DNA from: Allacma fusca
Taxonomy: Eukaryota; Arthropoda; Collembola; Symphypleona; Sminthuridae
Assembly: GCA_947179485.1 (NCBI GenBank)
Contig: OX359245.1
Location: 60,623,067 to 60,687,066 of the forward strand
DNA: 64,000 nucleotides
Direction of reading: 5' to 3'
Shown: piece after piece, positions 1 to 64,000 of the stretch
Layout: each line of letters starts with the position of its first letter
Position numbering within the stretch: position 1 is the stretch's first letter
Made by a program: the position numbers and the translations under genes
Notes under the pieces: model-generated
Databases searched by the model: none
What the model saw: the letters and a program-made list of their open reading frames with translations, nothing else
Told to the model about the DNA's origin: nothing

Positions 1-2780
1 TAATTTTTAAGTTATGTTTTGGTGTATTTCGGCGGAACTCAGAAACCAAAAACAAAATAGAATTTTTCTTGTGAGTATTTTGGAAAAATTCGACTTTATT
101 TGCGTTATGAATATGAGAGTTAACAAAATTATAGATTTAAAAAGATTAATGGCAATAATATACAACTTAGAGAGCCTGTGCAACCACATGAATTTTATTT
201 CTAAATACTGAACAAATGTCCAGAATTGTATCGTGGATAATACATGTGGTATCGGATTATTTACTTCATGGATAAGATTCTCGGCAGGGATATAATTTTA
301 GGGGACAACTTCCATCTCATACAAAGGCATGCATAAAAAATCCTTCGGAACTTCATGGCAAGAAATTAACCCAAGCAATACTCACAATCAGCTCACTTTC
401 ACTACGTTCATCATGTATGCGGATTTGGTACTAAGCAGTCGTAAAATTCGTAAGGTATAGTCCTCCATGTGATAAAAGTTGGCTCCACCAAAACCGCAAA
501 AGTTATTATTACACTGGATTCGATAAAAATTATCTTACGGTGCATGAATTGTGAGCTATTCAGTATTTTATGGGAAATATGGTTGCCTAATTCCATCCTA
601 AACTGGCTGCAATGTTGGCAACTAAATGCGAATATATTTTGATGGAAGTTTTTTGTTGTGAAGTAAGTTTTTGAGGAAGCGCTTGTACTTAGATTTTAAG
701 TAAATAGTTTATTTTATTCACAAATTTAATAGTTCGTCTTATTTTGCATTTTAGCAGGTAAAATTAATATTAGCATTCAATTAAATTTTTTAGACAGGTC
801 AACTTTAATGAAAATATATAATTTTGGATAAAGACGTCGACGACAAAATATTGACTGCTAAACCGGAGGCGTCCCCCCTGGAAATATCATATCTGATTGT
901 GGGCATTGGTAAATAACATGCGTATTTGTTTCTTAACCTACTTTATATCAATTTGAAACGGTTTACAGTATTTTAAATACGTTTGTATTACATTGCCGAA
1001 GATGTGCTCTCTTATTTATTATGCTATTAATAGACACATTGGAGCAAATAATTTCCCCTGTCCGGTTTTATAAGGACGTTAAAGGAAGAAAATATTTCAT
1101 ACTAGCGATTTTGTTGGAAATTTTCATAAAGGTTTTATAAAAGTTGCATTTCCCTAGTTCTTCCCTAGAATTTGCGGTCACAGGTTCAAAAGATAGAACT
1201 AAATCTACATTTTTGAAGCAGCCAAAACATTAAAAGATTTCGCAAATATCCATCACTTCGCGTTGTAATTCCAGTTATTTTAGGAATCATTTGAACATTG
1301 GATCCTGAAATTACATTTGGAAAAACGTGAATGAAAATTGTGGCAAAAACAGTGATTTGAATAAATTTATAGACCTTATATGAAAAATTTCAATACCAGA
1401 ACTTCTTCCTATACTCCACAACTTCATACTTTCAACCCCGACAGAGATTAATCTTTATTCTTAAATAGCTTCTTTTGCTTTTTATGTGAAGCTCCATATT
1501 TTGTCAGCTTTTCCCTTGCACATATTTGGCTGCTGGACAAGTTCATTAAAATTACTACAATTTAATCCACAACTTTTTAAAAAACAGTTACTCGATAATG
1601 AAAAATATTTAAAAATAGTAAAATATTTAAAAAATTCCGACTTTGCTTCCCGTCTGTGACCTTTGCTATGACTGCAAATTTTGAGTATGGTAATGAAATG
1701 AATCTTGGAAAATCTACTATAAATGTTGCTATGCTTCAGTGCTTCTTGAGTATCACCTCATTTATGTGGGATAGGATAGGATAACCAGCAAATATTTAAA
1801 AATGTAGGATATTATGAACTGATATCTACAATGAGTGGCTTATTTTTATAGTACAAATAGAGCTAGCGATTTGGATGTTTCTCAACCAGCATGGCAAGGG
1901 AAGATTCTTATTTACAAGGCAGTTTCATGTTGTCATATGCAGATAAATGATCACCGAGGGAATACTTACGGTCAGCCAGTTATTGAAGAGTGCCCGGGCA
2001 AGACCCTAAAACATCGAATGTCCAGAATGTAGAAGGTTCGTTTATAAGTATTAAAGAGCTGGTCAATTAATATTTACGGTACAAATTATTGTAGTCAGAA
2101 ACACATGGAACAAATTCTTTAGTACCAAACTTTCCATTGCCAAAAACCTTCTTTTCAACATCGAGAACATCAAAAAATTTGGTTCCTGGCTAAACATTTT
2201 TCTCAAAAATATTTTAACACAAGTCCATAGAAAATTCTACAGAGAGCTTCTTTGTAGGTTGAAAATTGGAGGAAAGTTGATTTTTGTGATCTTACGTGAT
2301 CTGTTTTTTGTCAGCAATCTGACGTGTTAACAAAATTAAATTTTTGAACACAATTTAAAAAATAATATACGGATTAATTTGAGTTGAGCATCATTTTTCC
2401 AAGTCAAATGTTGCGGTTTCAGGGCGTAAGTGTAGGAGACAAGATTGAATATTTATTTTGTATTAAAGCTTTACAACACAAAAACTCAAACTTTGTCTTA
2501 CATTTAGAGTGCCTGATACGGCAACATTTGACCAAGGCAGGCAAAATTTTAATCAAATGAGCTTTGAAAACCTGGCACAGAAGTCTCCATCAAAATAATC
2601 AGAAATAATTCAAAGAACTGAAATCCAAATATTGCCTGCAAGGAATAATAATGTTCAAAATTTCATTCATTCCTAACTTGTTTTTAAATATATACTGCAA
2701 TAAATGTCCAAAATACCTTAAATACCCAAAGTGTCATAAATGCCCAGAACTGAAAATGCCAAAATTGCATTGATATTTTG
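1..2780. other. AT-rich non-coding stretch, no gene recognised
   Basis: Reading both strands I find no open frame longer than about 65 codons and no domain, RNA gene or repeat that I can name. Base composition is AT-rich, as in the rest of the left flank. Distant exons of a host gene cannot be excluded without transcript data. Confidence 0.5.
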
Positions 2781-2980
2781 CTGTGTCCAACCCTGGGTAT
2801 ACTTGTATCAATAAGAAACGAATCTGGATCGAAGCGAAAAATATACCCGTATCCACTGGGTCCAAGAAACCACTGACAATGAGTGAGTGCTTATACACTT
2901 ACATATACCCACTTTACTGTCTAAAATCGAGAGTTCCCGGGTAGTACCCGTGCTCGTAACCATTTATCCGAGTATTATCC

Positions 2981-2988
2981 GTACCCAG
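2981..2988. repeat. Left 8-bp target-site duplication of the hAT element
   Basis: GTACCCAG lies directly before the CAGAGCTGCTT terminus. The same eight bases follow the other terminus at 4017-4024. Eight-base duplications are the hallmark of hAT-superfamily insertion. Confidence 0.85.
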
Positions 2989-4016
2989 CAGAGCTGCTTG
3001 CAAGTATCAGGTAGTACCTGAAAAACACCCGTCGGGTCGGGTTAGGGTTAGCTAAAATAAAGTACCCGATTCTCGGATCGAGTGCGGGTAGTTGCAAGAT
3101 CCGCACCTGAAAATTCAGGTCGGGTTGCCGTCAAGTTCGGGTAAAAACAAAATACCTGAACACTTTATCGGGTTCAGGTTCGGGTCGCAGTACATGAAAT
3201 ACCTGAACCCGAACTTGACATTTCAGGTAATTTGCAGGTATTTATTTCCGCGAATAAAATTCAAACTTCACGTGAATGAAACCTTCAATTCTGCATGCAA
3301 TATTTATACGGGCACTTGGTTGGAAAAACAGGATGGTATGGGTCAGATTTTTATTGGAAGATTCTTCACAGTGAAAAATATTTCTGGCAGCGAAAATCTC
3401 AAAAGGAAGGGATTGTTTTGAGAATAGGGATTTTGAAATACGTTGACCTTATTTTGGCAGGGATTTTCTAATTTGCTAGTATGTTTCAGTAAATTTTGTT
3501 TTGTGAAAACGGGGATTTTTAGATTTGGTCGATCTTTTTTGACAAGGATTTGATGTCGTGTACTGAAATTATTTTTGCCAATAGGGATTTTTTAAATCGT
3601 TGAGGACCTCCCTTCAGTGACTAGATTCAGCAGGAAAATTCGGAAAGGATCTTCCAGGAAGATTTACAAAAATCAAATCCCTGCATGGAGATCGTGTACT
3701 AAAGTGTTTAGGAAACCGTCAACCATGCTTGTGTGGTAATAATCTATGAGAGTTAAAGTTCAACGGTTTTTTATTTGACGATTAGAAGCAGGTAATAATT
3801 TAGATATATTTATCATGAATTTAAAGTGTTTAAATGGAAACTAAGTTTTCAACATGAGTGAAGAAGTAACCGCAGTCAATAAAGACCTGACAAGTAAAGT
3901 ATTTGCCCGGATCCGACTGAGCAAGTTCGGGTCGAAGAAAATTTTTACCTGAAATGTCAGGTTCGGGTCGGGTTCAGGTGCGGATCCTGATTTTTTAATT
4001 CCCGAAAGCAGCTCTG
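2989..4016. mobile_element. Non-autonomous hAT-like DNA transposon, about 1.03 kb
   Basis: The two ends are inverted copies that share CAGAGCTGCTT, and they sit between perfect 8-bp duplications. Both subterminal zones (about 3000-3240 and 3900-4000) are packed with short motifs such as TCGGGT, GTTCGGGT and CCTGAA, in opposite orientation at the two ends. hAT elements often carry such subterminal repeats as transposase-binding sites. The middle (about 3250-3890) is ordinary AT-rich sequence without a transposase frame. The longest open frame inside (3092-3421) is built largely from the subterminal repeat and looks fortuitous. I infer a transposase-deficient member mobilised in trans. Confidence 0.82.
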
Positions 4017-4024
4017 GTACCCAG
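4017..4024. repeat. Right 8-bp target-site duplication of the hAT element
   Basis: GTACCCAG follows the right terminus and is identical to 2981-2988. Confidence 0.85.
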
Positions 4025-4990
4025 TCCAAAAACTGGTTTACAATTACAATAATTTTTGCCTTGTACTAGTAAAATAAAATGCATGTTTTTCTCAAATGAG
4101 GTTATTTAAAATCTACAAAACGTGGATGTACCTATAGTTAGTTAGACTTTTGACATTTCATGCAAATGTAACATGATGCGGAAATATCAAACTCAGCAGC
4201 GGCTTTAAATTTAAGGGTGTATTATCAAGTAATTTCAAAATTTTTCTCCGAGGAATATTGTAGAACTTTAAATTGTCATCAGAGCGTCATAACTTTAAAA
4301 CTTCATTTAATTTCACAAGAAATATTTATTCTATTTGGGTAAACTATGCTGGAAATATGTACATACTAGCAGATCAATTACACTTCCTATTCAACTGATC
4401 AAGTCACATTCCCTGTAGCAGGGGTGAATGAAATATATTAATTATTAAGCGATTCTAACGTTTCTTCATGTACTTTAGCAGGAATATTCATCATGAGCTT
4501 TTATCAAATTAAAATATACATATGTATCGACTTTTTTGTTCTAATCTTTAGTGTTAAGCTATATAATTTTTAAGCAAATCCTCTGTCAACTAATTGCTAG
4601 ATAGAGGCATCATTTTATCATTATTTTATTTATTGTCCAACAGAAAAATTCAGACTGGTCGGGACAGGATTCACTAACTGAGAAGATAGTTGAGATAAAG
4701 TAACATCCTAAAAGGATACTTTGCTGCTGCTATCGGTTGAAACAGAAAATTTGAGAAGGTCAGTTCAGTTATCTAAATTTAGAGCTAATTGTGAATTGAT
4801 CCAGCTGATCTTAATTTATTAGTTTAGCTGACATGTACTTCAATAATATTGACTAGTTTGAAAACCTGATTTTGTAGAACAGTACTAATCCCCGCCGAAG
4901 AAGGAAAAGTCGTGTCCAGTGAATTTAATTTATTCCCAAACAAATGACACTGACTATAAATACGTAGTGAAAAATAGCATTCAATGCTGT
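4025..4990. other. AT-rich non-coding stretch, nothing recognised
   Basis: No open frame of useful length, repeat unit or RNA fold stands out. The sequence resembles the 1-2780 flank. Confidence 0.45.
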
Positions 4991-4992
4991 AA

Positions 4993-5930
4993 GTGTTTTA
5001 TGAGCTTCAGATGTTCAAGTATGTTGTTCATCATTGGTTAAAAATTCATCAGCTCAAAACTTTGTGCTTAGTGTCTTTGTGCAGAGTGGAGAAACCCACT
5101 CTACACTATGAATACGAGGTCGTTGAGCAGTTTTTAGAAGTACATAAAGTGGGTGCTGACGGAAACCTGATTGACTTTACTATTGACGTTCTTCACCGTT
5201 CAATCCAAGTAAAACAACCATTGACTACGAAAGAGTCTGATCTTGATGAAATCAATGTGAACGAAGGGAACAATTTATCTGGATCGTAGTCCACAATTTC
5301 TAAATACTGAAAGTTTGATCCTACTTATCCCTACGCTTCTGGGAATTTGTTTTCCTATCCTATGTGTGTGAAACCTTGTGAGGATAATGACAAATTTATT
5401 TGACATTGGATTGGTTCACGATCTTGGTATCGTATATTGCAAGCGTCCATATAAGCTACCATTTCCCGGTTTGAACTGACTGCTGGATTATAGAGCAACT
5501 ACATCCGTTCGTATGTTCCCTCTGTAAAATCAGGTTTGCTCCGGGAGGAACATTTGCTGAAAACCTTGGAGAGTACTCAGGAAAGAAAATTAATTCCTTG
5601 GATACTAACATTAAGTATAAACACTGTCAAGACCCGTTTTACTTCAGATCACAGTTATACTAAGCAAGCAAAACCACGCACCGGAAGAAATTCTACTGAC
5701 ATCGCTAATTAAGAAAATTACACGACAAATCCTAATAATGTAAATGCACCTGAAGTTGTTAATGAAGAAAATTCGACTGTCGTTGCTAATTAAGAAAATC
5801 TTTTTAAAATTACTGAAGATGAAAACTGAACTGAAATTGCTTCTGAAAGCAAGGGAAAGTGATTCAGCTACCGATGTTGCTAAAAAAATCTCACGCGATT
5901 GAGTAGTCAACCCTTCCTGCATGCTTGGAA
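4993..5930 (+). pseudogene. Possible decayed coding region, family unknown
   Basis: The frame at 4993-5289 encodes 98 residues with a protein-like, charged composition (for example KPTLHYEYEVVEQFLEVHKV) and ends in a stop. Downstream, 5660-5900 repeats a theme of about 80 bp that reads roughly as EENST-[DV]-[IV]-[AV]-N followed by a stop, at about 5685 and about 5765. This suggests an old low-complexity coding repeat now broken by TAA codons. I do not recognise the family. It could be a relic of a transposon or host gene, or chance. No start, splice or termination signal can be assigned. Confidence 0.22.
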
Positions 5931-6260
5931 AATAGAGAGATTGTTAGTAAGTTTAATTTGCTCCAAAGGAGGACCATTTCAAAAAGAATCGTGAATGTAC
6001 ATCTTTTTAAATAATTTTTTTGCATAGGGTATATGTTTTGGAGTGGATAGAATGACTAGATAGTAATAGATCTTGTTTATAATTAACGTCACAAAAATAT
6101 CAAATTTGCTTTCAGGTTATATGAGATTTAGAATCTAAGCCAGAATTACTGAAAATTCCGAAGCAGTTCTATGTAGACACAAGAATCTGGGTATTATTTA
6201 TGATTACCCGCATAGCATGTGTACTGTTCAAAATGACATTTTCATTGCTAACAGTTTGGA
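5931..6260. other. Non-coding stretch, nothing recognised
   Basis: AT-rich sequence without a supported feature. Confidence 0.4.
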
Positions 6261-6264
6261 GCAA

Positions 6265-7235
6265 CGCCTTGGTACCCAGTATACCATTATTTCATGGGCC
6301 AGTATTGGGCCACAAACATGTGCGGTTACTGGCTATTAACTGGGTTTTACTGGCTGTATACATATGCTAATAGCTACTAGTGATGTTTGATAGTGCGTGT
6401 ACGGTCAAATGCAGGTTATCGTTCAAGAAGCATTATAGGGCATTAATCTTGCACTTGGGATTACTCATCATGCCATACACAATTTTTCTAACTTGTGAGG
6501 TTACAACCGAGAAGCTTAAACCGGCTCTCGTCGGTTTTTAGAGGGTCGGGAATCATATGTTCAGAGTGTCGTACACATTTCTTCGCCTTAAGCACGTAGG
6601 CACAGAGCTAGATTTTGTGGGACAAACACCCCTCAGTCCATTCCTCCCATTGAGGGAGTATATCACTAGTCATTGCTCCAGCCGAGGAAATGTAGAGTAA
6701 GAGAAATTGTGAGGGAGAGGTTTTTGGGTTAATTAAAGGATATTACCGGAAGCTCATTAGACTGGAATGTCTAGCGAGCAATGCAGATGGGCAGCTTCTC
6801 CTGGTTCCTCTCCGTTTAAAGGATGTCCCCTGTTAGTTCCCTTTGTGCATCCTGGCCATGGTTCCAGTCTTCAGAGTGCAGCCCCTTTCACGCCCTTCTC
6901 CTCACCCCACCCAAAGGTATAGTACAAGATGGAAAGAGCAGTGGAAATTATTCGAAAGTGTCAGAGCTTTACTGGAATCGAAATCGACTCCAGCCGCAAC
7001 GAACGGGACGCTCTGACAACTCAGCCACCACTGCACTGCACAAGGCCTTAATTGGTTCACTGTTTCTTCTGTCACGGTCATCAGATGATTTGGGATGTCC
7101 GGCCGTGACTGGCTAATAAATATCGGCCAAATAATGGCTTACACATATCGGTCCCAATAATGGTTTCTTTATGCCGGGTTACGAATGATTTATAATGGCC
7201 CATCGATCGAAGTGGTATGGCTAGTGTGTGGCATT
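6265..7235. mobile_element. Possible inverted-repeat element (MITE-like), weakly supported
   Basis: The left part (about 6275-6370) contains AGTATACCATTATTTCATGG, then TGGGCC and TACTGGCT motifs. The right part (about 7090-7225), read on the other strand, contains AGCCATACCACTTCGATCG, then GGGCC, CCATTATTGGG and TTAGCCAGT in a comparable order. This looks like diverged inverted termini with subterminal repeats. I could not fix exact ends or a target duplication, so the family is open. An open frame at 6823-7116 lies inside, but I do not recognise its product. Confidence 0.3.
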
Positions 7236-8126
7236 ATGTATCCATTAATTAACTATGCATGTCAGTCCTTTATATGCATTTGCAATTTTAATACAAAGTA
7301 ATTTTGATAATCATGACAAAATTTAATACCGAAACAACAATTTTACTGAAACTATGAAACAATGAAGTAAAGTGTTAATAAGACACGTATGTATAAGTTC
7401 TGATCTACTCTCTACATTTGGCAAACGAACACATTTTGAAGCACTTAAAATTGTAAAATACTAATTTAGCTTGAAATAACTTACAAACGTGTCAACAAAC
7501 AAAACATAAAATGAATTGAATGACCTTACCGAATGACGTAGATAATGTTTTAATAAACTCGGTTAAAGAACAATGGCCCAAGGACTAGTTATTTGTTCTA
7601 GGAAATTAAAAGGGGAATATTTTCCAAAAATCAAAATAAAGGTATTGCTCTAATCCCAAGACTGAGAATTTCAAAATTTAAACTCGAAGATATTTGCATG
7701 TAACACCATGTAATTATATAAACACGAGCACTGCACAGCCAGCATTTGCTGGCTCAGAAAGGCAAATGTAAATAGCGAAGGCAGTAAATAGTTGTATGCA
7801 ATAGCTAGCTGTACAGCGCTATGGTCGTCGACATTCGATGCATCTAGCGCGCTCGAAAATTTGATTCTTACCGTCACGGTTACTATCAACTCTTTCAACT
7901 TGGAAGAGAGGATGTTAGGGAATTATTTTGCACGTAATGAAAACAGAGTAATAATTACTAGCATCAAAACCCCGGGTTTCAATTCAATATGAAGCGTGTG
8001 AAACTTCTGATCCAGCGTTTCTCACTCTCCACTAACAAAATGAGAATTATAAGTCATTCGAAATATCGTTTAGGAGTCATTTGCGAAATAAATCCGTCGA
8101 ACCTTAATAAAATATTTACTAGAAGT
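7236..8126. other. AT-rich non-coding stretch, nothing recognised
   Basis: The frames present (7671-7898 minus and 7792-7992 plus) overlap on opposite strands and have no recognisable domain. Confidence 0.4.
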
Positions 8127-8789
8127 TATTTAACCACCAAAAGACTATAACTATACGCAATTATACCTAACATCCAATCAAATGCATGCAACAATTATAG
8201 TAGTGCAGATTGTGAAGATAAGAGAAAATATAGACAAATATGTAGTCTGTGGTTTTTTCGCTCGAACTAGATATTGCGCTGTATTTATGTATATAAGTAA
8301 CTATTTACCGTGTTAATATTGCATTATATTATACATTAAACGATTTATTTAACCACCAAAAGACTATAACTATACGCAATTATACCTAACATCCAATCAA
8401 ATGCATGCAACAATTATAGTAGTGCAGATTGTGAAGATAAGAGAAAATATAGACAAATATGTAGTCTGTGGTTTTTTCGCTCGAACTAGATATTGCGCTG
8501 TATTTATGTATATAAGTAACTATTTACCGTGTTAATATTGCATTATATTATACATTAAACGATTTATTTAACCACCAAAAGACTATAACTATACGCAATT
8601 ATACCTAACATCCAATCAAATGCATGCAACAATTATAGTAGTGCAGATTGTGAAGATAAGAGAAAATATAGACAAATATGTAGTCTGTGGTTTTTTCGCT
8701 CGAACTAGATATTGCGCTGTATTTATGTATATAAGTAACTATTTACCGTGTTAATATTGCATTATATTATACATTAAACGATTTATTTT
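8127..8789. repeat. Three tandem copies of a 219-bp unit
   Basis: The unit begins near TTTAACCACCAAAAG. The landmark T of TAACCACC falls at 8131, 8350 and 8569, giving a period of exactly 219 bp. The copies look identical on reading, which implies recent amplification or homogenisation. The array starts after TTACTAGAAGTTA and runs out at CGATTTATTTTGCAATGACG. The unit has no coding potential. It could be a young minisatellite or the internal repeat of a transposon end. It is unrelated to the 74-bp satellite. Confidence 0.9.
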
Positions 8790-10035
8790 GCAATGACGTT
8801 TTGACGTTCAACGAGAAATATAAAGGAGTGTGTAGAGAGAGATTGGATGCAGATTATCAAGTATCATGCAGTATGAACCATGTAGTACGCAGTCTAAAGT
8901 GCATCGTGTCGCCGGGAGGTGCTCTTTGAACAATGGTTAATTCTGATGACGATAAGACAAACAAGAGCTGTAAGAGATAACTATGTCGGTCCTAGAGAAA
9001 CATTTATAAATCAAACGCACTAAACTAGTTCCAGCTTGAAAATACAGAACCTCAAAGTACCACTGAAAGTAAATAACTTTGAATTCTCTGGTACATTATG
9101 GGCTTCGTAAGATCCACTGCCGGCAGCATTCTGGACCATAACATTCCATGCGACTGGCAACAGAAAAAATGTGTTCGCAACACTTCTGTTAGAGTATGGA
9201 ATCGGCGAGTCGAGAATTGAAAACCAGGTTGAGAATAAAAATGGGGGGTATGGTGGTTTATAATCTGGTATGCCGTATGACATTAGTTGCGTCTAACTAG
9301 TATATGCCTTGTAAACACACATTTGTAGGTATAATAACCAGTTCAGACGACTAGTTTTGTAGAACATTTACTTCTGGCGGGAACAAATTAACGGTTTAAA
9401 TGTTTTCCTCTATCCTCGAGCTCATACTTTAGATCCTATTGCCAGCTCGCGATTTATTTTCCCAATTTTTTCAGTTAGCGGTTTTTCAGAAATTTAGCCA
9501 GAGTTAATCAAATTCAATGAATTTGAAATTGCTTGCAAATAAAATAAAAATGAATGTACAACATTAGATAGCAACACAAAATTAGTTTTGATGCTTGAAT
9601 ATATTTACAGTTAATTCTTTTTGATAATTTTTAAACAACATAAAACAAAAATAACAAATAAAAACAAAATAATACTTAAAATCAAAATGAATTGTATATA
9701 ATAATTATATTGATATGTACCAGTGCAAATATAGTGCACAAGGAAAATGATATTTTGTAATGTGATGATTGTTACTTGTGGTTTGTTGTGCTAACAGTAA
9801 AGTGACAACCATTTACTTGCAAATAATACACCCAATTTATAAATGTAACAAAGTATAATAGTGATGTATATGTAATTGACACCTCCGTCCGAGTTGGGAT
9901 AGTGACACCATTCCTGTTTGAGAACAATGCAGGATGACTAAATGCCCCCCACATTTTAATTCTTAATTATTGCCTGAGTCATCCTGCACTTACCTGATAC
10001 CAGGCACCTACCGTTCAGGTTCAGTAAAGTTTTCT
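8790..10035. other. Non-coding stretch, nothing recognised
   Basis: The stretch contains very AT-rich runs (about 9535-9740). An 87-codon minus-strand frame (9020-9283) has no recognised family. No RNA gene or repeat is evident. Confidence 0.4.
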
Positions 10036-10039
10036 TTAA

Positions 10040-10348
10040 GTCCATAAGCTGGCGTTGAGCAGGTCTATGTTGAACTGGTGACTTTATAAAATATTCAACA
10101 AAGGGACTTCTTAAGGACTAGTTAAACTGACGGCGCCATTAATTGTTCTATGGGCTTGCAAGGTACCGCAAATCAAGGTATGATTATGAACCGTCTTTTG
10201 CCCTGCATGAGCAAGAACCTGGTGCCAATAAAGGATCATCGTTCTGATAACGGGGCTATGACCATATAGAATAAGTGGGTGCTTCATGTTGAAGGATCGC
10301 TGTTATGCAGGCGTCCTTCCACGCGGAGAAACGACGTTTTTTCTCAAA
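10040..10348 (-). pseudogene. Integrase N-terminal remnant of old BEL/Pao copy C
   Basis: The stretch is a decayed minus-strand relative of element A around 16680-16995. Shared landmarks are the equivalents of GGTGCCA(A)TAG/AAGGATCATG, GGGCTATGACC, GGATGCTTC and GATCGCTATTATGCAG. The 38 bp next to the site at 10349-10354 have the same length as in element A's own pol. The region encodes parts of the integrase zinc-binding domain but is full of indels and stops. The left boundary is approximate. I infer that it is the downstream half of the oldest nested copy, whose upstream half begins at 61908. Confidence 0.6.
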
Positions 10349-10354
10349 ATAACT
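10349..10354. repeat. Probable decayed target duplication of copy B in copy C (left)
   Basis: ATAACT precedes the LTR-like start of copy B. ATACT at 61908-61912 follows its other LTR remnant. A single-base indel separates the two, as expected for an old 5-bp duplication. The site is the same pol position that element A used in copy B. Confidence 0.45.
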
Positions 10355-10463
10355 TCAAGACTCTTTGTTTCGAATTTGAAGAGTTATGTTGTGTTAATTG
10401 TGATTTAGAATGAACATCTTGGAGAGACGTGATAAGTTGTTTAAAGTAGCGGAGCCAATTTAT
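10355..10463 (-). mobile_element. Remnant of the 3' LTR of copy B
   Basis: The start, TCAAGACTCTTTG, matches the element A LTR start (TTAAGAATCTTG). The end, GAGCCAATTTATTG, matches AGAAGCCAATTTATTAG in the LTR at about 11170-11183. The middle is diverged. At 10464 the sequence switches abruptly to integrase, so the rest of this LTR and all of copy B's env region are missing. Confidence 0.5.
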
Positions 10464-11065
10464 TGTTGCAATTCCTGAAGCGTTCGAGTCATGGATTGGA
10501 AATAGTTGTCTGCTCCAACGAAGTTCAACCCATTATCTGAGTGCATGTCAGAGGGCCGTCATCTCCTAGACATTAAACGTCTTATGGTTAAAAGGAAACT
10601 TTCGTAGCGCATGGAGCTAACCAACTCCAGGTGAATTGCCCTGGAAGTGAAACATGTAAAGAGGCTAATATAAGCCTTTATCTTTGTAGCTTTATTCACA
10701 CTGAAATTCTTGTTCATGTAGGGGCCGGCGAAATCCATCCACGTGTGTAGGAAACAGCTGGTCTGTGTAACTCGACTAGCGGGTAACGGGGCCATCAGTT
10801 GTTGCATAGGTTTGGCTCGAAAGGGATGCATTTTTGGATTGCACATTTGATGACACGTGATCCTCCGACAATCCAATATTTCTGTCGAATATGGTTGTGA
10901 ACGGTCGTGTGGCCTGCATGGGCCAAATGTTGGTGCCAATAGAGGATCATGGCCTTCACAATAGGGCTGCTTCAACAACAGTGGATGCTTCTGGTGGAAC
11001 GAGAGATCGCTATTATGCAGTCGTCCTCCCACACACAGAAGAAAATTGTTGTCTCTAAATATATT
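10464..11065 (-). pseudogene. Integrase fragment of BEL/Pao copy B (downstream half)
   Basis: The stretch aligns closely to element A at about 16384-16998. It encodes the integrase zinc-binding region and the start of the catalytic core. A 157-codon frame at 10559-11032 reads MGGRLHNSDLSFHQKHPLLL and, near its end, LHTWMDFAGPYM with the first catalytic aspartate and TCFTSRAIHLELVSSM. The zinc-binding segment is disturbed by indels relative to element A. The fragment ends at ATATT (11061-11065), where element A has inserted. The same pol frame resumes at 59839, beyond element A. Confidence 0.85.
11061..11065. repeat. 5-bp target-site duplication of element A (left)
   Basis: ATATT lies directly outside the TG end of the left LTR. 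The identical ATATT lies outside the CA end of the right LTR (59839-59843). Removing the insertion and one copy gives a continuous pol sequence that matches element A's own 16980-17030. Five bases is typical for BEL/Pao. Confidence 0.93.
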
Positions 11066-11559
11066 TGTTAAGAATCTTGAAATTCCTAAAATCTTGTAAA
11101 ATTTAGTGTGTCCTTTTAGTGAACTGTTTGAATTGTATGATTAAAAACTTAGAGATGTTTTCAGATCAGAAGCCAATTTATTAGTGTTAGAAAAATACAT
11201 TAAAATTACATTGCAAAGAATCTATGGGATTTAACCTACTAAAAGATAACAGTACATTGAACCTAATTAGTGGGAAAAAAGTCCAGAAGAATTGGTTCAA
11301 TGGGAAAGAGAAATCCAAAAATAATAATGCGGGAAAATTTATGGATTAAAGGTCCTTGACCAGGAAAAAATACTAGAGTTAAAAAGAAATGGAAAGTAAA
11401 AATATGCAAATGGATGGATGTGCGTGGTCGCACTCATCCGCTTCACACAGGGAAAAGCTTAGCGGGAGAGCAACGAGAGGAAACCGCATTGTCCTCTCGA
11501 TCTCTCCAGTAATGACATATAATCACTTTTAATTACATATAATTATCTGGCTTTCATCA
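11066..11559 (-). mobile_element. 3' LTR of element A
   Basis: The LTR is 494 bp and runs TG to CA. Its edges are fixed by comparison with 59347-59838: both copies are colinear from TGTTAAGAATC to CTTTCATCA and diverge immediately outside. I count about six substitutions (clusters near 11340, 11411-11414, 11465 and 11518) and one 2-bp indel between the copies. On the sense strand an AATAAA lies at 11182-11177. Confidence 0.93.
11177..11182 (-). promoter_or_regulatory. Candidate polyadenylation signal AATAAA in the 3' LTR
   Basis: The sense strand reads CACTAATAAATTGG here, about 110 bp before the LTR end. The same hexamer is kept in the 5' LTR at 59458-59463. It is a plausible R-region poly(A) signal but unproven. 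Confidence 0.45.
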
Positions 11560-11572
11560 TTCTCCCGACCTT
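11560..11572 (-). promoter_or_regulatory. Polypurine tract next to the 3' LTR
   Basis: The sense strand reads AAGGTCGGGAGAA directly before the TGATGAAAG start of the LTR. A purine-rich run touching the 3' LTR is the plus-strand primer expected in LTR retroelements. One T and one C interrupt it. Confidence 0.7.
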
Positions 11573-11616
11573 GATTAATAATATTAGAAATAATCAAAGA
11601 TATCATAATAAAAGAG

Positions 11617-13158
11617 TCACATCATTTTCTTAATTAACGTAGTAAGACTGATCCACAGGGTGAATCCAATAAAAAATATAGCGGCGGAACCTATGATGCA
11701 ACGTATCATCCACTGGTACCAACCAAAACCGGTTAGCGATAGAAAGCTAAAACCCGAATTGTTGTCCAAGGGTTCATATGATACGGCCATATGATTCTCT
11801 CGTAGGTCTTGATTCGCGAGATACTGTAAATGTCCCTTAACCTGGAATTTTACAGTATTACGCGAGCATTTGAGTTCACAGGGTAGATCCACTTCAGGAG
11901 TGGAGAGTTTAACTGTGATATGCAGTTGTTGAGATTGTTGAGTGAGATGAACCGGAACAAAAAATCCAGCCGTGGGACATTCCAAACTAGCTAGATCTTC
12001 TCCGTGGTCCACCTTCGCTTCCAGGATCAAGACACTTCCGCTGATACAGCTGTAACAACCATTTATCATGATGAATTCTGCTGAGCATGTTGAGCTTTGG
12101 GCTACCTTTACCAGTCGATAGTCTTCTGTACTAATCTGTATTTCCAATAAGGTATTAGTTGAGCTCTCGAAGATAATATCTTCGCCATGTGATACCAGCA
12201 TTCCATCCATGAGCTTCAGCGGCAATGGTTTGGTTGACATGAGTTTAGCAGGGCTTACTAGTTCCGAAAGACACTTTATTCCGTTGGTGTCTGCTAATCC
12301 GCGGATGAGAGTCGCACTACCCATGCAGTTAAAATTCAGATCCTGAGCGTCCTTAATATTGTCACATTGCAATTCTCCTAGGCGCCCATTTGCTATTTCT
12401 CCTCGGTGATTGCACGGGGACAGGGCAAACTGCTTTCCACTAGAGATGACACATTCCTCCAGTATGGGGGTGGGTGGTTTGGACACAGATATCAGTGAGA
12501 ATTCAATTTTGTCCGTTTTTTTAGGGTAACCGGCCTCCGACCATATTACCTTCCTGGTAATTTGGTCACCCATATGAGTGGTAATCCTTAAATTAACCGA
12601 AAACACCCACTCAGGACAGTCATATACCATAAACGCTTGATTTGAGGGGTTCTCGAACCAAAGCCGATAGTAATTACAATCCTTCGCCCAAAACCACGGG
12701 CATCCAGGTTGTCTCATGTTTAAACACTGAGACCATCCTAAATGGGACATGGAGTTTTTAAACTCCTTCACTGTTCCGTTGGTATCAAAATCACGGCATT
12801 TGTAACCGTGACATTCCGCCTCTGAACTAAAACTGTAGCACTGAAATGAGCTATGACAGTTCACTACGGCTTGTGGTACGTAGTACAGGAGTTGTTTGAG
12901 GCACTTCAAATCTACCGATTTTATCTCTATTACTATGGTCCCTAGTAATTTATTATAGGTGTCTTCTATCCGGAAACACGATGATTGTCCTAATGGGCTT
13001 AGTGCTAACCGAGCATTCATACGGATAGAGCATGTGATTGTACCTTCTACATCACTACATTCCCTGGACGATACGGTCATTGCCGCAAAATTGGAGCAGC
13101 TAAAGCATGGCACAGGGATGAATACCAGGAGAAAGAACAACAAGTATGTTCCCGGTAG
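11617..13158 (-). CDS. Gc-like class II fusion glycoprotein part of the env polyprotein
   Basis: This covers residues about 1501-2013 of the long open frame. A hydrophobic internal signal (about 1502-1520, LPGTYLLFFLLVFIPVPCFS) is followed by a mature start at CSNFAAM. The ectodomain is about 460 residues with many paired-looking cysteines. It includes a Cys/Trp/aromatic cluster around 1641-1668 (GWSQCLNMRQPGCPWFWAKD) that fits the phlebovirus G2 (Gc) fusion family. A C-terminal membrane anchor (about 1981-2008) ends in a short KKMM tail. BEL/Pao elements with phlebovirus-type env genes are known from nematodes and other animals. The frame ends in a stop 57 bp before the LTR. Assignment to the Gc family rests on layout and cysteine pattern, since I could not run a profile search. 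Confidence 0.78.
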   Translation of the reverse strand, partial: LPGTYLLFFLLVFIPVPCFSCSNFAAMTVSSRECSDVEGTITCSIRMNARLALSPLGQSSCFRIEDTYNKLLGTIVIEIKSVDLKCLKQLLYYVPQAVVNCHSSFQCYSFSSEAECHGYKCRDFDTNGTVKEFKNSMSHLGWSQCLNMRQPGCPWFWAKDCNYYRLWFENPSNQAFMVYDCPEWVFSVNLRITTHMGDQITRKVIWSEAGYPKKTDKIEFSLISVSKPPTPILEECVISSGKQFALSPCNHRGEIANGRLGELQCDNIKDAQDLNFNCMGSATLIRGLADTNGIKCLSELVSPAKLMSTKPLPLKLMDGMLVSHGEDIIFESSTNTLLEIQISTEDYRLVKVAQSSTCSAEFIMINGCYSCISGSVLILEAKVDHGEDLASLECPTAGFFVPVHLTQQSQQLHITVKLSTPEVDLPCELKCSRNTVKFQVKGHLQYLANQDLRENHMAVSYEPLDNNSGFSFLSLTGFGWYQWMIRCIIGSAAIFFIGFTLWISLTTLIKKMM

Positions 13159-16100
13159 AAACGGTCCTTGATTCCGTCGTCGACGTTCAGCAATCCGTGG
13201 AGTTTCGTTGCGCACACTGACAGCCGTGGGCCGATATGGGTTCGGTGAATAATTTCCTAGTGGTATATCTTGATTACTATTTTCGGTATCTTCGTTGGCT
13301 ACACGGTGATACGTTGGTCGTCGACATCGAGTATAGTTGAATCGTAGGCAAATCCGGAACGGCCAACATATCCACCAAGTCACCCACATCATTATGCGAG
13401 AAATGTAGAGTAGGAATATTATCAAGATTGATAGTATTATTCCAGTAGTCAATATTACGATCCAATGTATAGTTGTATAACAACTAACATTACCGAATCT
13501 TTCAAGGCACAGGTAACACTTGATGAGTTCGCACACTGGGATGCGTGGGCAATTCACTTCCATAATTGTTGGTGAATCATAATTGGAGAACCATATTTCA
13601 ATGTGGATCAAACCTCCAACTGCTAGCATATTGTTGGTCAGGAAAATTTCGGTAGTGTACGTAGTCGGAACGGTAGCTACAAATCCAGGATTACGTAAAG
13701 CCTTTACGTATTTAGCAACCTTTTCTGGTGTGGTCACTTTAATCCCGCTTCTAGAGCATTCGATCTCACAATCCTGACAAGGATAGATGTCATCCGTTTT
13801 ACTGAGGTCTTCCTTTCGTGTTAACAAGTAAAGAAAACCCCAGCATTGAGGTGTTACCAAACCCTCTGGTGTGGTGATACGATGTATGTCGGTTGTAGAA
13901 TTGTATTTACACGTACAACTAGACTTATCTGCTTCCAAGTTGTCCGAAGTCTCATGAGGATGTTCGTCCTGATTTTCTGAGGAAGCAATCTCCTGATTTC
14001 GGTGAAGTGGTATTTTACCTTTAGTACATCCAAAGTTTGCGCAGAAAGCTTCATCACCTATACATTCTCCAAGCTCACACTTGAGCCCATCGCAGGCTCC
14101 TAGACAATCATAGGAATGTATGGATTGCAACTGAGGATCTTGTCGCACGTGAATAGATGATAGCGGGTATAGCTTGTTATACACAATTGCTACGGGAACG
14201 TCCTTGAATTCCTCCACAAAATGACGACAATGCTTCAAAGTAAAATCTCCAACGCCACAGAGTCTGGATCTAACTCCCGACCGTTCTAATAGTGACATGT
14301 CGGACGGAGTGACATGTGCCTGACATTGCAATGTTTCCAAATCCACTTCTTTCAGCATCGGGCAACCTTCTGCTTTCACACATCCCTTTGATTCCGAGTT
14401 GACCATAGTGTTGGTTGCACAAGCAAATTCTCTGGAACAAATGTGTCCGTCAGATTGCACATGTAGCCATCTGACTTTACTTGAGCATACAGGGACCTCG
14501 TGATGGTTCCTCCAGTCCATTTCGCAAGGGCTAATAGCAGTGCGTAGGTTCACTTGGGTTTCGTATTGTCCCAAAGCGCTACCAATTGTTAGAAAGATGA
14601 TGAACGTGGTGGTCAAACACGATAGATGCGTTTCAGTGCGTGTCCGATTTAACCGGAATCCACAGAATAATTCCTTATAAGCTTGACGGTAGTTTCTATT
14701 GCTTCCAACATAAATGAGGGTATTCAGACAGTTTGAGCTCCATGTCATTTCGGTGCTAATTATATGAAGTGTCGTCGGAAATTTCTCTCTGTCTGGGTCT
14801 ACAATCGTTAATATTATTATAGGCAAAAACGTTAGCAAGTAGCCTATGAATATAAGCACGATGGACTTCAGCAACTGATTGTCTCGCGTATGCATTCTTG
14901 TGGATTCTCCTGTGGTTCGTAAAGATGCCTTGATCTTCTGGACATAGATGTATATGGACGTGTAGCAGACCAGAATTGCAATAACCGGACATAGCACGCC
15001 TACGAGTGTGAGGAATTGTTTTGGTGAATTGCCATCTTCGTCCTTGCAGATGGTACATGACGGATGATGTCCTTTGCGTAGGTCAAACTTTCCCCACTTT
15101 TCTAGCAAGGGTGGTACTAATAGTCCGTAACTCGTTATCCATATTCCCATAATCATGCAAAAGGTCTTCGCTTTCGTGTATATGCGTGCATAGTAAGGAC
15201 TATACACAATACAAATTAAACGATTGATCGTTATCATCATGATAGTAAATAAAGAACAAGCCAAATTTCCATAAAGCAGGAAAGGAAATAGACGACAGAT
15301 CTGAGTCTCTTTCATCCAGTTCCCTCCCAAGTATCTAGCAGACTGGAGTGGTAGAGTGGTTATACTAAACAAGTAGTCTGATGTGCTCAGGTTAATCATA
15401 AACCCATTGGCAGTGTAATTCCGCAATAACCGTGATTTTAGTAAGGCTAATATGGTCGTGAGGTTCAGTATAAATCCCAAAACCGCTAGAAAGAGAGCGA
15501 AACCCGACAACGCGGGAATATGGGACCATTCCACTTGATCATCAGCACCTGTCCATGTATAATTGTGAGTTGTGCTGTTCGGGTCAGTTCCAGATACTGG
15601 ATGGAATGGGAATAATAGAGCGGTTGCCAGTAAACCCATAATCCATACAGACGGACTACTCCGGGACACCATCATGACTGTTTTGGGATGTTCAGTTTCC
15701 ATGGTATCCTTTTCTACGTTGGATTCATCAGTATCGTGAGGAACTTCAGGATTCCCATCGTAGGGTAACCTGACAAGTTTGGATATTGGTCGGATGAATT
15801 CCTTGCCTCCCGTTTCCACGGTGTTCACTCTAACGAGTCCATCCGCTCCAGGATGGGTTGTCTTAATCCTTCCAAATTTCCATTTTAGTGGAGGCTCGTT
15901 ATCCTCCATAACCAAGACCATTTCCCCAACGTTCACGTTGGGTTCTTCGAGGTTCCACTTATTTCGCTTCTGTAAATGTGTGAGATATTCCAATCTCCAT
16001 CGTTCCCAGAGATCTCTGGAACGACGTTGAACTAGCTCGAATTTGTTCAAGCGGTTTAGTTTGCAATGTGCCAAGTCATGCTCCGGTACCCAGAGTAACG

Positions 16101-17658
16101 AGGTACCGACCAAAAAATGTGCTGGTGTTAGCACATCAAGATCTTCCGGGTCTTCTGTGAGGGGGGTAAGAGGTCTCGAGTTAACGAGAGCCTCTGTGAA
16201 AACTAAAATAGTTTCCATTTCTTCCCAGTTGTAACTGTCCTGATTCAATATTCTGGCTAGGTAATGCTTGACCAATTTGACGCATGATTCCCACACACCT
16301 CCCTGATGAGGAGCTCGTGGTGGGTTAAAATGCCAACAAATGGTGGTGAGGTCCAATCCTGGTAAGATTCCATCTTGGGCCTGTTGCAATTCCTGAAGCG
16401 TTCGAGTCGTGGATTGGAGATAATTGTCGGCTCCAACGAAGTTTAACCCATTATCTGAGTACATGTCAGAGGGCCGTCCTCTCCTGGACATGAACCGTCT
16501 TAGGGCTAAAAGGAAACCTTCGTAACTCATGGAACTAACCAGCTCCAAGTGTATTGCCCTGGAAGTAAAGCATGTGAAAAGGCAAATCCAAACCTTTATC
16601 TTTGTAGCCTTATTACCACTGAAATTCTTGATCATGTAAGGGCCGGCGAAGTCCACCCCCGTATGAAGGAAACAGCGCGCTTGTTTAACTCGGCTAGTGG
16701 GTAACGGTGCCATCAGTTGTTCCATAGGCTTGGCTCGGAAGTGCAGACATAGGATGCATTTGTGGATTGCACTTTTGATGGCACGTGCTCCTCCGACAAT
16801 CCAATATGTCTGTCGAATATGGTTGTGAACGGTTGTGTGCCCTGCATGGGCTAAGTGTCGGTGCCAATAGAGGATCATGGATTTCACTACCGGGCTATGA
16901 CCTGGCAACAGCAGTGGATGCTTCTGGTGGAACGAAAGATCGCTATTATGCAGTCGTCCTCCCACACACAGAATAGAATTGGTGTCTCTAAATATATTTA
17001 GGACTCGTAATTGGCGATCCTGCTGAAATTTGCCTTCCTGAAAGTGGACGTCTTGAAGTAACTTAACTAAAATCATCTCACTAGTCTCCAATTCCGTGTG
17101 TGTTGGTAGACCATCCCACTTTACCTTGAAACTCTTACAAGTCTTGACACGAGAAAGTATCGCCATGGTGCGCCTTATCAGCATCCATGATGATAATCGC
17201 TCCAGAGAATGGCATATAGAGGGAAAAGACCCCTTGGCTTGAACGGCAACAACCGACGGCGTTGGTTTTTCTTCTCCCGTTGTTTTGGTAGTGGCCACGA
17301 AATCGGGAATATCGTAATTTTCTTGCAACAGCCAGGGCGGACCATGCCACCATAGTTCATGCTTTGGTAGTTCTTGTGGATTGATGCCACGAGAAGCACA
17401 GTCAGCAGGGTTGTCCTCACTCTTGACATGATGCCACTGTGATGCCTCTGATTTGTCATGAATTTGTTGTATGCGATTCGCTACATAGATTTTCCATCTA
17501 TTTGGTACGGAATGTATCCAGTGTAAAGTCACCATGGAATCCGACCAAAGGTACGTGGCTTTAATGGGAATGCCCCATGTTACCTTGACATGGTTAACCA
17601 ACTCGCTTAATAGAACTGCTCCTTGCAGTTCCAATCGTGGGAGTGTCAAAACCTTCAA
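11617..17658 (-). CDS. 6-kb uninterrupted frame: RNase H-integrase-GPCR-Gn-Gc
   Basis: The frame holds 2013 codons without a stop, ending at TGA/TAA-side position 11617. It encodes, in order, three modules normally made separately: pol end, a seven-span receptor and a two-glycoprotein env. Signal-like segments sit before the receptor (671-690), before Gn (1010-1030) and before Gc (1502-1520), so signal peptidase could separate the parts. The sense sequence CCCAAAACAG lies just before the ATG pair at 15675 and is a possible splice acceptor for an env mRNA, though its pyrimidine tract is poor. Upstream pol is broken at 17650-17660 by a frameshift, so this frame is no longer joined to RT. Confidence 0.9.
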   Translation of the reverse strand: MKVLTLPRLELQGAVLLSELVNHVKVTWGIPIKATYLWSDSMVTLHWIHSVPNRWKIYVANRIQQIHDKSEASQWHHVKSEDNPADCASRGINPQELPKHELWWHGPPWLLQENYDIPDFVATTKTTGEEKPTPSVVAVQAKGSFPSICHSLERLSSWMLIRRTMAILSRVKTCKSFKVKWDGLPTHTELETSEMILVKLLQDVHFQEGKFQQDRQLRVLNIFRDTNSILCVGGRLHNSDLSFHQKHPLLLPGHSPVVKSMILYWHRHLAHAGHTTVHNHIRQTYWIVGGARAIKSAIHKCILCLHFRAKPMEQLMAPLPTSRVKQARCFLHTGVDFAGPYMIKNFSGNKATKIKVWICLFTCFTSRAIHLELVSSMSYEGFLLALRRFMSRRGRPSDMYSDNGLNFVGADNYLQSTTRTLQELQQAQDGILPGLDLTTICWHFNPPRAPHQGGVWESCVKLVKHYLARILNQDSYNWEEMETILVFTEALVNSRPLTPLTEDPEDLDVLTPAHFLVGTSLLWVPEHDLAHCKLNRLNKFELVQRRSRDLWERWRLEYLTHLQKRNKWNLEEPNVNVGEMVLVMEDNEPPLKWKFGRIKTTHPGADGLVRVNTVETGGKEFIRPISKLVRLPYDGNPEVPHDTDESNVEKDTMETEHPKTVMMVSRSSPSVWIMGLLATALLFPFHPVSGTDPNSTTHNYTWTGADDQVEWSHIPALSGFALFLAVLGFILNLTTILALLKSRLLRNYTANGFMINLSTSDYLFSITTLPLQSARYLGGNWMKETQICRLFPFLLYGNLACSLFTIMMITINRLICIVYSPYYARIYTKAKTFCMIMGIWITSYGLLVPPLLEKWGKFDLRKGHHPSCTICKDEDGNSPKQFLTLVGVLCPVIAILVCYTSIYIYVQKIKASLRTTGESTRMHTRDNQLLKSIVLIFIGYLLTFLPIIILTIVDPDREKFPTTLHIISTEMTWSSNCLNTLIYVGSNRNYRQAYKELFCGFRLNRTRTETHLSCLTTTFIIFLTIGSALGQYETQVNLRTAISPCEMDWRNHHEVPVCSSKVRWLHVQSDGHICSREFACATNTMVNSESKGCVKAEGCPMLKEVDLETLQCQAHVTPSDMSLLERSGVRSRLCGVGDFTLKHCRHFVEEFKDVPVAIVYNKLYPLSSIHVRQDPQLQSIHSYDCLGACDGLKCELGECIGDEAFCANFGCTKGKIPLHRNQEIASSENQDEHPHETSDNLEADKSSCTCKYNSTTDIHRITTPEGLVTPQCWGFLYLLTRKEDLSKTDDIYPCQDCEIECSRSGIKVTTPEKVAKYVKALRNPGFVATVPTTYTTEIFLTNNMLAVGGLIHIEIWFSNYDSPTIMEVNCPRIPVCELIKCYLCLERFGNVSCYTTIHWIVILTTGIILSILIIFLLYISRIMMWVTWWICWPFRICLRFNYTRCRRPTYHRVANEDTENSNQDIPLGNYSPNPYRPTAVSVRNETPRIAERRRRNQGPFLPGTYLLFFLLVFIPVPCFSCSNFAAMTVSSRECSDVEGTITCSIRMNARLALSPLGQSSCFRIEDTYNKLLGTIVIEIKSVDLKCLKQLLYYVPQAVVNCHSSFQCYSFSSEAECHGYKCRDFDTNGTVKEFKNSMSHLGWSQCLNMRQPGCPWFWAKDCNYYRLWFENPSNQAFMVYDCPEWVFSVNLRITTHMGDQITRKVIWSEAGYPKKTDKIEFSLISVSKPPTPILEECVISSGKQFALSPCNHRGEIANGRLGELQCDNIKDAQDLNFNCMGSATLIRGLADTNGIKCLSELVSPAKLMSTKPLPLKLMDGMLVSHGEDIIFESSTNTLLEIQISTEDYRLVKVAQSSTCSAEFIMINGCYSCISGSVLILEAKVDHGEDLASLECPTAGFFVPVHLTQQSQQLHITVKLSTPEVDLPCELKCSRNTVKFQVKGHLQYLANQDLRENHMAVSYEPLDNNSGFSFLSLTGFGWYQWMIRCIIGSAAIFFIGFTLWISLTTLIKKMM
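13159..14634 (-). CDS. Gn-like attachment glycoprotein part of the env polyprotein
   Basis: This covers residues about 1009-1500 of the long frame. A signal-like hydrophobic stretch (about 1010-1030, ending TIGSALG) opens a cysteine-rich ectodomain (about 1031-1390). The domain has two CxxC-type clusters, an acidic hydrophilic insert near 1220-1245 and few glycosylation sites. A long hydrophobic segment follows (about 1396-1432, IILSILIIFLLYIS), then a basic cytoplasmic tail with RCRRPTY and ERRRRN. The tail leads straight into the Gc signal. Ectodomain, membrane span, tail and internal signal match the precursor layout of bunyavirus M segments. I infer a Gn equivalent from position. Sequence similarity to a named family is not obvious by eye. 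Confidence 0.6.
14635..15675 (-). CDS. Captured rhodopsin-class GPCR (Tre1/moody type) in the env position
   Basis: This covers residues about 662-1008 of the long frame. An ATG pair (15675) precedes a signal-like segment (671-690) and an N-terminus with NST and NYT sites. Seven hydrophobic spans follow at about 715-739, 750-772, 785-815, 831-852, 880-905, 928-952 and 962-984. Class A landmarks are present: Asn732 in TM1, NLSTSD with Asp761 in TM2, Cys788 at the top of TM3, INR (812-813) where most receptors have DRY, Trp840 in TM4, Pro891 in TM5, Pro946 in TM6, and NTLIY (979-983) as an NPxxY variant. SNRNYRQAYKELF forms helix 8. The NR motif, PYYARIY in loop 2 and the helix 8 sequence resemble Tre1/moody receptors. 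No stop or frameshift interrupts it. I infer capture of a host receptor cDNA. Its ligand is unknown. Confidence 0.87.
15676..17658 (-). CDS. pol: Pol C-terminal part: RNase H, integrase and DUF5641-type tail
   Basis: These are the first 661 codons of the long frame. The nominal first codon is TTG; the real protein is the continuation of pol. RNase H-type sequence occupies about 1-110 (LPRLELQGAVLLSEL, YLWSDSMVTLHWI, NPADCASRG). The integrase zinc-binding motif uses His268/His271 and Cys301/Cys304. The catalytic triad is Asp336 (GVDFAGP), Asp402 (SDNGLNF) and Glu457 (GGVWE). The DUF5641-like tail follows at about 530-632 (TPAHFLVG at 511, VGEMVLV, WKFGRI, RPISKLVRLP). All visible catalytic residues are present. 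Integrase cuts target DNA and joins the LTR ends. Unusually, there is no stop before the receptor, so pol and env share one frame. Confidence 0.92.
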
Positions 17659-18539
17659 GGGTTTTAGCGATTATAAGGTTTGACACTACCTGGTTATTCC
17701 GGACGCCACGTAAATAGATCGCAGCAGAATACGCCTTTTCACTCGCATCCGAGAATCCATGTAGCTCCCAGTCTTGACACTCCGGGGTATACTGCAAATA
17801 TCTGGGAATCCGTATCCCCTCCAAACTTGGAAGATTGGAGGCGTATTCCATCCATTTGGACATAATGTCGTCTGGTAGCTTCTCGTCCCAGTCCATACTT
17901 CTGGTCCAGATGTCTTGCATAATAATTTTTGCCTTTATGATCGTTGGGGATAGCCATCCCAATGGGTCATAAATTTTTGAAATGTCTGACAGTAGTGTTC
18001 GTTTGGTATGTTGGCGATTGAGTTCAAAATTTAAAGTGAACTGGAACAAATCTGTAGCCGGGTTCCACTTAAGACCCAGTGTTTTGATGGTGGAAGATTC
18101 ATCGATGTCCAGTGGTACCTTTGTTTCCCGCATTTCAGGGGGTAGGCTTGCTAAAACTTCTTCCGAGTTCGAGCTCCATTTCCTCAACGAGAACTTGGCG
18201 GTTGCTAGTAATTCAACTAGTTCCTTGATCAGTTTAATAGCCTCGGTTGGATTGAAGACTTTTCATGAAGTCGTCCATGTAAAAGTTACGTAACACTGCA
18301 TCCGCAGCGTAAGGGAACTTCTTAGCGTTGTCCTTCGCCAGTTTCAGTATTGTGAGGATCGCCAAGCAATTTTTGGTTCACGATCATCGCCAATTTGGCG
18401 ATGATCGTGAACCAAAAATTGCTATCATTGTTTTCCAAAACTTGACAGGTTCAGTTGGGTGCTCCCTCCACAATGTAATGAAATACATTGCATCAGTAGG
18501 GTGTACCCTAACGAATCGAAACATCTTCTCTATATCAGC
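17594..18539 (-). pseudogene. pol: Reverse transcriptase C-terminal part and RT-RNase H linker, broken
   Basis: The sense strand after the stop at 18540-18542 continues with ADIEKMF, then LWREHP and FGSRSSP. An inverted duplication (18365-18423) then adds two in-frame stops. After it come LAILTILKLAKDNAKK and the catalytic NFYMDDF box (about 18265-18285). A frameshift near 18250 moves the frame before NPTEAIKLIKEL. The 198-codon frame 17594-18187 (from a TTG) covers RKWSSNSEEVLASLP, DPLGWLSPTIIKAKI and WELHGFSDASEKAYSAAIY of the Pao-type domain. A further deletion/frameshift at about 17650-17660 separates it from the integrase frame. All the expected blocks are there in order, but the protein cannot be made. 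Confidence 0.85.
18365..18423. repeat. Perfect 59-bp palindrome in RT (29-bp arms, 1-base centre)
   Basis: The left arm is 18365-18393, the centre base 18394 and the right arm 18395-18423; every arm base pairs. The left and outer sequence is normal RT coding sequence on the sense strand (GSRSSP on one side, LAILT on the other). About 30 extra bases are an inverted copy of their neighbour and bring in two TGA stops. The short native inverted pair ATCGCCA/TTGGCGAT at this spot would allow a nascent strand to fold back and copy itself. Confidence 0.93.
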
Positions 18540-20459
18540 TTAAACCGCAATGGGTCCTAGTCGAAATAACAACAGATGATCCAACAATGGTGTTTGTATG
18601 GTCGGTCCCGGTAGTAGTATGTCATTCAAGGAGATGCCGTTAGATGTTTTCGCGGATGCATCAAAAACAACTCGCACCTTGGTCGATGTGCTATCTTCCT
18701 TGAACACGGCATGATGCGGTACGCAATAGTGTTGACCGGGATATTTATTTAATTCCGATTCTGTAATTGGAATCATCTGGCCTAGCTCCACGTATTCTTT
18801 GAGCTGACCGACATAGGACTTCATCAGGTCAGGATCCTTCATTAACCTTCGTTCGACGGCTATCCATCTTCTCATAGCCATTTGTTTCGAATCACCTAAT
18901 GGGCGACGATTTTCCACGAACGGAAGTCTGACTTGGTATTGTCCATTTGGCAGGCGGATGGTGTTTGCTTCGTAGTGGTCCAAAACATTTTGCTCTTCCC
19001 TCGTCAAGTGTGGATTGGAGGTGGGAAGTTCTTCGATAGTCCAAAACTTCTCCATGGTATGTTCCAACGGTGGGTTGGAACCATAGATAGCCATAACTGA
19101 TCTGGGACCTGTTGCTTTCACACTTCCCATAACAATCCATCCCAGATCGGTATAGTAGGCGTTTGGCGAACCTCTGTGGCCAATGCGTGCCTTACGGTCA
19201 CGCATGATGCGAGCCACCACGGTGACTCCTAAAAGAATGTCAATTTTCGCTGGCTTATTATAGAACATGTCCGCTAGTTCTATATTTTTTAGGTGGTCAA
19301 ACGTGGAAATGTTGATCTCCTGGTGTGGCAATTCCGAGGTGATGGTATCCAGAATGTAAGCTTGGATCTTGAATGATTCGCTACTATCCCAGGTTGATTG
19401 CACCCGGAACGTAGTCCTTCCTAAAGTGTTGAGGCCCTGTCCTCCAGCCGCTACAAACCCTTCTGTGACCCTTGTGCGGGGTAGTCGTAACTTCTTCACC
19501 AATTCGTTGGTCACAAAATTCTCTTGTGCACCAGTGTCTAATAGACATCTTGCTTCCGTAGGGGCGATCCGATTGGGAATAATGACCGATGCTGTAGGTA
19601 ATAGACCTGTATGTTCGTTGGAGCCATACTGGTGGAGAACTATATTAATGTTCTTAGTAGCCTTCGACTCCATACCTTCTGAATGTAGTAGGGTGTGATG
19701 CCGTTTACGGCAGACAAAGCAAGTCCACTCTACGGCACAATCACTTACTTGGTGAGTCCCGAGGCAATTATAGCACCTTTTGTTCGTCCTGACCCAATCT
19801 CGTCGCTGATGAACACTCATGCTACCGAACGTACCACATTTACTTATGCGGTGATCCAGGCTGCCACAGTAACTACATGGCCTGGGCTTAAACGTCGGTT
19901 TGGGCCTGGCCTTTGAGTGTCCAGATTCCCCTGAGGAGCTCCGATTCCTAGTTTTTGCTCCTTTGGCCTTGGTAGCGACGTGCACTGATTTTTTCAGTAT
20001 TGAGGGTGATTTAGATCTGTTTCGGTTGCGTGATCTAATCACTGTTTTTCGAAAACGGACCTGTTTGCGGGAATCATCTGCGCTGTATCCCGCTTCGCTA
20101 TCGGTAGTTACCACAAGGGCCTTGGCTTCCTTATGATCCCTTCCAGTCTTGTTTCTGGAAGGGGCAGCGGCAGCACTATTTGATTTGATTTCCTTCGTCA
20201 AACCTACATTTTTGGCCTGCATCTCTAGAAAGTCGATGCAGGTTTGTAGGGATGGGACATCGTTTGTTGTCAATGTCTGATTGAATTCCTTTATGGTTTT
20301 GGTATCCAATCTCGCCATTATGAAGTGTAAGTAAAGCACATCTGCTTCACTCACACTCCCTAAGTTAACTTGCTGAAGCTGTGCCTTTGTAGTACGAATC
20401 GTACTTATGAGCTTATGTAGACCAGACTCACTCTGGCTCATAAGAGGCGGAAGTTCCAA
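18540..20459 (-). pseudogene. gag-pol: Gag C-terminal part, zinc knuckles, aspartic protease and RT N-terminal part
   Basis: The open stretch is 639 codons; its nominal start is TTG, in the same frame as gag. It begins with the second half of the capsid-like DUF1759 region (about 1-90), then a basic Ser/Arg-rich linker (about 130-190). Zinc-knuckle-like motifs follow: CSYCGSLDHRISKC (195-208), CYNCLGTHQVSDC (229-241) and CFVCRKRHHTLLH. A retropepsin-like protease (DUF1758 type) has catalytic DTG at 308-310 (CLLDTGAQENFV) and ILLG near 408. RT begins at about 500 with LPNGQYQVRLPF and continues through PHHAVFKEDS and VRVVFDAS. The frame ends in an in-frame TAA at 18540-18542, just before the RT ADIEKM block. 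Neighbouring stops make this one broken polyprotein. Confidence 0.88.
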
Positions 20460-20501
20460 CAGCGGGCGAATCGCTGCGTGGACGGTTTCCCTAGGGGAAT
20501 C

Positions 20502-22445
20502 TTAACGACCTTCCATCCGACCCCACGCTATGACCCAATTGCCATCCGTGACTGTAAGGTCGGATATATTTTCCTTAGCTTCTCCCTCGGAGAGAGCCTC
20601 GATAAGGAGTCGCATCCGTTCCGTGGAAGAATAAGTGGGGTTGTTCCTAACAAGAGTGTTAAATTCACTCTTGAAGGTAGGCCAATCCCTATGTAGTCCA
20701 CTAAATTTGGGGACTGCTATCTTCGGTGTCTTGAGCCTAGTTCCAGTCACACTGGTGCTCAATGACTTTGCAATGTCTATCATCTTTGACAAGACACGAT
20801 GATGGTTTAACTTCAGCTTGGTTTGGGTATTAATTGCTTGGTACCGAGGATTCTGGTCCAAGTCGACAGAAGTATCATCCGCGTAATGTAAATAACATCC
20901 GACTGACAATTCTTCTAACTTCGGATGCATTCTTTCCATTTCCTTTACGTAGATGTCAGCTGACGTAGCCGATATCAATTTAGAATTATCCAAATGATCG
21001 TGCGCAACTGATTCTATGTCTCGAATGCGGTCTTGGAGAGCCTGGTGTTGACCCACATGGGCTGCTTGTGCTGCCATGATTTCGTCCGCTTGACTTCCGT
21101 CACCCGATGTAAAATTCGGTGGTGGAGGAGGGTTGGGTGGAGGTGTATTGCCTTCTCGGCCACCTCCTTGGCTACCTCCTGAGTTACTTCCTTGATCCTC
21201 TCCTGACTGATCTCCGGGGTCACCTCCTTGTTCGCCGCCTTCAGAGGAATTCGGGACTTCTGGGGCGGGGTCCGATGCTGGATCGTCGTCTGACGATTCC
21301 GAAGGGGATGATTCTGGGTCACCTGGTTCCCCTGCGGTTGTTGTAAAAGTGCTGGACTTATGCTTTGATAGTCTCTTTGTTTTTGAAGGGCTGGTGGATT
21401 CCCCTTCCGAGCCGGGGTCTGTTTCCGCGGCTGTGGTCTCACCTGGGGAGGATAAATGCTCTCTATCCGATAGTGTGTAGGAGTAATATCCTTTCACCAC
21501 ACTACCGATTCCACTATCCAATACTTGTTGAATTTGTTTTTGCTCTTCCTTTTCCACTAACTCATCTGTTTCGGGATCAAAAAACAACGTTTGATCACCT
21601 TCAACGAGTGAGTGGAACTCAGTAAAGGAGACTGAACTTGAGGCAGGTTCTTTGGATGCTTCCTCTCGGTCAACTGTAGGTTTCTCCCCGGATATCCGTT
21701 GGTATTCTAAATAGAGATTGAGTGTCTCTACGAATACGGGGTAATCTTCGTCTACTACTGTTTCAGCAAGTTTTTCCAAAACTGCCTTTTGAAACCTTCG
21801 AAAAATAAACTGAAGATCACTTTCGTTTAGAGGAATTCCCAAATTAAAATTCTTTGGTAATTCTATGGAGTATTTAGTAGGGGACTCATTATGGAACACA
21901 AAATTCCTCCTTTTCCTTAAAGAGGATTCCAAACTTTCTTGCAACACTTGGGGAGAACGTCCGCTAATTGGGTTTGCGGAGCGTAGTCGAGAGGAAATCG
22001 CAGCAAATTGTGCGGATTTCCTCCTTGGTTGCTCGCCCTTTTGGCCTGAAGATTTCAGAGAGGAGAGGTCACTAGCCTCTCTTCGTCTCTGCACCTCGTC
22101 CACTAACCACTCTAGGTGATTAGTGCAGCCGTGACTATTAAGATAGGAAACAATAAGTTTTTCTAACTTCCTTAAGTTTTCATAATCCTTAAGGTTTGTT
22201 TCCTTGTTAGCAAGCTCTTGACCCCATAGACATTTATAATACTGGTCCTTCCAGTAGTCTAGGGTGTAGCTTTCAGGAAATATGGTTCCTGTTTTTCTAT
22301 TTTTTGTTCCCGGTACTTTGCAATCTGGGTTACGGTACTTCCGTAACTCAAATGCAAACATACATGCAATATAATACCACCATTTCAAGGTGGTCAGTGC
22401 ATGAAACTTAGGCTTCTGTTTCGTCCGGGTTAAGATTTCCAGCAC
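20502..22445 (-). CDS. gag: Gag polyprotein N-terminal part (DUF1759 capsid-like)
   Basis: The open stretch is 647 codons. It opens after a TAG with non-ATG codons (nominal GTG). The first ATG is near residue 29 (MFAFEL), although the KPKFHALTTLKWW block before it is also conserved in copy B. Residues 1-130 are hydrophobic and basic. About 270-380 is acidic, and about 380-445 is a Gly/Ser/Pro low-complexity tract ending in PPPPP. About 500-647 carries the DUF1759 signature (VPKFSGLHRDWPTFKSEF). A TAA at 20502-20504 cuts the domain in mid-fold. The frame is unchanged and resumes at once (DSPRETVHAAI), so this is a nonsense substitution and not a frameshift site. Read-through is possible but the position is unusual for it. 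Confidence 0.85.
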   Translation of the reverse strand: MLEILTRTKQKPKFHALTTLKWWYYIACMFAFELRKYRNPDCKVPGTKNRKTGTIFPESYTLDYWKDQYYKCLWGQELANKETNLKDYENLRKLEKLIVSYLNSHGCTNHLEWLVDEVQRRREASDLSSLKSSGQKGEQPRRKSAQFAAISSRLRSANPISGRSPQVLQESLESSLRKRRNFVFHNESPTKYSIELPKNFNLGIPLNESDLQFIFRRFQKAVLEKLAETVVDEDYPVFVETLNLYLEYQRISGEKPTVDREEASKEPASSSVSFTEFHSLVEGDQTLFFDPETDELVEKEEQKQIQQVLDSGIGSVVKGYYSYTLSDREHLSSPGETTAAETDPGSEGESTSPSKTKRLSKHKSSTFTTTAGEPGDPESSPSESSDDDPASDPAPEVPNSSEGGEQGGDPGDQSGEDQGSNSGGSQGGGREGNTPPPNPPPPPNFTSGDGSQADEIMAAQAAHVGQHQALQDRIRDIESVAHDHLDNSKLISATSADIYVKEMERMHPKLEELSVGCYLHYADDTSVDLDQNPRYQAINTQTKLKLNHHRVLSKMIDIAKSLSTSVTGTRLKTPKIAVPKFSGLHRDWPTFKSEFNTLVRNNPTYSSTERMRLLIEALSEGEAKENISDLTVTDGNWVIAWGRMEGR

Positions 22446-22896
22446 CAGTAGCTACCCCCAATACCCGCTGGACGAGCAGTGCCAATCGTGCTGACTCACC
22501 CAGTAAGACCACCGAGTGAGCAACACTGCTCTTCCCTCGTAGGTCTGGGTATCAGCAGGAGGGGTTTTGCTGAGGGATGCGGCTGTGCGTGGGGTGCTAT
22601 CGCGTTATGCTTGCTGCCCAAATATGATTGTGTATGCCAAGTTATCTCTTCTTGGTGTCCGGGATGACTTGATGGTGTTATGGTATAAATACTGTAGAAC
22701 CGTAAGGTTGTACCTTGTGAATGTTGAGGTATTTCCGCCTTTGGCTGGTTTCTCCAATGGGAATTATACCTACCTTTGTAGTCTTTTACCCGCTGGCGCG
22801 GTGCCCTGGGGAACAGCAGAAACGGAACCAAAACCGGAGGCAGCAAGTCCGAGGAAGAAGACTCGTGGCCAAAAAACCGATGCAAAACACACGATA
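22446..22896 (-). other. Gag-proximal leader of element A
   Basis: About 450 bp lies between the satellite and gag. It is partly conserved in copy B (61370-61790), including CGCTGGCGCGGTGCCC and the block around CCAGTAAGACCACCGAGTGAGCAA. A 129-codon minus-strand frame (22496-22885) is not kept in copy B in a coherent way, so I treat the stretch as untranslated. It may hold packaging signals, since such signals usually sit between primer site and gag. I cannot point to one. Confidence 0.6.
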
Positions 22897-25800
22897 AATT
22901 GTGAGGTACAAAACAAAGTTATTTGGAAAAAGTTGTACCAAAATTTTGGAGAGAACTGCACAAAAAATTGTTAGACACAAAAGATCTAAAGTTATTTGGA
23001 AAAATTTGTACCAAAATTTTGGAGAGAACTGCACAAAAAATTGTTAGGCACAAAAGAGCTTAAAGTTATTTGGAAAAAGTTGTACCAAAATTTTGGAGAG
23101 AACTGCACAAAAAATTGTTAGGCACAAAAGAGCTCAAAGTTATTTGGAAACATTTGTACCAAAATTTTGGAGAGAACTGCACAAAAAATTGTTAGGCACA
23201 AAAGAGCTTAAAGTTATTTGGAAAAATTTGTACCAATATTTTGGAGAGAACTGCACAAAAAATTGTTAGGCACAAAAGAGCTCAAAGTTATTTGGAAAAA
23301 TTTGTACCAAAATTTTGGAGAGAACTGCACAAAAAATTGTTAGGCACAAAAGAGCTCAAAGTTATTTGGAAAAATTTGTACCAAAATTTTGGAGAGAACT
23401 GCACAAAAAATTGTTAGGCACAAAAGAGCTCAAAGTTATTTGGAAAAATTTGTACCAATATTTTGGAGAGAACTGCACAAAAAATTGTAAGGCACAAAAG
23501 AGCTAAAAGTTATTTGGAAAAAATTGTACCAAAATTTTGGAGAGAACTGCACAAAAAATTGGTAGGCACAAAAGAGCTCAAAGTTATTTGGAAAAATTTG
23601 TACCAAAATTTTGGAGAGAACTGCACAAAAAATTGTTAGGCACAAAAGAGCTCAAAGTTATTTGGAAAAATTTGTACCAATATTTTGGAGAGAACTGCAC
23701 AAAAAATTGTTAGGCACAAAAGAGCTCAAAGTTATTTGGAAAAATTTGTACCAATATTTTGGAGAGAACTGCACAAAAAATTGTAAGGCACAAAAGAGCT
23801 CAAAGTTATTTGGAAAAAGTTGTACCAATATTTTGGAGAGAACTGCACAAAAAATTGTTAGGCACAAAAGAGCTCAAAGTTATTTGGAAAAAGTTGTACC
23901 AAAATTTTGGAGAGAACTGCACAAAAAATTGTTAGGCACAAAAGAGCTCAAAGTTATTTGGAAAAAGTTGTACCAAAATTTTGGAGAGAACTGCACAAAA
24001 AATTGTTAGGCACAAAAGAGCTCAAAGTTATTTGGAAAAATTTGTACCAATATTTTGGAGAGAACTGCACAAAAAATTGTTAGGCACAAAAGAGCTCAAA
24101 GTTATTTGGAAAAATTTGTACCAAAATTTTGGAGAGAACTGCACAAAAAATTGTAAGGCACAAAAGAGCTCAAAGTTATTTGGAAAAAGTTGTACCAAAA
24201 TTTTGGAGAGAACTGCACAAAAAATTGTTAGGCACAAAAGAGCTCAAAGTTATTTGGAAAAATTTGTACCAATATTTTGGAGAGAACTGCACCAAAAATT
24301 GTTAGGCACAAAAGAGCTCAAAGTTATTTGGAAAAATTTGTACCAATATTTTGGAGAGAACTGCACAAAAAATTGTTAGGCACAAAAGAGCTCAAAGTTA
24401 TTTGGAAAAAGTTGTACCAAAATTTTGGAGAGAACTGCACAAAAAATTGTTAGGCACAAAAGAGCTCAAAGTTATTTGTAAAAAGTTGTACCAAAATTTT
24501 GGAGAGAACTGCACAAAAAATTGTTAGGCACAAAAGAGCTCAAAGTTATTTGGAAACATTTGTACAAAAATTTTGGAGAGAACTGCACAAAAAATTGTTA
24601 GGCACAAAAGAGCTCAAAGTTATTTGGAAACATTTGTACCAAAATTTTGGAGAGAACTGCACAAAAAATTGTTAGGCACAAAAGAGCTTAAAGTTATTTG
24701 GAAAAATTTGTACCAATATTTTGGAAAGAACTGCACAAAAAATTGTTAGGCACAAAAGAGCTCAAAGTTATTTGGAAAAATTTGTACCAATATTTTGGAG
24801 AGAACTGCACAAAAAATTGTTAGGCACAAAAGAGCTCAAAGTTATTTGGAAAAATTTGTACCAAAATTTTGGAGAGAACTGCACAAAAAATTGTTAGGCA
24901 CAAAAGAGCTCAAAGTTATTTGGAAAAATTTGTACCAATATTTTGGAGAGAACTGCACAAAAAATTGTTAGGCACAAAAGAGCTCAAAGTTATTTGGAAA
25001 AATTTGTACCAAAATTTTGGAGAGAACTGCACAAAAAATTGTAAGGCACAAAAGAGCTCAAAGTTATTTTGAAAAAGTTGTACCAAAATTTTGGAGAGAA
25101 CTGCACAAAAAATTGTTAGGCACAAAAGAGCTCAAAGTTATTTGGAAACATTTGTACAAAAATTTTGGAGAGAACTGCACAAAAAATTGTTGGGCACAAA
25201 AGAGCTCAAAGTTATTTGGAAACATTTGTACCAAAATTTTGGAGAGAACTGCACAAAAAATTGTTAGGCACAAAAGAGCTTAAAGTTATTTGGAAAAATT
25301 TGTACCAATATTTTGGAAAGAACTGCACAAAAAATTGTTAGGCACAAAAGAGCTCAAAGTTATTTGGAAAAATTTGTACCAATATTTTGGAGAGAACTGC
25401 ACAAAAAATTGTTAGGCACAAAAGAGCTCAAAGTTATTTGGAAAAATTTGTACCAATATTTTGGAAAGAACTGCACAAAAAATTGTTAGGCACAAAAGAG
25501 CTCAAAGTTATTTGGAAAAATTTGTACCAATATTTTGGAGAGAACTGCACAAAAAATTGTTAGGCACAAAAGAGCTCAAAGTTATTTGGAAAAATTTGTA
25601 CCAAAATTTTGGAGAGAACTGCACAAAAAATTGTTAGGCACAAAAGAGCTCAAAGTTATTTGGAAAAATTTGTACCAATATTTTGGAGAGAACTGCACAA
25701 AAAATTGTTAGGCACAAAAGAGCTCAAAGTTATTTGGAAAAATTTGTACCAAAATTTTGGAGAGAACTGCACAAAAAATTGTAAGGCACAAAAGAGCTCA

Positions 25801-28439
25801 AAGTTATTTTGAAAAAGTTGTACCAAAATTTTGGAGAGAACTGCACAAAAAATTGTTAGGCACAAAAGAGCTCAAAGTTATATGGAAAAATTTGTACCAA
25901 TATTTTGGAGAGAACTGCACCAAAAATTGTTAGGCACAAAAGAGCTCAAAGTTATTTGGAAAAATTTGTACCAATATTTTGGAGAGAACTGCACAAAAAA
26001 TTGTTAGGCACAAAAGAGCTCAAAGTTATTTGGAAAAATTTGTACCAAAATTTTGGAGAGAACTGCACAAAAAATTGTAAGGCACAAAAGAGCTCAAAGT
26101 TATTTTGAAAAAGTTGTACCAAAATTTTGGAGAGAACTGCACAAAAAATTGTTAGGCACAAAAGAGCTCAAAGTTATATGGAAAAATTTGTACCAATATT
26201 TTGGAGAGAACTGCACCAAAAATTGTTAGGCACAAAAGAGCTCAAAGTTATTTGGAAAAATTTGTACCAATATTTTGGAGAGAACTGCACAAAAAATTGT
26301 TAGGCACAAAAGAGCTCAAAGTTATTTGGAAAAATTTGTACCAAAATTTTGGAGAGAACTGCACAAAAAATTGTAAGGCACAAAAGAGCTCAAAGTTATT
26401 TGGAAAAATTTGTACCAAAATTTTAGAGAGAACTGCACAAAAAATTGTTAGGCACAAAAGAGCTCAAAGTTATTTGGAAAAATTTGTACCAATATTTTGG
26501 AGAGAACTGCACAAAAAATTGTTAGGCACAAAAGAGCTCAAAGTTATTTGGAAAAATTTGTACCAATATTTTGGAGAGAACTGCACAAAAAATTGTTAGG
26601 CACAAAAGAGCTCAAAGTTATTTGGAAAAAGTTGTACCAAAATTTTGGAGAGAACTGCACAAAAAATTGTTAGGCACAAAAGAGCTCAAAGTTATTTGGA
26701 AAAAGTTGTACCAAAATTTTGGATAGAACTGCACAAAAAATTGTTAGGCACAAAAGAGCTCAAAGTTATTTGGAAACATTTGTACCAAAATTTTGGAGAG
26801 AACTGCACAAAAAATTGTTAGGCACAAAAGAGCTCAAAGTTATTTGGAAACATTTGTACCAAAATTTTGGAGAGAACTGCACAAAAAATTGTTAGGCACA
26901 AAAGAGCTCAAAGTTATTTGGAAAAATTTGTACCAAAATTTTGGAGAGAACTGCACAAAAAATTGTTAGGCACAAAAGAGCTCAAAGATATTTGGAAAAA
27001 ATTGTACCAAAATTTTGGAGAGAACTGCACAAAAAATTGTTAGGCACAAAAGAGCTCAAAGTTATTTGGAAAAATTTGTACCAAAATTTTGGAGAGAACT
27101 GCACAAAAAATTGTTAGGCACAAAAGAGCTCAAAGTTATTTGGAAAAATTTGTACCAAAATTTTGGAGAGAACTGCACAAAAAATTGTTAGGCACAAAAG
27201 AGCTCAAAGTTATTTGGAAAAATTTGTACCAAAATTTTGGAGAGAACTGCACAAAAAATTGTTAGGCACAAAAGAGCTCAAAGTTATTTGGAAAAATTTG
27301 TACCAATATTTTGGAGAGAACTGCACAAAAAATTGTTAGGCACAAAAGAGCTCAAAGTTATTTGGAAAAAGTTGTACCAAAATTTTGGAGAGAACTGCAC
27401 AAAAAATTGTTAGGCACAAAAGAGCTCAAAGTTATTTGGAAACATTTGTACCAAAATTTTGGAGAGAACTGCACAAAAAATTGTTAGGCACATAAGAGCT
27501 CAAAGTTATTTGGAAAAATTTGTACCAATATTTTGGAGAGAACTGCACAAAAAATTGTTAGGCACAAAAGAGCTCAAAGTTATTTGGAAAAAGTTGTACC
27601 AAAATTCTGGAGAGAACTGCACAAAAAATTGTTAGGCACAAAAGAGCTCAAAGTTATTTGGAAAAATTTGTACCAATATTTTGGAGAGAACTGCACAAAA
27701 CATTGTTAGGCACAAAAGAGCTCAAAGTTATTTGGAAAAATTTGTACCAATATTTTGGAGAGAACTGCACAAAAAATTGTTAGGCACAAAAGAGCTCAAA
27801 GTTATTTGGAAAAATTTGTACCAAAATTTTGGAGAGAACTGCACAAAAAATTGTTAGGCACAAAAGAGCTCAAAGTTATTTGGAAAAATTTGTACCAAAA
27901 TTTTGGAGAGAACTGCACAAAAAATTGTTAGGCACAAAAGAGCTCAAAGTTATTTGGAAAACGTTGTACCAAAATTTTGGAGAGAACTGCACAAAAAATT
28001 GTTAGGCACAAAAGAGCTCAAAGTTATTTGGAAAAATTTGTACCAAAATTTTGGAGAGAACTGCACAAAAAAATTGTTAGGCACAAAAGAGCTCAAAGTT
28101 ATTTGGAAACATTTGTACCAAAATTTTGGAGAGAACTGCACAAAAAATTGTTAGGCACAAAAGAGCTCAAAGTTATTTGGAAAAATTTGTACCAAAATTT
28201 TGGAGACAACTGCACAAAAAATTGTTAGGCACAAAAGAGCTCAAAGATATTTGGAAAAAGTTGTACCAAAATTTTGGAGAGAACTGCACAAAAAATTGTT
28301 AGGCACAAAAGAGCTCAAAGTTATTTGGAAAAATTTGTACCAAAATTTTGGAGAGAACTGCACAAAAAATTGTTAGGCACAAAAGAGCTCAAAGTTATTT
28401 GGAAAAATTTGTACCAAAATTTTGGAGAGAACTGCACAA

Positions 28440-31400
28440 AAAATTGTTAGGCACAAAAGAGCTCAAAGTTATTTGGAAAAAGTTGTACCAAAATTTTGGA
28501 GAGAACTGCACAAAAAATTGTTAGGCACAAAAGAGCTCAAAGTTATTTGGAAACATTTGTACCAAAATTTTGGAGAGAACTGCACAAAAAATTGTTAGGC
28601 ACAAAAGAGCTTAAAGTTATTTGGAAAAATTTGTACCAATATTTTGGAGAGGACTGCACAAAAAATTGTTAGGCACAAAAGAGCTCACAGTTATTTGGAA
28701 AAATTTGTACCAATATTTTGGAGAGAACTGCACAAAAAATTGTTAGGCACAAAAGAGCTCAAAGTTATTTGGAAAAATTTGTACCAAAATTTTGGAGAGA
28801 ACTGCACAAAAAATTGTTAGGCACAAAGGAGCTCAAAGTTATTTGGAAAAAGTTGTACCAAAATTTTGGAGAGAACTGCACAAAAAATTGTTAGGCACAA
28901 AACAGCTCAAAGTTATTTGGAAACATTTGTACCAAAATTTTGGAGAGAACTGCACAAAAAATTGTTAGGCACAAAAGAGCTCAAAGTTATTTGGAAAAAG
29001 TTGTACCAAAATTTTGGAGAGAACTGCACAAAAAATTGTTAGGCACAAAAGAGCTCAAAGTTATTTGGAAAAAGTTGTACCAATATTTTGGAGAGAACTG
29101 CACAAAAAATTGTTAGGCACAAAAGAGCTCAAAGTTATTTGGAAAAATTTGTACCAATATTTTGGAGAGAACTGCACAAAAAATTGTTAGGCACAAAAGA
29201 GTTTAAAGTTATTTGGAAAAATTTGTACCAAAATTTTGGAGAGAACTGCACAAAAAATTGTTAGGCACAAAACAGTTTAAAGTTATTTGGAAACATTTGT
29301 ACCAAAATTTTGGAGAGAACTGCACAAAAAATTGTTAGGCACAAAAGAGCTCAAAGTTATTTGGAAAAAGTTGTACCAAAATTTTGGAGAGAACTGCACA
29401 AAAAATTGTTAGGCACAAAAGAGCTCAAAGTTATTTGGAAAAAGTTGTACCAATATTTTGGAGAGAACTGCACAAAAAATTGTTAGGCACAAAAGAGCTC
29501 AAAGTTATTTGGAAAAATTTGTACCAATATTTTGGAGAGAACTGCACAAAAAATTGTTAGGCACAAAAGAGCTCAAAGTTATTTGGAAAAATTTGTACCA
29601 ATATTTTGGAGAGAACTGCACAAAAAATTGTTAGGCACAAAAGAGCTCAAAGTTATTTGGAAAAATTTGTACCAAAATTTTGGAGAGAACTGCACAAAAA
29701 ATTGTAAGGCACAAAAGAGCTCAAAGTTATTTGGAAAAAGTTGTACCAAAATTTTGGAGAGAACTGCACAAAAGATTGTTAGGCACAAAAGAGCTCAAAG
29801 TTATTTGGAAAAAGTTGTACCAACATTTTGGAGAGAACTGCACAAAAAATTGTTAGGCACAAAAGAGCTCAAAGTTATTTGGAAAAAGTTGTACCAATAT
29901 TTTGGAGAGAACTGCACAAAAAATTGTTAGGCACAAGAGAGCTCAAAGTTATTTGGAAAAATTTGTACCAATATTTTGGAGAGAACTGCACAAAAAATTG
30001 TTAGGCACAAAAGAGCTCAAAGTTATTTGGAAAAATTTGTACCAATATTTTGGAGAGAACTGCACAAAAAATTGTTAGGCACAAAAGAGCTCAAAGTTAT
30101 TTGGAAAAATTTGTACCAAAATTTTGGAGAGAACTGCACAAAAAATTGTTAGGCACAAAAGAGCTCAAAGTTATTTGGAAAAAGTTGTACCAATATTTTG
30201 GAGAGAACTGCACAAAAAATTGTTAGGCACAAAAGAGCTCAAAGTTATTTGGACAAATTTGTACCAATATTTTGGAGAGAACTGCACCAAAAATTGTTAG
30301 GCACAAAAGAGCTCAAAGTTATTTGGAAAAATTTGTACCAATATTTTGGAGAGAACTGCACAAAAAATTGTTAGGCACAAGAGAGCTCAAAGTTATTTGG
30401 AAAAATTTGTACCAATATTTTGGAGAGAACTGCACAAAAAATTGTTAGGCACAAAAGAGCTCAAAGTTATTTGGAAAAAGTTGTACCAAAATTTTGGAGA
30501 GAACTGCACAAAAGATTGTTAGGCACAAAAGAGCTCAAAGTTATTTGGAAACATTTGTACCAAAATTTTGGAGAGAACTGCACAAAAAATTGTTAGGCAC
30601 AAAAGAGCTCAAAGTTATTTGGAAAAAGTTGTACCAAAATTTTGGAGAGAACTGCACAAAAAATTGTTAGGCACAAAAGAGCTCAAAGTTATTTGGAAAA
30701 AGTTGTACCAAAATTTTGGAGAGAACTGCACAAAAAATTGTTAGGCACAAAAGAGCTCAAAGTTATTTGGAAACATTTGTACCAAAATTTTGGAGAGAAC
30801 TGCACAAAAAATTGTTAGGCACAAAAGAGCTTAAAGTTATTTGGAAAAATTTGTACCAATATTTTGGAGAGGACTGCACAAAAAATTGTTAGGCACAAAA
30901 GAGCTCACAGTTATTTGGAAAAATTTGTACCAATATTTTGGAGAGAACTGCACAAAAAATTGTTAGGCACAAAAGAGCTCAAAGTTATTTGGAAAAATTT
31001 GTACCAAAATTTTGGAGAGAACTGCACAAAAAATTGTTAGGCACAAAGGAGCTCAAAGTTATTTGGAAAAAGTTGTACCAAAATTTTGGAGAGAACTGCA
31101 CAAAAAATTGTTAGGCACAAAACAGCTCAAAGTTATTTGGAAACATTTGTACCAAAATTTTGGAGAGAACTGCACAAAAAATTGTTAGGCACAAAAGAGC
31201 TCAAAGTTATTTGGAAAAAGTTGTACCAAAATTTTGGAGAGAACTGCACAAAAAATTGTTAGGCACAAAAGAGCTCAAAGTTATTTGGAAAAAGTTGTAC
31301 CAATATTTTGGAGAGAACTGCACAAAAAATTGTTAGGCACAAAAGAGCTCAAAGTTATTTGGAAAAATTTGTACCAATATTTTGGAGAGAACTGCACAAA

Positions 31401-32220
31401 AAATTGTTAGGCACAAAAGAGTTTAAAGTTATTTGGAAAAATTTGTACCAAAATTTTGGAGAGAACTGCACAAAAAATTGTTAGGCACAAAACAGTTTAA
31501 AGTTATTTGGAAACATTTGTACCAAAATTTTGGAGAGAACTGCACAAAAAATTGTTAGGCACAAAAGAGCTCAAAGTTATTTGGAAAAAGTTGTACCAAA
31601 ATTTTGGAGAGAACTGCACAAAAAATTGTTAGGCACAAAAGAGCTCAAAGTTATTTGGAAAAAGTTGTACCAATATTTTGGAGAGAACTGCACAAAAAAT
31701 TGTTAGGCACAAAAGAGCTCAAAGTTATTTGGAAAAATTTGTACCAATATTTTGGAGAGAACTGCACAAAAAATTGTTAGGCACAAAAGAGCTCAAAGTT
31801 ATTTGGAAAAATTTGTACCAAAATTTTGGAGAGAACTGCACAAAAAATTGTTAGGCACAAAAGAGCTCAAAGTTATTTGGAAAAAGTTGTACCAAAATTT
31901 TGGAGAGAACTGCACAAAAAATTGTAAGGCACAAAAGAGCTCAAAGTTATTTGGAAAAAGTTGTACCAAAATTTTGGAGAGAACTGCACAAAAGATTGTT
32001 AGGCACAAAAGAGCTCAAGGTTATTTGGAAAAAGTTGTACCAACATTTTGGAGAGAACTGCACAAAAAATTGTTAGGCACAAAAGAGCTCAAAGTTATTT
32101 GGAAAAAGTTGTACCAATATTTTGGAGAGAACTGCACAAAAAATTGTTAGGCACAAGAGAGCTCAAAGTTATTTGGAAAAATTTGTACCAATATTTTGGA
32201 GAGAACTGCACAAAAAATTG
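28440..32220. repeat. Higher-order duplication inside the satellite, offset 2,220 bp (30 units)
   Basis: A block of about 1.5 kb starting near 28440 recurs near 30660. Rare variants fall exactly 2,220 bp apart: GAGAGGACTGC (28650 and 30870), GCTCACAGTT (28684 and 30904), CACAAAGGAGC (28823 and 31043), GAGTTTAAAG (29201 and 31421) and CCAACATTTTGG (29822 and 32042). Some positions differ afterwards, so the copies have started to diverge. Confidence 0.85.
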
Positions 32221-35200
32221 TTAGGCACAAAAGAGCTCAAAGTTATTTGGAAAAATTTGTACCAATATTTTGGAGAGAACTGCACAAAAAATTGTTAGGC
32301 ACAAAAGAGCTCAAAGTTATTTGGAAAAATTTGTACCAAAATTTTGGAGAGAACTGCACAAAAAATTGTAAGGCACAAAAGAGCTCAAAGTTATTTGGAA
32401 AAAGTTGTACCAAAATTTTGGAGAGAACTGCACAAAAAATTGTTAGGCACAAAAGAGCTCAAAGTTATTTGGACAAATTTGTACCAATATTTTGGAGAGA
32501 ACTGCACCAAAAATTGTTAGGCACAAAAGAGCTCAAAGTTATTTGGAAAAATTTGTACCAATATTTTGGAGAGAACTGCACAAAAAATTGTTAATCACAA
32601 AAGAGCTCAAAGTTATTTGGAAAAAGTTGTACCAAAATTTTGGAGAGAACTGCACAAAAAATTGTTAGGCACAAAAGAGCTCAAAGTTATTTGGAAAAAG
32701 TTGTACCAAAATTTTGGAGAGAACTGCACAAAAGATTGTTAGGCACAAAAGAGCTCAAAGTTATTTGGAAACATTTGTACCAAAATTTTGGAGAGAACTG
32801 CACAAAAAATTGTTAGGCACAAAAGAGCTCAAAGTTATTTGGAAACATTTGTACCAAAATTTTGGAGAGAACTGCACAAAAAATTGTTAGGCACAAAAGA
32901 GCTTAAAGTTATTTGGAAAAATTTGTACCAAGATTTTGGAGAGAACTGCACAAAAAATTGTTAGGCACAAAAGAGCTCAAAGTTATTTGGAAAAATTTGT
33001 ACCAATATTTTGGAGAGAACTGCACAAAAAATTGTTAGGCACAAAAGAGCTCAAAGTTATTTGGAAAAATTTGTACCAATATTTTGGAGAGAACTGCACA
33101 AAAAATTGTTAGGCACAAAAGAGCTCAAAGATATTTGGAAAAAGTTGTACCAAAATTTTGGAGAGAACTGCACAAAAAATTGTTAGGCACAAAAGAGCTC
33201 AAAGTTATTTGGAAAAATTTGTACCAAAATTTTGGAGAGAACTGCACAAAAAATTGTTAGGCACAAAAGAGCTTAAAGTTATTTGGAAAAATTTGTACCA
33301 ATATTTTGGAGAGAACTGCACAAAAAATTGTTAGGCACAAAAGAGCTCAAAGTTATTTGGAAAAATTTGTACCAAAATTTTGGAGAGAACTGCACAAAAA
33401 ATTGTTAGGCACAAAAGAGCTCAAAGTTATTTGGAAAAATTTGTACCAATATTTTGGAGAGAACTGCACCAAAAATTGTTAGGCACAAAAGAGCTCAAAG
33501 TTTTTTGGAAAAATTTGTACCAATATTTTGGAGAGAACTGCACAAAAAATTGTTAGGCACAAAAGAGCTCAAAGTTATTTGGAAAAAGTTGTACCAAAAT
33601 TTTGGAGAGAACTGCACAAAAAATTGTTAGGCACAAAAGAGCTCAAAGTTATTTGTAAAAAGTTGTACCAAAATTTTGGAGAGAACTGCACAAAAAATTG
33701 TTAGGCACAAAAGAGCTCAAAGTTATTTGGAAAAATTTGTACCAAAATTTTGGAGAGAACTGCACAAAAAATTGTAAGGCACAAAAGAGCTCAAAGTTAT
33801 TTGGAAAAATTTGTACCAAAATTTTGGAGAGAACTGCACAAAAAATTGTTAGGCACAAAAGAGCTCAAAGTTATTTGGAAAAATTTGTACCAAAATTTTG
33901 GAGAGAACTGCACAAAAAATTGTTAGGCACAAAAGAGCTCAAAGTTATTTGGAAAAATTTGTACCAATATTTTGGAGAGAACTGCACAAAAAATTGTTAG
34001 GCACAAAAGAGCTCAAAGTTATTTGGAAAAATTTGTACCAAAATTTTGGAGAGAACTGCACAAAAAATTGTAAGGCACAAAAGAGCTCAAAGTTATTTGG
34101 AAAAAGTTGTACCAAAATTTTGGAGAGAACTGCACAAAAAATTGTTAGGCACAAAAGAGCTCAAAGTTATTTGGAAAAATTTGTACCAATATTTTGGAGA
34201 GAACTGCACCAAAAATTGTTAGGCACAAAAGAGCTCAAAGTTATTTGGAAAAAGTTGTACCAAAATTTTGGAGAGAACTGCACAAAAAATTGTTAGGCAC
34301 AAAAGAGCTCAAAGTTATTTGTAAAAAGTTGTACCAAAATTTTGGAGAGAACTGCACAAAAAATTGTTAGGCACAAAAGAGCTCAAAGTTATTTGGAAAA
34401 ATTTGTACCAAAATTTTGGAGAGAACTGCACAAAAAATTGTTAGGCACAAAAGAGCTCAAAGTTATTTGGAAAAATTTGTACCAAAATTTTGGAGAGAAC
34501 TGCACAAAAAATTGTTAGGCACAAAAGAGCTCAAAGTTATTTGGAAAAATTTGTACCAAAATTTTGGAGAGAACTGCACAAAAAATTGTTAGGCACAAAA
34601 GAGCTCAAAGTTATTTGGAAAAATTTGTACCAATATTTTGGAGAGAACTGCACAAAAAATTGTTAGGCACAAAAGAGCTCAAAGTTATTTGGAAAAATTT
34701 GTACCAAAATTTTGGAGAGAACTGCACAAAAAATTGTAAGGCACAAAAGAGCTCAAAGTTATTTGGAAAAAGTTGTACCAAAATTTTGGAGAGAACTGCA
34801 CAAAAAATTGTTAGGCACAAAAGAGCTCAAAGTTATTTGGAAAAATTTGTACCAATATTTTGGAGAGAACTGCACCAAAAATTGTTAGGCACAAAAGAGC
34901 TCAAAGTTATTTGGAAAAATTTGTACCAATATTTTGGAGAGAACTGCACAAAAAATTGTTAGGCACAAAAGAGCTCAAAGTTATTTGGAAAAATTTGTAC
35001 CAAAATTTTGGAGAGAACTGCACAAAAAATTGTAAGGCACAAAAGAGCTCAAAGTTATTTGGAAAAATTTGTACCAAAATTTTAGAGAGAACTGCACAAA
35101 AAATTGTTAGGCACAAAAGAGCTCAAAGTTATTTGGAAAAATTTGTACCAATATTTTGGAGAGAACTGCACAAAAAATTGTTAGGCACAAAAGAGCTCAA

Positions 35201-36599
35201 AGTTATTTGGAAAAATTTGTACCAATATTTTGGAGAGAACTGCACAAAAAATTGTTAGGCACAAAAGAGCTCAAAGTTATTTGGAAAAAGTTGTACCAAA
35301 ATTTTGGAGAGAACTGCACAAAAAATTGTTAGGCACAAAAGAGCTCAAAGTTATTTGGAAAAAGTTGTACCAAAATTTTGGAGAGAACTGCACAAAAAAT
35401 TGTTAGGCACAAAAGAGCTCAAAGTTATTTGTAAAAAGTTGTACCAAAATTTTGGAGAGAACTGCACAAAAAATTGTTAGGCACAAAAGAGCTCAAAGTT
35501 ATTTGGAAAAATTTGTACCAAAATTTTGGAGAGAACTGCACAAAAAATTGTTAGGCACAAAAGAGCTCAAAGTTATTTGGAAAAATTTGTACCAAAATTT
35601 TGGAGAGAACTGCACAAAAAATTGTTAGGCACAAAAGAGCTCAAAGTTATTTGGAAAAATTTGTACCAAAATTTTGGAGAGAACTGCACAAAAAAATTGT
35701 TAGGCACAAAAGAGCTCAAAGTTATTTGGAAAAATTTGTACCAAAATTTTGGAGAGAACTGCACAAAAAATTGTTAGGCACAAAAGAGCTCAAAGTTATT
35801 TGGAAAAATTTGTACCAATATTTTGGAGAGAACTGCACAAAAAATTGTTAGGCACAAAAGAGCTCAAAGTTATTTGGAAAAAGTTGTACCAAAATTTTGG
35901 AGAGAACTGCACAAAAAATTGTTAGGCACAAAAGAGCTCAAAGTTATTTGGAAAAATTTGTACCAATATTTTGGAGAGAACTGCACAAAACATTGTTAGG
36001 CACAAAAGAGCTCAAAGTTATTTGGAAAAATTTGTACCAATATTTTGGAGAGAACTGCACAAAAAATTGTTAGGCACAAAAGAGCTCAAAGTTATTTGGA
36101 ATAATTTGTAACAAAATTTTGGAGAGAACTGCACAAAAATTGTTAGGCACAAAAGAGCTCAAAGTTATTTGGAAAAATTTGTACCAAAATTTTGGAGAGA
36201 ACTGCACAAAAAATTGTTAGGCACAAAAGAGCTCAAAGTTATTTGGAAAACGTTGTACCAAAATTTTGGAGAGAACTGCACAAAAAATTGTTAGGCACAA
36301 AAGAGCTCAAAGTTATTTGGAAAAATTTGTACCAAAATTTTGGAGAGAACTGCACAAAAAAATTGTTAGGCACAAAAGAGCTCAAAGTTATTTGGAAACA
36401 TTTGTACCAAAATTTTGGAGAGAACTGCACAAAAAATTGTTAGGCACAAAAGAGCTCAAAGTTATTTGGAAAAATTTGTACCAAAATTTTGGAGACAACT
36501 GCACAAAAAATTGTTAGGCACAAAAGAGCTCAAAGATATTTGGAAAAAGTTGTACCAAAATTTTGGAGAGAACTGCACAAAAAATTGTTAGGCACAAAA

Positions 36600-39500
36600 C
36601 AGCTCAAAGTTATTTGGAAAAATTTGTACCAAAATTTTGGAGAGAACTGCACAAAAAATTGTTAGGCACAAAAGAGCTCAAAGTTATTTGGAAAAATTTG
36701 TACCAAAATTTTGGAGAGAACTGCACAAAAAATTGTTAGGCACAAAAGAGCTCAAAGTTATTTGGAAAAATTTGTACCAAAATTTTGGAGAGAACTGCAC
36801 AAAAAATTGTTAGGCACAAAAGAGCTCAAAGTTATTTGGAAACATTTGTACCAAAATTTTGGAGAGAACTGCACAAAAAATTGTTAGGCACAAAAGAGCT
36901 TAAAGTTATTTGGAAAAATTTGTACCAATATTTTGGAGAGAACTGCACAAAAAATTGTTAGGAACAAAAGAGCTCAAAGTTATTTGGAAAAATTTGTACC
37001 AATATTTTGGAGAGAACTGCACAAAAAATTGTTAGGCACAAAAGAGCTCAAAGTTATTTGGAAAAATTTGTACCAAAATTTTGGAGAGAACTGCACAAAA
37101 AATTGTTAGGCACAAAAGAGCTCAAAGTTATTTGGAAAAAGTTGTACTAAAATTTTGGAGAGAACTGCACAAAAAATTGTTAGGCACAAAACAGCTCAAA
37201 GTTATTTGGAAACATTTGTACCAAAATTTTGGAGAGAACTGCACAAAAAATTGTTAGGCACAAAAGAGCTCAAAGTTATTTGGAAAAAATTGTACCAAAA
37301 TTTTGGAGAGAACTGCACAAAAAATTCTTAGGCACAAAAGAGCTCAAAGTTATTTGGAAAAAGTTGTACCAATATTTTGGAGAGAACTGCACAAAAAATT
37401 GTTAGGCACAAAAGAGCTCAAAGTTATTTGGAAAAATTTGTACCAAAATTTTGGAGAGAACTGCACAAAAAATTGTTAGGCACAAAAGAGCTCAAAGTTA
37501 TTTGGAAAAATTTGTACCAATATTTTGGAGAGAACTGCACAAAACATTGTTAGGCACAAAAGAGCTCAAAGTTATTTGGAAAAATTTGTACCAATATTTT
37601 GGAGAGAACTGCACAAAAAATTGTTAGGCACAAAAGAGCTCAAAGTTATTTGGAAAAATTTGTACCAAAATTTTGGAGAGAACTGCACAAAAAATTGTTA
37701 GGCACAAAAGAGCTCAAAGTTATTTGGAAAAAGTTGTACCAAAATTTTGGAGAGAACTGCACAAAAGATTGTTAGGCACAAAAGAGCTCAAAGTTATTTG
37801 GAAAAGTTTGTACCAAATTTTGGAGAGAACTGCACAAAAAATTGTTAGGCACAAAAGAGCTCAAAGTTATTTGGAAAAAGTTGTACCAAAATTTTGGAGA
37901 GAACTGCACAAAAAATTGTTAGGCACAAAAGAGCTCAAAGTTATTTGGAAAAAGTTGTACCAATATTTTGGAGAGAACTGCACAAAAAATTGTTAGGCAC
38001 AAAAGAGCTCAAAGTTATTTGGAAAAATTTGTACCAAAATTTTGGAGAGAACTGCACAAAAAATTGTTAGGCACAAAAGAGCTCAAAGTTATTTGGAAAA
38101 AATTGTACCAATATTTTGGAGAGAACTGCACAAAAAATTGTTAGGCACAAAAGAGCTCAAAGTTATTTGGAAAAAGTTGTACCAAAATTTTGGAGAGAAC
38201 TGCACAAAAAATTGTTAGGCACAAAAGAGCTCAAAGTTATTTGGAAAAATTTGTACCAATATTTTGGAGAGAACTGCACAAAAGATTGTTAGGCACAAAA
38301 GAGCTCAAAGTTATTTGGAAAACGTTGTACCAAAATTTTGGAGAGAACTGCACAAAAAATTGTTAGGCACAAAAGAGCTCAAAGTTATTTGGAAAAAGTT
38401 GTACCAAAATTTTGGAGAGAACTGCACAAAAAATTGTTAGGCACAAAAGAGCTCAAAGTTATTTGGAAACATTTGTACCAAAAATTTGGAGAGAACTGCA
38501 CAAAAAATTGTTAGGCACAAAAGAGCTCAAAGTTATTTGGAAAAATTTGTACCAAAATTTTGGAGAGAACTGCACAAAAAATTGTTAGGCACAAAAGAGC
38601 TCAAAGTTATTTGGAAAACGTTGTACCAAAATTTTGGAGAGAACTGCACAAAAAATTGTTAGGCACAAAAGAGCTCAAAGTTATTTGGAAAAATTTGTAC
38701 CAATATTTTGGAGAGAACTGCACAAAACATTGTTAGGCACAAAAGAGCTCAAAGTTATTTGGAAAAATTTGTACCAATATTTTGGAGAGAACTGCACAAA
38801 AAATTGTTAGGCACAAAAGAGCTCAAAGTTATTTGGAAAAATTTGTACCAAAATTTTGGAGAGAACTGCACAAAAAATTGTTAGGCACAAAAGAGCTCAA
38901 AGTTATTTGGAAAAAGTTGTACCAAAATTTTGGAGAGAACTGCACAAAAGATTGTTAGGCACAAAAGAGCTCAAAGTTATTTGGAAAAGTTTGTACCAAA
39001 TTTTGGAGAGAACTGCACAAAAAATTGTTAGGCACAAAAGAGCTCAAAGTTATTTGGAAAAAGTTGTACCAAAATTTTGGAGAGAACTGCACAAAAAATT
39101 GTTAGGCACAAAAGAGCTCAAAGTTATTTGGAAAAAGTTGTACCAATATTTTGGAGAGAACTGCACAAAAAATTGTTAGGCACAAAAGAGCTCAAAGTTA
39201 TTTGGAAAAATTTGTACCAAAATTTTGGAGAGAACTGCACAAAAAATTGTTAGGCACAAAAGAGCTCAAAGTTATTTGGAAAAAATTGTACCAATATTTT
39301 GGAGAGAACTGCACAAAAAATTGTTAGGCACAAAAGAGCTCAAAGTTATTTGGAAAAAGTTGTACCAAAATTTTGGAGAGAACTGCACAAAAAATTGTTA
39401 GGCACAAAAGAGCTCAAAGTTATTTGGAAAAATTTGTACCAATATTTTGGAGAGAACTGCACAAAAGATTGTTAGGCACAAAAGAGCTCAAAGTTATTTG

Positions 39501-41520
39501 GAAAACGTTGTACCAAAATTTTGGAGAGAACTGCACAAAAAATTGTTAGGCACAAAAGAGCTCAAAGTTATTTGGAAAAAGTTGTACCAAAATTTTGGAG
39601 AGAACTGCACAAAAAATTGTTAGGCACAAAAGAGCTCAAAGTTATTTGGAAACATTTGTACCAAAAATTTGGAGAGAACTGCACAAAAAATTGTTAGGCA
39701 CAAAAGAGCTCAAAGTTATTTGGAAAAATTTGTACCAAAATTTTGGAGAGAACTGCACAAAAAATTGTTAGGCACAAAAGAGCTCAAAGTTATTTGGAAA
39801 ACGTTGTACCAAAATTTTGGAGAGAACTGCACAAAAAATTGTTAGGCACAAAAGAGCTCAAAGTTATTTGGAAAAAGTTGTACCAAAATTTTGGAGAGAA
39901 CTGCACAAAAAATTGTTAGGCACAAAAGAGCTCAAAGTTATTTGGAAACATTTGTACCAAAAATTTGGAGAGAACTGCACAAAAAATTGTTAGGCACAAA
40001 ACAGCTCAAAGTTATTTGGAAAAATTTGTACCAAAATTTTGGAGAGAACTGCACAAAAAATTGTTAGGCACAAAAGAGCTCAAAGTTATTTGGAAAAATT
40101 TGTACCAAAATTTTGGAGAGAACTGCACAAAAAATTGTTAGGCACAAAAGAGCTCAAAGTTATTTGGAAAAATTTGTACCAAAATTTTGGAGAGAACTGC
40201 ACAAAAAATTGTTAGGCACAAAAGAGCTCAAAGTTATTTGGAAACATTTGTACCAAAATTTTGGAGAGAACTGCACAAAAAATTGTTAGGCACAAAAGAG
40301 CTTAAAGTTATTTGGAAAAATTTGTACCAATATTTTGGAGAGAACTGCACAAAAAATTGTTAGGAACAAAAGAGCTCAAAGTTATTTGGAAAAATTTGTA
40401 CCAATATTTTGGAGAGAACTGCACAAAAAATTGTTAGGCACAAAAGAGCTCAAAGTTATTTGGAAAAATTTGTACCAAAATTTTGGAGAGAACTGCACAA
40501 AAAATTGTTAGGCACAAAAGAGCTCAAAGTTATTTGGAAAAAGTTGTACCAAAATTTTGGAGAGAACTGCACAAAAAATTGTTAGGCACAAAACAGCTCA
40601 AAGTTATTTGGAAACATTTGTACCAAAATTTTGGAGAGAACTGCACAAAAAATTGTTAGGCACAAAAGAGCTCAAAGTTATTTGGAAAAAGTTGTACCAA
40701 AATTTTGGAGAGAACTGCACAAAAAATTCTTAGGCACAAAAGAGCTCAAAGTTATTTGGAAAAAGTTGTACCAATATTTTGGAGAGAACTGCACAAAAAA
40801 TTGTTAGGCACAAAAGAGCTCAAAGTTATTTGGAAAAATTTGTACCAAAATTTTGGAGAGAACTGCACAAAAAATTGTTAGGCACAAAAGAGCTCAAAGT
40901 TATTTGGAAAAATTTGTACCAATATTTTGGAGAGAACTGCACAAAACATTGTTAGGCACAAAAGAGCTCAAAGTTATTTGGAAAAATTTGTACCAATATT
41001 TTGGAGAGAACTGCACAAAAAATTGTTAGGCACAAAAGAGCTCAAAGTTATTTGGAAAAATTTGTACCAAAATTTTGGAGAGAACTGCACAAAAAATTGT
41101 TAGGCACAAAAGAGCTCAAAGTTATTTGGAAAAAGTTGTACCAAAATTTTGGAGAGAACTGCACAAAAGATTGTTAGGCACAAAAGAGCTCAAAGTTATT
41201 TGGAAAAGTTTGTACCAAATTTTGGAGAGAACTGCACAAAAAATTGTTAGGCACAAAAGAGCTCAAAGTTATTTGGAAAAAGTTGTACCAAAATTTTGGA
41301 GAGAACTGCACAAAAAATTGTTAGGCACAAAAGAGCTCAAAGTTATTTGGAAAAAGTTGTACCAATATTTTGGAGAGAACTGCACAAAAAATTGTTAGGC
41401 ACAAAAGAGCTCAAAGTTATTTGGAAAAATTTGTACCAAAATTTTGGAGAGAACTGCACAAAAAATTGTTAGGCACAAAAGAGCTCAAAGTTATTTGGAA
41501 AAAATTGTACCAATATTTTG
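36600..41520. repeat. Higher-order duplications inside the satellite, offsets 1,183 and 3,402 bp
   Basis: A 107-codon frame created by a 1-bp deletion in one unit recurs at 37673, 38856 and 41075. The rare variants TTAGGAACAAAAG (36959 and 40361) and AATTCTTAGG (about 37322 and 40724) lie 3,402 bp apart. The offsets are 16 and 46 units less one or two bases, which reflects the shared deletion. Confidence 0.82.
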
Positions 41521-42359
41521 GAGAGAACTGCACAAAACATTGTTAGGCACAAAAGAGCTCAAAGTTATTTGGAAAAAGTTGTACCAAAATTTTGGAGAGA
41601 ACTGCACAAAAAATTGTTAGGCACAAAAGAGCTCAAAGTTATTTGGAAAAATTTGTACCAAAATTTTGGAGAGAACTGCACAAAAAATTGTTAGGCACAA
41701 AAGAGCTCAAAGTTATTTGGAAAAATTTGTACCAATATTTTGGAGAGAACTGCACAAAAAATTGTTAGGCACAAAAGAGCTCAAAGTTATTTGGAAAAAG
41801 TTGTACCAAAATTTTGGAGAGAACTGCACAAAAAATTGTTAGGCACAAAAGAGCTCAAAGATATTTGGAAAAAGTTGTACCAAAATTTTGGAGAGAACTG
41901 CACAAAACATTGTTAGGCACAAAAGAGCTCAAAGTTATTTGGAAAAATTTGTACCAAAATTTTGGAGAGAACTGCACAAAAAATTGTTAGGCACAAAAGA
42001 GCTCAAAGTTATTTGGAAAAATTTGTACCAATATTTTGGAGAGAACTGCACAAAAGATTGTTAGGCACAAAAGAGCTCAAAGTTATTTGGAAACATTTGT
42101 ACCAAAATTTTGGAGAGAACTGCACAAAAAATTGTTAGGCACAAAAGAGCTCAAAGTTATTTGGAAAAAGTTGTACCAAAATTTTGGAGAGAACTGCACA
42201 AAAAATTGTTAGGCACAAAAGAGCTCAAAGTTATTTGGAAAAATTTGTACCAAAATTTTGGAGAGAACTGCACAAAAAATTGTTAGGCACAAAAGAGCTC
42301 AAAGTTATTTGGAAAACGTTGTACCAAAATTTTGGAGAGAACTGCACAAAAAATTGTTA

Positions 42360-45300
42360 GGCACAAAAGATCAAAAGTTATTTGGAAAAAGTTGTACCAA
42401 CATTTTGGAGAGAACTGCACAAAAAATTGTTAGGCCCAAAAGAGCTCAAAGTTATTTGGAAAAAGTTGTACCAAAATTTTGGAGAGAACTGCACAAAAAA
42501 TTGTTAGGCACAAAAGAGCTCAAAGTTATTTGGAAAAATTTGTACCAAAATTTTGGAGAGAACTGCACAAAAAATTGTTAGGCACAAAAGAGCTCAAAGT
42601 TATTTGGAAAAATTTGTACCAATATTTTGGAGAGAACTGCACAAAAAATTGTTAGGCACAAAAGAGCTCAAAGTTATTTGGAAAAAGTTGTACCCAAATT
42701 TTGGAGAGAACTGCACAAAAAATTGTTAGGCACAAAAGAGCTCAAAGTTATTTGGAAAAATTTGTACCAATATTTTGGAGAGAACTGCACAAAAAATTGT
42801 TAGGCACAAAAGAGCTCAAAGGTATTTGGAAAAATTTGTACCAATATTTTGGAGAGAACTGCACAAAAAATTGTTAGGCACAAAAGAGCTCAAAGTTATT
42901 TGGAAAAAGTTGTACCAAAATTTTGGAGAGAACTGCACAAAACATTGTTAGGCACAAAAGAGCTCAAAGTTATTTGGAAAAAGTTGTACCAAAATTTTGG
43001 AGAGAACTGCACAAAAAATTGTTAGGCACAAAAGAGCTTAAAGTTATTTGGAAAAATTTGTACCAATATTTTGGAGAGAACTGCACAAAACATTGTTAGG
43101 CACAAAAGAGCTCAAAGTTATTTGGAAAAATTTGTACCAATATTTTGGAGAGAACTGCACAAAAAATTGTTAGGCACAAAAGAGCTCAAAGTTATTTGGA
43201 AAAATTTGTACCAATATTTTGGAGAGAACTGCACAAAAAATTGTTAGGCACAAAAGAGCTCAAAGTTATTTGGACAAATTTGTACCAAAATTTTGGAGAG
43301 AACTGCACAAAAAATTGTTAGGCACAAAAGAGCTCAAAGTTATTTGGAAAAATTTGTACCAAAATTTTGGAGAGAACTGCACAAAAAATTGTTAGGCACA
43401 AAAGAGCTCAAAGTTATTTGGAAACATTTGTACCAAAATTTTGGAGAGAACTGCACAAAAAATTGTTAGGCACAAAAGAGCTTAAAGTTATTTGGAAAAA
43501 TTTGTACCAAGATTTTGGAGAGAACTGCACAAAAAATTGTTAGGCACAAAAGAGCTCAAAGTTATTTGGAAAAATTTGTACCAATATTTTGGAGAGAACT
43601 GCACAAAAAATTGTTAGGCACAAAAGAGCTCAAAGTTATTTGGAAAAATTTGTACCAAAATTTTGGAGAGAACTGCACAAAAAATTGTTAGGCACAAAAG
43701 AGCTCAAAGTTATTTGGAAAAATTTGTACCAAAATTTTGGAGAGAACTGCACAAAAAATTGTTAGGCACAAAAGAGCTCAAAGATATTTGGAAAAAGTTG
43801 TACCAAAATTTTGGAGAGAACTGCACAAAAAATTGTTAGGCACAAAAGAGCTCAAAGTTATTTGGAAAAATTTGTACCAAAATTTTGGAGAGAACTGCAC
43901 AAAAAATTGTTAGGCACAAAAGAGCTCAAAGTTATTTGGAAAAATTTGTACCAAAATTTTGGAGAGAACTGCACAAAAAATTGTTAGGCACAAAAGATCA
44001 AAAGTTATTTGGAAAAAGTTGTACCAACATTTTGGAGAGAACTGCACAAAAAATTGTTAGGCACAAAAGAGCTCAAAGTTATTTGGAAAAATTTGTACCA
44101 AAATTTTGGAGAGAACTGCACAAAAAATTGTTAGGCACAAAAGAGCTCAAAGATATTTGGAAAAAGTTGTACCAAAATTTTGGAGAGAACTGCACAAAAA
44201 ATTGTTAGGCACAAAAGAGCTCAAAGTTATTTGGAAAAATTTGTACCAAAATTTTGGAGAGAACTGCACAAAAAATTGTTAGGCACAAAAGAGCTCAAAG
44301 TTATTTGGAAAAATTTGTACCAAAATTTTGGAGAGAACTGCACAAAAAATTGTTAGGCACAAAAGAGCTTAAAGTTATTTGGAAACATTTGTACCAAAAT
44401 TTTGGAGAGAACTGCACAAAAAATTGTTAGGCACAAAAGAGCTCAAAGTTATTTGGAAAAATTTGTACCAAAATGTTGGAGAGAACTGCACAAAAAATTG
44501 TTAGGCACAAAAGAGCTCAAAGTTATTTGGAAACATTTGTACCAAAATTTTGGAGAGAACTGCACAAAAAATTGTTAGGCACAAAAGAGCTTAAAGTTAT
44601 TTGGAAAAATTTGTACCAAGATTTTGGAGAGAACTGCACAAAAAATTGTTAGGCACAAAAGAGCTCAAAGTTATTTGGAAAAATTTGTACCAATATTTTG
44701 GAGAGAACTGCACAAAAAATTGTTAGGCACAAAAGAGCTCAAAGTTATTTGGAAACATTTGTACCAAAATTTTGGAGAGAACTGCACAAAAAATTGTTAG
44801 GCACAAAAGAGCTCAAAGTTATTTGGAAAAATTTGTACCAAAATTTTGGAGAGAACTGCACAAAAAATTGTTAGGCACAAAAGAGCTCAAAGATATTTGG
44901 AAAAAGTTGTACCAAAATTTTGGAGAGAACTGCACAAAAAATTGTTAGGCACAAAAGAGCTCAAAGTTATTTGGAAAAATTTGTACCAAAATTTTGGAGA
45001 GAACTGCACAAAAAATTGTTAGGCACAAAAGAGCTCAAAGTTATTTGGAAAAATTTGTACCAAAATTTTGGAGAGAACTGCACAAAAAATTGTTAGGCAC
45101 AAAAGATCAAAAGTTATTTGGAAAAAGTTGTACCAACATTTTGGAGAGAACTGCACAAAAAATTGTTAGGCACAAAAGAGCTCAAAGTTATTTGGAAAAA
45201 TTTGTACCAAAATTTTGGAGAGAACTGCACAAAAAATTGTTAGGCACAAAAGAGCTCAAAGATATTTGGAAAAAGTTGTACCAAAATTTTGGAGAGAACT

Positions 45301-46945
45301 GCACAAAAAATTGTTAGGCACAAAAGAGCTCAAAGTTATTTGGAAAAATTTGTACCAAAATTTTGGAGAGAACTGCACAAAAAATTGTTAGGCACAAAAG
45401 AGCTCAAAGTTATTTGGAAAAATTTGTACCAAAATTTTGGAGAGAACTGCACAAAAAATTGTTAGGCACAAAAGAGCTTAAAGTTATTTGGAAACATTTG
45501 TACCAAAATTTTGGAGAGAACTGCACAAAAAATTGTTAGGCACAAAAGAGCTTAAAGTTATTTGGAAAAATTTGTACCAAGATTTTGGAGAGAACTGCAC
45601 AAAAAATTGTTAGGCACAAAAGAGCTCAAAGTTATTTGGAAAAATTTGTACCAATATTTTGGAGAGAACTGCACAAAAAATTGTTAGGCACAAAAGAGCT
45701 CAAAGTTATTTGGAAAAATTTGTACCAAAATTTTGGAGAGAACTGCACAAAAAATTGTTAGGCACAAAAGAGCTCAAAGTTATTTGGAAAAATTTGTACC
45801 AAAATTTTGGAGAGAACTGCACAAAAAATTGTTAGGCACAAAAGAGCTCAAAGATATTTGGAAAAAGTTGTACCAAAATTTTGGAGAGAACTGCACAAAA
45901 AATTGTTAGGCACAAAAGAGCTCAAAGTTATTTGGAAAAATTTGTACCAAAATTTTGGAGAGAACTGCACAAAAAATTGTTAGGCACAAAAGAGCTCAAA
46001 GTTATTTGGAAAAATTTGTACCAAAATTTTGGAGAGAACTGCACAAAAAATTGTTAGGCACAAAAGATCAAAAGTTATTTGGAAAAAGTTGTACCAACAT
46101 TTTGGAGAGAACTGCACAAAAAATTGTTAGGCACAAAAGAGCTCAAAGTTATTTGGAAAAATTTGTACCAAAATTTTGGAGAGAACTGCACAAAAAATTG
46201 TTAGGCACAAAAGAGCTCAAAGATATTTGGAAAAAGTTGTACCAAAATTTTGGAGAGAACTGCACAAAAAATTGTTAGGCACAAAAGAGCTCAAAGTTAT
46301 TTGGAAAAATTTGTACCAAAATTTTGGAGAGAACTGCACAAAAAATTGTTAGGCACAAAAGAGCTCAAAGTTATTTGGAAAAATTTGTACCAAAATTTTG
46401 GAGAGAACTGCACAAAAAATTGTTAGGCACAAAAGATCAAAAGTTATTTGGAAAAAGTTGTACCAACATTTTGGAGAGAACTGCACAAAAAATTGTTAGG
46501 CACAAAAGAGCTCAAAGTTATTTGGAAAAAGTTGTACCAAAATTTTGGAGAGAACTGCACAAAAAATTGTTAGGCACAAAAGAGCTCAAAGTTATTTGGA
46601 AAAATTTGTACCAATATTTTGGAGAGGACTGCACAAAAAATTGTTAGGCACAAAAGAGCTCAAAGTTATTTGGAAAAATTTGTACCAAAATTTTGGAGAG
46701 AACTGCACAAAAAATTGTTAGGCACAAAAGATCAAAAGTTATTTGGAAAAAGTTGTACCAACATTTTGGAGAGAACTGCACAAAAAATTGTTAGGCACAA
46801 AAGAGCTCAAAGTTATTTGGAAAAAGTTGTACCAAAATTTTGGAGAGAACTGCACAAAAAATTGTTAGGCACAAAAGAGCTCAAAGTTATTTGGAAAAAT
46901 TTGTACCAATATTTTGGAGAGAACTGCACAAAAAATTGTTAGGCA
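42360..46945. repeat. Higher-order repeats marked by the AAAGATCAAAAG variant
   Basis: A unit in which GAGCTCAAAG is replaced by GATCAAAAG (1-bp shorter) first appears near 42370. It recurs with the same neighbours in blocks at 43885, 44994, 45955, 46324 and 46619. Spacings are 1109, 961, 369 and 295 bp, that is 15, 13, 5 and 4 units less one base. Progressively shorter spacing suggests repeated unequal exchange in one hot zone. Confidence 0.82.
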
Positions 46946-47999
46946 CAAAAGAGCTCAAAGTTATTTGGAAAAAGTTGTACCAAAATTTTGGAGAGAACTG
47001 CACAAAAAATTGTTAGGCACAAAAGAGCTCAAAGTTATTTGGAAAAATTTGTACCAATATTTTGGAGAGAACTGCACAAAACATTGTTAGGCACAAAAGA
47101 GCTCAAAGTTATTTGGAAAAATTTGTACCAATATTTTGGAGAGAACTGCACAAAAAATTGTTAGGCACAAAAGAGCTCAAAGTTATTTGGAAAAATTTGT
47201 ACCAATATTTTGGAGAGAACTGCACAAAAAATTGTTAGGCACAAAAGAGCTCAAAGTTATTTGGAAAAATTTGTACCAAAATTTTGGAGAGAACTGCACA
47301 AAAAATTGTTAGGCACAAAAGAGCTCAAAGTTATTTGGAAAAATTTGTACCAAAATTTTGGAGAGAACTGCACAAAAAATTGTTAGGCACAAAAGAGCTC
47401 AAAGATATTTGGAAAAAGTTGTACCAAAATTTTGGAGAGAACTGCACAAAAAATTGTTAGGCACAAAAGAGCTCAAAGTTATTTGGAAAAATTTGTACCA
47501 AAATTTTGGAGAGAACTGCACAAAAAATTGTTAGGCACAAAAGAGCTCAAAGTTATTTGGAAAAATTTGTACCAATATTTTGGAGAGAACTGCACAAAAA
47601 ATTGTTAGGCACAAAAGAGCTCAAAGTTATTTGGAAAAAGTTGTACCAAAATTTTGGAGAGAACTGCACAAAAAATTGTTAGGCACAAAAGAGCTCAAAG
47701 TTATTTGAAAAAATTTGTACCAATATTTTGGAGAGAACTGCACAAAACATTGTTAGGCACAAAAGAGCTCAAAGTTATTTGGAAAAATTTGTACCAATAT
47801 TTTGGAGAGAACTGCACAAAAAATTGTTAGGCACAAAAGAGCTCAAAGTTATTTGGAAAAATTTGTACCAATATTTTGGAGAGAACTGCACAAAAAATTG
47901 TTAGGCACAAAAGAGCTCAAAGTTATTTGGAAAAATTTGTACCAAAATTTTGGAGAGAACTGCACAAAAAATTGTTAGGCACAAAAGAGCTCAAAGTTA

Positions 48000-50900
48000 T
48001 TTGGAAAAATTTGTACCAAAATTTTGGAGAGAACTGCACAAAAAATTGTTAGGCACAAAAGAGCTCAAAGTTATTTGGAAAACGTTGTACCAAAATTTTG
48101 GAGAGAACTGCACAAAAAATTGTTAGGCACAAAAGAGCTCAAAGTTATTTGGAAAAATTTGTACCAAAATTTTGGAGAGAACTGCACAAAAAATTGTTAG
48201 GCACAAAAGAGCTCAAAGTTATTTGGAAAAAGTTGTACCAAAATTTTGGAGAGAACTGCACAAATAATTGTTAGGCACAAAAGAGCTCAAAGTTATTTGG
48301 AAACATTTGTACCAAAAATTTGGAGAGAACTGCACAAAAAATTGTTAGGCACAAAAGAGCTTAAAGTTATTTGGAAAAATTTGTACCAATATTTTGGAGA
48401 GAACTGCACAAAAAATTGTTAGGCACAAAAGAGCTCAAAGTTATTTGGAAAAATTTGTACCAATATTTTGGAGAGAACTGCACAAAAAATTGTTAGGCAC
48501 AAAAGAGCTCAAAGTTATTTGGAAAAATTTGTACCAATATTTTGGAGAGAACTGCACAAAAGATTGTTAGGCACAAAAGAGCTCAAAGTTATTTGGAAAC
48601 ATTTGTACCAAAATTTTGGAGAGAACTGCACAAAAAATTGTTAGGCACAAAAGAGCTCAAAGTTATTTGGAAAAAGTTGTACCAAAATTTTGGAGAGAAC
48701 TGCACAAATAATTGTTAGGCACAAAAGAGCTCAAAGTTATTTGGAAACATTTGTACCAAAAATTTGGAGAGAACTGCACAAAAAATTGTTAGGCACAAAA
48801 GAGCTTAAAGTTATTTGGAAAAATTTGTACCAATATTTTGGAGAGAACTGCACAAAAAATTGTTAGGCACAAAAGAGCTCAAAGTTATTTGGAAAAATTT
48901 GTACCAATATTTTGGAGAGAACTGCACAAAAAATTGTTAGGCACAAAAGAGCTCAAAGTTATTTGGAAAAATTTGTACCAAAATTTTGGAGAGAACTGCA
49001 CAAAAAATTGTTAGGCACAAAAGAGCTCAAAGTTATTTGGAAAACGTTGTACCAAAATTTTGGAGAGAACTGCACAAAAAATTGTTAGGCACAAAAGAGC
49101 TCAAAGTAATTTGGAAAAATTTGTACCAAAATTTTGGAGAGAACTGCACAAAAAATTGTTAGGCACAAAAGAGCTCAAAGTTATTTGGAAAAAGTTGTAC
49201 CAAAATTTTGGAGAGAACTGCACAAAAAATTGTTAGGCACAAAAGAGCTCAAAGTTATTTGGAAAAATTTGTACCAAAATTTTGGAGAGAACTGCACAAA
49301 AAATTGTTAGGCACAAAAGAGCTCAAAGTTATTTGGAAAACGTTGTACCAAAATTTTAGGGAGAACTGCACAAAAAATTGTTAGGCACAAAAGAGCTCAA
49401 AGTTATTTGGAAAAATTTGTACCAAAATTTTGGAGAGAACTGCACAAAAAATTGTTAGGCACAAAAGAGCTCAAAGTTATTTGGAAAAAGTTGTACCAAA
49501 ATTTTGGAGAGAACTGCACAAAAAATTGTTAGGCACAAAAGAGCTCAAAGTTATTTGGAAAAATTTGTACCAATATTTTGGAGAGAACTGCACAAAAAAT
49601 TGTTAGGCACAAAAGAGCTCAAAGTTATTTGGAAAAATTTGTACCAAAATTTTGGAGAGAACTGCACAAAAAATTGTTAGGCACAAAAGAGCTCAAAGAT
49701 ATTTGGAAAAAGTTGTACCAAAATTTTGGAGAGAACTGCACAAAAAATTGTTAGGCACAAAAGAGCTCAAAGTTATTTGGAAAAATTTGTACCAAAATTT
49801 TGGAGAGAACTGCACAAAAAATTGTTAGGCACAAAAGAGCTCAAAGTTATTTGGAAAAATTTGTACCAATATTTTGGAGAGAACTGCACAAAAAATTGTT
49901 AGGCACAAAAGAGCTCAAAGTTATTTGGAAAAAGTTGTACCAAAATTTTGGAGAGAACTGCACAAAAAATTGTTAGGCACAAAAGAGCTCAAAGTTATTT
50001 GAAAAAATTTGTACCAATATTTTGGAGAGAACTGCACAAAACATTGTTAGGCACAAAAGAGCTCAAAGTTATTTGGAAAAATTTGTACCAATATTTTGGA
50101 GAGAACTGCACAAAAAATTGTTAGGCACAAAAGAGCTCAAAGTTATTTGGAAAAATTTGTACCAATATTTTGGAGAGAACTGCACAAAAAATTGTTAGGC
50201 ACAAAAGAGCTCAAAGTTATTTGGAAAAATTTGTACCAAAATTTTGGAGAGAACTGCACAAAAAATTGTTAGGCACAAAAGAGCTCAAAGTTATTTGGAA
50301 AAATTTGTACCAAAATTTTGGAGAGAACTGCACAAAAAATTGTTAGGCACAAAAGAGCTCAAAGTTATTTGGAAAACGTTGTACCAAAATTTTGGAGAGA
50401 ACTGCACAAAAAATTGTTAGGCACAAAAGAGCTCAAAGTTATTTGGAAAAATTTGTACCAAAATTTTGGAGAGAACTGCACAAAAAATTGTTAGGCACAA
50501 AAGAGCTCAAAGTTATTTGGAAAAAGTTGTACCAAAATTTTGGAGAGAACTGCACAAATAATTGTTAGGCACAAAAGAGCTCAAAGTTATTTGGAAACAT
50601 TTGTACCAAAAATTTGGAGAGAACTGCACAAAAAATTGTTAGGCACAAAAGAGCTTAAAGTTATTTGGAAAAATTTGTACCAATATTTTGGAGAGAACTG
50701 CACAAAAAATTGTTAGGCACAAAAGAGCTCAAAGTTATTTGGAAAAATTTGTACCAATATTTTGGAGAGAACTGCACAAAAAATTGTTAGGCACAAAAGA
50801 GCTCAAAGTTATTTGGAAAAATTTGTACCAATATTTTGGAGAGAACTGCACAAAAGATTGTTAGGCACAAAAGAGCTCAAAGTTATTTGGAAACATTTGT

Positions 50901-53900
50901 ACCAAAATTTTGGAGAGAACTGCACAAAAAATTGTTAGGCACAAAAGAGCTCAAAGTTATTTGGAAAAAGTTGTACCAAAATTTTGGAGAGAACTGCACA
51001 AATAATTGTTAGGCACAAAAGAGCTCAAAGTTATTTGGAAACATTTGTACCAAAAATTTGGAGAGAACTGCACAAAAAATTGTTAGGCACAAAAGAGCTT
51101 AAAGTTATTTGGAAAAATTTGTACCAATATTTTGGAGAGAACTGCACAAAAAATTGTTAGGCACAAAAGAGCTCAAAGTTATTTGGAAAAATTTGTACCA
51201 ATATTTTGGAGAGAACTGCACAAAAAATTGTTAGGCACAAAAGAGCTCAAAGTTATTTGGAAAAATTTGTACCAATATTTTGGAGAGAACTGCACAAAAG
51301 ATTGTTAGGCACAAAAGAGCTCAAAGTTATTTGGAAACATTTGTACCAAAATTTTGGAGAGAACTGCACAAAAAATTGTTAGGCACAAAAGAGCTCAAAG
51401 TTATTTGGAAAAAGTTGTACCAAAATTTTGGAGAGAACTGCACAAAAAATTGTTAGGCACAAAAGAGCTCAAAGTTATTTGGAAAAATTTGTACCAAAAT
51501 TTTGGAGAGAACTGCACAAAAAATTGTTAGGCACAAAAGAGCTCAAAGTTATTTGGAAAACGTTGTACCAAAATTTTGGAGAGAACTGCACAAAAAATTG
51601 TTAGGCACAAAAGAGCTCAAAGTAATTTGGAAAAATTTGTACCAAAATTTTGGAGAGAACTGCACAAAAAATTGTTAGGCACAAAAGAGCTCAAAGTTAT
51701 TTGGAAAAAGTTGTACCAAAATTTTGGAGAGAACTGCACAAAAAATTGTTAGGCACAAAAGAGCTCAAAGTTATTTGGAAAAAGTTGTACCAAAATTTTG
51801 GAGAGAACTGCACAAATAATTGTTAGGCACAAAAGAGCTCAAAGTTATTTGGAAACATTTGTACCAAAAATTTGGAGAGAACTGCACAAAAAATTGTTAG
51901 GCACAAAAGAGCTTAAAGTTATTTGGAAAAATTTGTACCAATATTTTGGAGAGAACTGCACAAAAAATTGTTAGGCACAAAAGAGCTCAAAGTTATTTGG
52001 AAAAATTTGTACCAATATTTTGGAGAGAACTGCACAAAAAATTGTTAGGCACAAAAGAGCTCAAAGTTATTTGGAAAAATTTGTACCAATATTTTGGAGA
52101 GAACTGCACAAAAGATTGTTAGGCACAAAAGAGCTCAAAGTTATTTGGAAACATTTGTACCAAAATTTTGGAGAGAACTGCACAAAAAATTGTTAGGCAC
52201 AAAAGAGCTCAAAGTTATTTGGAAAAAGTTGTACCAAAATTTTGGAGAGAACTGCACAAATAATTGTTAGGCACAAAAGAGCTCAAAGTTATTTGGAAAC
52301 ATTTGTACCAAAAATTTGGAGAGAACTGCACAAAAAATTGTTAGGCACAAAAGAGCTTAAAGTTATTTGGAAAAATTTGTACCAATATTTTGGAGAGAAC
52401 TGCACAAAAAATTGTTAGGCACAAAAGAGCTCAAAGTTATTTGGAAAAATTTGTACCAATATTTTGGAGAGAACTGCACAAAAAATTGTTAGGCACAAAA
52501 GAGCTCAAAGTTATTTGGAAAAATTTGTACCAATATTTTGGAGAGAACTGCACAAAAGATTGTTAGGCACAAAAGAGCTCAAAGTTATTTGGAAACATTT
52601 GTACCAAAATTTTGGAGAGAACTGCACAAAAAATTGTTAGGCACAAAAGAGCTCAAAGTTATTTGGAAAAAGTTGTACCAAAATTTTGGAGAGAACTGCA
52701 CAAAAAATTGTTAGGCACAAAAGAGCTCAAAGTTATTTGGAAAAATTTGTACCAAAATTTTGGAGAGAACTGCACAAAAAATTGTTAGGCACAAAAGAGC
52801 TCAAAGTTATTTGGAAAACGTTGTACCAAAATTTTGGAGAGAACTGCACAAAAAATTGTTAGGCACAAAAGAGCTCAAAGTAATTTGGAAAAATTTGTAC
52901 CAAAATTTTGGAGAGAACTGCACAAAAAATTGTTAGGCACAAAAGAGCTCAAAGTTATTTGGAAAAAGTTGTACCAAAATTTTGGAGAGAACTGCACAAA
53001 AAATTGTTAGGCACAAAAGAGCTCAAAGTTATTTGGAAAAATTTGTACCAAAATTTTGGAGAGAACTGCACAAAAAATTGTTAGGCACAAAAGAGCTCAA
53101 AGTTATTTGGAAAACGTTGTACCAAAATTTTAGGGAGAACTGCACAAAAAATTGTTAGGCACAAAAGAGCTCAAAGTTATTTGGAAAAATTTGTACCAAA
53201 ATTTTGGAGAGAACTGCACAAAAAATTGTTAGGCACAAAAGAGCTCAAAGTTATTTGGAAAAAGTTGTACCAAAATTTTGGAGAGAACTGCACAAAAAAT
53301 TGTTAGGCACAAAAGAGCTCAAAGTTATTTGGAAAAATTTGTACCAAAATTTTGGAGAGAACTGCACAAAAAATTGTTAGGCACAAAAGAGCTCAAAGTT
53401 ATTTGGAAAACGTTGTACCAAAATTTTGGAGAGAACTGCACAAAAAATTGTTAGGCACAAAAGAGCTCAAAGTTATTTGGAAAAATTTGTACCAAAATTT
53501 TGGAGAGAACTGCACAAAAAATTGTTAGGCACAAAAGAGCTCAAAGTTATTTGGAAAAAGTTGTACCAAAATTTTGGAGAGAACTGCACAAAAAATTGTT
53601 AGGCACAAAAGAGCTCAAAGTTATTTGGAAACATTTGTACCAAAAATTTGGAGAGAACTGCACAAAAAATTGTTAGGCACAAAAGAGCTTAAAGTTATTT
53701 GGAAAAATTTGTACCAATATTTTGGAGAGAACTGCACAAAAAATTGTTAGGCACAAAAGAGCTCAAAGTTATTTGGAAAAATTTGTACCAATATTTTGGA
53801 GAGAACTGCACAAAAAATTGTTAGGCACAAAAGAGCTCAAAGTTATTTGGAAAAATTTGTACCAATATTTTGGAGAGAACTGCACAAAAGATTGTTAGGC

Positions 53901-56900
53901 ACAAAAGAGCTCAAAGTTATTTGGAAACATTTGTACCAAAATTTTGGAGAGAACTGCACAAAAAATTGTTAGGCACAAAAGAGCTCAAAGTTATTTGGAA
54001 AAAGTTGTACCAAAATTTTGGAGAGAACTGCACAAAAAATTGTTAGGCACAAAAGAGCTCAAAGTTATTTGGAAAAATTTGTACCAAAATTTTGGAGAGA
54101 ACTGCACAAAAAATTGTTAGGCACAAAAGAGCTCAAAGTTATTTGGAAAACGTTGTACCAAAATTTTGGAGAGAACTGCACAAAAAATTGTTAGGCACAA
54201 AAGAGCTCAAAGTTATTTGGAAAAAGTTGTACCAAAATTTTGGAGAGAACTGCACAAAAAATTGTTAGGCACAAAAGAGCTCAAAGTTATTTGGAAACAT
54301 TTGTACCAAAAATTTGGAGAGAACTGCACAAAAAATTGTTAGGCACAAAAGAGCTTAAAGTTATTTGGAAAAATTTGTACCAATATTTTGGAGAGAACTG
54401 CACAAAAAATTGTTAGGCACAAAAGAGCTCAAAGTTATTTGGAAAAATTTGTACCAATATTTTGGAGAGAACTGCACAAAACATTGTTAGGCACAAAAGA
54501 GCTCAAAGTTATTTGGAAAAATTTGTACCAATATTTTGGAGAGAACTGCACAAAAAATTGTTAGGCACAAAAGAGCTCAAAGTTATTTGGAAAAATTTGT
54601 ACCAATATTTTGGAGAGAACTGCACAAAAGATTGTTAGGCACAAAAGAGCTCAAAGTTATTTGGAAACATTTGTACCAAAATTTTGGAGAGAACTGCACA
54701 AAAAATTGTTAGGCACAAAAGAGCTCAAAGTTATTTGGAAAAAGTTGTACCAAAATTTTGGAGAGAACTGCACAAAAAATTGTTAGGCACAAAAGAGCTC
54801 AAAGTTATTTGGAAAAATTTGTACCAAAATTTTGGAGAGAACTGCACAAAAAATTGTTAGGCACAAAAGAGCTCAAAGTTATTTGGAAAACGTTGTACCA
54901 AAATTTTGGAGAGAACTGCACAAAAAATTGTTAGGCACAAAAGAGCTCAAAGTTATTTGGAAAAAGTTGTACGAAAATTTTGGAGAGAACTGCACAAAAA
55001 ATTGTTAGGCACAAAAGAGCTCAAAGTTATTTGGAAACATTTGTACCAAAAATTTGGAGAGAACTGCACAAAAAATTGTTAGGCACAAAAGAGCTTAAAG
55101 TTATTTGGAAAAATTTGTACCAATATTTTGGAGAGAACTGCACAAAAAATTGTTAGGCACAAAAGAGCTCAAAGTTATTTGGAAAAATTTGTACCAATAT
55201 TTTGGAGAGAACTGCACAAAACATTGTTAGGCACAAAAGAGCTCAAAGTTATTTGGAAAAAGTTGTACCAAAATTTTGGAGAGAACTGCACAAAAAATTG
55301 TTAGGCACAAAAGAGCTTAAAGTTATTTGGAAAAATTTGTACCAATATTTTGGAGAGAACTGCACAAAAAATTGTTAGGCACAAAAGAGCTCAAAGTTAT
55401 TTGGAAAAATTTGTACCAATATTTTGGAGAGAACTGCACAAAAAATTGTTAGGCACAAAAGAGCTCAAAGTTATTTGGAAAAATTTGTACCAATATTTTG
55501 GAGAGAACTGCACAAAAGATTGTTAGGCACAAAAGAGCTCAAAGTTATTTGGAAACATTTGTACCAAAATTTTGGAGAGAACTGCACAAAAAATTGTTAG
55601 GCACAAAAGAGCTCAAAGTTATTTGGAAAAAGTTGTACCAAAATTTTGGAGAGAACTGCACAAAAAATTGTTAGGCACAAAAGAGCTCAAAGTTATTTGG
55701 AAAAATTTGTACCAAAATTTTGGAGAGAACTGCACAAAAAATTGTTAGGCACAAAAGAGCTCAAAGTTATTTGGAAAACGTTGTACCAAAATTTTGGAGA
55801 GAACTGCACAAAAAATTGTTAGGCACAAAAGAGCTCAAAGTTATTTGGAAAAAGTTGTACCAAAATTTTGGAGAGAACTGCACAAAAAATTGTTAGGCAC
55901 AAAAGAGCTCAAAGTTATTTGGAAACATTTGTACCAAAAATTTGGAGAGAACTGCACAAAAAATTGTTAGGCACAAAAGAGCTTAAAGTTATTTGGAAAA
56001 ATTTGTACCAATATTTTGGAGAGAACTGCACAAAAAATTGTTAGGCACAAAAGAGCTCAAAGTTATTTGGAAAAATTTGTACCAATATTTTGGAGAGAAC
56101 TGCACAAAACATTGTTAGGCACAAAAGAGCTCAAAGTTATTTGGAAAAAGTTGTACCAAAATTTTGGAGAGAACTGCACAAAAAATTGTTAGGCACAAAA
56201 GAGCTCAGAGTTATTTGGAAACATTTGTACCAAAAATTTGGAGAGAACTGCACAAAACATTGTTAGGCACAAAAGAGCTCAAAGTTATTTGGAAAAATTT
56301 GTACCAATATTTTGGAGAGAACTGCACAAAAAATTGTTAGGCACAAAAGAGCTCAAAGTTATTTGGAAAAATTTGTACCAAAATTTTGGAGAGAACTGCA
56401 CAAAAAATTGTTAGGCACAAAAGAGCTCAAAGTTATTTGGAAAAATTTGTACCAATATTTTGGAGAGAACTGCACAAAACATTGTTAGGCACAAAATAGC
56501 TCAAAGTTATTTGGAAAAAGTTGTACCAAAATTTTGGAGAGAACTGCACAAAAAATTGTTAGGCACAAAAGAGCTTAAAGTTATTTGGAAAAATTTGTAC
56601 CAATATTTTGGAGAGAACTGCACAAAAAATTGTTAGGCACAAAAGAGCTCAAAGTTATTTGGAAAAATTTGTACCAATATTTTGGAGAGAACTGCACAAA
56701 AAATTGTTAGGCACAAAAGAGCTCAAAGTTATTTGGAAAAATTTGTACCAATATTTTGGAGAGAACTGCACAAAAGATTGTTAGGCACAAAAGAGCTCAA
56801 AGTTATTTGGAAACATTTGTACCAAAATTTTGGAGAGAACTGCACAAAAAATTGTTAGGCACAAAAGAGCTCAAAGTTATTTGGAAAAAGTTGTACCAAA

Positions 56901-58950
56901 ATTTTGGAGAGAACTGCACAAAAAATTGTTAGGCACAAAAGAGCTCAAAGTTATTTGGAAACATTTGTACCAAAATTTTGGAGAGAACTGCACAAAAAAT
57001 TGTTAGGCACAAAAGAGCTCAAAGTTATTTGGAAAAAGTTGTACCAAAATTTTGGAGAGAACTGCACAAAAAATTGTTAGGCACAAAAGAGCTCAAAGTT
57101 ATTTGGAAAAATTTGTACCAAAATTTTGGAGAGAACTGCACAAAAAATTGTTAGGCACAAAAGAGCTCAAAGTTATTTGGAAAACGTTGTACCAAAATTT
57201 TGGAGAGAACTGCACAAAAAATTGTTAGGCACAAAAGAGCTCAAAGTTATTTGGAAAAAGTTGTACCAAAATTTTGGAGAGAACTGCACAAAAAATTGTT
57301 AGGCACAAAAGAGCTCAAAGTTATTTGGAAACATTTGTACCAAAAATTTGGAGAGAACTGCACAAAAAATTGTTAGGCACAAAAGAGCTTAAAGTTATTT
57401 GGAAAAATTTGTACCAATATTTTGGAGAGAACTGCACAAAAAATTGTTAGGCACAAAAGAGCTCAAAGTTATTTGGAAAAATTTGTACCAATATTTTGGA
57501 GAGAACTGCACAAAACATTGTTAGGCACAAAAGAGCTCAAAGTTATTTGGAAAAAGTTGTACCAAAATTTTGGAGAGAACTGCACAAAAAATTGTTAGGC
57601 ACAAAAGAGCTCAGAGTTATTTGGAAACATTTGTACCAAAAATTTGGAGAGAACTGCACAAAACATTGTTAGGCACAAAAGAGCTCAAAGTTATTTGGAA
57701 AAATTTGTACCAATATTTTGGAGAGAACTGCACAAAAAATTGTTAGGCACAAAAGAGCTCAAAGTTATTTGGAAAAATTTGTACCAAAATTTTGGAGAGA
57801 ACTGCACAAAAAATTGTTAGGCACAAAAGAGCTCAAAGTTATTTGGAAAAATTTGTACCAATATTTTGGAGAGAACTGCACAAAACATTGTTAGGCACAA
57901 AATAGCTCAAAGTTATTTGGAAAAAGTTGTACCAAAATTTTGGAGAGAACTGCACAAAAAATTGTTAGGCACAAAAGAGCTTAAAGTTATTTGGAAAAAT
58001 TTGTACCAATATTTTGGAGAGAACTGCACAAAAAATTGTTAGGCACAAAAGAGCTCAAAGTTATTTGGAAAAATTTGTACCAATATTTTGGAGAGAACTG
58101 CACAAAAAATTGTTAGGCACAAAAGAGCTCAAAGTTATTTGGAAAAATTTGTACCAATATTTTGGAGAGAACTGCACAAAAGATTGTTAGGCACAAAAGA
58201 GCTCAAAGTTATTTGGAAACATTTGTACCAAAATTTTGGAGAGAACTGCACAAAAAATTGTTAGGCACAAAAGAGCTCAAAGTTATTTGGAAAAAGTTGT
58301 ACCAAAATTTTGGAGAGAACTGCACAAAAAATTGTTAGGCACAAAAGAGCTCAAAGTTATTTGGAAAAATTTGTACCAAAATTTTGGAGAGAACTGCACA
58401 AAAAATTGTTAGGCACAAAAGAGCTCAAAGTTATTTGGAAAACGTTGTACCAAAATTTTGGAGAGAACTGCACAAAAAATTGTTAGGCACAAAAGAGCTC
58501 AAAGTTATTTGGAAAAAGTTGTACCAAAATTTTGGAGAGAACTGCACAAAAAATTGTTAGGCACAAAAGAGCTCAAAGTTATTTGGAAACATTTGTACCA
58601 AAAATTTGGAGAGAACTGCACAAAAAATTGTTAGGCACAAAAGAGCTTAAAGTTATTTGGAAAAATTTGTACCAATATTTTGGAGAGAACTGCACAAAAA
58701 ATTGTTAGGCACAAAAGAGCTCAAAGTTATTTGGAAAAATTTGTACCAATATTTTGGAGAGAACTGCACAAAACATTGTTAGGCACAAAAGAGCTCAAAG
58801 TTATTTGGAAAAATTTGTACCAATATTTTGGAGAGAACTGCACAAAAGATTGTTAGGCACAAAAGAGCTCAAAGTTATTTGGAAACATTTGTACCAAAAA
58901 TTTGGAGAGAACTGCACAAAACATTGTTAGGCACAAAAGAGCTCAAAGTT
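48000..58950. repeat. Higher-order repeats of 6, 17, 19 and 34 units in the 5' LTR-proximal array
   Basis: AAATAATTG units pair 444 bp apart (about 48262/48706, 50556/51000, 51814/52258). AGTAATTTGG units lie at 49105, 51621 and 52879 (2,516 and 1,258 bp). CTCAGAGTT and AAAATAGCTC variants near 56205 and 56491 recur 1,406 bp later. CCAAAAATTTGG units at 57340 and 58598 are 1,258 bp apart. All offsets are exact multiples of 74. This half looks more homogenised than the gag-proximal half. Confidence 0.82.
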
Positions 58951-59239
58951 ATTTGGAAAAATTTGTACCAATATTTTGGAGAGAACTGCACAAAAAATTG
59001 TTAGGCACAAAAGAGCTCAAAGTTATTTGGAAAAATTTGTACCAAAATTTTGGAGAGAACTGCACAAAAAATTGTTAGGCACAAAAGAGCTCAAAGTTAT
59101 TTGGAAAAATTTGTACCAAAATTTTGGAGAGAACTGCACAAAAAATTGTTAGGCACAAAATAGCTCAAAGTTATTTGGAAAAATTTGTACCAAAATTTTG
59201 GAGAGAACTGCACAAAAAATTGTAAAAATTTGGTACCAA

Positions 59240-59330
59240 CTGTATTCACAATCCGCAAATGAGAGCTATAATACAGAGCGAACAAATTTGCAGGAAAAAA
59301 TGCCCACAAAACAAAGACACACTGGGTCCA
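59240..59330 (-). other. Short unique leader between primer site and satellite
   Basis: About 90 bp of non-repetitive sequence links the last satellite fragment to the primer-binding site. It has no coding potential. The stretch next to the primer site (GGGTCCAATTC) resembles a tRNA T-arm and may extend primer pairing. Confidence 0.6.
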
Positions 59331-59346
59331 ATTCGTCGGGAAGCCA
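59331..59346 (-). promoter_or_regulatory. Primer-binding site, probably for tRNA-Asp
   Basis: Directly after the CTTAACA end of the 5' LTR the sense strand reads TGGCTTCCCGACGAAT. TGG pairs with a tRNA CCA tail. The complement CGTCGGGAAGCCA differs by one base from the usual animal tRNA-Asp 3' end (CGTCGGGGAGCCA). Position and TGG start are firm. The isoacceptor call comes from remembered tRNA-Asp sequence and is tentative. Confidence 0.72.
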
Positions 59347-59838
59347 TGTTAAGAATCTTGAAATTCCTAAAATCTTGTAAAATTTAGTGTGTCCTTTTAG
59401 TGAACTGTTTGAATTGTATGATTAAAAACTTAGAGATGTTTTCAGATCAGAAGCCAATTTATTAGTGTTAGAAAAATACATTAAAATTACATTGCAAAGA
59501 ATCTATGGGATTTAACCTACTAAAAGATAACAGTACATTGAACCTAATTAGTGGGAAAAAAGTCCAGAAGAATTGGTTCAATGGGAAAGAGAAATCCAAA
59601 AATAATAATGCGGGAAAATTGATGGATTAAAGGTCCTTGACCAGGAAAAAATACTAGAGTTAAAAAGAAATGGAAAGTAAAAATATGCAAATTAACGGAT
59701 GTGCGTGGTCGCACTCATCCGCTTCACACAGGGAAAAGCTTAGCGTGAGAGCAACGAGAGGAAACCGCATTGTCCTCTCGATCTCTCCAGTAATGACAAA
59801 ATCACTTTTAATTACATATAATTATCTGGCTTTCATCA
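59347..59838 (-). mobile_element. 5' LTR of element A
   Basis: The LTR is 492 bp and almost identical to 11066-11559. It is followed outside by the ATATT duplication and inside by the primer site, which marks it as the 5' copy although it lies 36 kb from gag. The candidate AATAAA is at 59458-59463 on the minus strand. Confidence 0.93.
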
Positions 59839-59843
59839 ATATT
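59839..59843. repeat. 5-bp target-site duplication of element A (right)
   Basis: ATATT is identical to 11061-11065. The pol sequence of copy B continues at once with CAGGTCTCTTAATTG. Confidence 0.93.
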
Positions 59844-61060
59844 CAGGTCTCTTAATTGTCGATCCTGCGGAAATTTGTCTTCCTGAAAGTAGGTCTCTTG
59901 AGGTAATTTCACTAGCACTATTTCACTACCCTCCAATTCCACATGTGTTGGTAGACTATCCCACAATACCTTAAAAATCTTACAAGATTTGGCACGAAGG
60001 ATTATCGCCATTGTGCGCTTTATCATCATACATGAGGATAATCGCTCCAGGGAATGGCATATAGACAATACACCTTTGCCTGAATGGCAACTACCGACGG
60101 TGTTGGGTGTTCTTCTCCCGTTGTCCTGGTGGTTGGAAGGAATTTTGGTATCGGGTATTTGTCCAGTGATAACCACGATGGGCCATGCCACCATAACGTA
60201 TGATCTGGCAATTCTTGAGGCATGATACCTCAGGATGCGCAATCCGCTGGATTGTCCTCGCTCTTCACATGATGCCATTGATCGGTCGCGGAAACATCGT
60301 GGATTTGTTAAATCCGATTGGCCACATAGATTTTCCAACGTGTGGGAGATGAATGAATCCAATGCAGGGTCACTGTCGAATCCGACCACAGGTGAGTGGC
60401 TTCTATGGGTGTATCCCAAGTAGACTTGACGTGATGGACTAATTCTGCTAACTGTACTACTCCCTGAAGTACTAATCGATCTACACCCTTATTTTGAGTA
60501 TATATAATAACATATATATAATATCTAGGAATTCGGATGTCTTCAAGACTTGATAGATTATTTGCAAACGGCATGCATTGCATCATAATATCCCCCGGTA
60601 GTGCAGAATCAAATTCCACCTCTCGAGTCCAGATCAATTGCTTAAGTACTTTTGCTTTAATGATGGTTGATAACAACCATCCTAACGAGTCATAAATCTT
60701 CTAGATGTCGGGGAGTAATGTCCGTTTCGTGTGCTGCCTATCCAGCTGAATGTTCAAGGTGAACTGGAAGAGGTCGGTGGCAGGATTCCATTTCCGTCCG
60801 TCTTTTAATAGTTGAAGTCTCGTCTATATCCAATTAACCCTTGTTTCTCGCATTTCAGCCGGCAAACTTGCTAGTACCTCTTCGGAGTTGGAACTCCATT
60901 TTGTTAAAGAAAATTTAGCTGTGGCTAATAAATCGTTGAGTTTCTTGATGAGCTCAGTCGCCTCTGTAGCACCAAAGAGGCTCTTCATGAAGTCATCCAT
61001 ATAGAAATTTCGTAATACTCCGTCCGCCGTCTCTGAACGTCGTCCAATAACCACTCTGTG
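59844..61060 (-). pseudogene. Copy B: RT and RNase H remnant (upstream half)
   Basis: The stretch is colinear with element A from about 17003 to 18303. From the 5' side it encodes LRNFYMDDFMKSLFGATEAT (the catalytic DD box) and AKFSLTKWSSNSEEVLASLP, then Pao-domain pieces and the RNase H segments LWSDSTVTLHWI and LWWHGPSW. Indels and stops break it (for example at 60830 and 60230), and a short AT microsatellite sits at 60495-60530. Near 61035 it joins gag directly, so about 3.8 kb of gag-protease-RT is deleted. Confidence 0.85.
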
Positions 61061-61797
61061 TTAAGTGCATCCGTGACTATTGAGGTAGGAAACTAGAAGT
61101 TTCTCCAACTTCCTTAAATTTTCATAATCTTTAAGGTTGGGTTCTTTATTAGCGAGCTCTTGGCTCATAGACATTTATAAAAATGGTCTTTCCAGTAGTC
61201 TAGGGTGTAGCACTCAGGAAATATTGTTCCTGTTTTTCGATTTTTCGTTCCCGGTACGTTGCAATCTGTGTTACGGTACTCAAATGCAAACATAAATGCA
61301 ATATGATACCACCATTTCAAGGTGGTCAATGCATGAAACCTATACTTATGTTTCGTCCGGGGTGGGGAGTCGCGGCACAAGTAGGTAACACCGGTACCCG
61401 ATGGACGAGCAGCGCTAATTGCGCTGGCTCACCCAGTGGGACCACCGAGTGAGCAAAACTGCTCTTTCCTCGAAGATCTGGGTACCAATGATGTGTTGTT
61501 TCAACCTCTGTGTTTTGTACTTTCTGCTGGGTGCCTAAGGATGATGTTGTAATAACCACGGATGTGGACCTCCTTGCATGAATTGGGATGTCTCGGATGT
61601 CAAACAGACTACAAATTTGTACCTTATCGTTGAATTTCGAGGGCTGGAACCGTTGACACAATGTAGTATTACAACTACCTTTGTAGCCCATACTCCTCTT
61701 TCCCCGCTGGCGCGGTGCCCTTAAAAACAACAAGAAAGAAAAGGCGAAGAGGGCAGAACCCCGTGGCCAAGCCGCATAAACGCACCAATGGTGGGAA
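61061..61797 (-). pseudogene. Copy B: gag N-terminal remnant and leader
   Basis: Positions 61061-61370 match element A gag at about 22085-22430 (FHALTTLKWWYHIAFMFAFE and KNRKTGTIFPECYTLDYWKD are readable). Positions 61370-61790 match the gag-proximal leader, including CGCTGGCGCGGTGCCC. No 74-bp unit is present. The leader meets an LTR fragment directly at about 61798, so the primer site, the rest of the LTR and any satellite are absent in this copy. Confidence 0.8.
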
Positions 61798-61907
61798 CAA
61801 CGAGGAGAAACCGCAATCCATCTTTCGATCTCTCCGTTATTACATATAATTTCCTCGCACCCAAACTTTCAATCTCTAAATAATTACATATAATGTTCCG
61901 ACTTCCA
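61798..61907 (-). mobile_element. Remnant of the 5' LTR of copy B
   Basis: AACGAGGAGAAACCGCA, CGATCTCTCC and the ATTACATATAAT repeats match the element A LTR around 11470-11559. It ends in CA at 61907 (sense start TGGAAGTCGG). The stretch covers only the upstream fifth of the LTR. Confidence 0.7.
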
Positions 61908-61912
61908 ATACT
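61908..61912. repeat. Probable target duplication of copy B in copy C (right)
   Basis: ATACT is next to the CA end of the copy B LTR remnant. The left counterpart is ATAACT at 10349-10354. Confidence 0.45.
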
Positions 61913-63295
61913 CTTGCTTGCCAAAAAACTTGCCTATCGTCGGTATATCGTTGTTCTGAAAATACTTTTTTTTGTAGCAACTTTACCAGATAATTCTCTG
62001 CGTTCTCAAATTTTGTATACGTCAGTGGATTGTCCAATCCGATGTGTAAACTAAGAACCCGTTGTACACGAAGTACAGTTGCTATAGATCTCCGAATTGT
62101 CATCCAAGATGATAATTTCTCCAGAGTGTCGACGATGGATATAGTAGATTTCTTGTTCTGTACTGCTACTACTGAGGGTGTTGGTATCTCCTCGCCAGGC
62201 GATTTAGTAGTGGATACGAAACTGAGAATAGCGTAGCTTTCCTGCTATAGCCATGAAGGACCATGCCACTATAGTTCATGTTTGGGTAGTTCCTGTGGGT
62301 TGATGCCACGGGAGGCAAAGTAAACAAGGTTTTCCGCACTCCTAACATGATGACATTGAGATTTGTCCAAAACATCATGTATTTGCTGGATGCAATTGAC
62401 CACACATATTTTCCATCTTTTTGGAACTGAGCGAACCCAATGCAAGGCCACCGTGTAGTTCGACCAGAGGTGGGTGCGGAAATGGGAACGTTCCATGTTA
62501 ATTTTACATGGTTGACTAACTCAGCCAACAGAACTGTTCCTCGTAGTTCTAACCTCCAAAGGTGCTACCCGAGTCTTGCCGTTTATTAGATTTGATACTA
62601 CCTTGGGGTTGCAGACACCTCGTAAGTAAATTGCAGCCGAGTAGGCCCTTTTGCTAGCGTCCGAGAATCCATGTATCTCCCATTGGGTGTAGTTAGGAAA
62701 ATATTGGAGAACGAGGTATCCTTATTTCTTCTAAACTGGGAAGATAAGAAGTGTACTCCAACCGTTGAGACTTAATATCTAGAGGTAGTTACTCGTCCCA
62801 ATCCATGCTTCGAGTCCAAATCGTTTGCATAATTATCTTGGCCGTCATGATTGTGGGAGATAACAATCCCAACACATTATAAATTCTGGAAATGTCGGAC
62901 AATAAGGTCCGTTTTGTATGTAAGCAATTGAGGTCAAATTTTAGGATAAATTAAAACAGTTCCATCGCACGGTTCCACTTGAGACCCAATGTTTTGATCG
63001 TAGAAGTCACATCGATATTTAGCTGAATCCTAGTTTCCCGCATTTTGGGGGTAAACTGGCTAACACCTCTTCGGAGTTGAAGATCCATTTTTACAAGGAA
63101 AATTGTGCTGTTGCAAATAACTCGGTGAATTCCTGGATTAGCACAGTCGCCTCTGAAGGATTAAAAGGTTATTCATGAAATCCTCCACATTGAAGTTTTG
63201 CAACACTGCATTTGCGGATTTCGGAACTTTCTAAGTATTATCCTTTTCCAACTTGTCAGCTAGAACTGCGATTGGATCTAGCCGAAACAACAATA
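61913..63295 (-). pseudogene. Copy C: RNase H and RT remnant
   Basis: The stretch is a strongly decayed relative of element A from about 17005 to 18345, plus 18540-18585. Readable pieces include ENYLVKLLQKKVFSEQRY, LHWVRSVPKRWKICVVN, RGINPQELPKHEL and the equivalents of DPLGWLSP. It has many stops and frame changes. A 0.2-kb piece of RT is missing near 63265, and the sequence jumps to gag near 63300, so most of protease and gag is deleted. Confidence 0.75.
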
Positions 63296-64000
63296 GATGA
63301 TTCGAAAAGTTGTCCTTAGCATCGCCATCCGATATTGGTTCAATCAAAAGGCGCTTCTTTTCTGTGGCTGAATATGTGTTATTACTTTTTACCAAAGTTT
63401 TGAACTCACACTTAAAGGTGGGTCAGTCCCGATGTAAGTCCCCCAAATTTGGTTACAGCTTTCTTCGGTGTCTTGGGTCGAGTCATACTGTAGTCACGCT
63501 GGTGCTCAAGGATTTTGAGATGTCTATCATGTACGTCAGGATATGCTGAGGTTCCTTTTTAATTTAGTTTGCGTATTAAAAAAGATTGTTATCTAAGATT
63601 GCGTTCCGGGTCGACTGTACTGACTTCCTGAAAACGGAGGTAACATCTGCTAGTTCCTCTAACTTCGGATACATCTTTTCAGATTCCCATACTTATATAT
63701 CAGCTGAGGAAGCTTACACCAGTATAGTCCCATCTAGATGGTCAAGTACCAGGGACTGCATTTCTTGATTATAATCTTGTAGAGCCTGGTGATGGCCCTA
63801 GTGCGTCGCTTGGGCCGCCATTAGTTCATCGGGCGGTCCGTTACCCGATGGGAAAGGTGGTGGTGGGTGACGGTTAGGTGGCGGAGTGTTTCCTTCCCGG
63901 CCACCTTCTTGGTCACCTCGTTCGGCGTCGGAATCTTCCTCAGAAAACTCCGAGGACGAATTGTCGGGACCTCCTGGATCTCCAAGGGTTCGTTGGGAAT
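63296..64000 (-). pseudogene. Copy C: gag capsid-like remnant, runs off the window
   Basis: The stretch matches element A gag at about 20580-21290. It includes the equivalents of the capsid-like region (63340-63560) and the Pro/Gly-rich tract (63800-63990). It continues past the window end. Frames are broken throughout. Confidence 0.72.

What the first reader, a model, noticed from the sequence alone, without database searches (positions are those of the whole stretch)
14635..15675. Host-type GPCR captured in the env position of a BEL/Pao element
A full seven-span class A receptor with intact landmarks sits in frame between integrase and a two-part glycoprotein, with signal-like segments on both sides. 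Herpes- and poxviruses capture GPCRs, but I know of no LTR retroelement or retrovirus carrying one. It could alter receptor-expressing cells, help target germ cells (Tre1 guides germ-cell migration in flies), or act as an entry component. These functions are inference.
Basis: partly seen in the sequence, partly recalled or inferred. Interest (0 to 1): 0.95.

Follow-up and report, generated by a model that had tools for sequence, protein, structure and literature searches.

The report
Retrovirus-like elements carrying a cell-guidance receptor
An animal genome holds several families of retrovirus-like elements, some of them recently active, that have taken up a host cell-surface receptor related to the one that guides germ cells in flies, and in the families that could be tested the receptor is still under selection to stay intact.

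Summary
Window 14635-15675 (-) encodes a class A GPCR (Pfam 7tm_1, E 8.7e-38), in frame between a BEL/Pao integrase and phlebovirus-type Gn and Gc. It is no one-off. In the same 393-Mb genome, 36 of 38 full-length Gc loci have a receptor, or in some copies a piece of one, 1.3-2.6 kb upstream. One exception is a copy cut by another retroelement; the other is a receptor-less family. I sort the receptors into five families. They form one clade (93/99) beside the host's intron-bearing Tre1-like gene, inside a Tre1/moody group (100/100), and lack the host intron, so they came from an mRNA. F1, F3 and F4 show purifying selection (dN/dS 0.07-0.32 for all but the closest pair); for F5 the test was inconclusive. 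Two copies with open frames over 3,500 aa have identical LTRs and 5-bp target duplications: recent activity. Seven paper searches aimed at such an element listed none, and protein and viral collections gave no relative of the element. I infer, without proof, that the receptor acts on the producing cell's surface and helps the element reach the germ line.

The parts
14662..15513 (-). Class A GPCR core, seven spans plus helix 8 (Pfam 7tm_1 match about 14710-15465)
   Evidence: 7tm_1 E 8.7e-38; only protein found: Teleopsis dalmanni Tre1, 38% over 78% of the query; alignment of families and host Tre1-like gene
15595..15651 (-). Signal-peptide-like segment before the receptor; N-x-S/T sites follow at P0001 residues 88 and 93
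   Evidence: Hydropathy and sequon scan; a W-I-containing segment in the same place in F1-F5, though in F4 it stays below the hydropathy threshold of 1.5
14569..14622 (-). Signal-like segment between the receptor's short tail and Gn (approximate)
   Evidence: Translation, by eye; hydrophobic segment in the same place in F3 and F4 and F5
13384..14568 (-). Gn-like glycoprotein, at least this stretch (Phlebovirus_G1 match 13384-13932)
   Evidence: PF07243 E 3e-15
11617..13098 (-). Gc-like class II fusion glycoprotein
   Evidence: PF07245 E 9.2e-63, PF19019 E 1.6e-7; best PDB match is Atlas virus Gc 7a4a, E 7.8e-42
15841..17670 (-). End of Pao peptidase region and integrase (H2C2 zinc-binding, DUF5641), in one frame with receptor and envelope
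17594..18262 (-). Pao retrotransposon Peptidase_A17 region
   Evidence: E 2.8e-38
18540..20501 (-). Gag end and aspartic protease region; frames interrupted in this copy
   Evidence: gag-asp_proteas E 2.3e-4, below its cut-off; frames
20502..22451 (-). Gag-like frame (DUF1759, below cut-off)
   Evidence: E 1.1e-4
11066..11559 (-). 3' LTR, 494 bp, TG...CA
   Evidence: 487 of 494 aligned positions identical to 59347-59838; 5 substitutions and 2 gap positions
59347..59838 (-). 5' LTR
   Evidence: 5-bp target duplication AATAT at 59839-59843 and 11061-11065
22914..59223 (-). 74-bp tandem array (490.8 units) inside this copy, between 5' LTR and gag
   Evidence: Tandem Repeats Finder; position relative to LTRs

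Best explanation
This is an endogenous BEL/Pao retrovirus (belpaovirus) lineage with a phlebovirus-type Gn-Gc envelope. An ancestor took up the spliced mRNA of a Tre1-like class A receptor between integrase and Gn; that step is supported by the missing intron, the tree and the fixed position. The receptor has since been kept as a working part of the env module; that is supported by its near-constant presence, by purifying selection in three families and by recently inserted copies with open frames. It is most likely made as part of the polyprotein or from a spliced env mRNA, released by signal peptidase at the two signal-like segments, and placed as a 7TM protein on the surface of the producing cell. 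There it probably signals through its retained arginine, with a shortened tail. By analogy with Tre1 it would change cell polarity, migration or adhesion so that infected somatic or blood cells, or the germ cells themselves, bring the element to the gonad. Expression, processing, signalling and the germ-line benefit are all inferred.
For: Pfam architecture IN - GPCR - G1 - G2 in the window. In a second F1 copy, F3, F4 and F5 the pieces on both sides of the receptor show IN/DUF5641 upstream and G1 downstream. 36 of 38 full-length Gc loci have a receptor match upstream on the same strand. 18 of 95 receptor matches lie stop-free in open frames of 2017-3651 aa. Receptor dN/dS 0.067 (L012-L013), 0.111 (L016-L027), 0.163 (L001-L003). 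Ten of the 14 F4 loci held: 28 synonymous and 22 nonsynonymous changes where 75% nonsynonymous is expected, p 3.3e-6; shared changes 15 to 4. One clade beside the host Tre1-like gene; a GT-AG intron splits the arginine codon of the host NRY and is absent in the elements. LTRs with 0 mismatches over 432 and 450 aligned bp and 5-bp duplications for one F3 and one F5 copy. R3.50, both loop cysteines, D2.50, W4.50 and P6.50 kept in 12 of 12 complete element rows aligned (position names are mine). R3.50 is critical for Tre1 in germ-cell migration (PMC3848830, passages); Tre1 guides primordial germ cells (PMC12752509, passages).
Against: No expression, protein or signalling data. F5, which has a copy with identical LTRs, has lost N1.50, Y3.51 and Y7.53, and its five held copies show no significant constraint (7 synonymous, 14 nonsynonymous, one of them a stop, p 0.27), so signalling may not be needed there. 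F1/F2 have NRL in place of NRY. One family (F6, one copy seen) lacks the receptor and groups with F1 by Gc (95/97), so the receptor is not indispensable. The closest pair tested, L001-L002, has dN/dS 0.42. The placement beside host Tre1 in particular is weak (71/82), with only one Tre1 from another species available. In F4 the segment before the receptor is not clearly signal-like by hydropathy.
Confidence: 0.55

Rival explanations
1. The receptor is a third envelope component: it is put into the particle with Gn-Gc and binds a ligand displayed on, or secreted near, target cells, so it aims the particle and does not signal in the producing cell.
For: It lies in the same frame as Gn-Gc, with its own signal-like segment (F1, F3, F5) and N-glycosylation sequons in front of the first span in 7 of 7 element rows scanned. 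F5 keeps the fold's landmarks but loses several signalling positions. Position in front of Gn matches that of accessory proteins in bunyavirus M polyproteins (recalled).
Against: R3.50 is kept in 12 of 12 complete rows; no precedent for a host 7TM receptor as a required particle component is known to me.
Confidence: 0.2
2. The receptor works in the producing cell as a ligand sink, an interference factor or a folding partner for Gn-Gc, with no signalling of its own.
For: Disulfide cysteines and other fold landmarks are kept while some microswitch positions vary between families.
Against: Receptor constraint in young F4 copies (pN/pS 0.170) is about that of integrase (0.155) and stronger than that of Gn (0.353), and the arginine critical for Tre1 function does not vary among the 12 complete rows.
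Confidence: 0.15
3. The receptor is a passenger: a captured host gene carried along by chance.
For: Captured extra ORFs are known in LTR elements (PMC5408684, passages); F6 does without the receptor.
Against: Retention through five families, dN/dS 0.07-0.32 for all but one pair reported, p 3.3e-6 in F4.
Confidence: 0.03
4. On origin, not function: the capture was made by a phlebovirus-like RNA virus, and the BEL/Pao element took over a ready-made receptor-Gn-Gc cassette.
For: Gn-Gc of belpaoviruses is itself of phenuivirus type (PMC9094657, section 6) and the receptor is joined to Gn.
Against: The best solved match of Gc is Atlas belpaovirus Gc, ahead of the phenuiviruses, and the paper describes Atlas Env as tandem Gn and Gc only; no viral contig matched.
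Confidence: 0.1

Closest known systems
Atlas virus of Ancylostoma ceylanicum and other Belpaoviridae with phlebovirus-like env (PMC9094657: outline, abstract and section 6 read)
   Same: BEL/Pao pol, phlebovirus-type Gn-Gc, copies with identical LTRs, a very long uninterrupted frame (2828-aa Gag-Pol-Env there; open frames of 3651 and 3573 aa here); Atlas Gc is the best solved match of the window Gc
   Different: Atlas Env is described as Gn-Gc only; here a class A GPCR lies between integrase and Gn. An F1-like copy reads YMDD, taken by eye as the RT site, in its printed translation (L081); the paper gives YVDN for Atlas and its kin.
Tre1 (Trapped in endoderm 1) and moody class A receptors of insects
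   Same: Tree group 100/100 with the host Tre1-like gene, a host gene I label moody-like from recall, and Teleopsis Tre1; N-R at the TM3 motif; the host Tre1-like gene also lacks proline in N-P-x-x-Y
   Different: No introns, added N-terminal segment, short tail running into the Gn signal segment, part of a retroelement frame; NRY changed to NRL (F1, F2) or NRT (F5)
GPCRs of herpesviruses and poxviruses (recalled, no call)
   Same: Host-derived class A receptor kept by a virus
   Different: Those are DNA viruses with receptors as separate genes; this is a reverse-transcribing element with the receptor in frame with pol and env
LTR retrotransposons with captured extra ORFs, bdelloid rotifers (PMC5408684: passages read)
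   Same: Extra ORF behind pol in LTR elements
   Different: Those extra ORFs are env-like, GDSL esterase or DEDDy exonuclease; the term GPCR occurs 0 times in the main text

Membership tests
BEL/Pao (Belpaoviridae) | Pao-type pol with Peptidase_A17 and integrase with DUF5641 | tested here: met
   both; integrase and DUF5641 in F1, F3, F4, F5
BEL/Pao (Belpaoviridae) | LTRs with short target duplications | tested here: met
   Window copy 494 bp, TG..CA, duplication AATAT; F3 copy TG..CA, GTAGC; F5 copy TG..TA, TCGCA. No LTR pair was found in the flanks fetched for one F4 copy
BEL/Pao (Belpaoviridae) | Placement by reverse transcriptase tree | not tested
   No RT tree was built; Pfam gave no RVT match in the window pieces
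Phlebovirus-type envelope (Gn-Gc) | Gn and class II Gc homologous to phenuivirus G1/G2 | tested here: met
   PF07243 and PF07245, PDB 7a4a and phenuivirus Gc
Class A GPCR, Tre1/moody group | 7tm_1 domain with disulfide cysteines and TM3 arginine | tested here: met
   7tm_1 for the window copy; residues in 12 of 12 complete element rows
Class A GPCR, Tre1/moody group | Groups with Tre1/moody against other class A receptors | tested here: met
   100/100 against five other host receptors, four of which were scanned and match 7tm_1; nearer placement beside Tre1 only 71/82
Class A GPCR, Tre1/moody group | NRY and NPxxY motifs | tested here: not met
   NRL in F1/F2, NRT in F5, NRY in F3/F4; no P7.50 in 12 of 12 complete element rows, nor in the host Tre1-like gene. 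It is a derivative of the group, not a Tre1 ortholog
Signalling GPCR | Surface display and G-protein coupling | not testable with these tools
   No expression or assay data; structure model of low confidence (mean pLDDT 48)
Infectious endogenous retrovirus | Recent copies with open frames including env | tested here: met
   Open frames up to 3651 aa, identical LTRs for two copies
Infectious endogenous retrovirus | Transfer between cells or hosts | not tested
   No data

The most novel reading that the evidence does not exclude
A lineage of reverse-transcribing viruses encodes a germ-cell-guidance type receptor as part of its envelope cassette and uses it to steer the cells that make it, or itself, to the gonad: a retroelement with its own chemotactic receptor for germ-line colonisation.
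Probability: 0.3. Interest if true: 0.98.

Novelty: new variant of a known kind. Interest (0 to 1): 0.93.

Why it matters
To my knowledge (recalled) viral GPCR capture is known from large DNA viruses only. Seven paper searches aimed at a retroelement with a GPCR listed no such case; only listings were seen, and held 10,114 papers of which ten were listed. A receptor kept by selection through several families of a recently active endogenous retrovirus bears on an open question: how invertebrate retroviruses reach the germ line. Because the receptor's cellular relative guides germ cells (PMC12752509, passages) and blood cells (PMC6122984, search listing only) in flies, the idea is directly testable with single-gene assays. 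It also offers a natural set of receptor variants (F1 to F5) in which signalling positions have changed under another selective regime.

Tried and rejected
One-off or assembly artefact: rejected, since copies lie on many contigs and three of the four examined for LTRs have target duplications. Chance hydrophobic stretch: rejected. Two full-length Gc loci without the receptor looked like exceptions: one is an F4 copy cut by a retroelement (RVT_1, 3.1e-35; LINE type by eye) with 19 residues of the receptor tail left (94.7% identical); the other is a receptor-less family, F6, with no G1 or 7tm_1 match. Of the 14 Gc rows without a nearby receptor I looked upstream of 7 rows (6 loci). The other four loci are truncated, rearranged or interrupted copies; upstream of one of them (C9:33733051) a receptor match lies 33 kb away on the same strand, perhaps one copy split by an insertion; F5 receptors were not among the queries. 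The other 7 rows were not looked at. A conserved splice acceptor before the receptor was looked for by eye in the 13 copies (of 14 listed) that one search printed, from five families, and not found convincingly.

Searches that found nothing: Gn-Gc in the protein database, the receptor-Gn alignment there (capped at 7,995 candidates), viral contigs twice, Rfam on the window. These reach only fairly close relatives. The structure model from two sequences was too weak to use, so no fold search was made. DUF5641, LTR and satellite searches of the own genome did not complete, so element copy numbers, receptor-less BEL/Pao elements and the spread of the 74-bp repeat remain unknown. The host species was not identified.

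Full report
What is in the window. On the minus strand a 2017-aa open frame spans 11617-17670. Cut into pieces, it gives Pao peptidase end and integrase (Integrase_H2C2, DUF5641), then a class A GPCR (7tm_1, E 8.7e-38, 130.7 bits, cut-off 30.5), then Phlebovirus_G1 (3e-15), Phlebovirus_G2 (9.2e-63) and Phlebo_G2_C (1.6e-7). Further pol and gag-like frames lie upstream, with interruptions in this copy. The LTRs are 494 bp, TG...CA, at 11066-11559 and 59347-59838: 487 of 494 positions identical, with 5 substitutions and 2 gap positions. They are flanked by the 5-bp duplication AATAT, and the element sits inside an older BEL-like pol fragment. Between the 5' LTR and gag lies a 36-kb array of 490.8 units of 74 bp.

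Other copies. The window lies in an unnamed 392.7-Mb genome of 91 contigs. A six-frame search with the receptor gave 95 matches among 100 scored of 134 candidates, so counts are lower bounds; some of the 95 are host receptors or fragments. By identity to the window copy and by the later tree I sort them into F1 (80-100%), F2 (63-65%; two decayed pieces 47 and 55%), F3 (about 42%), F4 (34-39%) and F5 (about 34%). Eighteen of the 95 matches are stop-free in open frames of 2017-3651 aa; one of these 18 (C12:45485274) has no Gc match behind it. A search with Phlebovirus_G2 gave 67 matches, 38 of them full length. I compared these with 71 of the 95 receptor rows; the 24 rows dropped beforehand were host-receptor loci and low-scoring or overlapping fragments. 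Of the 67, 53 have a receptor match upstream on the same strand within 4.5 kb; of the 38 full-length ones, 36, at 1.27-2.57 kb. Some of these matches are partial, and in two (C1:76980461, C1:77961411) only the last 60-70 residues remain. One of the two others is an F4 copy cut by a retroelement with a reverse transcriptase; the second is a family without the receptor (F6, one copy seen), with two hydrophobic segments by eye in its place and no G1 or 7tm_1 match. Fifteen of the 71 receptor rows have no Gc hit downstream. Pfam on the pieces either side of the receptor found IN/DUF5641 upstream and G1 downstream in a second F1 copy, F3, F4 and F5, with G2 as well in F5. F2 was seen only in copies with a broken receptor frame.

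Origin of the receptor. The one hit among 5.77 billion proteins was Tre1 of Teleopsis dalmanni, 38% identical over 78% of the query; that search reaches only relatives sharing exact words. This genome has a Tre1-like gene in pieces (61, 48 and 34% to Teleopsis Tre1) and a second gene, which I call moody-like from recall, also in pieces. In the first, a GT-AG intron splits the arginine codon of NRY. In a tree of 22 rows, the 14 element receptors form one clade (93/99); with host Tre1, host moody-like and Teleopsis Tre1 they form a group at 100/100 against five other host receptors (four scanned, all 7tm_1); host Tre1 is the nearest row (71/82, weak). The elements read straight through the intron position. 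So the receptor was taken from a spliced mRNA of a Tre1-like gene. One capture is the simplest reading, because position and flanks are the same in the families checked.

Selection and age. Receptor dN/dS is 0.067 (L012-L013), 0.111 (L016-L027) and 0.163 (L001-L003); all pairs reported lie at 0.07-0.32 except the closest, L001-L002, at 0.42. Twenty of the 30 first loci were used, the rest being disrupted or F2; for the flanks, 5 (integrase) and 6 (Gn) of the 20 were dropped for stops. Among 11 young F4 copies receptor pN/pS is 0.170, integrase 0.155; for Gn, with 7 copies left, 0.353. Counting changes in 10 of the 14 F4 loci held gives 28 synonymous and 22 nonsynonymous in the receptor against an expected nonsynonymous share of 0.749 (p 3.3e-6), shared changes 15 to 4; integrase 45 and 30 (p 3.6e-10); Gn in 7 copies 13 and 20 (p 0.048). 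Five F5 copies gave 7 and 14, one a stop (p 0.27), which neither shows nor excludes constraint. One F3 copy has 432-bp LTRs and one F5 copy has about 449-bp LTRs, both without a mismatch and with duplications GTAGC and TCGCA; for an F4 copy no LTR pair lay in the flanks fetched. The two inserted very recently. For L001-L003 the receptor's synonymous divergence (0.39) is far below that of the flanks (saturated), which points to exchange of the receptor stretch between subfamilies.

Anatomy and function. In front of the receptor each family has a W-I-containing segment that is signal-like by hydropathy in F1, F3 and F5 but below threshold in F4, and N-glycosylation sequons before the first span in 7 of 7 element rows scanned; behind it a short tail runs into a second hydrophobic segment before Gn. 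The TM3 and loop-2 cysteines, D2.50, R3.50, W4.50 and P6.50 are kept in 12 of 12 complete element rows; Y3.51 becomes L in F1/F2 and T in F5, and F5 has also lost N1.50 and Y7.53 (position names assigned by me). In flies the arginine is critical to Tre1 in germ-cell migration (PMC3848830, passages), and Tre1 is placed at the front of migrating germ cells, where it organises actin (PMC12752509, passages). I therefore hold a signalling role in the producing cell to be most likely, ahead of a co-envelope role. The F5 changes are the main evidence against signalling as a general requirement. The structure model from two sequences shows seven long helices plus a short one after them but is of low confidence (mean pLDDT 48).

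Nearest known things. Atlas virus of a hookworm is an endogenous belpaovirus with phlebovirus-like Gn-Gc in one 2828-aa Gag-Pol-Env frame and identical LTRs (PMC9094657, abstract and section 6); its Gc is the best of 11 solved matches to the window Gc (E 7.8e-42). The elements here have the same plan plus a GPCR. In a small Gc tree F6 groups with F1 (95/97), so its lack of the receptor is more likely a loss; the integrase tree does not resolve it, and the outgroup branch is very long.

Limits. The finding rests on one genome. Own-genome searches for DUF5641, the LTR and the satellite did not complete. The species is unknown to me. Paper searches cover open-licence PMC texts only. Nothing about expression or function was measured.

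Noticed in passing
window 22914-59223: A 36-kb array of 490.8 near-identical 74-bp units lies inside the LTR element, between 5' LTR (59347-59838) and gag, 123 bp behind the LTR. A leader repeat of a retroelement may have expanded into a satellite array.
   Followed up: partly
window 10464-11065 and 59839-60409: The element is inserted in an older, diverged BEL/Pao pol fragment (86.6% and 75% identical to its own pol), so BEL elements are nested here.
   Followed up: partly
L001 and L003 (F1 copies): Receptor stretch much less diverged (dS 0.39) than integrase and Gn around it (saturated): the receptor seems to have been exchanged between subfamilies.
   Followed up: no
L078, L079 (G000 C8:21.53 Mb): A sixth element family has a signal-like segment and two hydrophobic stretches where the receptor would be, and lacks much of Gn (no G1 match).
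   Followed up: partly
G000 C9:33698695-33733812: A receptor match and a Gc match 33 kb apart on the same strand: perhaps one element copy split by a large insertion.
   Followed up: no
window 8126-8788: Three perfect copies of a 219-bp unit in tandem.
   Followed up: no
L061 (host Tre1-like gene): The host's own Tre1-like receptor reads N-L-I-I-Y instead of N-P-x-x-Y; the element receptors share the lack of proline there.
   Followed up: no
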